Shown: one piece after another, positions 1 through 64,000 of the stretch
Layout of the letters: each line of letters opens with the position of its first letter
Position numbering within the stretch: position 1 is the first letter of the stretch
NCBI GenBank assembly: GCA_037043015.1
Contig: CM073327.1
Span: 4,570,727-4,634,726, forward strand
DNA length: 64,000 bases
DNA from: Bryum argenteum
Taxonomy: Eukaryota > Streptophyta > Bryopsida > Bryales > Bryaceae
Direction: 5' to 3'
Translations under genes and position numbers: made by a program
The notes under the pieces: model-generated
Seen by the model: the letters and a program-made list of their open reading frames with translations, nothing else
What the model was told of the DNA's origin: nothing
Databases searched by the model: none

Positions 1-108
1 GAGATGGTAGCTGATGCAAAGTATACGTTGACCCACGTTGTCAACCGCTTCATGGAATCATTCCATTGGCCGGTGCCAAATGATCATTATCGCACCAAGT
101 ATGATTAG
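1..108 (+). CDS. 3' end of an unidentified gene (partial)
   Basis: The window opens inside an open frame that runs 35 codons to a TAG at 106-108. It reads EMVADAKYTLTHVVNR and ends in PNDHYRTKYD. The composition is that of a real protein (aromatic and charged residues well mixed) and differs from the AT-rich sequence after it, so I take it as the C-terminal tail of a gene or transposase starting left of the window. I do not recognise the family. Too short for a confident call. Confidence 0.35.
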   Translation, partial: EMVADAKYTLTHVVNRFMESFHWPVPNDHYRTKYD

Positions 109-840
109 CAAATTAGTTATGCGCATTTCTTTTAGTTCTTGCGGCTTTATTAGATTTTTAGATTCTTCATTGAAGTTCTGATGTAAATGTAGGCAAATTT
201 TTTGTAGTAAAATGTATTACATGCCTACTATATGTATCGGCTTCAAGTACATTCTTGTTTATATATACCTTGCACTGATTCTAATGAATGACTTCTTCTC
301 CATTGTTTGTTATTTTATTTTATTACTTCTTACCTTCAATAGAAATATCTCCAAATCTTCATGAACAATATTTGAGAATGTATAATGAATTGTGGAACTT
401 CTTCATTACATCAACCTTGCGTAGTTGCGATATTAATGGTTTGTCCGAAGTCACCAAGCATAATATGACTTTTCTTACATATGCTTTTTTTTTGAATGAA
501 TTGATGAACATATTTTATGTTAGGTGAGAGTGTGAGATCATGAAAAAGGCTTAAAGCCAAACGGAAGAAATTATTACCACCAAGTGAACTTATAGTATAA
601 AATACAAAAGACATCGCCATAAAATCCTTGAAATAACAAATTACATAGTATATTAATATACAACGATATAGTCCGATATTGGATAATCCATTCATAAACA
701 AAATATGGATTTCTGTATCCTCAAAATTGGCCCCTAGCAAGGCGATAATGGTGTAGACATTATCCGCTGCCAAAAACTACATAACCTTCACTACAATGAC
801 ACTATGTATGATGATTTGTCATTCTTAATCCGATTCTTCA
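109..840. other. AT-rich stretch, no supported gene
   Basis: This is AT-rich sequence with poly-T runs. Short open frames occur on both strands (for example 411-773 minus), but none shows a recognisable motif, balanced composition or splice context. It probably holds the 3' regions of the two converging neighbours. Confidence 0.5.
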
Positions 841-2037
841 TCATCGTGTTTTACGACTTGGCGCAGCAATATAAAGTGGTCCTCGAGAAGATTCTCCAAA
901 CAAGTACGTTTGCCTAAAGTTTCTTTCGGCTTCGAGTTGTTCAATGTATTCCTGCTGACTTAGAAGTGTGGCTTGTTGCAGATCTTGTTGGTACCTCGCC
1001 TCTTCGTCCTCCGGAGATAGATAAGGTGCTGAAGGCAGGTCGTTACTTCCGTATGCATTCTGACCATATCCATAATTTGTGTAGCCAACAATGTCTGATC
1101 TTCTATCATATTGACCTCCATACTCGTATGTTTCCTTCGGGTGTGATGGCCTACGGTACTCGGGACTTCCGAATGTTGTACCGTATTGGTTCCCACGATT
1201 GTATGGGTTTATAGGATGAGTTGGGCTTGAGTTGCATTGAGCATTGGATCCGCTACCCTGCTCACCTCCTAAACCATGTGTACCTCCTGTATACATTAGA
1301 GATGGGAGTTCGAACTAGATCCACCTCTACCGTACTCGCGTTCGGCTCCGTACGTGTTTTGCTGATGAGGTGGCATATAACTCACCGAGATCTTGAATTG
1401 GTGGTTTCCATGGTAATACCCCTCACTTCCCGTGCCAAAGGATCTTTTGGTGCTTGACGATCGTCATGGTTTGAGTCTTCTTTGAGTGCCCCATATGCCC
1501 TTGGAGTTCCATGTTGTTGAAGTTGGGAATCCATATCACCAACGCTTAATAATCGTAGTATAACAATCGCTTGGTCCCATCCAATTTGTGGGAATGAATC
1601 GGTTCTTTGCGATCCAATAAATGCACGTTCAAACCTATCACAATGGTCCATCAATGTCCTTGTGCGGGACTATTTCAGCCACACCATGGCCATGGTAGAA
1701 TACAACATCAATTCTGGCCTTGTGTTCTTGATTTCAACTGCAATTGTGACTTCGTGATATCTGTGCGCAAAATGGTCGCTCTTGCAACTCTTCACTGGGC
1801 CTTCACGACGAGGACCATATTTCTCTGCTTCGTGCCGCGGCCATAACTTCATGATGTGGTACATCTTCACGTACTTCTTGCACATGGTGCAATTCCAAAT
1901 GTCCGCCCTCTCCTCTCGCCAACCCGGCTCTGCAACACAGTTTGGGTCACTCCATGCTTCCCAATCCATTTTGGAGGGTCGCCCTTTGGTCGTGGAGACT
2001 TAGCCTCGCCTCTCGAACGTGAAAACTTCGGCGCCAT
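841..2037 (-). pseudogene. Unknown zinc-finger-like gene, family A copy 1 (broken)
   Basis: Minus-strand open segments at 1969-1670, 1654-1382 and 1296-841 form one decayed gene. The first contains NCTMCKKYVKMYHI, then KLWPRH and CKSDHFAHR. The Cys-x2-Cys followed by His and a later Cys/His cluster looks like a zinc-binding module. The same block recurs at 7.87-8.0 kb on the plus strand (CKKYVKMYHIGKLWPRE), so this is a repeated family. The third segment is rich in Gly/Tyr/Gln/Ser (a disordered region with NYGYGQNAYGSN) and ends in a Gln/Glu helix. Segments one and two share a frame separated by a stop; the third is in another frame, so an intron or frameshift lies near 1.3-1.38 kb. The ATG at 1969 or 2037 could start it. 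A GC-rich island lies directly upstream, as for the other copy. Function unknown; probably a transposon partner gene. Confidence 0.45.
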
Positions 2038-2149
2038 TTCAAAGAAATACAAGTATGCGCGGTGTGGGCGTGGGTGACCCACGCGGACTACGAGTAATGC
2101 GCATCGATGCGGCTTTAAAAAAGCCGCAACGCACACTCGTTCACTCACA

Positions 2150-2510
2150 GTGAGGACAATGAGCCCCTCCCCTCCTATTTATGCCGACCGGGATTGGACG
2201 CCATTGGCCGTCCGATCTCGGCCGGTAGCCGCCAAATCGGCGATCCGGCCCGCGGCGACGGCGATCACGGTGACCGATCGATCGGTCGCCGACGTCCGAT
2301 CGGTCGATCGGGCCGTCCGATGGCGCGGCCGACGGCGGTCGACGGGCCGCCGATCCCGCCCGACCGGCTGGCGGCCGGCATCCGGCCACCCGACCGGCCG
2401 GGCGATCGGCGACGGGCCGAGACCGACGACCGGGCCGGCGACCGGGCCGGCGACCGACCCCGTCCCCCGGGCGACCGGTCGGTCGCTCCTTCCGCGTCTC
2501 CCCTTCCCAC
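2150..2510. repeat. CpG-rich island of ACCGGTCGG-type short repeats
   Basis: About 360 bp of extremely GC- and CpG-rich sequence built from permuted words such as CGACCGG, CGGCCGG and GATCGGTCG, in an otherwise AT-rich locus. It sits just upstream of the minus-strand family A gene and so may be its promoter island. The long open frames in it on both strands are an artefact of low stop-codon density. Related islands occur at 5.22-5.33, 7.15-7.42 and 14.57-14.80 kb. Confidence 0.7.
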
Positions 2511-2960
2511 TCCTCCTCTTGCCTCACCCCAAAACTCCCCGTTTGCACAACTTCGAACACTTCCTCGCCTTGCATACCTGCATTTTCAGAAGTTCTATAT
2601 TTAGCCTCTTTGGTCCACGTGGCGTCTAAATAAGGACATGGAATGTTCTGACAAGGGAATGTCGGGAATGTCTTTTCGTCATAAACGGGAATGTTTTATG
2701 ACAAAGATACTATCGGCTTTAAATAAACCTATAATAAGGGACTCTTTGCAAGAGGAGGGAAGGCCAACAAATCTCCAAGCCAATTCACGCACTTTTTGAG
2801 TTATGTTGCCCAATTAGCTTTAATTGAACAATACATTTAACAACCAATTTAGTGGGGCCAATTTTCCGAGTCGTGAAGTCCTTTGGAGTTGAAGCCCATG
2901 TCTAGAAGGAGAGCCAAGGCCATGGGGCCAATTCTTATTATTAACTAAAGTCCATGTTTT
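2465..2960 (+). repeat. Long diverged direct repeat R1, copy a
   Basis: From CGACCGGTCGGTCGCTCCTT to the phrase GGGGCCAATTCTTATTAT, this segment matches 5310-5810 almost line for line with scattered substitutions. Shared landmarks are CTCCCCGTTTGCACAACTTCGA, written here in part as CCCCGTTTGCACAACTTCGA, CACGTGGCGTCTAAATA and AATGTCGGGAAT. It is probably the leader/promoter part of the same transposon family as the adjoining GC island. Confidence 0.75.
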
Positions 2961-4450
2961 TTTTTTTGTACACATTTATTTTTTATTTTTTGTTTTTTGG
3001 AATTATTCTTCCCTAACACCTTAACAACCATGGCCACCATTTCGTCTTTTATCGTCACGGCCAAAAAATGTTTCATATTCAATTTCAAATGTAATGATCT
3101 CGCATCTAGTGATGATCCAAATGTTGAAGATTTCACACTACTACATATGGTAGTTTACTCAAGATCCTATGGTTGAAATTATAAAATACATCCAAAAATA
3201 TTGGACATAGCCCCTTTGTAGTGAAACCACCTATTCTCGTACACTTAAGGAAAATTGAGGGAATCTATATACTTGGTGTGAGAAAGGAGTGGGTTACTAT
3301 TTTTCACGGATAGGAAATAGAAAAAGACAAGCTAACCCTATTTATGTGCTTTTTTAAAGCACACACATAAAGAAATACAAATTTTATAAGGAGAAGCCTA
3401 AAGGCGGGCACCCTAAATATGTACGCATAATGTAAATGCAAGGGAGGTGAGATCTTTATAAAGTCAAGAATCTTTGCCTCGCGCCTTTAGGTGGTTTCAT
3501 CATAGTTCATAGTGGTGAGTGCTAGTATTGCAAGCTCCCATGGATTCACATTCATTTCTTCTATCTCCCAACTTTTGTCAAAATTTATCCATTCTCACTA
3601 GGAGAATTTGCCATGTCTTGGCCCCCATTCATGACTTGCCCCATACAATGTACCCTGAGGTGGCCCTAAATCCCCTCTGATTACATTCCATAAATTTTAC
3701 CTAGTCCTTGGTGAGAGTATATTGATGTCTCACATTGGAGAGATCCAAGTATATATGAAATGTAGGTGATCATGTGTGAGCATTTACTTTTCATAACACT
3801 GGTCTTACTGAGTTTGTCAATATTTAGACTTTCTATTTGGGCCTTAACATTTCCACATTGTATGGTCTTGTTTAATTGATGGGTATTTGGAAATTACTCC
3901 GTCGTTGTGTATTCTAATTAGTAATACTTATTATAAAAAATATGGTGCATAAACAATTAATTCTATTATTCGCTATTTTTTGTTTGACAACCTTCAACTA
4001 ACCTAGGAGAATATATATAATCTAGTACATATGATTAATTGTAGCATTATTCTTATTGTATGGATTTGAATAGTTACTTATTTCCCTCTTACAAAGGTAA
4101 TTGAAATAAGTTTTCATTGTTACTATTTTTGCAATCATAAAATAAGAGAAATAAATAGGGAGACAAATAAATTTTAAAAAATATCCCACCCTATAAGTGT
4201 TTAACATATGGCAATAATGGCATCAACTTCTAAATTTTTAAGCATATTTGATATTGTACAAGTATAGTACATTAGTACTAGGATTAGATGTTATATCAAA
4301 TTGATTATTCGTATACTATGATTGATTGATTTGGGAATAGAATATTTTGAAGAGCCATCAATTCTTCATTTACTGTATGTAATGGATACATTCTCTTGTG
4401 GATAAACTTTAAGTTCTTGGTTAAAGATGTATGAATTACTATGTAGGCCT
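2961..4450. other. Intergenic, includes repeat block R2 copy a
   Basis: No supported gene. 3040-3240 is a diverged direct repeat of 6680-6850: both carry GGCCACC near the start, then ATCTAGTGATGATCCAA and CCAAAAATATTGGAC. The rest is AT-rich and featureless. Confidence 0.55.
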
Positions 4451-4457
4451 CTAGGGT

Positions 4458-4490
4458 ATAGGGTTTAGGGTTTAGGGTTTAGGGTTTATG
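4458..4490 (+). repeat. Interstitial plant-type telomeric repeat
   Basis: Four consecutive units of TTTAGGG/GGGTTTA, with degenerate units on either side (AGGGTATAGGG before, GGGTTTATGG after). The TTTAGGG unit is the Arabidopsis-type telomere repeat of land plants. Such short internal tracts usually come from break repair or from telo-box promoters. Confidence 0.8.
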
Positions 4491-5214
4491 GTCTTGAGGA
4501 TTTGGGGTGGATTTCATTTTAATCCTAGTTTTTGTGTTGCAAAGCTTTGCAAACACAATTGTGTGTGGATGTAAAATAATGGATTACTCTATGTATGGTG
4601 TAGTTCTCAATTATATTTTACATGGATACAAGTTGCACTTCTCTACATCGCATAGTTAATGTGTGCAAAATAATCTATTTTGTATTTATCATTTTTGGTT
4701 GAAGATGTTATTGACATGGAATAAATCACACATTTATTGCAAAGAATATATAGGTACAATATTAAACATCAACATACGAATTATGATTCCAGAGTCTTCA
4801 ATCTCATAGCCTATTTTAAACCAATATTGGAATAGAGTTACTATTGTATGTCATGTGGCTCAGAGTTAAATTCATAGAGCCTCATAGATCATAACGTATG
4901 AGTACTGAAGTAGTATTTGTACGAAACATCTTTGAATTCGTGAAGATCTATACTTTTATGGAGTTCACTCGAAATGGTTATGAACTTAAAATTTAAATTT
5001 CAAATGTATCCGTGAAAAAAGAATACTTAGCATTTCAGAAATCAACATAGGATTCCTTTTTCATTGTGTAGTAATTACTGAAAATCGAGTAACAGAAATC
5101 TTTGAGAAATAAAAAAAGGATCCTATGCAATTTTATCTTATTTTAGTTATATATTTAAGGGAAAAAAAATTTTTAAAAAATTAGAAAAAAAAAAAAAAAA
5201 AAAACTGTACTGCG
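4491..5214. other. AT-rich intergenic with repeat block R3 copy a
   Basis: No gene seen. 4960-5130 (GGTTATGAACTTAAAATTTA, CATTTCAGAAATCAACATAG, GGATCCTATGC) is repeated in diverged and rearranged form at 6590-7035. The block ends in a poly-A run directly followed by a GC-rich remnant, the same junction as at 7.10-7.15 kb. Confidence 0.5.
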
Positions 5215-5875
5215 GCCCCCATTTCGGTTGGCCGCCATCGGGCGGGCGTGCGACCGGCCCGGCGTCCGGCGAGGGCCCGGCATCCGGCGACCGGCCTGGG
5301 GACCAACCACGTCCTCCGGGCGACCGGTCGGTCGCTCCTTCCACGTCCCCCCTTCCCCCTCCTCCTCTTGCCTCTCCCCAAACTCCCCGTTTGCACAACT
5401 TCGATCACTTCCTCGCCTTGCATACTTGCATTTTCAGAAGTACTATATTTAGTCTTTATGATCCACGTGGCGTCTAAATATGGATAGGGAATTTTCTGAC
5501 AAGAGAATGTCGGGAATATCTCTTTGTCCCACGCGAGAATGTTTTATGACAAAGATACTCTTGGCTTTAAATATATCCATAGTAATGGACTTTCTTCAAG
5601 GGGAGTTAAGGCGAGCAAATCTCCACGCCAATACACTCACTTTTTGAGTTGTTGTGCCCAATTCGCTCGAATCGAAGTAAACATTTAACAATCAATATAG
5701 TGTGGTCAATTTTCTCATTTGTGAAGGCATTGAGAGTTCATGCCCTTGTTTATAAGGAAAGCAAAGGCAATGGGGCCAATTCTTATTATAAGTTAAAGAC
5801 CATGCTTTTGATTGTACACCTTAATTTATTACTCATTAAAATATTCCTTCTTAACCCCTAAAGATCCATGGACAC
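5215..5875 (+). repeat. Direct repeat R1 copy b with GC-island remnant
   Basis: A short CpG-rich remnant (5215-5330) runs into a second copy of the 2.46-2.96 kb repeat. No family A coding sequence follows, so this is a promoter/leader fragment without its gene. The order poly-A, GC island, leader mirrors the start of the 7.1 kb unit. Confidence 0.65.
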
Positions 5876-7110
5876 CAAAGTGGAGGTTTCCTATTTCGGG
5901 CAAACTTTATATGAAGAGGTCAAAAGTAATAATTTTTTATTAAATTTTTCTAGGTGGTCCTTACACCGCAAAGTGCATGTGGTAAAATTTGCATATCCAA
6001 ATTCCAAATTTACAACCTACATCTATAATATTTACGTTTGAAGTCCACTAAGGCGCTTAAATTTAGTCTTTGTTTGAAATTCTTTTTTGGAAATATGTTC
6101 ATGAACAATTTACTACTTGAGTTCAAAGTGACCCAAGTCAAAATGTTTGTCTATTTCACAAGGGTACCGTTGAGAGATTACAAAAATAATCTTCACAATT
6201 TCTAGTAATTTCCGATATAAGTCATATAACTCTTTCTTCAATTGATTGTTTTGAAAATATAAAATTTTAAATAGGCATCTCTTCTTCATTTAGAGTATCT
6301 AGTGGATAAAATCACTCGTGGATAGGATTTGTGGTTTATGGTTTAGGATGTATGAATAACTCTTTAGGATGAGTTCCAAAATAAGTGTCCTACATTAAGA
6401 TTAGGATACTCCAATTGACATTCTCAACCATGCAATATTGGAATAGAGTTACTGTTGTAGGTCATGTGGTTAAAAGTTTGATTCATGAAGCCAATGGTCA
6501 ATTAAATTACAAAAGGAAAATAGAGAAGAAAGATATTGATTCGAAACCAAATGAATGCCTTATGTTTGAAACATCTATTAATTTGTGAAGATTTACACTT
6601 TAAAGAGTCCACTCAAAATGGTTATGAACTTAAAATTTAGAGTTAACCCCTAAACGACCACGGCCACCGATTCGGCGTTTACGAAAGGAAAAAATAATTT
6701 ACAAATAACTTCAAACGTTATGATCTCACATCTAGTGATGATCCAACGGTTAAAAATATTCACAATACTACCAATGGTAGTCTACTTCAAGATCCTACGG
6801 ATGAAATTATCAATAATTTCCAAAAATATTGGACGTACCCCATTAGTACATAGTGGTCTCGTGTTTGGGATTTCAAGCTCCCGAAACATTGTGGATTTTT
6901 AGGGGTTAAGATGTATCCGTGAGAAATAATATATTGCATTTCAGAAATCAACATAGGATTCCTTATTTCAAGTGTGTAATAATCACTGAGAATCAAATAA
7001 CAAAAAACTTTGCGAAATAAAAAAGGATCCTATGCTATGTAAGATCTCTGAATTTTAAATAAATAAATAAATATATATATATATATAATTTTTAAATTTT
7101 TATTTTTAAA
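5876..7110. other. Intergenic, repeat blocks R2/R3 copy b
   Basis: No supported gene. Contains the partners of the 3.04-3.24 kb and 4.96-5.13 kb blocks, plus a short AT microsatellite near 7065-7087 that leads into poly-A. Confidence 0.5.
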
Positions 7111-7139
7111 AAAAATTGAAAAAAAATTTAAAAAAAAAA

Positions 7140-7430
7140 AAAACTGCCCGCCCACATCGGTCGGCGCGTTGGTGGATCAAGACGGCATCGGTCGGCATCG
7201 CATCAGCGGCCACGATCGCCCGACCACATCGGTCGGCGGCGACGGTCAGCGGCCTCGGTCGGCAGCCGACCGGCCGCCCGAACGATCGCCACGATCGGCG
7301 GCCCCGATCGGCCGACCGGATCGACCGCCACGTCGGTCGGTCGGACGACCGGCCGGCCAAGACGGCCGCGGCCGATTGGCGAGCGACCGTCCGGCCGGCC
7401 GGTCTAGGGTTGGGAGGGAGGGGGGATAAA
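7140..7430. repeat. CpG-rich island upstream of family A copy 2
   Basis: About 290 bp of CpG-rich words (CATCGGTCGGC, CGACCGGCCG) ending about 200 bp before the ATG at 7627. This is the same placement relative to the gene as the 2.15-2.51 kb island is to copy 1. It is likely a transposon promoter region; the open frames inside it are composition artefacts. Confidence 0.65.
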
Positions 7431-7626
7431 AGGCCTTTCGGGCCTCATTTCCCCTCACTTCTCCTTGTATTCATCCATCTCAACTGAGCTGCAACCGTGG
7501 GCATTAGCTTCTCGTGTGCTGCATTTGTGGTGGCGGGGGGAAGTCAGCTTGATACTTGCGGCTGCTGCATCGAATTTTTGCATACTTGGGATATCTTCGG
7601 GGTATTTTAAATACTCCCTATTCTTC

Positions 7627-9731
7627 ATGGCGACGGATATTGATAACACGAACATGGAGTCTGGTTCTGAACAGACCTTGAGGTCACCTGCGACAGAAAC
7701 CACAAACGCAGGATTGGTGGGGACTGAGTTGGTTTTACATGAGACACCGTCAAAGAGAGTGAAACCAAAAGGAGCGAGACATGAGTTGCACTACGATATC
7801 TTGAATAATGAGGCCATCAAAGCTGAGAGCGGTTGGGCCAATGAACCGGAGGAATACTAGAGAATGGCGACGTGCAAGAAATATGTGAAGATGTATCACA
7901 TTGGGAAACTTTGGCCTCGAGAATGTCACAAAGTTAATACCAATAATTTTACTTGCAACCCTCAAACATGCAAGGATGATCACTTCCTTCATCTTGCTGA
8001 AGAAGTTTGGGTGGCATTGTTTGGAACTCGTCCCAAGAGCAAGGGTTATTTTTCATATACGCTCTTGAGCATGGTGTATGCTGAGCTCATATTGAAGCGC
8101 AAGGTGAACTGGAGCACATTCACGGCGAGTAGTGCATATCCTCTTCGAATCGGGAGAAATCAAAAGGATATCCCTGATAGGTTTGATCCAGAAATCAAAC
8201 TCTACAAAGGCCTTATTGCAAAGATTTGAGGAGGAGGAAAACTCATGAGACGGCGGAGAAGGAATCTCCTCCAACAACCACGACACATCAGGAGGATGGA
8301 AGGAATATGGTTGCTACGGATGCCCCAATCGTACAACCAACTATAACTCATAGGCTCGAAGGTGCAAACGTAGTTGAAGAACCTCGTGAAACCCCGGTAC
8401 CAACACCAGAGGAGGCAGGGCCAAGTGAACCACGGGAAACCAGAGCACCAACTTATGCCATGGATGACATGGATCTCGATTCGGGTGCGGCGCCAAAGTT
8501 CGAGAGGTATATGCGTTATCAAATACCGGATAACACATTGGATGAGTGGATGAAAAAAGCAAAAAGTTTGGCAGATTGGTGCAATGAGGTAGATAAAGAG
8601 GAAGGTTTGCCAGGGAATCATTGGCCTGAGACTACGGGTGAACAGATAACTAATCTAGGGTACAACTTGAAGATGGGGTCAGAAATACTTGCGGATATGG
8701 CTCCAAAATTTGTGGGGATGGCTCATAGTTTTGCAGGTGTCATGCCCAACGTTCTACTAGCTGCCAACAATTTTGAGGCACTCGTAGATCGGTTTGAACC
8801 TCTACTGAAGGACCGAGTGAAGACTGAGCTAATCATTGTGAAACAGGAGAAACAACAGCAAATTACGCAACGTCTCCTTGACGAGTTCTACAGGGAATTG
8901 CGGTTGTTTGGCCAAGGTCATGCTAGCAAGTATGAGGCAAAGTACCAAGAAGCAATCCGCTAAAAGGATGCGGTAGAAGCATGGGCGGATGACCAATTCG
9001 CCTATGTTCCATCACAGAATGACACTCAGGGGGCTTCATGTAGTCATGTTGTTCCAGAATGTGATGCGGGTGGTAAAGACGATGGTAAAGAGGATGGTGA
9101 AAAGGATGGTAATAAAGATAAGGGGAAGACCATTATCGGGACTTCTGATAGTCTTTTTCTTTCACAAATTGATTCGGGTGGTAAAGAGGATGGTGAAGAA
9201 GAGAAGAGAAAGACGTATATCAGGGATTTATCTCCTCTCAAAGAGGTTGGTGAAGAGGATGGTAAAGAAGATAAGGGAAAAACCATTATCGAAATAGACG
9301 ATGATGACGATGATGAAATTCGGGGGGAATTGAAGTTAATATCACAAAAGGAGATAGATGATGCACAGATTGAGCGACAACGAGCATGGGCGATGGAGTT
9401 CGCAGCACTGAAGAAGGAGAGAGATGTTACAGTTGCGAAATTGGAGGAGGAAGCAAAAGCATGCTCAATGAAGTTGGAGGCTACAAGTAAAGAGAGAGAT
9501 GAGGCAGTCGCTGAATTGGAGGCATTACGGAAAACCTTCAAAACGGTAGATTCTACAGAGGCAGGTCTCTACCTTCACCTACGCATACTACCATGGTTGG
9601 GATGGGTTCATCGACTTCAAGATAAGAGGAGCATGGTTTCGAGGGCAAAAGAAGATCTCAAATCGATTGCATCTACATCAAAGGAATCACGTGAAGTTGT
9701 AGATGCTTCATTGGAGAAGTTCTGCATTTAA
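7627..9731 (+). pseudogene. Unknown zinc-finger-like gene, family A copy 2 (broken)
   Basis: Successive plus-strand open segments at 7627-7860, 7864-8229, 8226-8963 and 8964-9731 form a decayed unit. The second begins MATCKKYVKMYHIGKLWPRE and continues with CKDDHFLHLAEEVW, matching copy 1. It is separated from the first by one in-frame TAG at 7858-7860. The 8226-8963 segment is Pro/Thr-rich, then alpha-helical (DEWMKKAKSLADWCNE). Downstream are tandem acidic GKEDGEEDGK stretches, a run of Asp (IEIDDDDDDEI) and a coiled coil (KKERDVTVAKLEEEAKA). At least three stops or frame changes separate the parts unless some are small introns. It converges on the hAT transposase at 14.3-11.4 kb. Family unrecognised. 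Confidence 0.5.
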
Positions 9732-10159
9732 CAGATCGAAAAAACGATATGACCCCATAGAGGTCACTTTTTGGGGGATATTGAAGAGATGATGGAGCGT
9801 ACAAACTACTCTAAGATGGGACGAAACAATGATGTTGATTGGACTATGGAGATAGAGGAAGGATGGGCGCCGTATAGTAGATTCTCATCGCACCTACAAG
9901 AGTCACTCGCATTGTAATCAACACATGCGACCCTCCTCCCGCAATACTTAAAGACAAATGTGCGGTGTGCCTACATAATTTTGGTCCGAGGGCGCATACA
10001 CGTTAGGCCAATGTGGCCATAACTTTCATGTTACTTGCATATGCCGATATGCGATGACTAAATCGGTATGTCCAAAAGATGTCGCTCCCCATTTAGCACG
10101 AGATTCTACGAGATGATGGGCATACGAGATCTTATGCCACCAGGGCACGAGTTCAACCG
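9732..10159 (+). other. Gap between broken family A gene and next ORF
   Basis: No long open frame. It probably holds decayed coding or intronic sequence of the same transcription unit, because the ORF at 10160 lies on the same strand and has similar composition. Confidence 0.35.
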
Positions 10160-10942
10160 ATGGAATCTTCCATTGGATCAATACCCAAGAAATTTCTAAA
10201 CTACTCGATTGGGGAAATGCTCTTACCGAGTACATCCGAATCAAAACACCAACTAGCCATTCAATTTGGTGGGGATCATGATCAGTTATTTTGGATGACA
10301 CGAGATTACGAAATAGAGATCAGGGCGAGGAATATTGAAGGTGATGAGCAACGAGAGTTGTTTTGTTGTAATTTCGGGGGGCATTGGAGCGTCGAACACA
10401 ACCGTTTCTTTCGATTTCCTCCAAAGAAAGTGGAAAAGGGAGAAGATGGTTCGTGGCACGAAATAACCGATTCAACAGGCTTTGGTGAGGAGTACAAGAA
10501 GTACGATCATACTCCAATTGGAAGAGCTCTGGTACTCGCGAAATTGGAGGAGGCCGCAATATTCCGGATCTCTTATTGGGATGCGGTGAAGAAGTTTGAT
10601 ACGCGTATCGATGACGCCATTACATTTTGGAGAGAATGTCTTTTAAACCCAAAAGACACACAACTTCTATTATTGGATGAGTTTGAAGGTGTTGTACAGG
10701 ATGTCATTGCAAAGATCGAGAAGGCCATGGAAATCTTACGTAACAAACAAGTGGATCCGAGCAAAAAGCGGAAGAGGCAATCGGGCGACGATGGGGAGGA
10801 TAGTTGGCAGGCAGGTATGAGAGGCGAAATCGCAGCGGTGGATCGAGAGTATGAAGAGGGCGGTCGAATTGCCCGTCCAAGTCAAAGACCGCGTACTCGC
10901 AGCAGTAGCTCGAGTTGGCCAATCGGATGGATCTTGATTTGA
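10160..10942 (+). CDS. Hypothetical protein, 260 codons
   Basis: An uninterrupted frame with good protein composition. It has an N-terminal part with Trp/Phe-rich segments (QLFWMTRDYEIEI, CCNFGGHWSVEHNRFFRF), a helical middle (DAITFWRECLLNPKDTQLLL), and a basic PSKKRKRQ stretch near residue 205 that would serve as a nuclear localisation signal. An Arg/Ser-rich tail closes it. It follows the family A remnant on the same strand and may be the last exon of that gene. I do not recognise the family. It ends just before a TA microsatellite. Confidence 0.45.
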   Translation: MESSIGSIPKKFLNYSIGEMLLPSTSESKHQLAIQFGGDHDQLFWMTRDYEIEIRARNIEGDEQRELFCCNFGGHWSVEHNRFFRFPPKKVEKGEDGSWHEITDSTGFGEEYKKYDHTPIGRALVLAKLEEAAIFRISYWDAVKKFDTRIDDAITFWRECLLNPKDTQLLLLDEFEGVVQDVIAKIEKAMEILRNKQVDPSKKRKRQSGDDGEDSWQAGMRGEIAAVDREYEEGGRIARPSQRPRTRSSSSSWPIGWILI

Positions 10943-10975
10943 AGTTAGAACGGATGTTGGACCTTAAGTTCCACA

Positions 10976-10989
10976 TATATAACTATATA

Positions 10990-11056
<67 letters not shown>
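10976..11056. repeat. (TA)n microsatellite
   Basis: About 80 bp of near-perfect TA dinucleotide lying between the converging plus-strand ORF and minus-strand hAT transposase. It is unstable by nature, so its length may vary between individuals. Confidence 0.95.
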
Positions 11057-11058
<2 letters not shown>

Positions 11059-11384
11059 TTTTTTTAGATTGTATGGTTGTTGTTTTAAAAATGATGCAAA
11101 TGCCACCATTGATCCATGGGGCCTTATTTTTGAAGTAAAGGGTTACAATCTTTTTTGATTTAATGTGCATTTTTTTTGTATGCTTGAGAGTGAAGACTAT
11201 CGTACGACAAGTATGTAAAAATATATGTAATATTTTTCAAAACATTAAATGTAGTCATGTAGACAATAGAATCTCCAAATGCATTTGGAGTATAACAATA
11301 AAGTACTACAGTAAACTATAACTACAATTTCTATAATAAGTATAAGTCCTATGAACCTATACTACATAAAGATGCCAAATTCAA

Positions 11385-14283
11385 CTACTCATCAGAACCA
11401 GAGGATTGCTCATAATCGCTATCTCCCTTCACTTCAGCTCCACTAGATCCCGTAGGATCATATTCATAATCGCTTGGAACCTCCTCTTTGATCTTGGGTT
11501 TATTCTCTGGACATTGTATATTCCCATACTTATGCCAAGTATCAAATTCGGGGAGATTAACAGGGATCTTCGGTTTTTTAGGCGGAACAATTGGAACCGT
11601 TGTAGATTTCCGTTTATGCGACTTGGAAGTGCCAAGCATGTGCTGTAACCCCGTGGCAGTACGAAGAACATTGGCATTCTTTAAATATCTGCCCAACGGT
11701 ACATCAGAGTCACTAGAGATGCTCCCATATTTGGCTCTTGAAAGGGATACTAAACCCTTAGACGATTTCTCCAAGGTTGTCGTAACCCTTGTAGTAGAGG
11801 GTTGAAATAAAGCGCGGGGAGTAGCACATTGATCAGATACCTGATCCTTACTAACGGATGCAATATTTTCCGCGACCGGATCAGAGCTCATAGTGCCCGC
11901 AGTTGTGTTGCACGCAGTGGTCTTCGCATCTATCGCCTCCTTTTCCAACCGTAAACCAGTAGCGATAACAGGTAGGACGTTATTTGATTTGTCCATGCCG
12001 CCTTGTGTCATTAACCGGGCTAACGGCTGCTCATCATCTAGATCATCCGCTGAAAGACCATGAGCGATAAAATCACCATTACCATCATGAACATTTGGAG
12101 CATCTTCATCATTTGAAGCGGGGAAGAAAGTCATATCATCATCTTCATCGCCAAATTCAAAAACATCATTGTCATCAGACTCTGATTCGTCCTCGACAGC
12201 TTCCTCATCATTCTCATGTACTTGGTCTTCCTCTAAATCCAAGTTCTCTCTATACCACCGCCCATCATCACTCAACTTATCATTCGCGAGCAATTTCGAG
12301 TTGGAATATATGTAGACCAAGTCATCAGCTCTGCCCGGTAGTAACCGATTCCGTTTCTTGTCGTGAACATAAGAGTAGCTACTCCGATTGCGTTCATGGT
12401 GACGAGGACACGGTGCATGCTAGTATTCGCTTTGCAATTGGAGAGAGGAGCTTAGCACAAGCACCTTCAAACTCCCACCATGCATGTGGAGCTAGTTTTT
12501 GAGTATTAGGCTCCAGCATGTCATGGAATGGTGGACCCCTTACTCGAAACGCAAGAAATTCACTCACCACCTCTGCGTAATCCTCCGCGGGACATAATTT
12601 TTGTAAAACACGCTTGCAAGCGATTGTAAGATCGGGATCGTCAGCTAACTCTTGGTCGTGTAGTAAATAAGGATTTAAAAGTGCAGCCGCGCCATGTAAA
12701 TCCGTTGTCATGAGCCGTTTCCGATGGTAAAACTCCTCTTTTGCGGTGGCCACCTCAAGTGGTTCCAATGAGATGGGCGGTGCGTGCAAAGTATGGACAT
12801 GCCTCTCAAGATCACACATAATATGCCATGCCTTGCCCGTACTAGGAGCCTTGCCGTTGAATTCTCTCAGAGCGTACACCACGGGGGCAACCATATCCCG
12901 TAGTCTTTTGCATTGCTTCCAAAACTCATCGCTCAACACCACCTTCTTGACCTTACGTGAGAATATAAGCTTATCTCTAGCAGATACCGTCTTCTTCGAG
13001 GCATAGGTCACAACATAGGGTCGACAACAACTTGCTCCAATGATTCCTTGACCTCCAACAAGCGATCTATCATTATGAATTGACTAGCAAATCTTGTTTT
13101 CCCGGCATCGATGGCTGAATTTCGCCTCGTGTTTACTTAAACACAACTAGGGGCATTTGTCGCCTCTTGATAAACTTGACCATTTTCTTCGCCATGACCA
13201 AAGTATTCGCCATCCATCCAGCCTTTCCCCAATCCTCCAACAACAAGTCTATTGCATGTGTCGCACACCCTTGCATGAAAATGTGCGGATATTTCTCAAG
13301 GACTATTCTTGAGGCATTGAGCATTACAGAAGCATTGTCTGTGCATACTTGAACAATGTTCTCTGGTCCAACTTCTTCTATGTACTTCAACATGAGAGTT
13401 GACATGTACACCGCTGTTTTTTCTTGGCCAGTAGTATCGACAGCACCAAGAAAAAGCTCTCCGGCTTGAGTCACGAGCATCGCATTCACCAAAGGGCGAC
13501 TAGTCACAGATGACCATCCATCCATAGTCAAAGTTCCTCCAAACTTCCGAAGGCTCTCAGAGAGTCTACTATCTAGTTTCTTTTGTAACTCCGTCTTTAC
13601 TTCTCCTAACAACCTTGTCCGAATGTCATGGTAGGATGGTGGAGCATAGGATTTTCGAAATCCCGCAGTCTTCATCACGGCAGCTTTGAACGCATCATTG
13701 CGGGCTACTGAGAATGGTATATTTGCTTCGTAAAAAAATTTCGCCCAGAGTTTATCCAACTCCCGCCTATCCGCTTCTGCAAAAGTAGCTTCAATTGAAG
13801 ATTGCTTCGTTTGCTTCATAGATCCAAACATCGGGCGAGTATCCCTTATTCCCCTCATATGCATGGAAGAAGCGGAGGTTGACCCTACCAAAAGATTTGT
13901 TGAATTCATGGGGTGCCTAGCGAGGACCCTACACAAGAGTCACTCCTAGGGGTTTCAGGAATGTCATGTTTTGAAGCACCTGGAACGTCCGTGGATGGAG
14001 TGAGAGAACATTCACCGAGAAATAGTTCCAATTCTCCGTTATATGGAGGGAACTCCCCACCACATCTTAAAAATAACTGCCTAATTTCCCTAGGCAGCTT
14101 TGGGCAAAGGGCAGAACTCGAATCCCTATGTCCAGGAATCTTCTCGTACCCATAACGACTCAAATTCCGACTCTTCTTCTTCGAAACAATTACACGACAT
14201 AGTGAGCACTGTAGGAAGGACCCAGACGCTTTGCCTTCCTTCTCGATGTCTCTAAACCAAGGCTCATGTGGAGCAGGGCCCAT
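11385..14283 (-). pseudogene. hAT-superfamily transposase, broken
   Basis: Three parts of a plant hAT transposase appear in order. 14283-13906 has a BED-type zinc-finger pattern (CSLCRVIV, then NLSRYGYEKIPGH and a later Cys). 13936-13133 is the DUF659-like catalytic core (GGTLTMDGWSSVTSRP, VCTDNASVMLNA, CATHAIDLLLEDWGK). 13011-12394 is the helical region, ending FEGACAKLLSPIAKRIL, and the sequence continues in another frame with HERNRSSYSYVHDKKRNRL, the hAT dimerisation signature. The remainder to 11385 is an acidic tail (DESESDDNDVFEF, SDYEQSSGSDE). Frame changes occur near 13.92 kb, twice or more in 13.01-13.13 kb and near 12.39 kb, so about four breaks unless one is an intron. A GC-rich island and a candidate hAT terminus lie upstream. 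Confidence 0.85.
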
Positions 14284-14564
14284 TTTGATAAATAGGACGC
14301 CTCAAATTCTTAAATAATGGTGGGACCGTGACGGGGAAAAAATTGGTGCCCAAGAGTTCCTTACGGAAATCCTCACTTCCGAACTCAATACCTACCAAGC
14401 AATGTACACATAAAATGAATTATGTGGCTCATAGCTCTTGGAAAGTGTTCAAAATTCGGAAGTAAAATGAGACTCAATGTGTCTTCTCTTATATACCATC
14501 CAACTCCGAATATGACCGTTGCAATTTGAAGTTGAAATGCTCCTAAACCGTTGGATGCTCAAAA

Positions 14565-14800
14565 GGGCCATCTGGCCGTTGGCGGACGCAGGATGCGAGG
14601 GCCGGTCGCAGTGGCCGACGGCCGGTCGCCGAGGCCGACGGCCGGTCGCCTGGGCAGACGGCCGGTTGCCCAGGCCGACGGCCGGACCCAAGGCCGGTCA
14701 CCCGCGGCCGACGGCCGGTCGCCCTGGCCAGCCAACCGGCCGGTCGGGCCGACGGAGAGGTCGGGGACCGGTCGACGGGGTGGTTCGACCAATGAACGCA
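14565..14800. repeat. GC-rich minisatellite upstream of hAT transposase
   Basis: Tandem, slightly variable units around GGCCGACGGCCGGTCGCC (about 18-24 bp), with almost every CpG kept. It lies about 280 bp upstream of the transposase start, the same gene-relative position as the islands at 2.15 and 7.15 kb, suggesting a common promoter/subterminal architecture in this transposon family. Confidence 0.75.
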
Positions 14801-14890
14801 CCCCGTTGGTCATTTACCCTTGGTAAAACGACCAGATTTTCTAAGTCACGGACGGTCCCCGAACCCCTGCCGGACGTCCGGACGTCCGGA

Positions 14891-14906
14891 CGCTGTGACA
14901 TCCCTG
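14891..14906 (-). mobile_element. Candidate right terminus of the hAT element
   Basis: Read outward-in on the minus strand this is CAGGGATGTCACAGCG, followed inside by CGTCCGGACGTCC repeats. hAT terminal inverted repeats commonly begin CAGGG. The next eight plus-strand bases, ATTCGAAT, would be the target duplication. I found no matching left terminus, so the left end is lost, outside the window or unrecognised. Confidence 0.35.
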
Positions 14907-14914
14907 ATTCGAAT

Positions 14915-15396
14915 ACGAATGTGCCTGCCATCAAATTTTCGAGGGACTTGATGCCCCATTCCTTTTCTGGGCCGGTCCAATAAACCTACAATCGGCCACA
15001 CAGACGGGATTCTCGGTACATGCAATCCTAAACTGGTGGTAAGAAAAGGAGCATGCAAAAGCAGAGAGGTGAGATATTATACATTGAGTTTTTTAGTTAT
15101 TGATTGCTGCACTACACGATTTGTACAACGACGTCTTGGGCAGGAGCAAGAATTTCCACACTCCTTCAAAAAAGTCAACGTCACATGCCCGTTACATTCT
15201 CCATACTCGGATCTGTTACAATTCAATTTGTCGCAATACTCAAACAGATCTTCGTCTTCTGCTGCTACTTCCCGTGCAGCCTAAATTCAGCAATAACTTC
15301 CAAGTATATTAGTAACACAATCAAACATTTGATAGAAGCAAATGAATGCATCGAAAAAAAATACTCATCGAATTTTAAAAGGTTAAGTGATTGTAC
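14915..15396. other. Intergenic, no supported gene
   Basis: Mixed sequence between the hAT terminus and the SUVR-like exon. If the SUVR gene were complete, its remaining pre-SET/SET exons would have to lie here on the minus strand. I see no SET-domain motif. Confidence 0.5.
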
Positions 15397-15690
15397 CATA
15401 TCGATGTAATGAGGATGAAGTAGGCCTTCGTTAGTGTAAGGAGCTAATCCACCACCGCTATAGGCACTGCAGGAGCACTCTCCAACACCACAATCTGAAA
15501 CACATTTACTGCAAAACACACCCTTCACTACATTTGGGTTCAAAGTTGATACTGAATTGTGAAATTTGTTGTTCCGGATGTATGTGAAAGGTTTGGGAAA
15601 TTCGTCAGTGCCTTCTCTGCTCGTTACAAGGACAGGAATATTCTCGACACCCAAAGAAATATCATAAGATGAAATCCGTTGAGCCACAAC
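15397..15690 (-). pseudogene. Isolated SUVR-type pre-SET exon (histone methyltransferase fragment)
   Basis: A 98-codon exon with a clean acceptor (TTTGCCATGCAG before 15690) and donor (GTACAA after 15397). It reads VVAQRISSYDISLGVENIPV, then FPKPFTYIRNNKF, then the cysteine cluster FCSKCVSDCGVGECSCSAYS and GGLAPYTNEGLL. The opening D-I-S-x-G-x-E, the P-F-x-Y-I motif, the Cys cluster and the GGxxPYxxxGxL end follow the pre-SET domain of plant SUVR/SUVH H3K9 methyltransferases. Pre-SET cysteines bind a zinc cluster that supports the SET domain, but no SET exon is visible nearby. It is either a transduplicated gene fragment, as MULEs often carry, or part of a gene with very distant exons. Confidence 0.7.
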
Positions 15691-16062
15691 CTGCATGGCA
15701 AATCTTGCAACCGGTAAAAGAAAGACAAGGCAACCCAAAGTATAATCTATTTGGGAACACAAAGAGAAAAGTTCTAGATTGTGTACCTCACTTGAGAAAT
15801 GCAGCCCAATGACTAATGATCGGTGCATCATGATGCTACATTAGTAACAGGCTATCCATGGGGATGTGAACCAACTCAAAATATCATAAAATGCTGGATG
15901 CAAATACCCAACCATCAAAATACATGAGACCTCATCCCATTATGCACTTCCTAATGCAGTGCATCAACACACCTATATGCAACACACCTAACCCACCTGC
16001 TTCTAAGAAACATGTCTGCATACACAGACTTCCCCATTCCCACATGTCAAGCAAACTTTGAT

Positions 16063-18899
16063 CTATTTCTTCAAGGTTCGCTTTACCTTGGCAGGAAGGT
16101 TTTGAGCAAAACCATCGAGCGTCATGTTATCATCCTCTTCGACGTTGGTGTCATCTGCTGCTGCCCCCACCTTCTTCTTCTTCGACTTCTTTGAGCCACT
16201 CCCAGTCACCTCCAAAGATTCGGAAGGCCCATTTGCACGGGTCCTAACCTTCTCGGCCTTTCCCTTCTTCCTCGAGTTTGGTGAAGGAGAATCGCCACCT
16301 TTGCCAACATCAGAAACCTTCCTTGTCTTTACAGTTGAAGCTAAGATCTGCCCGGGGACATCCTCAAACGCTGGTGGCCGACGGACTACTCCCTTCGAGC
16401 TCCCTTGTTGCTTTGTGAGTTCAGCAATGGTAGCCTTTAATCTGGCTACCTCATCTTCATTGGAAACAACCTCCTGCGGTTCTTCTTCTGCCATTGCCGA
16501 TGCAGGCTCAGGGTCCTCAGCAACGTCGTTGTCTGCCTCGACCAGGGACTGATCATGCTCACTTGAACCCTGAGAACCGTGTTCTTGGATTTGGTTCCCA
16601 GGTGTGCTTTCAAGTAGGTCTTCAGGAGCCTACATAGACATAAACACTTGCTAATCAATACACATACTTGGAATAAAAATTGAAGCGAGGTTTATCATGC
16701 GGCCACTATACCTCTCTATCAATCCTTTCAGTGCATGGAGGACCCGGAGCACCAACAACCTCCTTTTCTGTCCCCACAGTTGGGATAAATAACTCCTTTG
16801 GTGACATGTTGCATCCAGCAGGGACCTCGAGAGATGTACTCTTCTCAGAAGACTTCTTCTTCTCAGAGGACTTGTTACTACGGCAATCCTGCACAACCAA
16901 TGCTTGGAGTGGTGTCTCTACTTCTCTTGTGCGAGTCGGTGGGGCATGAGCCTGACTTGTCTCTCCCAAGCTGTATGTTCCAGTACAAATGGAAGCTTGA
17001 CCAAGAATTGGCAGCTGGGAGGAGCCTACATTTTACACCACGAAGTATGTAAGTGGATTGCATATTGTTATTCTTCGTAGCCTATGAAGTGTCACATGAT
17101 AGTCCGAGTGATACTAGAACATACTCCAGCATGTGATTGAAAATATAGTATAACATATATTAACACAATCCAGCATATACTTACATAGTTTAATGATATA
17201 TTTATTTAGTGTAAAGAAGCCATAGTCTACATGTACATACCTCTGATTACATAAAAGACACTCGCAATGGACTCTTGCTCAGTATGTTGAGTGTCTCAGC
17301 ATATATCAAGAGTACTACCTTGACTATGTCATTGTAGACCTAGGAACTTATGTTATACCATTACTAACACTTAAACAGACTACAAGTCAACATTCTATTT
17401 ACCCAAAAGACAGTCCAATAGTATATTCTATTACCATTTAGAAAATGTAGTGTATATTAATAGACCTGAAGTAGAACAACTGACCTACACAAACTACATT
17501 CTGTCTACCAGCAATGTACATCAACTACAACAGTAACAAATTTCATTCTCATAACACACATAAGACCACAAATAGACATACCATGCATTCAAAAATTTAC
17601 TACATTGCTTTCGACCCAGACTAGAATACACTAAGTACACAGGAAGGGAGTGGTGACATACCAATATCCGCACCATTCCGCTTGGCAGCAGCTGTTCTTT
17701 CAGAGATGGCGATGTTTCGTTGCTCCTCACAATCCAACGCCTCAGACTTCTCTTCTAGAAAAATTGGATGTTCCCCGAAACCAAAGCTTTTGTACCAATC
17801 TGGGTGAACTACATAACACGTGTTCACTACACATTTAACAGATGTACTAAACCACGACAAGGCACACCATGGGTGGTATGGGTGCCTGCAGCTACAAATC
17901 ACAATATCATTGTAAGGAAATGGACTCAAACACAAAACACATTCGGTAATCTTCATAGTATCACCCTCCACTTGCTCTATTTCTGTGGAAAGGCACATGG
18001 GGTGGGGTTGCAAGGATAATCCAGGCTTCTGGCTTCGCAAGTTCGACACCTGCTGCGCCAACAGGGATTGCTGACCCACGAGAAACGCCTCCCTGCGTAG
18101 CAACTTTTCTTTCTTCGCATCCTTGCTGACCTGCATGGACAAGAAGGAAATTGATCAAACACAAGCTTAATTACATGAAGCAAAAACAGAAAAGAGGGAG
18201 AACAAACATGTGTTGGCTCACCTGCTCATCAAGAGCGAGTTATACTGGATCACGGATTTGGCATTGGCCGAAAGAAACATCTCCAACCCGTACTGCATCT
18301 TGGTCGCCTCAGCCTCCACTTCGCAATTCTTTATTGTCACCATGAACTCCTCAGCTGTCTGATTCATGTTCTCCACCATCACTCGGACGCCCTCCACCTT
18401 CTGATCCAGAGAGTGCTTTTTCTTCAGAAGCGATTGAAGATCAATCTTTACAGCTTCTAGCTCCAACTCCACCAAGCGCTGCATGTCCGAAGTCTCTCGC
18501 TTTTTCTTCTCGATCCAGCTCAAGCTTTCTCCTGGTGTGCCTGAACCGACCCCTTTGACTTGCAGCTGACTTGGATTGAAATTCACAACATCACCCTGCA
18601 TAAGAGTATCTATATCCTCCTCCTCTAGAACGGCACTCAAAGTCCTACCACTAAGTGAAGCTTTCATCTCTAAGGCAGTTTTCATCTTTTTCTGCCATGC
18701 ACTACGCTGGTTTTTATTCGTGATAAAAGCAAAACCCGCCCAATCTACATCTAATCCCTTCACTACATCAGCCACAATTCCAATTGCAAACTGCACAGCA
18801 ATGAGCTTGGTTTTGATAACACACGGTTTTTGATAAACTATGGGGTACAATCTAGCAATTGCAGCCTTGACTTTCGAATCTTTGACGTCCCCAATCCAT
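16063..18899 (-). CDS. Coiled-coil/RING-like protein gene, multi-exon, function unknown
   Basis: Four minus-strand exons: 18899-about 18218, 18134-17672, 17023-16712 and 16629-16063. The last three join in phase with canonical GT-AG sites. The first starts IKNPSTWIGDVKDSKV and holds a long coiled coil (LVELELEAVKIDLQSLLKKK). The second carries a RING/PHD-like zinc motif, TECVLCLSPFPYND, then CSCRHPYHPWCALSWF and a later Cys. The third is Ser/Lys-rich. The fourth has a short coiled coil and a basic tail (KKSKKKKVG) that suggests a nuclear protein. The first-second junction is out of phase by my reading, implying one frameshift near 18.22-18.24 kb. The 5' exon lies at 20.48-20.78 kb and abuts the end of giant element 1. 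I cannot name the family. Confidence 0.55.
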
Positions 18900-20481
18900 G
18901 TAGAAGGGTTTTTTATCTAAGACAATTATATCTCAAATAAAATCCTAGTGGGGGATCTTTGATGGAAGGTTTCATGCGTCTAACGTTTTAATGCAACTAA
19001 TGTCATATGTTAATAAATAGTAATGTTGGGATCTTAAACTCAACCCAAGATACTCTAGATCACTTTCCACAACCACTCAATATCTAATTGAACCCATTGG
19101 TCAATTGAACATCATGTTATAGGCTTTGGTTTGGTCAAATTGACAATGGTCACGGGTGCATTTAGTATCAGTGGTGGTCAAATGGACAGAGGGTTATGGT
19201 CAAATTGACTTTCAGTAGGCTGAAGGTATTAAGTCAAATTGACAACCTGCATTTAAAAGCTTTAAGTCCATTTGACTATCATCTCACTCTTCCAATTCAA
19301 TGAGTCTTAAGGTTAGAGGACTTATCAAGATCTGCTTTAGTCCTTCCCTATTTGTTCCTCAAATTGATTTTATCTTCATCATTCCAAGTTCTATCTGCAA
19401 AGCACTCTTAAGATAGTATTTCCTATTAGTAGGGGTCAAATGTATATAAGACAATAATATGAGGTTGATCAATCCTTACACTATTAATCTTTAAGAAAAT
19501 TAGGGACCCTCTTAAGAATATCTTTTATTGTATATGCTTATTTCACTAATTGAAGCTAGCTAGACTTCAATAATGCTTAATGGTGTTGGCCAACCTTATC
19601 TTCTACTCCTTAGAAGATTAATTACAACGGCAATGCTTCCAAGCATTCCTTTCTTTAAGATGAGACTCTTCTCTAATCTTAAGAATAACAGTTATATAGT
19701 GAAGGACTTTAATTCTCCTTTCACTCAGTGTACACTTTAATAATAGCGATAACTAGACTCCTTACACTTGACCTTTCATGTCCAAGTGGTTTCTCCAGTC
19801 TAATCGACTTATTCTATATCAACCATTTCTCTTCATACTATGTTCTATTGTCTATTCGAATCAACTTCCACATATGAATGCCATTACACATTCAATACCA
19901 AGTTATTCATATAATTGACATTTTATGCATGTCAATTAGACAATTCTACATACTCACACAAGCATTCCATCAAGTTGACAAGTATGTTAATAATTCAATA
20001 ACAATTGGAAATGCTTTACACAATTAAGTGTTGAAATCGCCAATTGAAGCCTCTTGCTTCAATTGCTCGTCTTTATTGGATTCCGCTTCCGGCACAATTG
20101 AAGCCTCTTGCTTCAATGGCTCTTTGTTGGAGTCCGCTTCCGGCACTCGCCTTCTTATTACTCCCGGAGTAATAAGATTTACACTTGCACTTTAAACAAC
20201 TATGAACAATCTTAAAGCTTGAAATGTAAAGTATATTAATAAATTAAAATTGTTCTAAGTGGAATACACGGAGAGAAGGGTGTAGACAAGAATGTCTTGT
20301 CTTCCCACACCTTTTATCTCTCTTAAGACGAAAAGGTACATATGTAGACCTTTTGAGATCCACCTTTCTATTTCTAAAACCATTTTGTCCTATTATTTCC
20401 TATCTTGTCTATTTGTCTTATCTAATTATAAACCTTTTTACATTCTATTGGACATTTGAGCCTAATTAAAGCTCTTTTCTC
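18900..20481. other. Large intron or insertion with GTCAAATTGAC palindromes and hairpins
   Basis: No coding sequence. 19094-19280 holds about six copies of a short dyad close to GTCAAATTGAC, each 20-45 bp apart. 20043-20062 and 20097-20116 carry two copies of a hairpin (TTGAAGC, loop CTCTT, GCTTCAA) followed by CCGCTTCCGGCAC. It may be an inserted repeat element within the gene's first intron; its ends are not resolved. Confidence 0.45.
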
Positions 20482-20780
20482 ATCACAATCCAGTATCCGG
20501 ATTTACCTCGCTGTTGCCCGAACACGGCAGTCAATTCAGACTGCAGAACGTTGCATTGGTGGGAAGCTTTGTGGGGATTGATGCCCATCCCATTCAGCCC
20601 AAAGCTATCCCTGAAATCCTCAAACGATAACGCTGGAGGAGGTGCACCTCTGCGCAGGACAGAAATCTTGTCCTCGACATCGTCGATGGTAACAAGCTGG
20701 GGCTCTTCTTCGTTGTCAGCAATGGCCGCCGACTTCTTCTCCTTCTGCCCCCGCTGCACACCCTCGGACGTTACTTGGGC
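20466..20780 (-). CDS. 5' exon of the coiled-coil/RING-like gene, abutting element 1
   Basis: The frame enters from the heptamer array and reads AQVTSEGVQRGQKEKKSAA, then an acidic EEEPQLVTIDDVEDKI stretch and a conserved-looking FEDFRDSFGLNGMGIN. It ends GKSGYWI at a possible donor near 20482 or at the TAA at 20466. It has no ATG of its own before the element boundary, so the gene's true start was probably displaced or lost when the element arrived. Linking it to the exon at 18.9 kb rests on strand, composition and phase only. Confidence 0.5.
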   Translation of the reverse strand, partial: AQVTSEGVQRGQKEKKSAAIADNEEEPQLVTIDDVEDKISVLRRGAPPPALSFEDFRDSFGLNGMGINPHKASHQCNVLQSELTAVFGQQRGKSGYWIVMRKEL

Positions 20781-20782
20781 GT

Positions 20783-20838
20783 GAGCGTAGAGCGTAGAGC
20801 GTAGAGCGTAGAGCGTAGAGCGTAGAGCGTAGAGCGGA
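20783..20838 (+). repeat. Left terminal heptamer array of element 1
   Basis: Eight 7-bp units, GAGCGTA seven times then GAGCGGA, preceded by GT. Interior sequence continues with AATTTCAGATTGGAGAGCGG. It is the inverted partner of the right array. Tandem short units in place of a long unique terminal inverted repeat are unusual for MULEs. Confidence 0.85.
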
Positions 20839-21198
20839 GAATTTCAGATTGGAGAGCGGTGGTGAGAACAATTTTTTGGAAATTTTTTCTAAAAATATAA
20901 AAATTCTAAATTTATACAGAATATTCCAGGGAATACTCGAATATTCTTGACTTATTACCGTGGATTTGGAACCCGAACCCGTGGAAATGAGGGAAAAAAT
21001 TCTGAAATTTGGCTAACTTCAACAACATTCAAAAGACATGGAGACACTTATGGTGAGACATTACTTAAACAATTTTGTGGACATAGATACTAATATTTTT
21101 TTTTTATGCTATATTGCAAAATATAGTCACACAACGTGTTAACTACACAGTCTAGGGTTAAGGGCGAATAGGGAATATAGTGTGGAAAACTATGACAT
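20839..21198. other. Left subterminal noncoding region of element 1
   Basis: AT-rich 3' flank of the transposase gene, about 360 bp. No gene; probably carries the transposase terminator/polyadenylation region and subterminal binding sites. Confidence 0.5.
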
Positions 21199-24100
21199 CT
21201 AAACTATGGCGAGCTCAAGGATGCCTCTCTCCATGATCATCTTCACCTCGTTGAAACTTAGGGTAGGCGCATGGATGAAGAGGTCTACATCTGGTTCAAA
21301 CTTGCATACCAACACAAAGACATAGTATAGGTGCTTGCAAGGTCTATAAGGTTCTCCTCTCCGCCCTAGTTTTGCAATTGTGCTTTTAAACACCGGACAA
21401 GTGCAATCTGGCAATGCACCTATTGATAGTTGATAAATCGCTTGCGAATCTAACTCCATGGAAATAATGCATCCAATTCCTGGCGATGGGACCATAGTGA
21501 CCTTTAGTATCTTCGTCTGCATCGCACGGGCGGAATCAATATTCCGTGTGTGCTTAGAAGTTACGTTGCATATGCGCCGGAGGTTCCTTGACTTCCTTGA
21601 TTTTGAGAAGACATCTGCATTCTCCGGCACTGGAATATGTGACAGGTCCCGTGGCGCAGATGCAGTGTTGAAAGTACGGTTGAGTGGAAGTCTCTCCTTC
21701 TGAGGGAGTCGGAAACCAGCATTCTCTAACGCCTCCATCTCCGAACGTGTCAGATTTGTCCCTATCTTCACGGGCCAGATTGTTGGGATTGGGGGTTGAT
21801 CTTCAGTTCGAGAGAACGGCTCCACCCACTTCCGACGAGTGCCCTTCACACACCTCTCAATATCGTCGGGGCAGAAGTAAAACTTCTCCACCTTCTTGCG
21901 GTGACCATTTTTAGGAGGCATCCATATTCCGGTATAAGTTGGTGCAGGTGTGGACTTCCCGTTTTGCACTATACGAGACTCGCATTTCTTCTTGGTCACT
22001 GCATGCTGTGCCCAACAGGACTTGGCTGAGGGCTCCTTCAATCGAGCAATATGCCATAAGTTTTCGTTCACTTTTGTCTCTTGTACAGCTGTCACCCAAT
22101 TAATAGAGGCACCAGCGGATGTGGAAGATTCGATTGGGCGTTCTTCGTCTTCGCCGTCCTCGTGAATAGTTCTCAGACTCTCACCACATCCCCGGGTAAC
22201 TCTTCTGCCGATTCGGGGACGCGAGAAATTCACAGTGTCAGGCCTATGGGTTTCCTCTTCCGCTCCGATTGGAACATCATGCTTACGTTTTTTCGAACCA
22301 AAAATCTCGGCACCCTCCAAGTGAGCATCGCGAGTACAAAATATATCAGCCTCCGGGAACTCTATTACTGCCTTATTGAGAGCTGATGGATCGCCGGTTC
22401 TATGAGCCTTACGTTGTGCACTGCGAAGTCGGAGTTCCTCCCTAGACGGACCATGTCCACCCGCTCCACCTTTGGTGTATTGATAGTATCCCACAACTTG
22501 AAGGAAAGCACGAACGTAATCATCAACAGCTGCCATATAGAGATCACCACCCTTATTTCCCGAAGCTCGCAACCATTTGTTATGAATGGATTCTGCAAGG
22601 TTGCAGGATGGCATCTCAGCTAGCTCTTCTGCAGATAATTTTTGTTCCTGCCAGGTACAGAAGCATTGCTGTCAAGCTCAAAGTGTAGGAAGAAGCAATT
22701 TCGTTGACGAAACTGCCTACTAATAATAGATTTTTTTTTATTTTATTTTTTTGGAAGGATATAATAATTTACGTTTATCCCGACTTAATTGTAAAATCAA
22801 ATTACTATAACTTGAAATTACCGTAGTAAGCTTCTACTTACCAGTTCCATGAATCCACCCCACTGTCTATAGCGGTGATGCCAATACGAAAGCCATAGGC
22901 CTAGGTGGTAGAGGCCATTCTCGGAGGTGGCGTTTGAGGATGACCACCACGCTCTGATTGCCAAATACCGGGTCTCAGCTTCATCGGATGAACGAGCATC
23001 CTTGTATTGCTTACAGAGGACCCTATGTTGATCTTGCAATTCGTGGACGATGTACTTCTTGGTATGAGTTTCTAATGATTGCGTCCAATGAAAGTAACAA
23101 GTACGTTCTTGGTCTTCCATGGGAACTGAAGGATCTCCAGAGCCGTAAACGATCCGCACTGCGTTCCAGTTGGCTTGAGCACTGTCAGCCATAAATCCTT
23201 GAAACTTAGGTTTGGGTACTCCGTGCCTAGCCATGACATGGTTGAGATTCCTCCAGAAAACGAGTTGAGCTTGAGTATCTTCAGATTGAAAATCTGAACA
23301 TGCAATGGTTAGAATGCGCTGGTAATTGGGGTCGTACACATGGCACGCCATGGTAGTCCATGGCTTCACCCGTTTGACATGGTCAAACATCATCCAGGCA
23401 TTGGAGAGGTCGCCTCCAGGCTGCATCCGGCGGACAACGTCGACACCACTACCGGGTCCAACTTCTGACATCTTAAAAATGAAGACTTTGTCAGAATCGT
23501 CTCCTTGGCCCGGGAACATGTTGCGTTGCACATACGCCCAGTTGCTGAGTCTTCTAAGCTTTGTGATGCCATCAAGGATGCCAAATCTGCGCATGTACTT
23601 GAAAGAGTAGATACGATTCCGCAAGCTTGGAGAGTTCAGGAGTTTACATCGATCAAAGACTGGCTCAAGTTCTTCAAGAGTTAGGTGGCCGGATTTGGGG
23701 TCATCTTCGTCGCGTAGAAGAATGTTACCTACTACGTCCTTGCTAGTCTCCAAGACAATTTTCGAAATTGTTGCTTGGGGGTTGCGGTCAACATGCTGTT
23801 CGATTAACTCATCTATCATTTGACGTGCGCATCTATAGTCTCCGACTTTGACAGGGTGCTTGTGGGTACCGATATGCACACAAGCACGCTCTTGAATATC
23901 ATCTCCAAAGACGTAGAAGATTTTGGTAGGACACAAAGCAACGCAGACTGGAGGTTCTCTGCAAATCTTACAGACTAGGGTGGACGATGAGGGAGGCGGT
24001 TCACTTACTGAGAAAGGTTCTTTGGTGATACCTTCAAACTCCACCTCATTGACTCCCGTTGCACGACCCGGGCGTTCCAAATATGGGCACTTATCATTGT

Positions 24101-25142
24101 GGCATTGGAGATGACCTGCGCAATTAGAATACCGAAATGACAAGCCCATGGTGTTGCTGATATTTGTTGTCATCGTCCTAGTCCAGACATGTCCGTCATA
24201 CCGTTTGTCCATCCCTTCCATTGATTTTGCATTCTTGAGAACAACAGAAGGAAGTATCGGGGGGAGGACAAATAGGGCATTTCCGTTGAAAGATGGAGGC
24301 AGAAAGGATACTGTCTGAGTAGGGATGGAATTGAAATCTAGTTTCTTGAGAATATTCTTGCTACCGGGCATGCTACCAAGTTTGCGTAGACATGGGAGAA
24401 TGTTTTTGGGTTTTCCTGTTTGAGAAGATGGTGAGGGAGAGGCTAAGGAATAGGGCGTTGATAGAGAAGAGTTCTGAGAAATAGAGGAGATGGATGGAAG
24501 TTTGGCAGATGAACGACGGGGTGGAACGGATGGCTTTCGTTCGTCATCGGATGAATCTGATATATCGATACTGACACGCTTGCCTGGTTCAATCTTGACA
24601 CGAGCAAAGAGGGGACCGACGTTAGAGATTGTGGAGGAGCTACGAGGTGTTAGAAGTTGAGTGGAGGCGTTCATAACTGACTCTGTCAAACCATATAGGC
24701 GATACTTTCCTGACTTCAGCTTCCACATTGTAGCGCTATTATGTAAGACGACAGGTTCTACAACCGTGGAGTACAAGACATGAGAAGTATGTGGATCAAG
24801 AACGTCGGTCTCTAACCACAAACTGGAGACATCATAGCCAAAGCGGATTGCAAGCCATGAAGAGGTGACTTCAGCCACACCATCAGGGCCAGGAGGAAGA
24901 CAGAGAGGGACATCAGAGGCTACTGACTTAATCTCGATCAATTCCGGAGAAGGAGGCTCAGAGGTGGAAGCTATGACTTCAGCCACACTATCAGGGCGAG
25001 GAGGAAGACAGACAGGGACATCAGAGGCAATTGACTTAATCTCAAGCAAATCTGGACAAGGTTGCTCAGAGGAGGAAGCCATGACAGAACCGAATGCAAG
25101 GGAATGGATATAAGAGCGGTACGAAAGAGATAATGAGTTCAT
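21199..25142 (-). CDS. MULE-type DDE transposase with SWIM finger, two exons, intact
   Basis: Exon 1 is 25142-22842 (767 codons) and exon 2 is 22647-21199 (482 codons plus stop). Donor CTG|GTAAGT and acceptor CCTGGCAG|GAA join in phase 0, giving 1249 residues. The N-terminus has two copies of an ELIEIKSVASDVPLCLPP-like repeat. A GCM/WRKY-like zinc motif (CAGHLQCHNDKCPYL, about residue 340) and a second Cys/His cluster follow. The DDE core has MMFDHVKRVKPWTTMACH, FMADSAQANWNAV and CYFHW. The third acid is in NLAESIHNKW, just after the intron. The C-terminal SWIM finger is CTCPVF, then CKHLYYVF. All key residues are present. It would catalyse cut-and-paste transposition in the nucleus. The start could instead be the methionine about 20 residues in (MASSSEQP). 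Its intron carries one of the element's 16-bp dyads. Confidence 0.85.
22648..22841 (-). other. Transposase intron containing a dyad site
   Basis: A 194-bp GT-AG intron. At 22698-22713 it carries ATTTCGTTGACGAAAC followed by TGCC, a member of the element's dyad family with the same right-hand flank as the cargo-zone copies. An element-encoded factor bound here could influence transposase splicing or transcription (inference). Confidence 0.8.
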
Positions 25143-25731
25143 GTGGCGATGTTTATATACTGAAATAATGTTCTAATGTAATTAGTAAAAGTAAAGAAAT
25201 AGTTGCAAACTTATTTTGATGATGTTTATGAAACGGAGTGACCGTGGGGGTAAAGATGGAAGTACAATCTCCTAGATGTATACGTATTTAAAACGTATTA
25301 TGTAACCACATTCTTTAATATTGAACACTCGCATTAAGTAAGCAGAAATGTAAAGAGGGGGAAACTAAATAAGGAATTGAGACTTGAATTTGTGACGGCG
25401 GCCGCCTCTGTCAGATAATTTGAGTTCAAAAAAGGCGGCATGAAAATAGATTAGTATATATTGTCAGACACGGAATCAAAGTAAAAGATTTTGTACTGTT
25501 TCCGGATGCTAAAGTGGCTATGAGTGTTATTATGATACGCGTTTAGAGTAGTTAGGGTTTGAAGAACGGCGCAATCAAAGAGTATAAAGTTATAGGATGA
25601 GAAGAGATAATCCTCTATATTTCTTCAGATGTTAGTATCTTGAGGCTGGGTTGTATGATGTCGTTGTATTCTTGGAGTCACGCATTTTAGAATATCGTGT
25701 CTTAAGCGGTAGGAGTTCGTAATTGATCGCA
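25143..25731. promoter_or_regulatory. Divergent promoter region of element 1
   Basis: 589 bp between the outward-facing transposase and small acidic gene. It includes GACGGCGGCCGCC near 25395, comparable to the GACGGCCGCC core of the 96-bp repeats in the matching interval of element 2. No perfect repeats here. A shared bidirectional promoter is inferred from gene order alone. Confidence 0.5.
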
Positions 25732-26534
25732 ATGGAGGGTGACAGTAGTCAAGTAGAGAGAGGGAAGGATGGAGGACGCGGGAACAAGAAGAGAAGAGGT
25801 GGCATAAAGTTTTCTGGATCCAAAGCTTTGCGACGGAGTGCGATGCGGAAGAAAGATGTGCTGGATGGGTCTGATGACGATCATATGCAAGATATAGAGG
25901 AAACGATTGATGAGTTCCTCCCTGGGAGGTTTAGAAGGAATGTAAAGATTCGGACGTTGTACTTGGACGCTGTTACTGAGAATGCTGGGGGTGAAGACGA
26001 TGGAGAACGGCTTGATTGGAACGAAGGAGTGGAGGAGTTTGAGTCTAGTAAGCAATCGCAGAGCAAGAGTGGATCTCAAGAATTTGAACGTGATAGCGCG
26101 GATAAAGAGTTCGAAAAAGTAGTAAGTTTGAATGGGAGTCTGGGTTTGCACTATGCGTTAAACTTGATGTGATATACAGTCTTAAATGTTTTGATGGGTT
26201 TGTTCAGTGGGATGATATGGAGACATTCGTTGATGACATCTTTGGTGTTCATCCTCAGCAATTTGAAGCCGGAGCAGAAGGACCAACCCAAGATTGTCAA
26301 GTGGAAGATCTGAATGCTGTGGATGGCCATGAAGAAAAGGGCGAAGTGGAATTAGGACCGGAGCGTTTACCGGTACAAATCCCAAACCTTGGACACGAGG
26401 TAGATCCAGGATGTCGTCCTGAGTTTATGATTTACGAACACTCTAATGGATTCATTCAATGCTGGTTGATAGATAATAATGAGTTTCCTTGGGCCGACAG
26501 TGAGGACGTGGACGAAGCAGATGCTGATAGTTAA
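25732..26534 (+). CDS. Small acidic nuclear-type protein, two exons
   Basis: Exons 25732-26121 and 26208-26534 join in phase 0 (GTA|GTAAGT donor, GTTCAG|TGG acceptor), giving 238 residues. It begins MEGDSSQVERGKDGGRGNKK, has a basic patch (NKKRRGGIKFSGSKALRRSA) that suggests nuclear import, then an acidic second half (DDHMQDIEETIDEF, VHPQQFEAGAEG, ending PWADSEDVDEADADS). It is divergent from the transposase across a 0.6 kb promoter interval. Element 2 has a gene of similar type at the same place (56.14 kb), with a basic start and acidic second exon, though little direct sequence identity. An accessory or regulatory role is likely; family unknown. Confidence 0.65.
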
Positions 26535-28090
26535 CGTGCCACTAGGATGTAGACCCATTGAAGCCATTATTTCTACGTGTATTAGAACAGAAATAGGATA
26601 CTTTGTGAGAAAAGTCCAATTTTTGTGAGGTGGTCCCCCAAAAATAAAGACCATTGCCAGGCGCATTCTAAGTTGACATTTTTAGGAAACAAAATTCTAA
26701 GCGCATTTTTGGTGCTATTATATAATAAAAACAATTTAGAGGAATCTTATCTATTATGTAATGGACGTTACCGAAACCACTCATGACGCAGGGTATCATC
26801 TTTATTTTATATTTTACGCGGAATTTTATAGAGAAAGCAGCATCTTCAAGGATTTGGGGAAGGTAATGCTGGGAATGAACTAATATAGGTGTTCCTTATG
26901 TCTGTGAGATTTTATTCGGGATCAAAACATTATTGATGCCGTCATTGTTAAATTTACCCTGTACTCGATTAATTAATTCAAAAAGCTAACTAATCCTTTT
27001 CATTATATTAATTTTAAATCATGCATGTATTACTAAGAGCAATCAAGTAAGCTTCCATTGCGTGCTAACTCAGCGAGCAAGCTCTAGTCAGAACTGGATT
27101 CACTCTATAGGTACTAGTCGACCAATTTACAAATTCACGACCTAAGCGATCTTTTTGATTTTCGTGAACTAGTAGTTGCATGTTTCTAGAGGGTTGCCTA
27201 CATCGATATGGTTGATGGGTTGGCTCAAAGAAGCCTGATTTCAGCCCGCATAAGCGGAATCGATGGAGACAGGCAGTTGTGATAATCTGCCCTTTCGAAA
27301 TGACAGTCTGGATAACCAGCACAGAGGCCCTTTTTTGGCCGATTAAGCGGAGTCTTCGGAGACGGCACCAGTGACATTCGACCCTCCCGATCAGACAGTC
27401 TCATGCACATGGCTATCCGGGTTGCCAGCACGAAGGCGCGCCTGCCACCGCATAAGCGGAGTCATATTTAGCAGTCATCTTCAGATATTCTCTTGCGCGC
27501 CATCTGCTATAGAGCGGCTGTCATCCTCCTTTTCACTTTTGTCGATAATAGCTTCAGTTACGGGATGCCACCGTTTGTCTTTTTCGATAGTACCGAGGGT
27601 ACCATATTCACGCTGACGCCTGTTGAGATGCGAGAAAGGGTTTCGTGAATCCTCGGCTCGCTGTGCGGTCCACGATGGAAGGCATACAGTGACAAAAATA
27701 AAAAATGCCGATTACGTTTGATCTGATTCGATTTGGAGAGGGAGGTGTACAGATTGAAGCACTAAGAGGTATACGGTCTTTCGAACTTTGTTTCTTTCAT
27801 TCGCAGAGAGAATCAGTGATGGCGAGTTGCGGAGCGGAGGAAACTGCAATGCGCGAGTCTGGCAGTAGCGTTGCCCCTCCACGTTCTTGATCTCTGGGTG
27901 GAGAAGGTTGCATTGGAAAACGACAGGGAGGTTGGAGGTAACAGAAGAGGACATATTCGCATCGAAGGACTTTTGCATTCCTCAGGAGGTTTGTGTTTGA
28001 TCTCATCTCAAAGTGAATGTTTGTCTTCATTTTGAATCTATATTCAGAATTGTTGATTGGGATCCTCTTTTATGATTGTGCGGTCATCAA
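26535..28090 (+). other. Noncoding start of cargo zone with ~100-bp degenerate repeats
   Basis: No supported gene. 27.24-27.48 kb has three spaced copies of a unit containing TAAGCGGAGTC (27249, 27345 and 27452 approximately) with GGAGAC just after the first two and CCAGCAC further on. An ATG at 27819 opens a short frame (MASCGAEETAMRESGSSVAP) behind a possible acceptor, TTCGCAG, but I could not join it to other exons. Confidence 0.4.
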
Positions 28091-29944
28091 ATTTCGTCGA
28101 CGAAACTGCTTGATCAGCTGATATAGGAGCAATTCAGCAGCCACCAAGATTTTGAGAATCTGAGTGTTGAGTTCGAATGCACATTCCGGTCCTCAGAGAG
28201 GGGAACCGACCCTTACCAGCCACTAGCTGAAGCTTGAGTTTCGACGGGGATGTGCGGTGCCGAAAATCCTCGAGCTTGATCAGTTTATCTAGGACCCCGA
28301 ATTCAGCAGTCACCAAGATTATGCGATTCCGCTCTGAACCCGCCAGTGCATGATAAGGTCGGCCGTTTTTGTCAACGAAACCGCTTGTCGTTAGATCTGA
28401 TCGATTCGTTGACATCCTGAAACCGTAAAACTAGATTTTGAGTGGTGAGTTCGAATGCACTGCCCGCTCCTCAGAGAGGGGAACCGACCCTTACCAGCCA
28501 CTAGGTGAAGCTTGATTTTCGATGGGGATGCGCGTTTGGTTTTTTCAGTATGCGGTGTCTAAAATCCTCGAGCTTGATCAGTTTATCTACAACCCCGAAT
28601 TCAGCAGTCACCAAGATTACGCGATTCCACTCTGAACCCGCCAGTGCATGAGAAGGTCGGCCGTTTTCGTCAACGAAACCGCTTGTCATTAGAAACTGAT
28701 CGATTCGTTGACATCAAAAAACCGTAAAACTAGATCTTGAGTGGTGAGTTCGAATGCACAGTCCGCTCCTCAGAGAGGGGAACCGACCCTTATCAACCCC
28801 TTGCTGAAGCTTGATTTTTCGATGGGGATGCGCGTTTGGTGTTTTCAGTATTCGCTGCCGAAAATTCTTGAGCTCTTCGAGCTTGATCAGTTTATATAGG
28901 ACCCCGAATTCAGCAGTCAACAAGATTAAGAGATTCCGCTAATAACCCGCCAGTGCATGATAAGGTCTGCCGTTTTCGTCAACGAAACTGCCTTGTGGTT
29001 CGAAACAGATTGATTTGTTGACATCCTCTAACCGTAATACTAGATTCCGAGGGGTGAGTTTGAATGCACAACCCGGTCCACAGAGAGGGGATCGGACCCT
29101 TACCAGCTCCTCTCGCTGAAACTTGCGCTCTCAGGGCAGATCGTGGTATCGATTCCGGTATCATGGCGAAGGCGTTAGGTACCTGGGAGAGTGTCCGTGT
29201 TTGGTGTTGGGGATGCTTTTTTCGTTGGGGATGCTTGTTTTTACTTGTGGTTTTATCAGTATTCCGCTCGCTCAGAACCCGCCAGTGCATGAGAAGGTAG
29301 GCCTGTTTCGTCAACGAAACTGCGTTGTGGTTAGTAACTGTTCGATTTGTTGACATCCTAGAACTGTAATACTAGATTCCGAGTAGTGAGTTTAGATGCA
29401 CAACCCGGTCCCAGAGAGAGGGGATCGGACCCTTACCAGTCCCTCGTTGAAGGTTGCGCTATCACGGCAGATCGTGGTATCGATTCCGGTATCATGCCGT
29501 AGGCGTTTAGAGTCCGCAAGAGTGTCCGCCTTGTGGCTCCGAATATGATCGGTGCATGCAAGAGGAGATTGTCGGCCGGTTTCGTCAACGAAACTGCCTT
29601 CTGGCTCCGAATATGATCGGTTTTGTTGAATGCGGCTCTCTGATTCGAGGTATTGAGTGGCTAGTTCGAATGCATAGACCGGTCCACAGAGCAAGGATTG
29701 GACCCTTACCTGCCTCGTTAAAACTCGCGCTCTGAGTGAGATGGTGACATGGAATCATGGCTTAAGCGTTTGGGGAAACACGAGGTGAATCTCGCTTGAT
29801 TTCGTCAACGAAACTGCTGTGTGGCTAGTATCTTATCGTTTGTGGTAGTATCCGGCTCCCGGGATCCTAGTTACTGATAGGCGGGGTCGAATGCATAGCC
29901 CGGTGTCGGGTAGAGAGAATTAGCCCTAGGAAAACTCTGGGTTT

Positions 29945-31830
29945 CTGGCTGCACCTAAGTCAGATGAGAAGTAGGAGAAGCAGGAGAAATTATCAAACTA
30001 TATAAGAAAGTCATTGTAAATAATACAAACAGTATTAAAGGTATGTTAAAAGATTAGTATTAATGTGTTAAGTAAACCTTAATTGAGATTAGATTAGCTT
30101 AATTAATCATAAGTGATTAGACAAAATATTAGTTGACTAAATAGGATTAATTAAAACTTCTAACCTTGATTAGTCTCTAACTGTGATTAGATTGATAAAA
30201 CAGAGTTAATGGTAATTAATTATGATTAGTGTTAACAAACATGATTAAGGTAATTATTTCTAATTACCCTTAACCCTTTAAGGTCCTTACCCTTAGATAC
30301 CCTACCCCTTTTATACCCTCTTCTATAAGACCCTTATCCTAGATATACCCTTGGTATACCCTTTGTTAGTTTAAGTAAACTCTAACCGTGGTTTTCCTCT
30401 TACTTTGGTTAATCACTACACCTTCATACGAAATTAGAATCAAGCAAGCAATATGTTGATAGAAAGCTACTAAAACATACTACAAGCATACTAAATCTCA
30501 AGTCTTGAAGGTTATCACACAAAACTCTATGGACAGTAGAAGTTAGGCGATCAAATTTTCAAGGCAGCAGACCTTTCTTCACTAAAAAGAGTGCCAACTA
30601 CACTCAAAAGCTCCAAAGTTAGTGCGTGATAGCTCTATAGAAAGCTGACAAGTTATATTACAAACCCTTTGAATCTCAATCTCAGAAAGATCACACAAAA
30701 GTTATGAGGTCAAATCAAAAACGGTCATCTCAAAACCGCTCCCATGTTAAGAGAGGAAGAAACCCTCTCTACTTCAAACCCGCACCACGGCCTCATACTA
30801 TCTTCAAATCACACACTTGATAGCTTTTTACAAACACAACCTCAAGATGCACAAAACCTTCCAAATATCACACTTAGAAACGGTTTTTACAAAACGTAGT
30901 GACTCCTCGAAGTCACGGTAATCAAAAATACATGGCAGCAGACCTCTTTGCACTAAAAAGAGTGTTGCTCCTTCCTCACAAAAAGTATGAACTCCCTTGA
31001 TACCATTTCGGAAAGCTCTCTTAACACTCTACAACACTCTCAAAACTTAGCAACTCACTCCAAAAACTCAAAACACACTACTCCTCCAAAGCCAGCAGCT
31101 CCCAAGGAGAAAGGAGAGAGAGAAAGGGGGGGCCACCAAGGCCCATACCATGCCCATGTGGCATCTCTCATGCCATTGGGCATGGATGGTCACCTCCATG
31201 CTGCCCCTTATCTCTTATTATCTCCTTAACTAATGAAATACAAAATACTCTATTCTACCTATTCGGTACCAACCAAATGGTTGGATTTCCACCGAATTAT
31301 TCTATATATTAACATTATGTAAGAAACTCAACATCAACTCCAATCATAAATAAACTAAATGAGTTCCCACTAGGATAATTTCACCCCACCACGTCCTCAG
31401 GCTCGTAGTTCCGACTCCCGATGGTTGAATAAATCCGCCGCTGCTCGATATACAGTCGCCAAGTCGCGGACTTGGTTGGTTGGCTTGAAAGTCGATGATG
31501 CGTTCTGTCGGTCCGGGTTCGAACCCCGCTAGACCCGTTGAGCGACACAACCAGCTCGTGACTTAGCTCTGCTGGCGAGAGTAAACGGCAGGAAATAATG
31601 CCACCAACCGGCGCCCCTACCTCCAGACTGTGACAAGATGCAGTGCCTCCAAGATACAGGCCTGTCACGAAAAATTTATTATCCATCCCTCTAGGCCTAT
31701 ACTGTGGTTCTCACCACAAAACATACTTTTAATCTAATAATACACTCATATATTTACCACGTACCAGGTACATGGAAAACTATGAGGTTATCAACTTATA
31801 TTTAGTTTTTTACAACATATAACTGATATC
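29945..31830. other. AT-rich insertion splitting the dyad array
   Basis: About 1.9 kb without dyads, separating the 28.1-29.8 kb and 31.9-33.6 kb blocks. It contains a repeated phrase (GGCAGCAGACCT with CACTAAAAAGAGTG, at 30565 and 30933) and at its right end a tRNA-like internal promoter segment. It looks like one or two later insertions; exact ends not determined. Confidence 0.45.
31360..31700 (+). repeat. Possible tRNA-derived SINE remnant
   Basis: Contains GGTCCGGGTTCGAACCCCGC near 31520, an exact match to the pol III B-box (GGTTCGANNCC) in T-arm context. A weak A-box-like TTGGTTGGCTTG lies about 50 bp upstream. The body after it does not fold as a tRNA. A minus-strand open frame across it has no recognisable content. 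SINE is the best guess; no poly-A tail or target duplication identified. Confidence 0.35.
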
Positions 31831-34017
31831 ATCACGACACCGGTCCACAGAGCGGGGATCGGACCCTCAGTAGCCTCGCTGAAGCCTAGGGTCCGACCGC
31901 TTGCACCTCCTGCGTGTTGATGGCCACTGCTTGTATGCTCAGCCCAGTACTTGGGTCGGTTTTGTCAACGAAACTCAGTTCTATGAGCTCCGATATCGAC
32001 ATTCATTAGGATGGTGCTTGCTTGAAATCTCGGGAGTGTTTGCGTTTGGGATATTGTTTGTTAAGTATGGATATTATGCGTTCGGGATACTCGTTTTTAC
32101 TTGTGCTGTTATGAACATTCGTCGACGAAACTCATCGAGCTTTTCCAGCTTGAACAGCTAATGTGCGACCCCAAATTCTGTAGCCATCTAGATATTGATA
32201 ATCCGCTGAGAACCACACAGTGCACGAGGAGAAGATTGGCCAGTTTCGTCAACGAAACTGCCTTGTGAATAGTGTCTTATCGTATTTTGTTAGTTACTGA
32301 GTGGCAAGTATATACATAGCCCGGTCCACAGGGCAGAGACCGGAATCTAACAGCCTTGCTGAAGCCTCGGTGTCGAACGCTTGCGCCATCGCGTGAAGAT
32401 GGCCACTGCTCAACCCAGTATGCTCAGCCCATACTTGATCGTTCAACAGATCACTCCGTCGGTTTCGTCAACAAAACTGAGTTCTATGAGCTCCGAAATT
32501 CTCAGGAGTGTTCTCATGTTTGCATTTGGTCTCTTTTTTGTTTAGTATCGAAATTATGCGTTCGGGAACTCGTTTTTGCTTGTGGTGTGAGAGACATTCG
32601 TCGACGAAACAGCTTGACCTCATCCAGATTGAAAGCTACTGTAGGACCTCGAATTCATTTGTTATTGATAACCCGCTCAGAACCCGGTCGTGCACGAGGA
32701 GAAGCCCCGCCGGTTTCGTCAACGAAACTGCCTTCTGGCTCAGTCTTAATCTGGTCGGTTTTGTTGAATGCCGGCTCCCGGGATTCCAGCTTCTCAGTGT
32801 TGCACTGCTTAGCCCGGTCCACAGAGCGGGGATCGAACCCTTACTAGCCCCTCGCTAAAGCTTGCGCTCTCAGGGCAGATCGTGGAGTCGATTCCGGTAC
32901 CATGGCGTAGGGGCTGGTATCTTGTTCGTCGCCGAAAAACCTTGAGCTCTTCGAGCTTGACCAGCTGATCTGCGACCCAGGATTCCGCAACCACCAAGAT
33001 TCACAGATTCCGCTCAGTACCCACAAGTGCATGAGGAGAATGCGCCCGGTTTCGTCAACGAAACTGCCTTGTGGCTCCGAATATGATCTGATCTGCTGAA
33101 TGCCGGCTGTCGGGATCCGACCCTTACGAGCCCCTCGCTGAAGCCTGCGCTCTCAGCCGAATCTGATGGTTCTTCTAGTAACCATGTAACCATGTACCCC
33201 TTCTATATGAAGCCTTCACCGCTCGCCTTCGCGTTCGCCTTCACCTGCTTCGCATACGCCTTGAACTGCGGTGTGTTCACCTGCATCAGTGCAACGGCCA
33301 GCGCCGCGATCTGGTCGTCAATTCCGGTATCACCACTTAAGCGTTTCGTATCTTATTGAGTGTCCGCGTTTGGTTTTTTTGTATTTGAGTTTGGAAATTT
33401 TTGTTGGAGATCTCGTTTTTACTTGTGCTGTTATCAATATTCGTCGACGAAACAGATCGAGCTCTTCCAAATTGAAAGCTGATGTAGGTCCCCGAGTTCA
33501 AGAGCCTTCAAGATTTTGAAAATCCGCTCTGAACCCGCCAGTGCAGGAGTATAAGCCCGGCCAGTTTCGTCAACGAAACTGCCTAGTGGCTCCGAAAGTG
33601 ATCGGTTTTTGTTAAATGGATTTGTTGAATGCCGGTTCCCGGGATCCCTACTTCTGGTGGCGAGTTCGAATGCATAGTCCGGTCCACAACCGCGCTGAAG
33701 CTGAAGCTCGCGCTCTCAGAGCAGATGGTGGAATCGGTTCTGGGATCATGGCGTTGACGTTCATCACGCTGGTTTCTATGAGCTCCGAACTGATATTCAA
33801 TTCGATGCTGCCTTCTTGAAAGTGCTGATGGACAGTCCGCATGTCGTACGTTCTTATTTAGTGTCATATTGATAACAAGGATGTTGTATAGAAGAATCTG
33901 GGTTGTTTTATTTCTATACCTTCCGTCCTTTCAATATTATCACCAAATTATCTTCTCGGATCTCATTGATAATTTTGTACTGACTCTCTAATTTTTCTTT
34001 GTGTTTGCTGATGTAGG

Positions 34018-34313
34018 AATCGATTGACTTCGAGCCAGAGGACTCCTACCTGGAGTCTGAGAGTGATGGCGAATTGTCTAGTATGCAACCTAGAGTCTTA
34101 GACGTAGAGTGTAATTGCACATTGGGTCGTGCACTTCCAGCTGTTACTTCAGATTCTAACACGGACTTTGCTCAATCAACATTGACGGCTCCAGTGACCG
34201 TTTTTGAAGATCACCGTGCTACTGACATGAAGTGTTGGAGGGCTCGTAATAAGCAATTGCGCTTAGAATCTCAAGCTCGAGCTAGACGTTGTCACGACGA
34301 TCTAAGAGGATAG
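34018..34313 (+). CDS. Exon of unknown gene upstream of ParB fusion gene
   Basis: After a good acceptor (TTTGCTGATGTAG at 34005-34017) an open frame reads ESIDFEPEDSYLESESDGEL and continues to ARARRCHDDLRG with a TAG at 34311-34313. It is acidic at first and basic with RNKQLRLESQARARR at the end. It may be the last exon of a short cargo-zone transcript, or a first-exon alternative to the next gene. The upstream exon was not found. Confidence 0.4.
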
Positions 34314-34488
34314 CGGCAAAGTCTAGTTAGAATAATACATTCTACTATCCTGACAATATTCTCACATTATGCATAATCAGTCCACATGATACAGTTCATG
34401 TGGATTTCATTTATCATTTTTTGTACAACTCTATTTCTATATGATTATTCCTTATTGATTACTAAATTCCATCGGTACTCTTGCGCAG

Positions 34489-37400
34489 ACCCCACTGCTG
34501 AATGCCTCGATGTTATCTGAGAGCGATCGTACCGACATGGACACCACCGAAGGACGTGATGGGGGACAGCAGTCAGGACCACCACCGACTTCTGCACCAA
34601 GCCGCCAACTCACCTCCCAATCTCCCATTGTCGAAGACGAAGATGACGACATTCAAGAGATAATTCCGGGAACACAGCCTTCGCGCGACAGTGATGAAGT
34701 TGACGAAGGGAACACACTTACAGTAGCTGCGTCTCCAACTGTCCGATCTGTGAGGGAAACTCCTTCTCTCCTAGATACAGTGGAGGTTGGGGTTGTTGAA
34801 ATGCCAAGTCATTTAGCTGAGATGGATCCTATGTGGAGCGCCGACGAGTTGCGCGCTCAACAGAAGGGAAACTCTATCAACACTATATCTAGGTTGCGAA
34901 TCAAACCTGTCGAGAAATCTCGACTTCGTATTCCCCTTTGTCGCCTCTCTTGTTACCCCAAGGTCCGTCCCATAATAGAAACAGATGTTTGCAAGTTGGC
35001 TAACGAGTTTGTCAAAGGTTACAGAGAAGGCGATCGTGTTCTTTATGTTTCTCCCTTCAGCAAGAACGGTAAGCAGCGGCTGGTGAAGGACGATGATGCG
35101 GTTTGGAATAATCCTCATTGGAAATCGGCCAATGATCGGTTTGAATCCTTATTGCAAGCCGATCCGGACCTTTGCCAATTCAGTGGCAAATACTTCTATG
35201 TCTATGAGGGGAATCATCGCGTCACTGTTTGGATGCGGTACATCGAGCAAATGCGCAGAGATGATCCGGATTGGTATTTCTTTGTCGACTGCATTGTCCT
35301 TGATGAACGTGCGGAATACAAAGTACTAATCGACGCTATGAATGACATCAACTGGTGAGTTCAATTTCGTATCTTATTCATTAACTGTACTCTTTTGTAC
35401 ACAAACTCTATTTCTTTAGTAACTGACTTTCTGAACAGGTCCACAGAGCATGATCATGTAGAAGATAGTCTGCCATCGAGGTTGCAACGCATGCGCAAGT
35501 TTGGCAAGATGCCACTTGAAGAATGGAAACCCCTGATCTCTGCTGAGGACTGGAAGTATTGTTACACTGCAAAAGATAAGCTGAGACCAACTTGGTACTT
35601 TGTGACCAAGGACATCTTCATCAAGTTCCTTTACGCGGTGTGTCTTTAATCATATCTTCAATTCGAATTCTTTTCAACTAGCCTTTTTACATTCTTTAAC
35701 ATGCGTTCTTTGATCGTCCAGAGGCAATGTGCTAAGGTTTCCGACGAAGCCCAAGCCCAGTACTATGAGGACACTCCCGTAAACGAGAGGACAGCGCAAG
35801 GAGTTTGGACGGCCATGGACGATGCTCTTAAGGCTGAGATCAAACGGATCCGACAAAAGGATTTCGACAAAATGCTTGCCATTGCAAATCCAGAGTTAGG
35901 AAAAGCATTTGAGCAAGAGGTATGAATTCAATCGACCAAACTTAGTGTCTTCTCTCGATCTCTTGTTAACCCCTCTATTTAAATTCTTAAGCTCTTTGTT
36001 GTGAATCGATGCAGATCAATCTCCATTATAGCCGTCAGAAGGATCCCGAGATGTCTCTGGAGCGCCTCCAGAAGGTTGCCACCACCAACGTTTCGAAGGA
36101 AGTGAAAACAATGTGGCTTCGTTGGTGGAACAACACTCCGACATTCCGACGTAGTGTTCGCTTTCCGGACCCGGTCGAGATGAAAGACAGGGTGTTGGAG
36201 GCATGGCTTGCTCGTGCAGCATTGTGGTCGCAGGTACTTCATATCCACTCAATCAAAAGCCTTACAACATTTTGCTCATACCATTTTATGATGTACTTTA
36301 CTAACTTATATCGTTGACCGCAGTTAGCGACGTATCTGAAGGAGGAGGTGAACAAGTTCTTCAAACAAGAGATTCCCCAAATCCCGAACCTTGACGCAAT
36401 TATGATGCCCGATGGGTACGTCGAAAAATGGCGACTTCTTTTATGGGATAAGGCTTTTCATGCTTATGTAGGACCCAAAGCAAGCCCTAAGTTCCTTAAA
36501 GGCTCCCACATCGACAAGATTGGCGGGGGTGCTCAAACTAAGAAGCGATTGATGTTCAGGTTTGAGCATGCCGTTCCGTATTGTCTATCTCTTATCCTCA
36601 AATTCTACGAAATGATTCTAATTGCTTATACTCTTTGTAGGTATATCAAACAAGAGCTCGTTGCTAAGGGAGGTCTCACTACATTGGGCATTCCATCGGA
36701 GTTTCAAGTCCCTTACTTGAAAAAGAAACCAATGTCGATTTTTTCCAATGATCAGAGGCAGCGGTTCAAGATGGCTTTACTGTTGACTGGTGGTTGGTTC
36801 CTAGAGTCTCAAACTCACCATGTTCATAAGGAAGAGATGCATCTTGTGCAGATATCGGAATCGGGCGACGCCGCTTCTGTGCAACTACAGGATGATGATG
36901 ATGACGACGACTTCTACATGCTTCCGGGTGCTCCACCACCACCCCCCCCAGCTGCACTGAAAGGTAGAGGAAATGCAGGTGGCAGCCGCAAACGTCGCAA
37001 GAAAGAGCCTACCCCTGAGCCAGAGGAGGAGGAACAAGAGGAGGAAGAGGAGGAGCACGAAGAGAATGACGAAGACGACGACGGAGAGCATGGAGATGTT
37101 CCCATTCCCGATGAGCTTGCAGGTGGTGCAGATTCAAATGTATGTAAGTTCCCTTTTTCTACTGTACGTTGTTATTCATGTAACATATACACTATGTATT
37201 CATTGCAGTTCAAAGAGAAGTTGATATGACACAAGCTTCCCAAGGGACGGTTGTCAACAACGGTGGGCAAGGTCTAAGAGGTCCAACTGCCTCGGAGAGG
37301 CAGCCAGTTCTGCCACAAAGGCAGACTCGAGGGTGGACCCAAGCATCTCAGGGTGGGGTTTCGAATGTGGGATCTACTCCTCCGACGTCGTCAGCCCCTC

Positions 37401-38998
37401 GTGAATCCCCTCTGTCACATGGACCGACCCAATCTCATGGACCCATGCGTCCCATTGTCATTCCCAAAAATGTGGGTAGTACTTCATCTTCTCCTACGAA
37501 TGTGACGCTCCCTATGTTCCTAGAGAAAGGAGACACGGCCGCCTTGGTTCAGCAGTCTACAAAGGGTGCAGGCTGGGTAGACGCTATTCAGGCTATGGTA
37601 CAACACATCAAGAAGGTGATTTCCTCTCTAACAAATCATTGCTTTCTTAGAGTAGTTACTCTATAGTGCTCATTGGTTTCTAATTACTTTGTGTGTAATC
37701 CACAGATTGGAAAGGGTAGGGACTACCCTTGCGAGAAGATGGAATACAAGCCCAATCACCCCCGGATTGACCTTATCTTTGCAGACGTCCCGGAGAACTT
37801 GCCTGTGCTTGGTGTCTCGCCGGAAGCAGTTCCCGACTGGAACAAACGACCGTCGTATTACTTCGAGTCTGTGTTTGTCTTCGCCTCATACCATTTGACT
37901 GACCTTGGTACTGTCCTTATTATGCACCCCAATGATGTCAAAATTGACCGCATCCTACACGATCGTGCTAGTACTTACAATTTCCGGCTTGTGCGAGAGT
38001 GGTGGGCCTATAACCCCCTTCCTTTGGTTAGACCTGGCGCTGCCGCAAAAGAGGTAAACTTTCCCCAGTTGCACTTGATTTAATCTTTGTCTAATTTCAG
38101 CATTCCGTTTACTTAATTTGAATTGCTTATTGCAGACCCATAACTTTACCATCAAGGTCTATGCTCGTAAGGACTTCGTGAAGTTGTTCAATATACGGCA
38201 GGTGGCGCAAGCATACGCAGGAGTCGCGATCATACCTGACGAGGATGACATGGTCAGTAACTTTGCTGATGCGAGTTCCATTACCTACCGCACTAACGGG
38301 AAGCCGTGGCGTGGCGCACGTGAGAAGGATCCGTCGTTTTTGCAGTGCTTCGTGGATTGCCTCACAGACGATGGAGGAATCGTATTTGACTTCAGCGCTA
38401 GTACAGGTAAATATTTAAGTTTTCATTTATAACAAGTTTGAAAATTGATATTTTCAATACTCATGTGGATTTCCAAATGTGCAGGTGCTTCTATCATCGC
38501 ATGTGCACGCTCCAATCGACACCTTGTTGCTTTCGAAGCAGATGAGGAGATTTTTGATGGGCTCTTGGCCACCTTCAAACACCCTAAACCGATGGAAGAA
38601 GAAAGTGGAGAATCAGCATCTGGCGACGATTACGACTCCGATGAACCGTATCTGAAGAAGCCTCGCACTTATATTGGTGTGTACTCAATTGAATTCAATG
38701 ACTTTTTGTGATTTCGGAGTCTGTACTACTTTCAGCTGCCATTGACTGGTTACAATTATTTAGATATGCAGGCATCTCAAGACAATTGACCCGGAACGCT
38801 CATCTCATCAATAGCCCACCCCCCACACTTGTTCTACCCTCTTATGCGGAGCATGTTGCTCGGGCTTTCGTCGCTGCTCCAACTCCTTCTGTACCGAATT
38901 CTTCACGCCGACGCTTTAGAGCTGGTGTACTTAGGTACATTGACTTAGAGGCAGATCAGTGTGACCATCATTTTAATGGTGCCTCACCTTCATCGTAG
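34489..38998 (+). CDS. ParB-like domain fused to beta-class DNA methyltransferase-like domain, 11 exons
   Basis: Exons end/start at 34510(ATG)-35354, 35439-35637, 35722-35919, 36015-36233, 36324-36559, 36641-37143, 37209-37615, 37706-38053, 38136-38406, 38485-38676 and 38772-38998. All phases agree and the total is 1214 codons plus stop. The N-terminus is acidic and disordered. Residues about 135-280 form a ParB/sulfiredoxin-type domain (SRLRIPLCRLSCYPKVRP; then FYVYEGNHRVTVWMRYI with the GNHR box). The middle is helical, with poly-Asp, poly-Pro and a RKRRKK signal. The C-terminus has IDLIFADVPENLP where methyltransferases have DPPY, and later GGIVFDFSASTGASII where they have the FxGxG SAM site, then LVAFEADEEIFDGLL. 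This motif order is the beta class (CcrM-like). Both catalytic motifs are altered, so it may bind but not methylate DNA. An upstream exon is possible (acceptor at 34488). Confidence 0.8.
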
Positions 38999-39960
38999 TG
39001 TGTTTTTTTTTTTTTTCCTATTTCAGAGATGACTATCTAGGGCCAACTCCAATGAGTTGCCTTACCCTACAAGTCATTACTTTCATATATTTTACATAAT
39101 TTAACATATATGTGTGTTTGTCTTTAACAGTATTGAACAGTTTCAATGTCCAATTCTGTACTCAATCTATTTGTTGGATTCACTTGTCACACCCCACTAT
39201 TTCAAATGACATTTAAAATTCTAAAATGTATACAAGGTCTTATACATCAGTGCTACCCTATATTTGTCAATGTCTATAGGAGCTTCTACTTTTTCCCTAT
39301 TAGCTCAGGATAGCTGCCTCGCGTATAACGCGATGCTCAAACGAGCCCGATGGGGATCGAACCCGGACCTCCGCTATGCCATCGTTATGTCTAAACCGTC
39401 CACTACATTAGATTAAACGATGAGACGGTTTCTGTTACTGAAATTTGAATTATATTATTTTGTTGACATTTATATTTTTTACTTTATCAGTATTATGTCA
39501 CAACATGCGCAGTATTCCTTGCCGAGATCATGTGAGAGGCAACTATCCAAGGATGTAATATAGATCTCTGGGGTTCTTTGCTTTCGTTGATTTTTCTTTG
39601 TATTTTAATGATGACGTCAGCCCTAATTTATCCCTAAACCATAAACCTAAACCGACTTTCGCAATTACCTAATACATATGTTCAATTTAACCTTTGAATA
39701 GTCATGCCTCCGATTCACACGTTCATCAATATGATGACATCAGCCTACTTTCAACATATTAACATAAAATTTTCAAGACATTATTAATGAAATATCCTTG
39801 CGAGGTGGGACCCACATTAAAAGAAGACCCAACACCACGGAAATAGGGACCCGAAACCCTAAAAATAGACATTTAAAAATAGTACAGTACAAAATTGAGT
39901 GGTAATAGGGTACTTTACTTTTTAAAAAAACTCTTATAAAATAGTCAAAATTGTCCCGTC
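38999..39960. other. Right subterminal region of element 1
   Basis: About 960 bp of noncoding, mostly AT-rich sequence after the fusion gene. On the minus strand 39342-39420 has a T-arm-like GGGTTCGATCCCC and, upstream, TAGTGGACGG, consistent with a tRNA-derived pol III promoter remnant but not a foldable tRNA. Nothing else recognised. Confidence 0.5.
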
Positions 39961-40009
39961 ACCGCTCTACGCTCACCGCTCACCGCTCTACGCTCTACGC
40001 TCTACGCTC
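39961..40009 (-). repeat. Right terminal heptamer array of element 1
   Basis: Seven 7-bp units, ACCGCTC or TACGCTC, which on the minus strand read GAGCGGT or GAGCGTA. They are inverted relative to the array at 20783-20838. The GAGCGGT subtype is the one seen at the left end of element 2. Confidence 0.85.
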
Positions 40010-40011
40010 AC

Positions 40012-42340
40012 GCCTCTACGTTCCCCACGTGTGGGCCGCGGAAACGGGCATTCATCGTTACCGAGAGGACATGCACCACTGGCGCCTCGACATTGGCCGT
40101 TGCCGACAGTTCGTGGACAGCATGGTGCTCAGAAGCGACGCCAACGCATTTCCAGTAGGCACCGTAGATGGGGTTGAACTGCAGTTATCCCCTTATTACT
40201 TGTTTCAGCACTACAGGTGGGATGGTACCGGACTCACGAGGTGGACAGAAGACTGTGGATACGAGAAGTCGGATTTGCGCGCAAGGTTTCCCAATGTGCA
40301 CTGCGACCCGAACAAAGGGTACAACGTGCGGCAGATCGGTGCTTTGCTGCCGGAGCCATGGTGCGTACGCCTTCGGGGCATCCTCAGTCAAATTTTTCTT
40401 CGTGTAAACTGCAATATCATTATACCATTGCAGCTAGAATTGCTCCTCATAACGGAAGCCGGGGCCAAGGTCAATTGGGGTCTCTTCATGGAGCGAAACT
40501 TGAGGTTAGAGCTGAAGAATTACCAACAAAGGGTTAACTATGTGAGCCCAATTGGTCCTTTCTTGTCCACATTCATCAGCCGAACGTTGGCCATTCACAA
40601 TGACCAACGCCCAATGCCGCCGTTGATGAGCTTCGCTGATATTCAACAGCATCAGCGAACCAACTCCGCAGTGTTGCCATTGACTAACCACGGAGTACCT
40701 AGCTCCAGTAAGCGACCTCGAGTTCAATTCAAGACGCCGCAACGCAGGCAACGCAGCAAACCTCACCTCGGGAGCAGCTGCAAGCACACGCGGACGCCTT
40801 CACGACATGTTTGCAAACTCTGTTGGCCCACTTTGACAGCGTTGAGACACAGAAGGAAGCGCTAGACACCAGAGTTAGAGAACTCAAAGTAGAGAATGTC
40901 CGGAAGCTGCGAGCTTTACAAGCGGATGTGAAGAAGAAAGACGATAGGATCCTACAGCTCTAGCGTGACCTCGAGAAGGTCGCCGTCAATCGTCAACAGT
41001 TGTCAACAAGGGTTGGCATTTTGCAGATAGATCTGCAAGCAGTCAACGATCGAGTCGAGGCAGTGGTCCAAGAGCACAACATCGCCATTGAGCGCGCCAA
41101 GGCCATGGAGAGCAGTCAAATAGCTCTTCGGGAGAGTTATGAGCAGTTGGCAAGCCAACGTACCACGGTGCCAATAGCAGATGCTAATCAAAGGGAGCTG
41201 CAGAACGACATGGACAACTTTGAAGCAAACAAGTTGCTATGGGTAAACAACGTTGCCACGACCATAGCCACGGTCATGTACAATGCGATGTGCAAACTCC
41301 CCGCCACCCAACAGTTGCCCAAGGATTTTGTTTCTCAATGCGTGCAGGATTCATTAAGGGAGTTAGGGCTCGACGAGCCAGATTACGATGGCTCCTATGA
41401 CAACGCCAACAGCATCGAGATGATGGATACGGTGACAACAGGGGACATCGTTGAAGGTGAAATCAGCACTTACCTGCCTCTACATGGGGATGCCAAAGCA
41501 CCCCCCACCGAAGTCACTGCACCCTCCACAGACACCGACCTGGGGAGGTTCTAGGTTGTACTTGCGGAGGATCGGGCTGAGCAGGTCCAAATTCCGGACC
41601 ATTTCACCGACACAGAAGAAACCCCCCAGCCGTCACCGAGACCCCCCGCTTCGGAGGAGACTGCACCCAGCCGAGGGGCATCCCCCCAGCCGACGGCTCT
41701 TTCTCCACGACTTCAATCGGTAAACCCAACACCCCGATCCTTTACGGAGCATGAACAGGAATTACTCCAGTTGTTAGACGATGGATCGTGGGATGTAGAG
41801 ACAGGGAATTCCAGTCAGGATCAGGAGGAGTATCATCAGGCAGCCGAGGAGGTCTGCCAGTACTTCGTGGACCACCCGGACTTAGCGCAAAGATTTGCCA
41901 AACCCGAAGCCGATAACGTCAACTGCCCGGGCTGCAATAAAATGTTAGGAAAGACAGTCTATGATGTCTACGCCCATGCTGCCAATGTCCGCGACAAACT
42001 TTTGCTGCATAGAAGAATCGCTGCCGCCATCAAAGACATGTATGGTGGTTACAAACCTCCTCGTCGTGGACAGCAACTTCCCCGGGAAATCACCCGACCT
42101 AATCGACGCCCCGCTGAACGCACCTCCCGCCGATGACAAATTGTGCTCTCAAAGAGACGGCAAAATGTTACCAAGCCTACGCTGTCAACAAAGGGCATGC
42201 CAGTTTTGGAGGAAGTCATCGAAAGGCGACGTCAGACGCAGTCACAGAAGTCAAATAGGCAGCGGCGTCAGCCCAGCAGCGATCAAGTCGGGTGGATAGA
42301 GCCACTGTCAGGCAACAGCAAATCTCGGCAGCAGTAGAGT
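40012..42340 (+). other. Unassigned ORF chain right of element 1
   Basis: Plus-strand open segments at 40021-40865, 41000-41554 and 41771-42136 have real protein composition. Recognisable pieces are RCRQFVDSMVLRSDANAFPV, a helical/coiled region (LQAVNDRVEAVVQEHNIAIE) and NCPGCNKMLGKTVYDVYAH, a Cys-x2-Cys followed by His. The first segment reads straight out of the heptamer array, so its true start is missing. Function unknown. It could be a disrupted host gene or the structural region of an old retroelement; either way it is decayed. Confidence 0.4.
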
Positions 42341-42970
42341 ATTTAAGATGTAGAAAACAAAGGATAGGCACTTCTTAGTCACCCCATATCAACATTGAGC
42401 AGAATGCTGCACTTGTATTGTGATTTTCGTTTATCAATACAAAGGTCCAAGAACCTGCCTCTTCTCTAATTGTCTTTGTCTTTCTATTCTGTTGTTCGTC
42501 TTCTACTCCTCTCACTCGACCTAACTCAAAACTCCCTCCCTCCTCAGTTTCTATGACAACACTGTGTGAGAATCCTTCGATGCCTCTCTCTGACCTTGCA
42601 TAGGGGACCCCCCTGTTTGGAGTGTTTTCCCTACATCAAGCAGCAGTGAACTACAACGTCGATCGTAGGAGTCTTAGCCGATAAAAGTACCTCACGCAGC
42701 TCTTCACATTTGAGCCCCTCCTTCTTCAGTTCCCTGCTAGCTTTCAGACTTTGATATCCCTAAGCGGATAGTCAGGTATTCTTCAGAGTCTGCAAAGACT
42801 CGCTCACGTTCCTAACGTTCCCTGCCGACCTTGGGCTCCAGACCAACTTCACACAGACTGTTGTCCTGGACGGCTAAAGAAAAGGACCCCCTCCCTCGTT
42901 GAAGACAACGATTTTCCTTAAAATCTCTTACCAAGGTTGACCACGAGAAACTTCGTAAAGTACTACCCTG
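42341..42970. other. Spacer between ORF chain and satellite
   Basis: No gene. Pyrimidine-rich sequence with a polyadenylation-like TATCAATACAAAG near 42433, suggesting the end of the preceding transcription unit. Confidence 0.4.
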
Positions 42971-45900
42971 GTAGCCCAGCTAACAAACCATAGAACTAAT
43001 TCCTTTGTCGACACTAAGAAATCAATTCCCCCGTAGGCACCAGGGAATCAATTCCATTGTAGGCACTAGGGAATGGACTTATTCGTAGGCCCCAAGGGAT
43101 TAATTCCTCTGCATGCACCAAGGAATCCATTCCTTTGTAGGCGCCAAGAAAGCAATTCCTACAAAGGCACTATGGAATGAATTCCTACGTAGGCACTATG
43201 GAAACTAATTCTCTGTAGACACCAACAAATCAATTGCTCCATAGGCACTAGGGAAGGAATTTGTCCTTAGGCACCAGGGAGTTGTTGCTCCATGAGCAAT
43301 AAGAAACTAATTCCTCTATGGATACCAAACAATAAATTCCTTGGTAGGCACAAGGGGATGAAATCTTTTGTAGGCACCATGGAATCAATTCATCCGGAGG
43401 CATTTAAGAATCAATACCTTCGTAGGCACTATGGAATCAAATTCTTTCGATTGCTCTATAGGCAATGGAAAACTAATTCCTGTGTACGCACCACTGAACT
43501 AATTTCTTCGTCGACACTAAGAAATCAATTCCCCCGTAGGCACTAGGGAATCAATTCCTTTATAGGCACTAGGGAATCAATTCCTTTATAGGCACTAGGG
43601 AATGGATTTATTCGTAGGCACCAGGGGATTAATTCCTCTCTAGGCACCAAAGAATCCTGTCCTTTGTAGGCACCAAGAAAGCAATTCCTATGGAGGCACT
43701 ATGGAATTGAATTCTCCGTAGACACCAAGAAATCAATTCCTCCATAGACACTACGGAACAAACTTGTCCTTAGGCACCAAGGAATACATTGCTCCATGGG
43801 CAATAGGAAACTAATTCCTCTATGGATACCAAACAATAAATTCCTCGGTACGCACAAGACGATCAATTCTTTTGTAGGCACCAAGGAATCAATTCATTCG
43901 GAGGCATTTAAGAATCAATTCCTACGTTGTCACTTTGGAATCAAATTCTTTGGATTGCTCGACAAACATTGGAAAACTAATACATGTGTAGGAACCATAG
44001 AACTAATGCCTTCGTAGACACTAAGCAATCAATTCTCCCGTAGGCACTAGGGAATCAATTTCATCGTAGGCACTAGGGAATGGATTCATTCGTAGGCACC
44101 ATGGGATTATTTCCTCTGTAGGCACCAAGGAATCTTGTCCTTTGTAGGCACTAAGAAAGCAATTTCTACGGAGGCACTATGGAATCAAATTCTTCGTAGA
44201 CACCAAGAAATCAATTCCTCCATAGGCACTACAGAACAAACTTGTCCTTAGGCACCAAGGAATTCATTGCTCCATGGGCAATAGGAAACTAATTCCTTTA
44301 TAGATACCAAACAATAAACTCCTTGGTAGACACAAGGGGATGAATTCTTTTGTAGGCACCAAGGAATCAATTCATTCTTAGGCATTTAGGAATCAATACC
44401 AATGTAGGCACTATGGAATGAAATTCTTTTGATAGCTCGACAGGCAATGGAAAACTAATTCCTGTGTAGGCACCATAGAATAAATTCCTTTGTAGAATCA
44501 AAGGAATCAATTCCCGCGTAGGCACCCGGGAATCAACTCCTTTGTAGGCACTAGTGAACGGATTCATTTGTAGGCACGAGGGGATTAATTCCTCTGTAGG
44601 CACCAAGGAATACATTCCTTTCAAGGCATCAATAAAGCGATTCCTAAAGAGACACTATGGAATCAAATTCTCTGTAAACACCTATGTGAACCCGCGAAAC
44701 GGTTCACTTTGAGGAAGACTATCCATGACAACAAACGGGATTGGGATATCAAACTCAATGCCGCTTTGTGGGCATATAGGACCACGTTCAAGGTCACCAC
44801 AAAGCAAACCCCGTTTGCCCTAGTCTATGGGATAGAGGCGGTTTTACCCATCGAAATCGAAATCCCATCCTTGCGCATAGCAATCGAGGCTAGACTCCCC
44901 ATTTCGGACTCTATCAACGATCGAGTCCTCATGCTTGAAGGGTTGAGCGAGACCCGGCGCCTTAGCGCTCAACATATTGAGACCATGGCTCGGCGCCGCA
45001 AGTTGGCTTTTGACAAGCTTCATAAGAAGCGAGTTTTAGCTCCAGGAGACTTGGTCATGCTCCAAGATGCCACAAGGATGGAATTTCCGGGCAAATTCGA
45101 TGCCATATGGCTAGGCCCATTTGAAGTACGGGATGTCCGTCCAAACAACACCGTCCAACTCGCGACATTAGATGGCGCCCTTTTCCCCGCTCGCACAAAT
45201 GCCGAGCGGTGTAAGTTGTACCACATGTGACCGTGCGAGCCCAATGGGAGCATTTGCCTACCAGCTTCGAGACCCTGAGTCCGTTGCATTTTTAGGCAAA
45301 AATGCCCCGCAGATGGCCGACACCTGTGAACCCGCGAAACGGTTCACTCTAGCGGGAATACGTTCCCCGCAAGGTTTAGCGCGTAATTATCAAGTTTCCA
45401 TGGTTTAATTAGTCTTTTTAGCTCATTTCGTAGATTCACGGGATACCCATGGTCTCATAAGGGGTTTTGGCACAAGCGGCCGTTCTTGTTCTAATTTATA
45501 CCTAATTAGTATTTTTTGATAAATGCCAATATATTAAATGGCGAGTTTTTAGTATGTTTTAGCGATGATGTATTCCTAAGTAGGAGTCGGGTTGTCCCAT
45601 TCTTGCCTTTACCTTCTACAAAACTCCTAGTACGGGGTGGGGTGCCTTTATCTTGCCCAATGGGTTAGGAAAAACTTGGATGGAAGTTCGTCCAACTGGA
45701 CGGATGAAATCCGCCCAATTGGACGGATGAAGCTTTTTGCTTCAACCTCCCTGGATCAGCCAGGGAGGGGGAGTTGGAGAGAAGGCCGTTAGGCTAGATT
45801 TTGGGATGTGTGCTTGAAGAGATAGAGAATTGGTGTGGTGGCGTTTGTGAAAAAAGATTCGTGTGTTGCTGGGTTTTCATGATTTGTTCTGGTATGATCT

Positions 45901-48900
45901 AGGGATTGGTGCTTGGTTTTGATGCGACGACAGATCTGGTGTGAGATTTGGGTTGGGTGATTTCGTCCTCCAAGGGTGGTGTTCTCCGTGCGGAAGTTGT
46001 TCGAAAAGTAGGCGCGGAAGAGATCTGTATCAGAGGGGGTCGAGGTAGCAGCGGAAGCTGCATCGGAGCACATCGCCACAGCGCCGGAGCAGCTTAGCAA
46101 CGGCAGCATCGGCGGTGGAGAGTGGTGGATCCGTGCCGTTACACACGGCAGGGCCATCGAGGAGTCGACGGAGTCACGGCGACAGCGAGGAGGACGATAC
46201 GGCGAGCAGGTGCTGCGGCCGCACCGACGGCGAGGAGATCGGAGGAGCGCTAGACGGCACCAGCAGCTGGAGGTTCATCGGTCGGCATCGAGCCGGCAGT
46301 TCAGCGGAAGACGCAGCGCCGGCGATCAGTCCCCGGCAAGGAACCGGAGCGACGACATCGACAACGGCGCCGGAGAGAAGCGCCGGCGAAGGCGCCGCAG
46401 CCCGCCAGCCCGATTAGCTCGTCGGCGACAGGACCGAGGGTGGTCCGCCCCCGGCAACGAGAAAGAGGACTAACGGCGACCGCGAGACAGCCTCGACCAG
46501 GCCGAGGAGACGGCGATTCAGTTGAGGATCGGAGCTCAGCGTTGTCGGGAAGACGGTTTTGATGGCGGGCGAGCGGAGCCCACTGTCGACGCTACCGACG
46601 TCGGCAACGGCCGACAGCGCCGAGTGAAGCGGAACAGCCGCCAACCACCGGCACCGAAGGAGGACAGCGAGTCGATCGGAGGGGGGTTCATCGGCAGCCC
46701 GCAGTCTGCTTCGGCGGACAGCGACAGCTACGAAGGATCTTCACCGACAACGGCAACCCTACCGGCGCTTCGTGCCGGCGAGACGATCTGTGGTGGAAGG
46801 AGTTCGGCGGTCTTCGAGCCGGCCAAAACAGCCGATCCCGCCAGGCTTCCGATCCGGGATGCAGGCCCGGTGACTAGAATTGCACGATCCATGCAAAGAT
46901 TCCTTGCATTGTTGCTCGATCCGTGAGAGGGAGTCCTCCCTTACCTAACCCTTCAATTCTTGCTCTTCCCCTCATCTTATTGGACTCTTCAGTAGCTCCT
47001 AAAGTGGTAGATAACTCAATTAGTAAAAATGGTAATTTACATTGCCAACAAAAAGAATTTGCCATTGTATGTGTGGTGATTGTGATGCTTAGATAGTGGG
47101 GTTTTATATGAATGAGTGAATGTTTTGTGTCTTTGCTTAAATGGAAGATTTAACTTGACTAGTAAATTGCTTGGTGGTGGGGGTTTGTGTAATCGCACTG
47201 CTGTGATGGTTTTGGGAGTGTTGAATTTGGCCTACGTGACGGAAACAGCGCGGAAGCGCTGCTCGAATTTCACTAGGTTCTTGTTGATCAAGGTTTTGTT
47301 CAGTTGCTGAATTTAGGGCTTAATTTGGAAGGATTGGGTCAAGCGCGGAAGCGCTGCCCAATTTTTTCCTAAGAAACCCTAATATCTCATTCAAGTGTAT
47401 CTTGCATTATAGAATTGAGTTATGAGCATGTGTATGGGTATTGATTGCCTTGGAACCAAGAATTGGGGGTTTACAATTGAATCTACCATTTTTGTGAGCT
47501 TAGAAAGTGTGCTGTAGTAGTATAGTTGGAGGCATTTTGGGGGCTTTTGCTTGAGTTTAGGTCCTATTTGACCCCATAATCGAGCCCCAAGCCCTAGTGG
47601 CTCAAGGAATGCAATTGTAGCTTCCTAGGCTCAATTTTGAAGGGTTTTGGAACTTGAGTCACTCATGGAATTGCAATTTATCGGAAGGATTGAGGTTACT
47701 TGTGTGTTGGACCTTTTTGTTGAGGTTTGAAGGAGTATTGCATGTGTGTATGAGAATTTGGAGGATCCCATTGCTTGGAAGGAATTAGTAACACACCACC
47801 CCACGGCCCACTTGTGAGTTAGAAACCGGAACACCGGGATTTAACCTCACAACCTAGAAATCAATTCCTCCATAGGCAATAGGGAACAAATTTGTCCTTA
47901 GGCACCAAGGAATTCGTTGCTCCATGGGCAATAGGAAACTTATTCCTCTATGGATACCAAACAATAAATTCCTCGGTAGGCACAATGGGATCAATTCTTT
48001 TGTAGGCACCAAGGAATCAATTCATCCGTAGGCATTAAGGAATCAATTCCTACGTAGGCACTTTGGAATCAAATTCTTTCGATTGGTCTACAAACAATGG
48101 AAAACTAATTCCTATGTAGGCACTATAGAACTAATTCCTTTGTGGACATTAAGGAATCAATTCCCGCGTAGGCACCACGGAATCAATTCCATTGAAGGCA
48201 CCAGGGAATGGATTCATTCGTAGGCACCTAGGGATTAATTCCACTATAGGCACCAAAGAATCCATTCCTTTGTAGGCACCAAGAAAGCAATTCCTACGGA
48301 GGCACTATGGAATCAATTCCTATGTAGGCACTATGGAATCAAATTCTCCGTAGACACCAAGAAATCAATTGCTCCATTGGCACTAGGGAACGAATTTGTT
48401 CTTAGGCCCAAGGAATTCATTGCTCCATAGGCAATAGGAAACTAATTTCTCTATGAATACCAAACAATAAATTCCTCCGTAGGTACAAGAGGATCAATTT
48501 TTTTGTAGGCACCAAAGAATCAATTCATCCGTAGGCATTTAGGAGTCAATTCCTATGTAGGCACTATTGAATCAAATTCTTTTGATTGCTCTACAGGCAA
48601 TGGAGAACTAATTACTGTGTAGGCATCATAGAACTAATTTCTACGTAGACAATAAGAAATCAATTCCCGCGTAGGCACCAGGGAATCAATTTGTTTGTAG
48701 GCACTAGGGAATGGATTTATTCGTAGGCACCAAGGGATTAATTCCTCTGTAGGCACCAGCGGATTAATTCGTCTGCAGTCACCAACGAATCCATTTCATT
48801 GAAGCCTCTAAGAAAGCAATTCCTACGTAGGCATATGGAATCTAATTCTCCGTAAATACCAAGAAAACAATTCCTCCATAGGCACTAGGGAATGAATTTG

Positions 48901-50870
48901 TCCTCACGCACCAAGGAATTCGTTGCTCCATGGGCAATAGGAGACTTATTCCTCTATGGATACCAAAGAATAAATTCCTCGGTAGGCACAAGGGGATCAA
49001 TTCTCTTGTAAGCACTAAGCAATCAATTCATCCGTAGGCATTTATGAATTTGTTTCTACGTAGGCACTATGAAATCAAATTCTTCCGATTGTTCTACATG
49101 CAAACGGAAAACTAATTCCTGTGTAGGCACCATAGAACTAATTCCTTCGTGGGCACTAAAGAATCAATTCCCGCGTAGGCACCAGAGAATCAATTCCTTT
49201 GTAGGCACTAGAAAATGGATTCATTCGTAGGCATCAGGGGATTTATTCCTCTGTAGTCACCAAGGAATCCATTCCTTTGTAGGCACCAAGGAATCTTTTC
49301 TTGTGTACGCACCAAGAAAGCAATTCCTACGGAAGCACTATGGAATCAAATTATCCGTAGACACCAAGAAATCAATTCCTCCATTGGCACTCGGGAACGA
49401 ACTTGTCCTAAGGCACCAAGGAATTCAATGCTCCATGGGCAATAGGAAACTAATTCTCCTATGGATACGAAACAATAAATTCCTCGGTAGGCACAAGGAG
49501 ATCAATTCTTTTGTAGGCACCAAGGAATCAATTCATCCGTAGGCATTTACAAATCTATTTCTATGTAGGCACTATGGGATTAAATTCTTACGGTTGCTCT
49601 ACAGGCAATGGAAAACTAATTCCTTTGTAGGGACCATAGAACCAACTCCTTTGTGAACACTAAGGAATCAATTCCCGCGTAGGCACCAGGGAATCAACTT
49701 GTTTGTAGGCATCAGAGGATTAATTCCTTTGTAGGCAGCAAGAAATAAATTTCTCCATAGGCACTAGGGAACAAAGTTGTCCTTAGGCTCCAAGGAATTC
49801 ATTGCTCGATGGGGAATAGGAAACTTATTTCTGTATGGATAGCAAACAATAAATTCCGTGGTACGCACAAGGAAATGAATTCTTTTGTAGGCACCAAGGA
49901 ATCAATTTATCCGTAGGCATTTAGGAATCAATTCCTACGTAGGCACTATGGAATCAAATTCTTTCGATTGCTCTACTGGCAATAGAAAACTAATTTCTAT
50001 GTAGGCACCATAGAAATCAATTCCCCCGTAGGCACCAAGAAATCAATTTTTTAGTAGGCACTAGGGAGTGGATTCATTCGTAGGCACCAGGGGGTTAATT
50101 CCTCTGTAGGCACCACGGGATTAATTTCTTATTAGGCACCAACGAATCCATTCCTTTGTAGGCACCAACGAATCCATTCCTTTGTAGGCACCAACGAATC
50201 CATTCCTTTGTAGGCACCAAGAAAGCAATTCTTACGAAGGCACTATGGAATCAATTCCTATGTAGGCACTATGGAATCAAATTCTCCGTATACACCAAGA
50301 AATCAATTCCTCCATAGGCAGTAGGGAACAAATTTGTCCTTAGGCACCAAGGAATACATTGCTCCATGGGCAATAGGAAACTAATTCCTCTATGGATACC
50401 AAATAATTAATTCCTCGTTAGGCACAAGGGGATCAATTCTTTTGTAGGCACCAAGGAATCAATTCATCCGTAGGCATTAAAGAATCAATTCCTACGTAGG
50501 CACTATGGAAATAAATTCTCTGTAGACACCCGGAAATCAATTCTTCCATAGGTACTAAGGAACGAATTTTGTCCTTAGGCACCAAGGAATTCATTGCTCC
50601 ATGGGCAATAGGAGACTAATTTCTCTATGGATACCAAAGAATCAATTCCCCCGTAGGCACAAGGGAATCAATTCTTTTGTAGGCACGAAGGAATCGATTC
50701 ATCCATAGGCATTTAGGAATCAATTCTTACGTAGGCACCCTGGAATCAAATTTTTTTGGATTGCTTTAGAGGCAATGGAAAACTAATTCTTTTGTAGGCA
50801 CCATAGAAATCAATTCCGCCGTAGGCACCAGAGAATCTATTCCTTTGTAGGTACTAGGGAATGGGACGAG
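42970..50870 (+). repeat. Satellite array with ~26-bp unit and ~500-bp higher-order repeat
   Basis: Degenerate tandem units of about 26 bp built from GTAGGCACCAAGGAATCAAT plus TCC(T). Each unit holds a small dyad GGAATCAATTCC next to GTAGGCAC. Units are grouped into a higher-order period of roughly 500 bp, marked by TGCTCCATGGGCAATAGG at about 43276, 43789, 44267, 47919, 48419, 48926, 49428, 50356 and 50596, with a variant near 49801. Open frames in it (for example 43292-43546) are repeat artefacts. The array is interrupted by a retroelement fossil at 44.69-47.86 kb and cut at its right by giant element 2. Confidence 0.9.
44685..47855 (+). mobile_element. Ty3/gypsy LTR retrotransposon fossil (broken, 3' portion)
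   Basis: 44709-45230 encodes the C-terminal part of a Ty3/gypsy integrase. Recognisable signatures are LNAALWAYRTTFKVTTKQTP, FALVYGIEAVLPIEIEIPSL and a GPFEVRDV module. Downstream, TGTGAACCCGCGAAACGGTT at 45325 looks like an LTR start and is also present at 44685, at the left edge of the fossil. The remaining sequence to about 47855, including a GC-rich stretch at 46.0-46.9 kb, is likely LTR or 3' region. It is inserted in the satellite array, which resumes at about 47856. Most of the element's coding parts are absent. Age cannot be judged without a second LTR. Confidence 0.75.
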
Positions 50871-50880
50871 GCTATTTTGC

Positions 50881-50915
50881 GAGCGGTGAGCGGTGAGCGG
50901 AGAGCGATGAGCTGT
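50881..50915 (+). repeat. Left terminal heptamer array of element 2
   Basis: Five 7-bp units: GAGCGGT, GAGCGGT, GAGCGGA, GAGCGAT, GAGCTGT, decaying inward. Directly to the left is satellite sequence (ACTAGGGAATGGG) followed by ACGAGGCTATTTTGC, which is neither clearly satellite nor heptamer. Confidence 0.8.
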
Positions 50916-51546
50916 AAGTTTTGGATTATTTTGATAAATAATGGATTCTGAGCAGTAAGTTTATAGTTTCTTTTAAACTAATAAGAATATTGGATATGTT
51001 TTTCTAAATAAAGATTAAATTGAGACCTATGACCGTGGAATGTTTTTGTGGATACTTGTGGAGATTGGTCCTATGAAAACTTTGTCAACGGTAATTGGTG
51101 ATTGATGTCTACTGTAATTTACAATAAGTAAGAAAAATGAATCTCCTTGCACGGCCTTAAGTGTAGCTATATAGCTGTAATCGGTAAGACACATACCATC
51201 TCACAAAATTCTAGAATCTTAAACACAATACTATTTCAAAGTTGTGAAAACTTACGGATTCAATAAAATCACACTTATTGTTGCAGACTTGTAGTGAAAT
51301 GACAATTTTGAAATTATGCAAATAAGACTTACTGTCTCAGAAATATAGTCTTACTCTTTTGTAAATGTAGGCTTACATTTTTGAAAAAACTTAGATATCT
51401 ACTGATTGAATAAAATGGTTATGCAGCATTTGAACATAGAAATAAAGGTGGTACGTCAAATATCTTGTAGTGGCCCTTTTAGTCTCACTACTTCATGATT
51501 AATCCAAGTAATGAATACATATTTTTCCAAGAAGAAACGGAAATTT
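50916..51546. other. Left subterminal noncoding region of element 2
   Basis: About 630 bp, AT-rich, no gene. Equivalent to 20.84-21.20 kb in element 1 but longer. Confidence 0.5.
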
Positions 51547-54500
51547 CTAAGAGTCAAGGTGCTTCACTAAGCCACTCTCTAGGACTCGCTTCACTTCGTT
51601 GAAGCTCAAACTAGCTGCATGTATGAACATATCCGAATCTGAGTCCAAGCCACAAACGACTGTAAACAAATAGTACAAGTGCTTACAATTGGCCCATTGA
51701 CCTGGCTTCCCAAGTGCCTTTGTCGCCATCGCCTTGAAATTAGGACAAGTGCATGATGGTATCTGCGAAATTGTCAAGTAGTACTGTTGGACCTTTGGAG
51801 GCTTTCCCGAATCCATGAAGACAATGCATCCCAAATTTGGGGGTTGGAAGCATGCACAACTTGCGCACTTTGGCTTTTAACGAAAGGGCAGATGCACAAT
51901 TATTGGAATGCTTAGTTGACGGGGCCTTCTTGTAGCGTCGGATATTCTTTCCTGAACGGCGAGTGGGAAACTCATCCGGATTTGCGGCGTTGGGTAAGCC
52001 GATAAGTCCAATCCCAATGGCTCGTCCCGAAAGAGTCTTCTCGGTGACATCTCCTTCAGTTGTGGAAGCCTAAAGCCTGCATTTTCTAAGGAGAGGATCT
52101 CTTTAGAAGTCAAGTTAGTCCCCAGCTTAACCGGCCACACCTGTGGAACTTGCGGCATTGTGATCACCCATTGCCGTTTTGTGCCCTTCACGCACCTCTC
52201 AATGTTGTCGCCGCTGAGAAGAAGAATTGCATAGTGTCTTGTCTATTCTTCCGGTAGTTCTTCATTAGACTGTGTAGGTTGGAGTCAGGGTGCTCTTCCG
52301 TCTTGCACAATCCGTGCCACACACTTCTTATTTGTAATAGCTTGTTGAGCAAAACAAGCCTTGGCAGATGTCTTGGGGAGACGTGCGATGTGCCATTGAG
52401 AAGGATTGCGGATGGTCTCCTCTCTGATGATGATGGTAGGAGTCCACTTGCGCGTAGATTGCCGACGGGAGAGGTCGACTTCCTCTTGTTCGGCCGGTTG
52501 TGAGAGAGTCGGCTATCACGAGAGTTGTAGGATTCCCGCTCTCTTTGCGTGCGGATCTAGTCCGGACACGAGGTCTTGACACACCGATTTTATCCGTGCA
52601 GCGAGACTCACGCTCATCTCCGAAAGCAAGATTAGAATTGCGTTTGAGAAAAACAAATACCTCTTCTCCTTCGAGATGCGGGTCTCTCGGTGCACCACTC
52701 ATCAAAGACACCGGCATCTTGAGAATCGCTTCGTGAAGTGATTTGGAGTTTCCGTTTTGGCCGCAGATCTATGTGCGCGCGTCTCGGCGTGAGCTCCTCT
52801 TTTGAAGGACCGTTTCGGGACGCTCCCTTCCAAAGAACTCGAGTACGCAATACATTGCATGAACGCTCGCACGAAGTCGTCCACGGCTGCCACATACAAG
52901 TCGCTACCCCGATCTCCGGACTGTTGCTTCCACTTGTTGTGAATTGATTCCGCAAGGTTGCATGATGGCATCTCTGCGAGTTCGTCTTCGCTAAGATTCT
53001 AGAAACATTGGAAGTAGATCAGTTAGCTCAATATTGAATAAGTCAATGTTGGCCAAGTTTGAATGCTACAGAAACTGAATGTAATAGTAAGAGTTTACCA
53101 GCTCCATGAAGCCTCCCCATTGGCGATACCGGAAGTGCCAAAAGGCTAGCCATAGTTCGAGTCGGGGTAATCCTTGCTCACTCGCTCGCCGCGATGACAT
53201 CCACCATGCTCGAATAGCTTGAAACTTTGTGTCGGCTTCTGCCATTGACGTGGCATTCTTGTACTGATGACAAAGTTTTCGGTGTTGAGCTTGGAGGTCT
53301 TGCCGTATGTCAGCCTTTGTGTGTTTTTCTAGGGACTGGGTCCAATGGAAGAGGCAAGTCCTTTCTCTGTCAATCATCTTCTCAGACGCATCTCCGCTCC
53401 CATAGATGATGCGAACCGCATTCCAATTAGCATGAGCGCTGTCGGCCATGAAGCCCTTGAAATTCACATTCTCAACATCGTGCTTTGCCATAATGGCATT
53501 CAAATTCTTCCAGACAACCGATTGGGCTGTCGTGTCCTCAGACTGCATGTCGCATGTTGCGATTGTCATGACTCTGCAATATTTAGAATCATAAACGTGA
53601 CAAGCCATCGTTGTCCATGATCTAACACGTTTGACATGGTCAAACATTATCCACGCATTCTCCAAGTCACCCCCACACTGCATTCGCTTAACGAGATCCA
53701 CTCCGCTACCCGGCCCGACTTCAGACATTTTGAAGACAAAGACCTTATCCATGTCCTCTCCTTGCCCTGGAAACATATTCTTTTGGACGAACTTCCAATT
53801 GCTAGCACCGCGTAACTGGGTGATACTGTCCATGACTCCAAAGCGACGGATAGCCCGGAATGTGGTGACAGTGTTACGAATGTTGGGAGAGGTGAGGTGC
53901 TTACATCGATCAAAAATCACTTGCAGCTCGTCCAGTTCTAAGATCTTCTGTGGTTCTCTTTCTTTAGCAAGGAGGAGTGGGCCCAATACTTCTTTTGCAG
54001 TTTCAAGCACAATTGCGGAGCGAGTGGCTGATGGAGTGCGTTCAACTTGCTCTCTAATCAAGGTGTCAGTAAGTTCGATGAAGTCCCGATGATCACCTGA
54101 CTTGACGGGATGGTCGTGACGTCCCAAGTGCACACAAGCTCTTGTCATCTGAGGTGTCGCGGTGACATAGTAGATCTTGGCAGCGCAGACAGCTACACAA
54201 GTCGGAGGGACATTACAGGACTTGCAAACAACGGTCGAACGAGTGGGTGGCATGGACCCCACGTCGAACACCTTCTCAGATAATCCATCCCACTCAGTTT
54301 CATTCAGATCGGAAGTTCTGTGGTCTCGCCGAAGATACTCACAATCACGGTTGTCGCAACGCAGGTGGCCCAAACAAGATGATGTACGAAACAAAAGATT
54401 CAGATCATTTGCAATATTTGATGTGATTGTACGAGACCAAGCATGGCCATCGTACCGTCTATCCATTCCACGAAGCTGCTTGGCCTTTGTGTTTTGACAG

Positions 54501-55192
54501 TAGTCACCTAATGGAGGAAGTTCAAAGATAACATCTCCATTGTAACAAGGGGGGAGGTAATCAACTTGCTGGAGTTTGATTACATCGAAGTTAATTCGAG
54601 ACAAGACATTCTTGGATCGTTTACGAGCTCCAAGACGCATCAATAAATCAATGATACTTTGAACGGGACTTGTTCCAACCTGGGACTGACCAAGAGTACG
54701 AGAAAGACTATTAAGAGGAGCTAATTCCTTACAATGTACGTCTGGACGTAGGGTACCTTGTACTTCACTTTCTCATCGAATAACTTCAACCTCACTATCA
54801 GAGTCATTACTCAACTCATAAATTGTTTCTAGACCGGGCTCAATTTTGACTCTAGTAGACAGTACTGGTCTCTCCATGCTAATAGTGGACGACTCCCTAG
54901 GTGTTAGAAGTTCAGTGGAACCATCTAACACAGACTCTGAGACTCCATAAACACAATATTTTCCGGGCTTCAACAACCAGAACGTACCGACATCATTTTC
55001 TCCTCTGGTCTGACCAACTGCGTGTGAAAGTAGACCAGTTTCATCGTCAAAAACTTCTTCTTCAACAAAGACAGTGTCCTCACGAAACTGAAACCTCAAA
55101 CTTAAGGTTGCACAAGTGACTTTAGCATGACCGTCTTCGCTTAATGGAAAGAGGACCGGAACAGAATGATGATCAGCACGAAGAAAGGCCAT
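51547..55192 (-). pseudogene. MULE-type transposase of element 2, broken
   Basis: Exon 1 runs from the ATG at 55192 to the donor at about 53097 and exon 2 from about 53000 to 51547. Splice junction and phase match element 1 (GGFMEL joined to NLSEDELAEMPSCNLAESIH). Exon 1 keeps the zinc motif (CLGHLRCDNRDCEYL) and the DDE core (IMFDHVKRVRSWTTMACH, FMADSAHANWNAV, CLFHW). It is interrupted by a single in-frame TGA at 54775-54773, and the frame is otherwise open. Exon 2 has frame changes near 52.72, 52.2-52.35 and 51.85-51.88 kb. The SWIM finger (SCTCPNF, then CKHLYYLF) is still readable at 51.6-51.8 kb. About four breaks in all, so no full protein is expected. Confidence 0.85.
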
Positions 55193-56139
55193 AGTAGTCC
55201 ACAGTGAAACGCTCTATCACTAAATTCAGTACACATCTACTCAAAGACTTGAAGTGTCGTTTGATATAACAAGTACTGTGAGCATTGGAATATATAACAA
55301 GGAAGAAATTACGCTGTAAAATTCTAATTTATGTGATAGTAACCAGAGTTTAAGAAGGTAATAGTGAGTTTTGTAGAGTAATTAAGCTAAATGACAGCTG
55401 GAAAAGCTATAACCTATGCCTGGTAGGTGGTCGTATCATACACATGCAAAAGTTGTGATGTTTAAGTGTTTCCAAATAGTAGATTCCAATTGCTGGCATA
55501 CATTTTAAATTAAGGAAGATACAATATAGATTAGCAAATCAAGTGATAAAGATGACGGCCTCCACAAATACTGCAAAGAGCAGAATAGTAGCTCTGCAGT
55601 TATAGATTAGAAGGAAGGTCTTTAATAGCTCTGTGATCACTTTTTAAGTGACGGCCGCGACAAATATTGTAGGGAGCAAAATAGTAGCTCTGCAGTTATA
55701 GATTAGAAGGAAGGTATTTAATAGCTCTGTAATGACTTGTTAAGTGACGGCCGCCACAAATACTGTAGAGAGCAAAATAGTAGCTCTGCAGTTATAGATT
55801 AGAAGGAAGGTCTTTAATAGCTCTGTGATGACTTGTTAAGTGACTGCCGTATATTTATTACAGGACAAGTTGTTCGATAGTGAGAAATAATCACAATTTT
55901 TACGCTACCAAATATAAGTCATGGCAGAATAAGATATTCTTGATTATATCTTAGCGCCGGCAAATTCAGTGTATCATTAGATTGAGTCAACTCTTACAAT
56001 AAATATCTCGTGATTTGAAAAAGTGTAGATTGATTTGATATATCTATAGGATTATGAAGATTATGTCAGCTCCAGAATATTCACTCTCTCAGACTTGACT
56101 AAGATATAAAGGGTCTATACACTTCAGTTTTTGGTAGAG
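55193..56139. promoter_or_regulatory. Divergent promoter interval of element 2 with 96-bp tandem repeats
   Basis: Separates the outward-facing transposase and small gene. Contains three tandem copies of an exact-length 96-bp unit starting at 55553, 55649 and 55745, with a partial fourth start at 55841. Each begins TGACGGCC and holds GCAGTTATAGATTAGAAGGA, AGTAGCTCTGCAG and AATAGCTCTGT. Repeated enhancer-like units in a bidirectional promoter are common; function here is inferred. Confidence 0.7.
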
Positions 56140-56736
56140 ATGATCACTAGATCGAGAGCAAGAGCAGATAGGGAAGTGAGAAAGAGTATTGCAAAACAAA
56201 GGCGCAAAGAGAGGATGCAAAGGTTAGAATCAGAAGAGAACGTCGAGACTCCGTATAATTTGCGGCAATCGATGGGCAGACAAGGGGGGAATTCTTCTAG
56301 GGGTACAAGTAGAGGTTCCAAAGGGAAGAAGGCGTTCGATGTCTCATCAGTTGCTCCCATTGTTCTATTTCCAGTAACAGAGGAAGAAACTCCTATTTAC
56401 AAAGGGGGTAGTGAGGTGTTGTATATTTTCATTCCTAAAGATATTCTTTTATTTGCAATTGTAATGTTATGTTTTATGTAGGATAATTAACACGGTTTAG
56501 GTCCATAATCATTCTTTGTAATGACATCTATTCGATGAGAGTGTTTTGCCATTCATGATAGGTTAAGCTTTTGTTTGCATTGAAATTATATTTATAGGTC
56601 AAGTTCTTAGCTGTTGATTACTTACCCATTATTGTTGCAGACTCAGAGTAGGAAGAGAGCATTCGATCATGTCGATGAAGTTTTAGACGATTGTGAAGGC
56701 GGCATGGATAATGATCTACATAATTATGGGCAAGAG
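56140..56736 (+). CDS. Small basic/acidic protein, two exons, possible 5' part of the fusion gene
   Basis: Exons 56140-56415 (92 codons) and 56641-56736 (32 codons) are joined in phase 0, with donor GAG|GTGTTG and acceptor GTTGCAG|ACT. The protein starts MITRSRARADREVRKSIAKQ (strongly basic) and reaches DEVLDDCEGGMDNDLHNYGQ. A further donor, CAAGAG|GTAAAT, at 56737 means the transcript continues. The next in-phase exon found is 60223-60288, so this could be the N-terminus of the ParB-methyltransferase gene, with the dyad zone inside a 3.5 kb intron. Position and charge pattern match the small gene of element 1. Confidence 0.5.
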
Positions 56737-59700
56737 GTAAATACTTACTGCCGACTAGATTTGGGCCAATTCTATAAACATACACCTCTTATTAGATGGC
56801 CATATTCGTTACATTGAGACTATATGTGCACTTTGAGACTTTGAGCACACTTTAGGTCTGTTGGAATTATCCCCAGGCCGAGGATAAAACTTGAATGCAA
56901 CCTTTGGGCACTAGAGGTATTCATGTGTATTGATATATAAAAGTCTCAAATTATAAAAACGATTCAATATTGAAGATGTTGAACGGTTTTTCTTTATCCC
57001 CGGATCAAATATGAGACTCCTAATCGTCTCAATATAACGAATATCGCCTTTTAGCACGCGCGACAATTCACTCATATAAATTGTACTACAACGACTCATA
57101 TTTCAAAAATTGCTCCTAATTCCGGGCTTGATAATGGGTGAGCATATTCATGTGCTTCATGCCATGGAGCCAAAAAGTGGAAAAGGTTACTCCCTTTTAA
57201 AGCCATGCTGAGATGTAGATTCATAAGCCAAGTACGCCGAAACCCTACCTCCCGATGAATGAACTGCCGTGAGCTATTACCAGGAAATCAATAGATCAGA
57301 GAGTACACTGAGTGATCATCGGCATTCTTCCAAGAGTGTGCCGAATTAGGTGTGGAGTCTCGGAGATTGGGACGCAGATTGACCTGCCGCCGTTGAGCTT
57401 TTGATCGGCTTGGATCGGCCACGCCAAGAGCGGCACGCCCGGATTGCCTCGGTGATGATGCAGGCATTTCAAAGTGGAATCTGATCGACACTACCGACTC
57501 ATCTAATTGTTCCGTTGCTACAGATAAACGAGATGCAGCTGGAGCTCGAGCACACCACACTTTCTGCAATGCCTGAGGTGCGATATCATCTCAAATTTTC
57601 GTGGTTCAGTTTTAGGGTTTCAAAAACCTCGACTAAGAAATCAGTGCTAGAGTAGAAAAATCCTACCAGGTGGACAAAGCGAGCAATGAGTCTCGTGATT
57701 TGACGACGGTTGTCTTCGCTGCTCAAGCTGTCGAGTGAGTCATGCAAAACACGACACTGCTCGAAAACAATGTGACGTGTAACAGGGTCACTTATTCTTT
57801 TATTGCTCCTGTGAAAGTTTCAGGTACATCACCAGTAAATGCAATATACATCGTACACTGCAACACGAGCTATCTAATCTTGAATAGAATCACTAGTCTT
57901 TCATTTTTAAGATGTGAATCTCGAAATGTCTGTCTCGGTACCGAGACTCACATGCCAGTGTCTGATTTTTGGAAGCCGTTGTCTGTGTCGGAAATCCGCT
58001 GGTGATGGCGATGGCGCCCTCTTTGCTGGTCGCCACATTGTGCACTCGTACTGGCAGCCGATTTGCCTGTCTCGGCACCGAGGTAGTCAGTGAGTAGTCG
58101 GTTTGCTAATGTCATCGGGACTCCTTCAAAACCGTGGCGGGCTTGAAATCTCCCTGTAGTAGAGAGTGTTCGTCGTAGAGCCAATATCGATAGGAAAGTT
58201 TGTTGTCGCTGATGAGAAAGTTCAAGAGCTCGTGAGCATCCTCTTGTCGGCCTGGTCTGATCGAAGTAAGCTGAATTGGCCATGAGTCGATGGTAGAGCT
58301 TTCTGGGTGCAATGAGCTTTCTGAGCATTCCAGATCATAACGACGAGCAGATTTGTTCTTCGAGGATGCAGAATATACGATCACCTAAAGTGCGCGCACC
58401 TGCAGGGAATGGACCACCTCCAGTGTCACAACTGTCCATGTTTTCTTTCCGATGATTAATTAATGTAGTACGCACAATCCTAAGAGTGCAAGTGAAGGGA
58501 AGAATTGGAGACATACATATGGTAGAATGCATGTGGCGTAGGCAGTACTCGGCTGTTCGGAGTGTACGTGATACATTGCAGCACATTGTTGAGATAACAG
58601 CAGAGAAAGTGGCCACCAGCAAAGTGGTTTTTGCAAAGAGGTTTGCATGTCTCGGTACCGAGACAGTCCCGAGCATGTGGTAGTCCCGAGTATAATTATG
58701 CGAGGTTTTCATGTTCGGATTTGCTTGTCTCGGTACCGAGACAGTAATGAGCATGTGAGATTGGATCAAATACGATCCAATGTGTTGGTTTTTTGATTGA
58801 TCCAATGTGCTGGTTTTTTGATTGCTCCTATTTTGCAACGTTGTTGAAGAGGGGAGTAGCGATTGATTGAGTGTAAGTGTTTCATTGGCTTCATGGTTAC
58901 TCCTGTGATCGGTTGCCAGTCTTGTGAAGTGACGTGCGGAAGGACAGTTGTAATTGCTTTTATGTTGTAGAAAGAGATTTTAGGAGAGTGATTGGTATCA
59001 TCAGCTTAGGGAGGGGAAGAGTTGCTGAAGGGCTGAGAGGAACTGTTGAGGGTTGAGGGGGTGAGGGTAGGAATTTATTTGGAAGACAAAAACTAAAATT
59101 TCTAGGCTAAGCATTTTTTAGGGCTTTTTTAAGCAATGAGAATTCATGCTTCATTTGACTGTTCGTAATTCGCACCGTTGTGGAGGAGAGGAGTAGCGGT
59201 CGATTAGGAGAGTGTAAATATATCAGTGGCTTTTGAGCTTCTTTAGTGATTGGTGGCCAGTCTTGAAGAGAGACGTGCGAAAGGACAGTTTTGATTGCTT
59301 TTATGTTGCAAAGCTGGATTTTAGGAGAGTGAATGGCATCATTTAGCGAGGGACGGCAAGAGTTGTTGTAGTTACGGGCTTTCGAGTCTGTTGAAAGGAA
59401 ATGTTCAGGAGGAGAGAAGTAGCGATTGAGTTGGACATGGATGGTTTAACCCTTCATTGACATAGGGGACCAAATTGGTCCTCGAATTTGAACAAGAACT
59501 TCCATACTCTCAACGGTGGCAAATTTCAAGATTTTACCGGATGTAGTCGTTCTTTTAAAAAATATTTACAGAATCAAGTTAGCTCGACACTCACCATTTC
59601 AGATTTTTGAATTTATTTAATTAGCTATGCTAAAATATGGTTAAAGGACAGTGAGGTCACATTTTTCTCAATACAATGATGTCAATTAAGGGTTAACAGC

Positions 59701-60222
59701 TTGAGTAGGAGCGGAGGTACGATTGTAGCAATCTGGATGTCTTTACAGCTTCTTTATAATCAGTGGAGAGACGACTGGAAGTAGGATAGGGTCAAATGTG
59801 TGGTGATGGATAGGGTCAAATGTTCATTATGCTCATCATGACTAAGCTCCTTATCCGAATCAGGTTTTGCAGTATTTTGTTTGAGCCTCACCTTCCAAGG
59901 ACTTTTTCTGCCTCTGATAGTTAGCACAGCAGTTCAAAAATGGTTGTCTCGGTACCGAGATAGTACTCGGCAAACGATGAGGCAGTCTTAGCGAGGATGC
60001 TATATCTCGTTTTTGACTTTTTAAGAGAGTTCCAAACTGGACTAATAAATGATTCTAGAAATGTTTGTCTCCGTACGGAGACGCATGCTAAGCACGTACT
60101 AAGATTGATGGATCGTGTTCACCTATCTAGAGCCTCATTCAACTTTCTTGAAGAATGGTTGACCAGTTGGAATTAGTATCTGTTGATTAATCGTTGACCA
60201 GTCATTCATTGATTTTTCTCAG
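56737..60222 (+). other. Cargo/intron zone of element 2 with dyads and direct repeats
   Basis: Noncoding by my reading; minus-strand open frames at 57288-57569 and 57948-58328 lack support. Holds six 16-bp dyads. It also has a pair of long diverged direct repeats, about 58810-59045 and 59165-59375 (shared words GCGGTCGATT/GCGATTGATT, GGCCAGTCTTG, GGACAGTT.TGATTGCTTTTATGTTG, GATTTTAGGAGAGTGA), with a shorter third match near 59700-59780. Confidence 0.5.
57932..60082. repeat. Six 16-bp dyads (GTCTCGGTACCGAGAC family), element 2
   Basis: Sites start at 57932, 58069, 58649, 58727, 59946 and 60067. The consensus GTCTCGGTACCGAGAC is a perfect 16-bp palindrome. The 60067 copy is GTCTCCGTACGGAGAC, where a G-to-C change at position 6 is matched by C-to-G at position 11, keeping the symmetry. 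Several copies share the flank TTTGCTTG on the left and ACAGT or GAGCATGTG on the right. No copies seen in element 1. Confidence 0.85.
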
Positions 60223-63200
60223 GTGCTTCACATGGACAGTGAGAAAGACTACTATGGTGGAGAGGCGGCCTCATTGAATGAGAACCAGGTGAGTGTGTGA
60301 TGTTCAATATCTCGATGGCAGATTCTAATGTTGGCGGTTTATTTTTGTTTTGGCTGATGTTTTCCATTTTTTTTTGTAGATGTCGTGTAAATTCTAGTGA
60401 GATTAATTTCGTATATAGTTTGATTTAGTTGATTATTGTGCAACTCAGTTATACCTACTAGCTTGGTCCTTCATTATTTAGATATTGAACTCTGTTCTGT
60501 AGGTAGAGAGCCCTGCCGCCCAAGATGTACCTGCTGATTCGTCACCAGCAGCCACTGAAGCTTCAAGAGAGAATGCAATTGATTTAGATTTTGATGAAGG
60601 TCAAGATGAGGCTGAAGAGGTGCTTGACAAAAAAGATGCATTTGACGGAGATGGAGATGACATCAGATCCCGTCAGAAATTGAATTCCGTGACCACGATC
60701 TGTCAACTGAGAGTCCAACCTTTTAGTTCATCGAGGTTCAATATTCCCCTATGTAGGATGTTAGCCATGCCTATGGTGAGGCCCACACTCTCAACTGATC
60801 TTGCTAAATTAGAGCAAGAATTTGTCCATGGCTACAGAGAAGGCTCCTCTGTTTTCTATATGACAATAACTGATGAAGAAGGCAAAACACGTGAGGTTAC
60901 TCAAGCTGATGAAGCATCTTGGGGTCCCATTTGGAGTGCCAAAAATGAAGAATTCAATTCCTTTCTTCAGTCCGTTCCGGAGTTGGCTAGTTTCAAGAAT
61001 TTGATGTTCTTTGTATGTGATGGTAACCATAGACGTCAGGCTTGGTTAAATCATATTCAAAGGCTTCACAAAAAAGAAGAAGCTTGGCATTACTCAGTGG
61101 ACAGCATCCTCCTTGACACAAAAGGAAAAATTGGTGTTGTTATGCAAGTGATGCATAACATCAACAAGTAAGTTTTATTTCTTGATTTGAATTCTTTTCT
61201 ATGTAAAATACTTCGATTACACTACTATTATGATATGCTCATGCCCTCTCTTTGATTGATAATTGTAGACATACTGAAGACTCTCACGTTAAGACCAACC
61301 TTGTTCACACCCTCTTTAGAGTTCAGAAGTACGGTCTCATGCCACTTGAACAGTATCAAGATATATTGACTCCATCGGAGATTAAGAGGTGCAAGAAATC
61401 TCAGAATGCAAAGAAGACGTGGTATACTTTGAATCTGCATGTATTCACGAACTTCATCTTCCAGGTATGATCTATATGTGAATTGGCTCAATTGCTTACA
61501 TTAGGAATGAGGATGTCTCCTTTGCTGATTTGGGTATTTATATGTTTTCACTAAAAGTACATGTGATGTTTAATATTAGTACTTCGTATATCAATGTATG
61601 CAATTTGTTTAGCACAAGATACATTGAAATTTACTTAGTTAAAATGACAAACAAAGGTAAATAATAGCATTTTCAGTGACAAAGTCTATTTTTTTGCAGC
61701 ACGAACTTGGACTCGCAGCAGATGAGGGTGTTCGACAACTTGTGGAGCAATCAGACGGAAATGTGTCCGCTGCTGAAAAAGCAACCGCAATGAAAGTTGC
61801 TACCAAAAAGAGAGCTGAGGCACTTCATAAGAAAATGTCAAAACTAGTTGCTGTGGCAAACCCGGAGTTAACAGAGGGATGGCTTCGAGAGGTATGAACT
61901 CTACTTCTAAAATCCATTTTTCATTCTTTAAGTAATACTATGACTCCCTTTATTCTAATAAATCGCTCGTTTCTTTACAGATCGAGCGTCACTATAGCCT
62001 CAACTCGATTACACCAGAGCTAAATATAGAGAAGCTGCAGTTAATTGTTACTGCAAAAGCATCTGCAGCTTCGAAAATCAAATGGTTGGAATATTTCAAT
62101 TCCTCTGCATCAACACGTGAGGCCCGCAAACTGCCCCTCAAGCCCACCAACGAGGAGAAATTGGGTGTCTTTCTTGCCAAAGCGTGCTTTTGGGCAGGAG
62201 TGAGTTCGTTAAATCTAATTGTATTGATTTCATCAAATGTGTGTTGATTTCTACTATATGAGCTTAAATGTATTCTTTTTACGCTCTAACCTGACTTGAG
62301 TTCCTTTAAGTACTGAGTGAATGTAAAAGAATGTTGTGTGATTTGTACAACAATGATATGCTGTGATTACAAATAAATATTGATTACGTTTGATGACTTC
62401 CATGCTATTGATTCAAGTAACAATATTCCCTCTTTTCCCACAGATATCCGAGCAGGCTTTGATTACCTTTGAAGAAACCGTGCGTCAAGATAGAGTGGTT
62501 ATCAATTTTGAAGTACCCGGCGAGCCTTTAAGCTTGGTTGCATACATCGAGGACTGCAGGATGAAGTTATGGAACAATGCGTTCCATACTTTCTTCCGAG
62601 GGCAGGATGCTTTTAACAAAAATTACGAATTTGTGAGTTTTAATGGAACTGACTTGATTGTGCGAAGAGTGCTCTTTCGGTGAGTTTTTCTTTCAAAGTA
62701 TTATAGTTCTTATATTTCGCATATTGATTTGGTTTTTTGTGTGCAAAATATTTTGATTGCAAGGTATATATTCATGGCCTTCTTTTTACTCGCAGGTATT
62801 TTAAGTACGAACTCTATTCGAAAGGAGCAATAAGCAAAGAAGATCTCCCCATATTTCTCTCCGCATGGCTTGATAGGTCGAACTCAACGTGCATGTTCTC
62901 AGCAAATCAACAGCGCACGTGGTCAATCTCGCACCTTACGGGAGGTGGATGGTACCTTGACTGCGCTCCCAGTTTCACTCCTTCCTTTGAAACTGAACTT
63001 AGGAAGTCAAGGGAGGCAGTTGGAGAATCTGGTATTGAGATGGTTGATTTACAGGGCATAGAAGACGAGCATGAGAGAGCAAGGGCACTCTCACGACGTC
63101 TAGAAGAAGATAGGAAGAAGGCCATGAAGGTGAAGGAAGCAGAGGAGAAAGCGGCTCAGAAATAAAACGAGAAACTCCGGAAGTCTCTGGAGAAGACTAG

Positions 63201-64000
63201 CAAGAGAGGAAAAAAGAAGATGAACCCTCCTCGAGAGCCAGAATATAAAAGCCCATCTGGGCCTAGTCCCACATACGACTCTGGTTCTCATGCTCCAACT
63301 GAATCGAGAGGAACTAAACGTAATTCCTCCTATGAGCAATTAAGCCAAGGGATCCCTGTTTTCACATCAATTGAGGAGTATGATGGCCAAGTTGGAGAGT
63401 GGATAAAAAATAGCTCACTAGAGCAAGTCCTTGGTGGCGACACGGGCAGCTTTAGTCCTTTATTTGACGATTTGCAAAGCTTCATTTCCAAGGTACTATT
63501 GTGTTTAATTATCTTTTGTATATAATTGTTGAACATGTCGACCCCTGCTTCATAATTCCTTGGCTCATTCCTGGAGTTATTCACTAGTTCATTACTACAA
63601 TGATGTGATAATTATGTTTCATTTCAATTCATGTCTTTCTCTTTCTGTATTTTATAGCTCCAAGTTAATTAAGTTGTGCATACTCTATAGTTTTGTCTAA
63701 GCTTTCAGATAATGAGCATTGTTTATTCATGCGCAGCATTCAAGTGTCAAAGCCCGGCACTATAAGGGATCTGCCGCGAATGTACCCTGCGTAGACTTGA
63801 TTATTGCAGATCTTCCAGAGGGTCTTCCTGTTCCAGGAATTTCGAATCCACCTTCGTCTATCCCTTCCTGGAACAGAGAATCTGAGGATTGGTTACAAAC
63901 ACTCTTCGATTTTGCAGACCATCACCTGCAAGATGATGGAGCAATCATTTTATTTCATCCATTTCGAATGACTACGAAGTCAAAAATTCTTGGATATTGT
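60223..64000 (+). pseudogene. ParB-methyltransferase fusion gene of element 2 (partial, one in-frame stop)
   Basis: Exons: 60223-60288 (ATG at 60232), 60503-61167, 61269-61464, 61700-61891, 61981-62199, 62444-62679, 62795-63492 and 63737 onward off the window. Phases agree throughout. The ParB-like domain reads SRFNIPLCRMLAMPMVRP, then FFVCDGNHRRQAWLNHI with the GNHR box. The methyltransferase part has VDLIIADLPEGLPV in place of DPPY, then GAIILFHPFRM. A TAA at 63163-63165 lies in frame in the exon that corresponds to exons 6-7 of element 1, and the frame is open on both sides of it. So either the product is truncated before the methyltransferase part or an unseen splice removes the stop. The 219- and 236-bp exons are identical in length to those of element 1. 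The SAM-binding part lies beyond the window. Confidence 0.75.

Follow-up and report, generated by a model that had tools for sequence, protein, structure and literature searches.

The window, as the whole 64-kb stretch of DNA analyzed is called here, carries two related elements. The short GT-AG introns of its genes give it a eukaryotic look; a guess at a charophyte alga such as Chara as the host was set aside. The first element, copy A, measures 19.2 kb, and inverted heptamer arrays surround its two divergently transcribed genes. Its features are listed below with the means by which each was identified.

20778-20844, + strand: left terminal array of 8 heptamers, GAGCGTA type, forming the left inverted-repeat arm (pattern count and repeat search)
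21199-25142, − strand: predicted transposase gene, 1249 amino acids, exons 25142-22842 and 22647-21199 (ORF and splice reading)
22699-22712, unstranded: one palindrome-like site (TTTCGTTGACGAAA on the + strand) in the transposase intron (motif scan)
28092-33578, unstranded: 17 palindrome-like sites TTTCGTYRACGAAA, with 0 to 2 mismatches, between the two genes (motif scan)
34510-38998, + strand: second gene, 11 exons, 1214 amino acids (hand-made predicted model with one open frame)
39948-40014, − strand: right terminal array of 7 heptamers, forming the right inverted-repeat arm (pattern count and repeat search)

With up to two mismatches allowed, GAGCGTNGAGCGT matched 16 times in the 64 kb and at three places only (20783-20837 on the + strand, 39962-40009 on the − strand, and 50881-50907 on the + strand). 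As 2.35 matches were expected and 100 shuffles gave no more than 6, the heptamer arrays are not due to chance. Runs of at least three clean heptamers were confined to 20783-20838 (8 units), 39961-40009 (− strand, 7 units), and 50881-50908 (4 units), the last of which opens a second copy, B. The outer arrays of copy A form a 67-nt inverted repeat that is 87% complementary, with its arms 19,103 nt apart, and this bears out the inverted arrays at both ends described in an earlier sequence-only reading of the locus. No target site duplication (TSD) was found at the ends of copy A, either as an exact match of 7 to 8 bp or as a match of 9 to 12 bp with at most one mismatch, limits that are not strict, since one or more matches turned up under them in 21.5% of 200 random end pairs. 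A TSD-like ACGTT (6 of 9 bases) was noticed visually close to both ends; it fell outside these limits and was given no weight. Judged from its anatomy, copy A would be a mobile element.

The transposase gene of copy A consists of two exons and a single GT-AG intron (22648-22841) and contains no internal stop, in keeping with the earlier description of it as intact. MULE transposases are DDE enzymes with a CxxH motif between the second D and the E, and a SWIM-type zinc finger is common among them, although not universal. Candidate residues for this arrangement were read at D587, D653, CxxH at 682, and E786, and a C-terminal CxC...CxH finger of the SWIM type was recognized by pattern at residues 1182 to 1206 (CTCPVFKSTIAKLGRRGEPYRPCKH). 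Pfam searches returned no family at an E value of ≤1 for the two stop-to-stop transposase ORFs of A or the main ORF of B. None was returned at an E value of ≤10 for the spliced A transposase, with PF10551 (MULE) and the SWIM models unmatched, a setting at which the filters of the tool still drop most matches above an E value of ∼0.1. Scans with the transposase exon, which reach close relatives only, gave 10 pattern matches in viral contigs and 47 in GTDB genomes (a set without eukaryote genomes as such), none of which was confirmed. An AlphaFold model of the transposase built on a two-sequence alignment was too poor for use (mean pLDDT, 32.9). Because the motifs fit but a profile-level match is missing, the transposase is called MULE-like here and is not filed as a MULE member. 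The "MULE-type" designation of the sequence-only reading can thus be kept with respect to the DDE, CxxH, and SWIM-type motifs and the terminal inverted repeat (TIR), and is left without a match to PF10551 or a TSD.

In the predicted second gene, which had likewise been proposed as an 11-exon gene between the arrays, the ten introns measure 65 to 95 nt and all carry GT-AG boundaries; a GTAAGT donor at exon 6 gives the one open frame. The encoded protein can be divided into a ParB-like stretch (exon 1), a middle region, an acidic and basic linker, and an N4/N6 methyltransferase-like domain (exons 8 to 10). A 244-amino-acid stretch near the C terminus relates to N4/N6 DNA methyltransferases in PHROG (E values, 4.8e−05 and 7.7e−05). 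Alignment of this stretch to three phage methyltransferases with hhalign gave an E value of 2.9e−06 and a probability of 88%, a test that is not independent because these relatives were chosen by the query itself, as its own tblastn matches (E values, 0.005 to 0.03). PF01555 matched with 17 bits (E value, 0.006), under its cut-off of 26.7, and two NCBIfam methyltransferase models matched at E values of 0.05 to 0.1, far under theirs. The profile matches fall in the cofactor-binding half of the domain. DPPY is the catalytic motif of such enzymes and GSG their motif I. In place of the former, copy A has DVPE and copy B has DLPE, and in place of the latter copy A has STG, whereas all three aligned phage relatives keep both. 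For the methyltransferase half the sequence supports homology only, and methyltransferase activity appears doubtful given these changed motifs.

The ParB label derives from one motif, GNHR where ParB has GERR. When compared with eight ParB sequences, hhalign aligned the GNHR stretch with a probability of 0.1%, against 0.2% and 0.8% in cross controls, and no ParB family was present among the Pfam, PHROG, and NCBIfam matches of the second protein. By tblastn, the ParB-like exon of A weakly matched seven phage records (E values, 5 to 7), and that of B gave no plasmid match at an E value of ≤10. A scan of viral contigs with the ParB-like exon, again reaching close relatives only, gave four pattern matches and no confirmed ones. 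PDB sequence searches returned nothing convincing. An AlphaFold model of the ParB-like part, also from a two-sequence alignment, was too poor for use (mean pLDDT, 41.7). In the "ParB-methyltransferase" of the earlier reading, then, the methyltransferase half has the backing of PHROG and hhalign, and the ParB half has that one motif. The ParB label is still likely by analogy with a published case from Ectocarpus, considered below. No Pfam match to DUF1985 or DUF287, the VANC domains, was obtained for the second protein. Weak matches to other families were DUF5622 (E value, 0.17) and, in copy B, HTH_metalloreg (E value, 0.018; far under the cut-off).

Copy B lies to the right of copy A and is cut by the end of the window.

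50881-50912, + strand: left heptamer array of copy B, GAGCGGT type, 4 units (pattern count)
51562-55162, − strand: predicted transposase of copy B, diverged (match to A)
57932-60082, unstranded: 6 palindromic sites GTCTCGGTACCGAGAC, with 0 to 3 mismatches, between the genes of copy B (motif scan)
60503-64000, + strand: predicted second gene of copy B, ending with the window inside the methyltransferase-like domain, last match 63779-63961 (match to A)

Its order and orientation are those of A, with the heptamer array followed by the transposase (−) and the second gene (+), so that the gene pair is present in both copies of this one 64-kb window, and the "obligate" partnership of the earlier reading has these two copies as its basis. 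The right end of B is missing because the window stops inside the second gene, and B therefore supports the left boundary only; the earlier statement that a second copy confirms the boundaries and gene order is sound for gene order and the left end and does not extend to the right boundary. Read in the exon layout of A, the B transposase contains stops and frame changes, which suggests that copy B is probably no longer autonomous. Identity between the copies is 57% over 535 codons of the transposase core, compared with 41% in the ParB-like exon of the second gene and 24 to 46% in its other aligned exons; the second protein is thus less conserved than the transposase. Differences at the first, second, and third codon positions were 0.42, 0.29, and 0.65 in the transposase (1084 codons) and 0.50, 0.39, and 0.67 in the second gene (512 codons). 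These counts come from 14 hand-picked blocks, after 24 double-counted or intronic codons were dropped; the blocks are stop-free matches, so the stops of B lie outside the count, and exons 5, 7, 9, 10, and 11 of the second gene have no B block. The excess at the third position points to protein-level constraint (purifying selection) on both genes. That both genes belong to one element is supported by an order and orientation kept in two diverged copies, by the pattern of purifying selection in each gene, and by the heptamer family common to the starts of both copies.

Between the genes of each copy lies a separate cluster of palindrome-like sites; a possible resemblance to bacterial parS was set aside. 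A-type sites matched 18 times in the window, all within element A (1.01 expected; largest number, 4 in 100 shuffles), and mostly fall in the ∼300-bp repeats found between the genes. Most consist of TTTCGT/ACGAAA arms inverted around a 2-bp CA center; TTTCGTCAACGAAA is the exact form of 9 of the 17 interval sites, and a single one of the 17 is a perfect 14-bp palindrome. B-type sites matched six times, all within copy B (0.07 expected), and four are perfect 16-bp palindromes. The two types differ in sequence, and neither was found in the other copy within the mismatch limits. Kinship between them (GTYTCG..CGARAC) was considered and set aside as weak: it involves five of eight half-site bases, and the A pattern loosened to 4 mismatches of 16 reaches three of the six B sites together with five other places. 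An enumeration made without any motif, limited to palindromic 10-mers with at least three G/C and at least three occurrences, recovered three in the window, namely, the two site cores, each occurring four times, and a third that belongs to a 26-bp satellite, compared with a mean of 0.03 and a maximum of 1 in 100 Markov simulations. No exact 20-mer match to the A site was found in viral contigs.

When the intron site and a 2-mismatch site were excluded, the remaining 16 of 18 A sites had a core identity of 0.92 and near flanks of 0.40 to 0.43, and all six B sites had a core identity of 0.88 and near flanks of 0.44 and 0.32. Core identities of this kind are biased upward because the sites were chosen by motif, and nine A units, covering 9 of the 17 interval sites, were therefore aligned on an anchor lying beyond the site itself. 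All nine contained the site, which was their most conserved 14-bp window, at 0.97 compared with a mean of 0.66, while the anchor region itself did not exceed 0.80.

Fungal DNA transposons carrying TET/JBP genes have been reported (PMC12730594; Iyer et al. 2014). These belong to other transposase superfamilies. The present element is like them in being a DNA transposon with a DNA-modification gene and unlike them in that the gene is methyltransferase-like, the fungal one encoding a dioxygenase. A closer parallel is found in the accessible part of PMC12477816, which describes a 21.5-kb Sola1 transposon of Ectocarpus (Sola1-1_Ec32) whose accessory gene, ParB-like plus DNA methyltransferase, runs on the other strand from the transposase. 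Cases from green and red algae are cited there via Iyer et al. 2011 and Petroll et al. 2025, and it is suggested that proteins of this kind bind the transposon that encodes them and modify it epigenetically. As in that class, the second gene of copy A is carried by a giant DNA transposon and is encoded on the opposite strand from the transposase; the accessory protein has 1104 amino acids in Sola1-1_Ec32 and 1214 here, and both would pair an N4C/N6A-type methyltransferase domain with a ParB-like part, here a putative one. The Ectocarpus element differs in its Sola-1 transposase, here MULE-like, and the accessible part of its description makes no mention of palindrome clusters or heptamer ends such as those reported here.

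MULEs themselves are usually a few kilobases long, as the sequence-only reading had it, which fits the Pack-MULEs of up to 7 kb in the available text of PMC6431247. Excerpts of PMC6446971 list second antisense ORFs in MULEs, such as MutB and PMD, and give TIR lengths of 14 to 500 bp. The present element conforms to both and to the DDE transposase with a SWIM-type finger (recognized here by motif), and departs from typical MULEs in its 19-kb size, its TIR of tandem heptamers, the 8- to 11-bp TSD that was not found, and the unmatched Pfam MULE model. With these antisense ORFs published, the earlier claim that MULEs carry no conserved second gene is not supported. Since they and the ParB-methyltransferase accessory genes are already published, the claim that such an element type was undescribed falls as well. 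According to the available parts of PMC5735166, the VANC proteins of VANDAL elements bind motifs that are often located in introns, in noncoding tandem repeats, and upstream of the transposase gene; which motifs are used varies among related elements, and VANC is less conserved than the transposase. Copy A and copy B share with VANDAL the MULE-type plan, a second protein that has diverged more than the transposase, and short motifs in noncoding repeats and an intron of the element itself that differ between relatives. VANC contains DUF1985/DUF287, unlike the methyltransferase fold suggested here, and its binding and hypomethylation are experimental, whereas here they would follow from sequence and the sites are palindrome-like.

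We consider it about an even chance that copy A represents a giant MULE-like, presumably cut-and-paste transposon with an accessory protein of the ParB-methyltransferase class acting via private sites. The transposase would probably bind the inverted heptamer arrays. The accessory gene is most likely of the ParB-plus-methyltransferase class reported in algal transposons, and its protein could bind the private palindrome-like cluster between the genes and the intron site and then act on the chromatin or expression of its own element. It is the likeness in layout to VANDAL/VANC that suggests such reading of the sites and such action. The mode may be methylation or, the catalytic motif being changed, marking or de-silencing as VANC does for VANDAL. 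The CpG observed/expected ratio was 0.89 in A, 0.77 in B, and 0.64 to 0.95 across five flanking stretches, and CpG content gave no clear sign of altered methylation. A more specific version, held tentatively and as somewhat less than an even prospect, is a MULE-like lineage with a self-recognition system, in which a ParB/methyltransferase-derived protein, possibly no longer a methylase, binds private sites and protein and site diverge together.

The sites could instead be bound by the transposase or by a host replication or chromatin factor, with the second protein acting elsewhere or being a passenger. This is possible though not favored: one site does lie in the transposase intron, the ParB assignment is weak, and nothing directly ties the second protein to the sites, yet the third-position excess over 512 codons is not expected of a passenger, and the terminal heptamers, unlike these sites, are common to both copies, as expected of transposase sites. 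A further alternative credits the accessory protein with N6A or N4C methyltransferase activity, by which it would methylate the element. The suggestion made for the Ectocarpus protein in the accessible part of PMC12477816 (binding and epigenetic modification of its own transposon) and the homology in the cofactor-binding half are consistent with it. We regard it as rather unlikely with DVPE or DLPE in place of DPPY and STG in place of GSG in A, both motifs being kept by the three phage relatives.

That the sites are functionless by-products of a tandem satellite seems improbable. Most A sites do sit in the ∼300-bp repeats, and of the 17 sites between the genes the independent anchor reaches 9; against this, the site stands at 0.97 and the rest at 0.66 in the nine anchored units, the B sites lie in largely unrelated flanks (0.44 and 0.32 around a core of 0.88, for sites picked by motif), and the A and B clusters occupy the same interval between the genes. 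Very unlikely, in turn, is a chance neighborhood of a transposon and a gene of the host or of another element: the TSD not found at the ends of copy A would fit it, but pair, order, and orientation are alike in two diverged copies, and the terminal arrays of copy A enclose both genes.

What does appear to be new is the separate, sequence-distinct palindrome-like cluster that each copy carries between its genes (17 sites plus 1 in the intron in A and 6 in B). Among the matches listed in a limited search of open-licence PMC papers, none described a MULE-like element carrying a gene of this kind, nor site clusters occurring in pairs. Giant transposons of algae that belong to unrelated superfamilies have been reported to carry ParB-methyltransferase accessory genes, for which an action is suggested in the available part of PMC12477816, and matching site clusters could reveal how such elements recognize their own DNA. 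If correct, the proposal that the accessory protein acts via private sites would show how a very large transposon marks or defends itself, convergently with VANC of land plants. Self-recognition would then have evolved independently as a second counterpart of VANC anti-silencing, and it would supply the whole ParB-methyltransferase accessory class with a mechanism. With two relatives side by side, it also yields a cheap prediction, namely, that each protein binds its own sites and not those of the other. The term "algal-type," where applied to this element, refers to its published relatives and not to its host.

Within the first exon of the transposase gene of copy A, the ∼19-kb MULE-like transposon bounded by inverted heptamer arrays, a 108-bp tandem duplication was identified (24866 to 25085), by which ∼36 amino acids are doubled near the N terminus of the transposase. 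Repeats were also found near or within copy B, the diverged second copy of this element. A diverged 26-bp tandem satellite formed two blocks (42993 to 44686 and 47852 to 50864), the second of which ended ∼17 bp from the start of the copy B left heptamer array, and three copies of a 96-bp repeat (55553 to 55849) were located slightly upstream of the copy B transposase gene.

Other features identified in the window were as follows:
11385 to 13939, minus strand: pieces of a hAT-type transposase (DUF659; E value, 1.3e−36)
17621 to 18154, minus strand: RING-finger-like ORF (PF13639), left of copy A
44589 to 45230, plus strand: ORF judged by eye to resemble the C-terminal part of a retrotransposon integrase

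The hAT dimerization match in the transposase pieces fell slightly below its cut-off, the PF13639 match of the RING-finger-like ORF scored below its own (24.7 bits; cut-off, 27.3), and a Pfam search with the integrase-like ORF returned no match at an E value of ≤0.01. Approximately six copies of TAGGGTT, the plant-type telomere unit, were found internal to the window (4452 to 4492).
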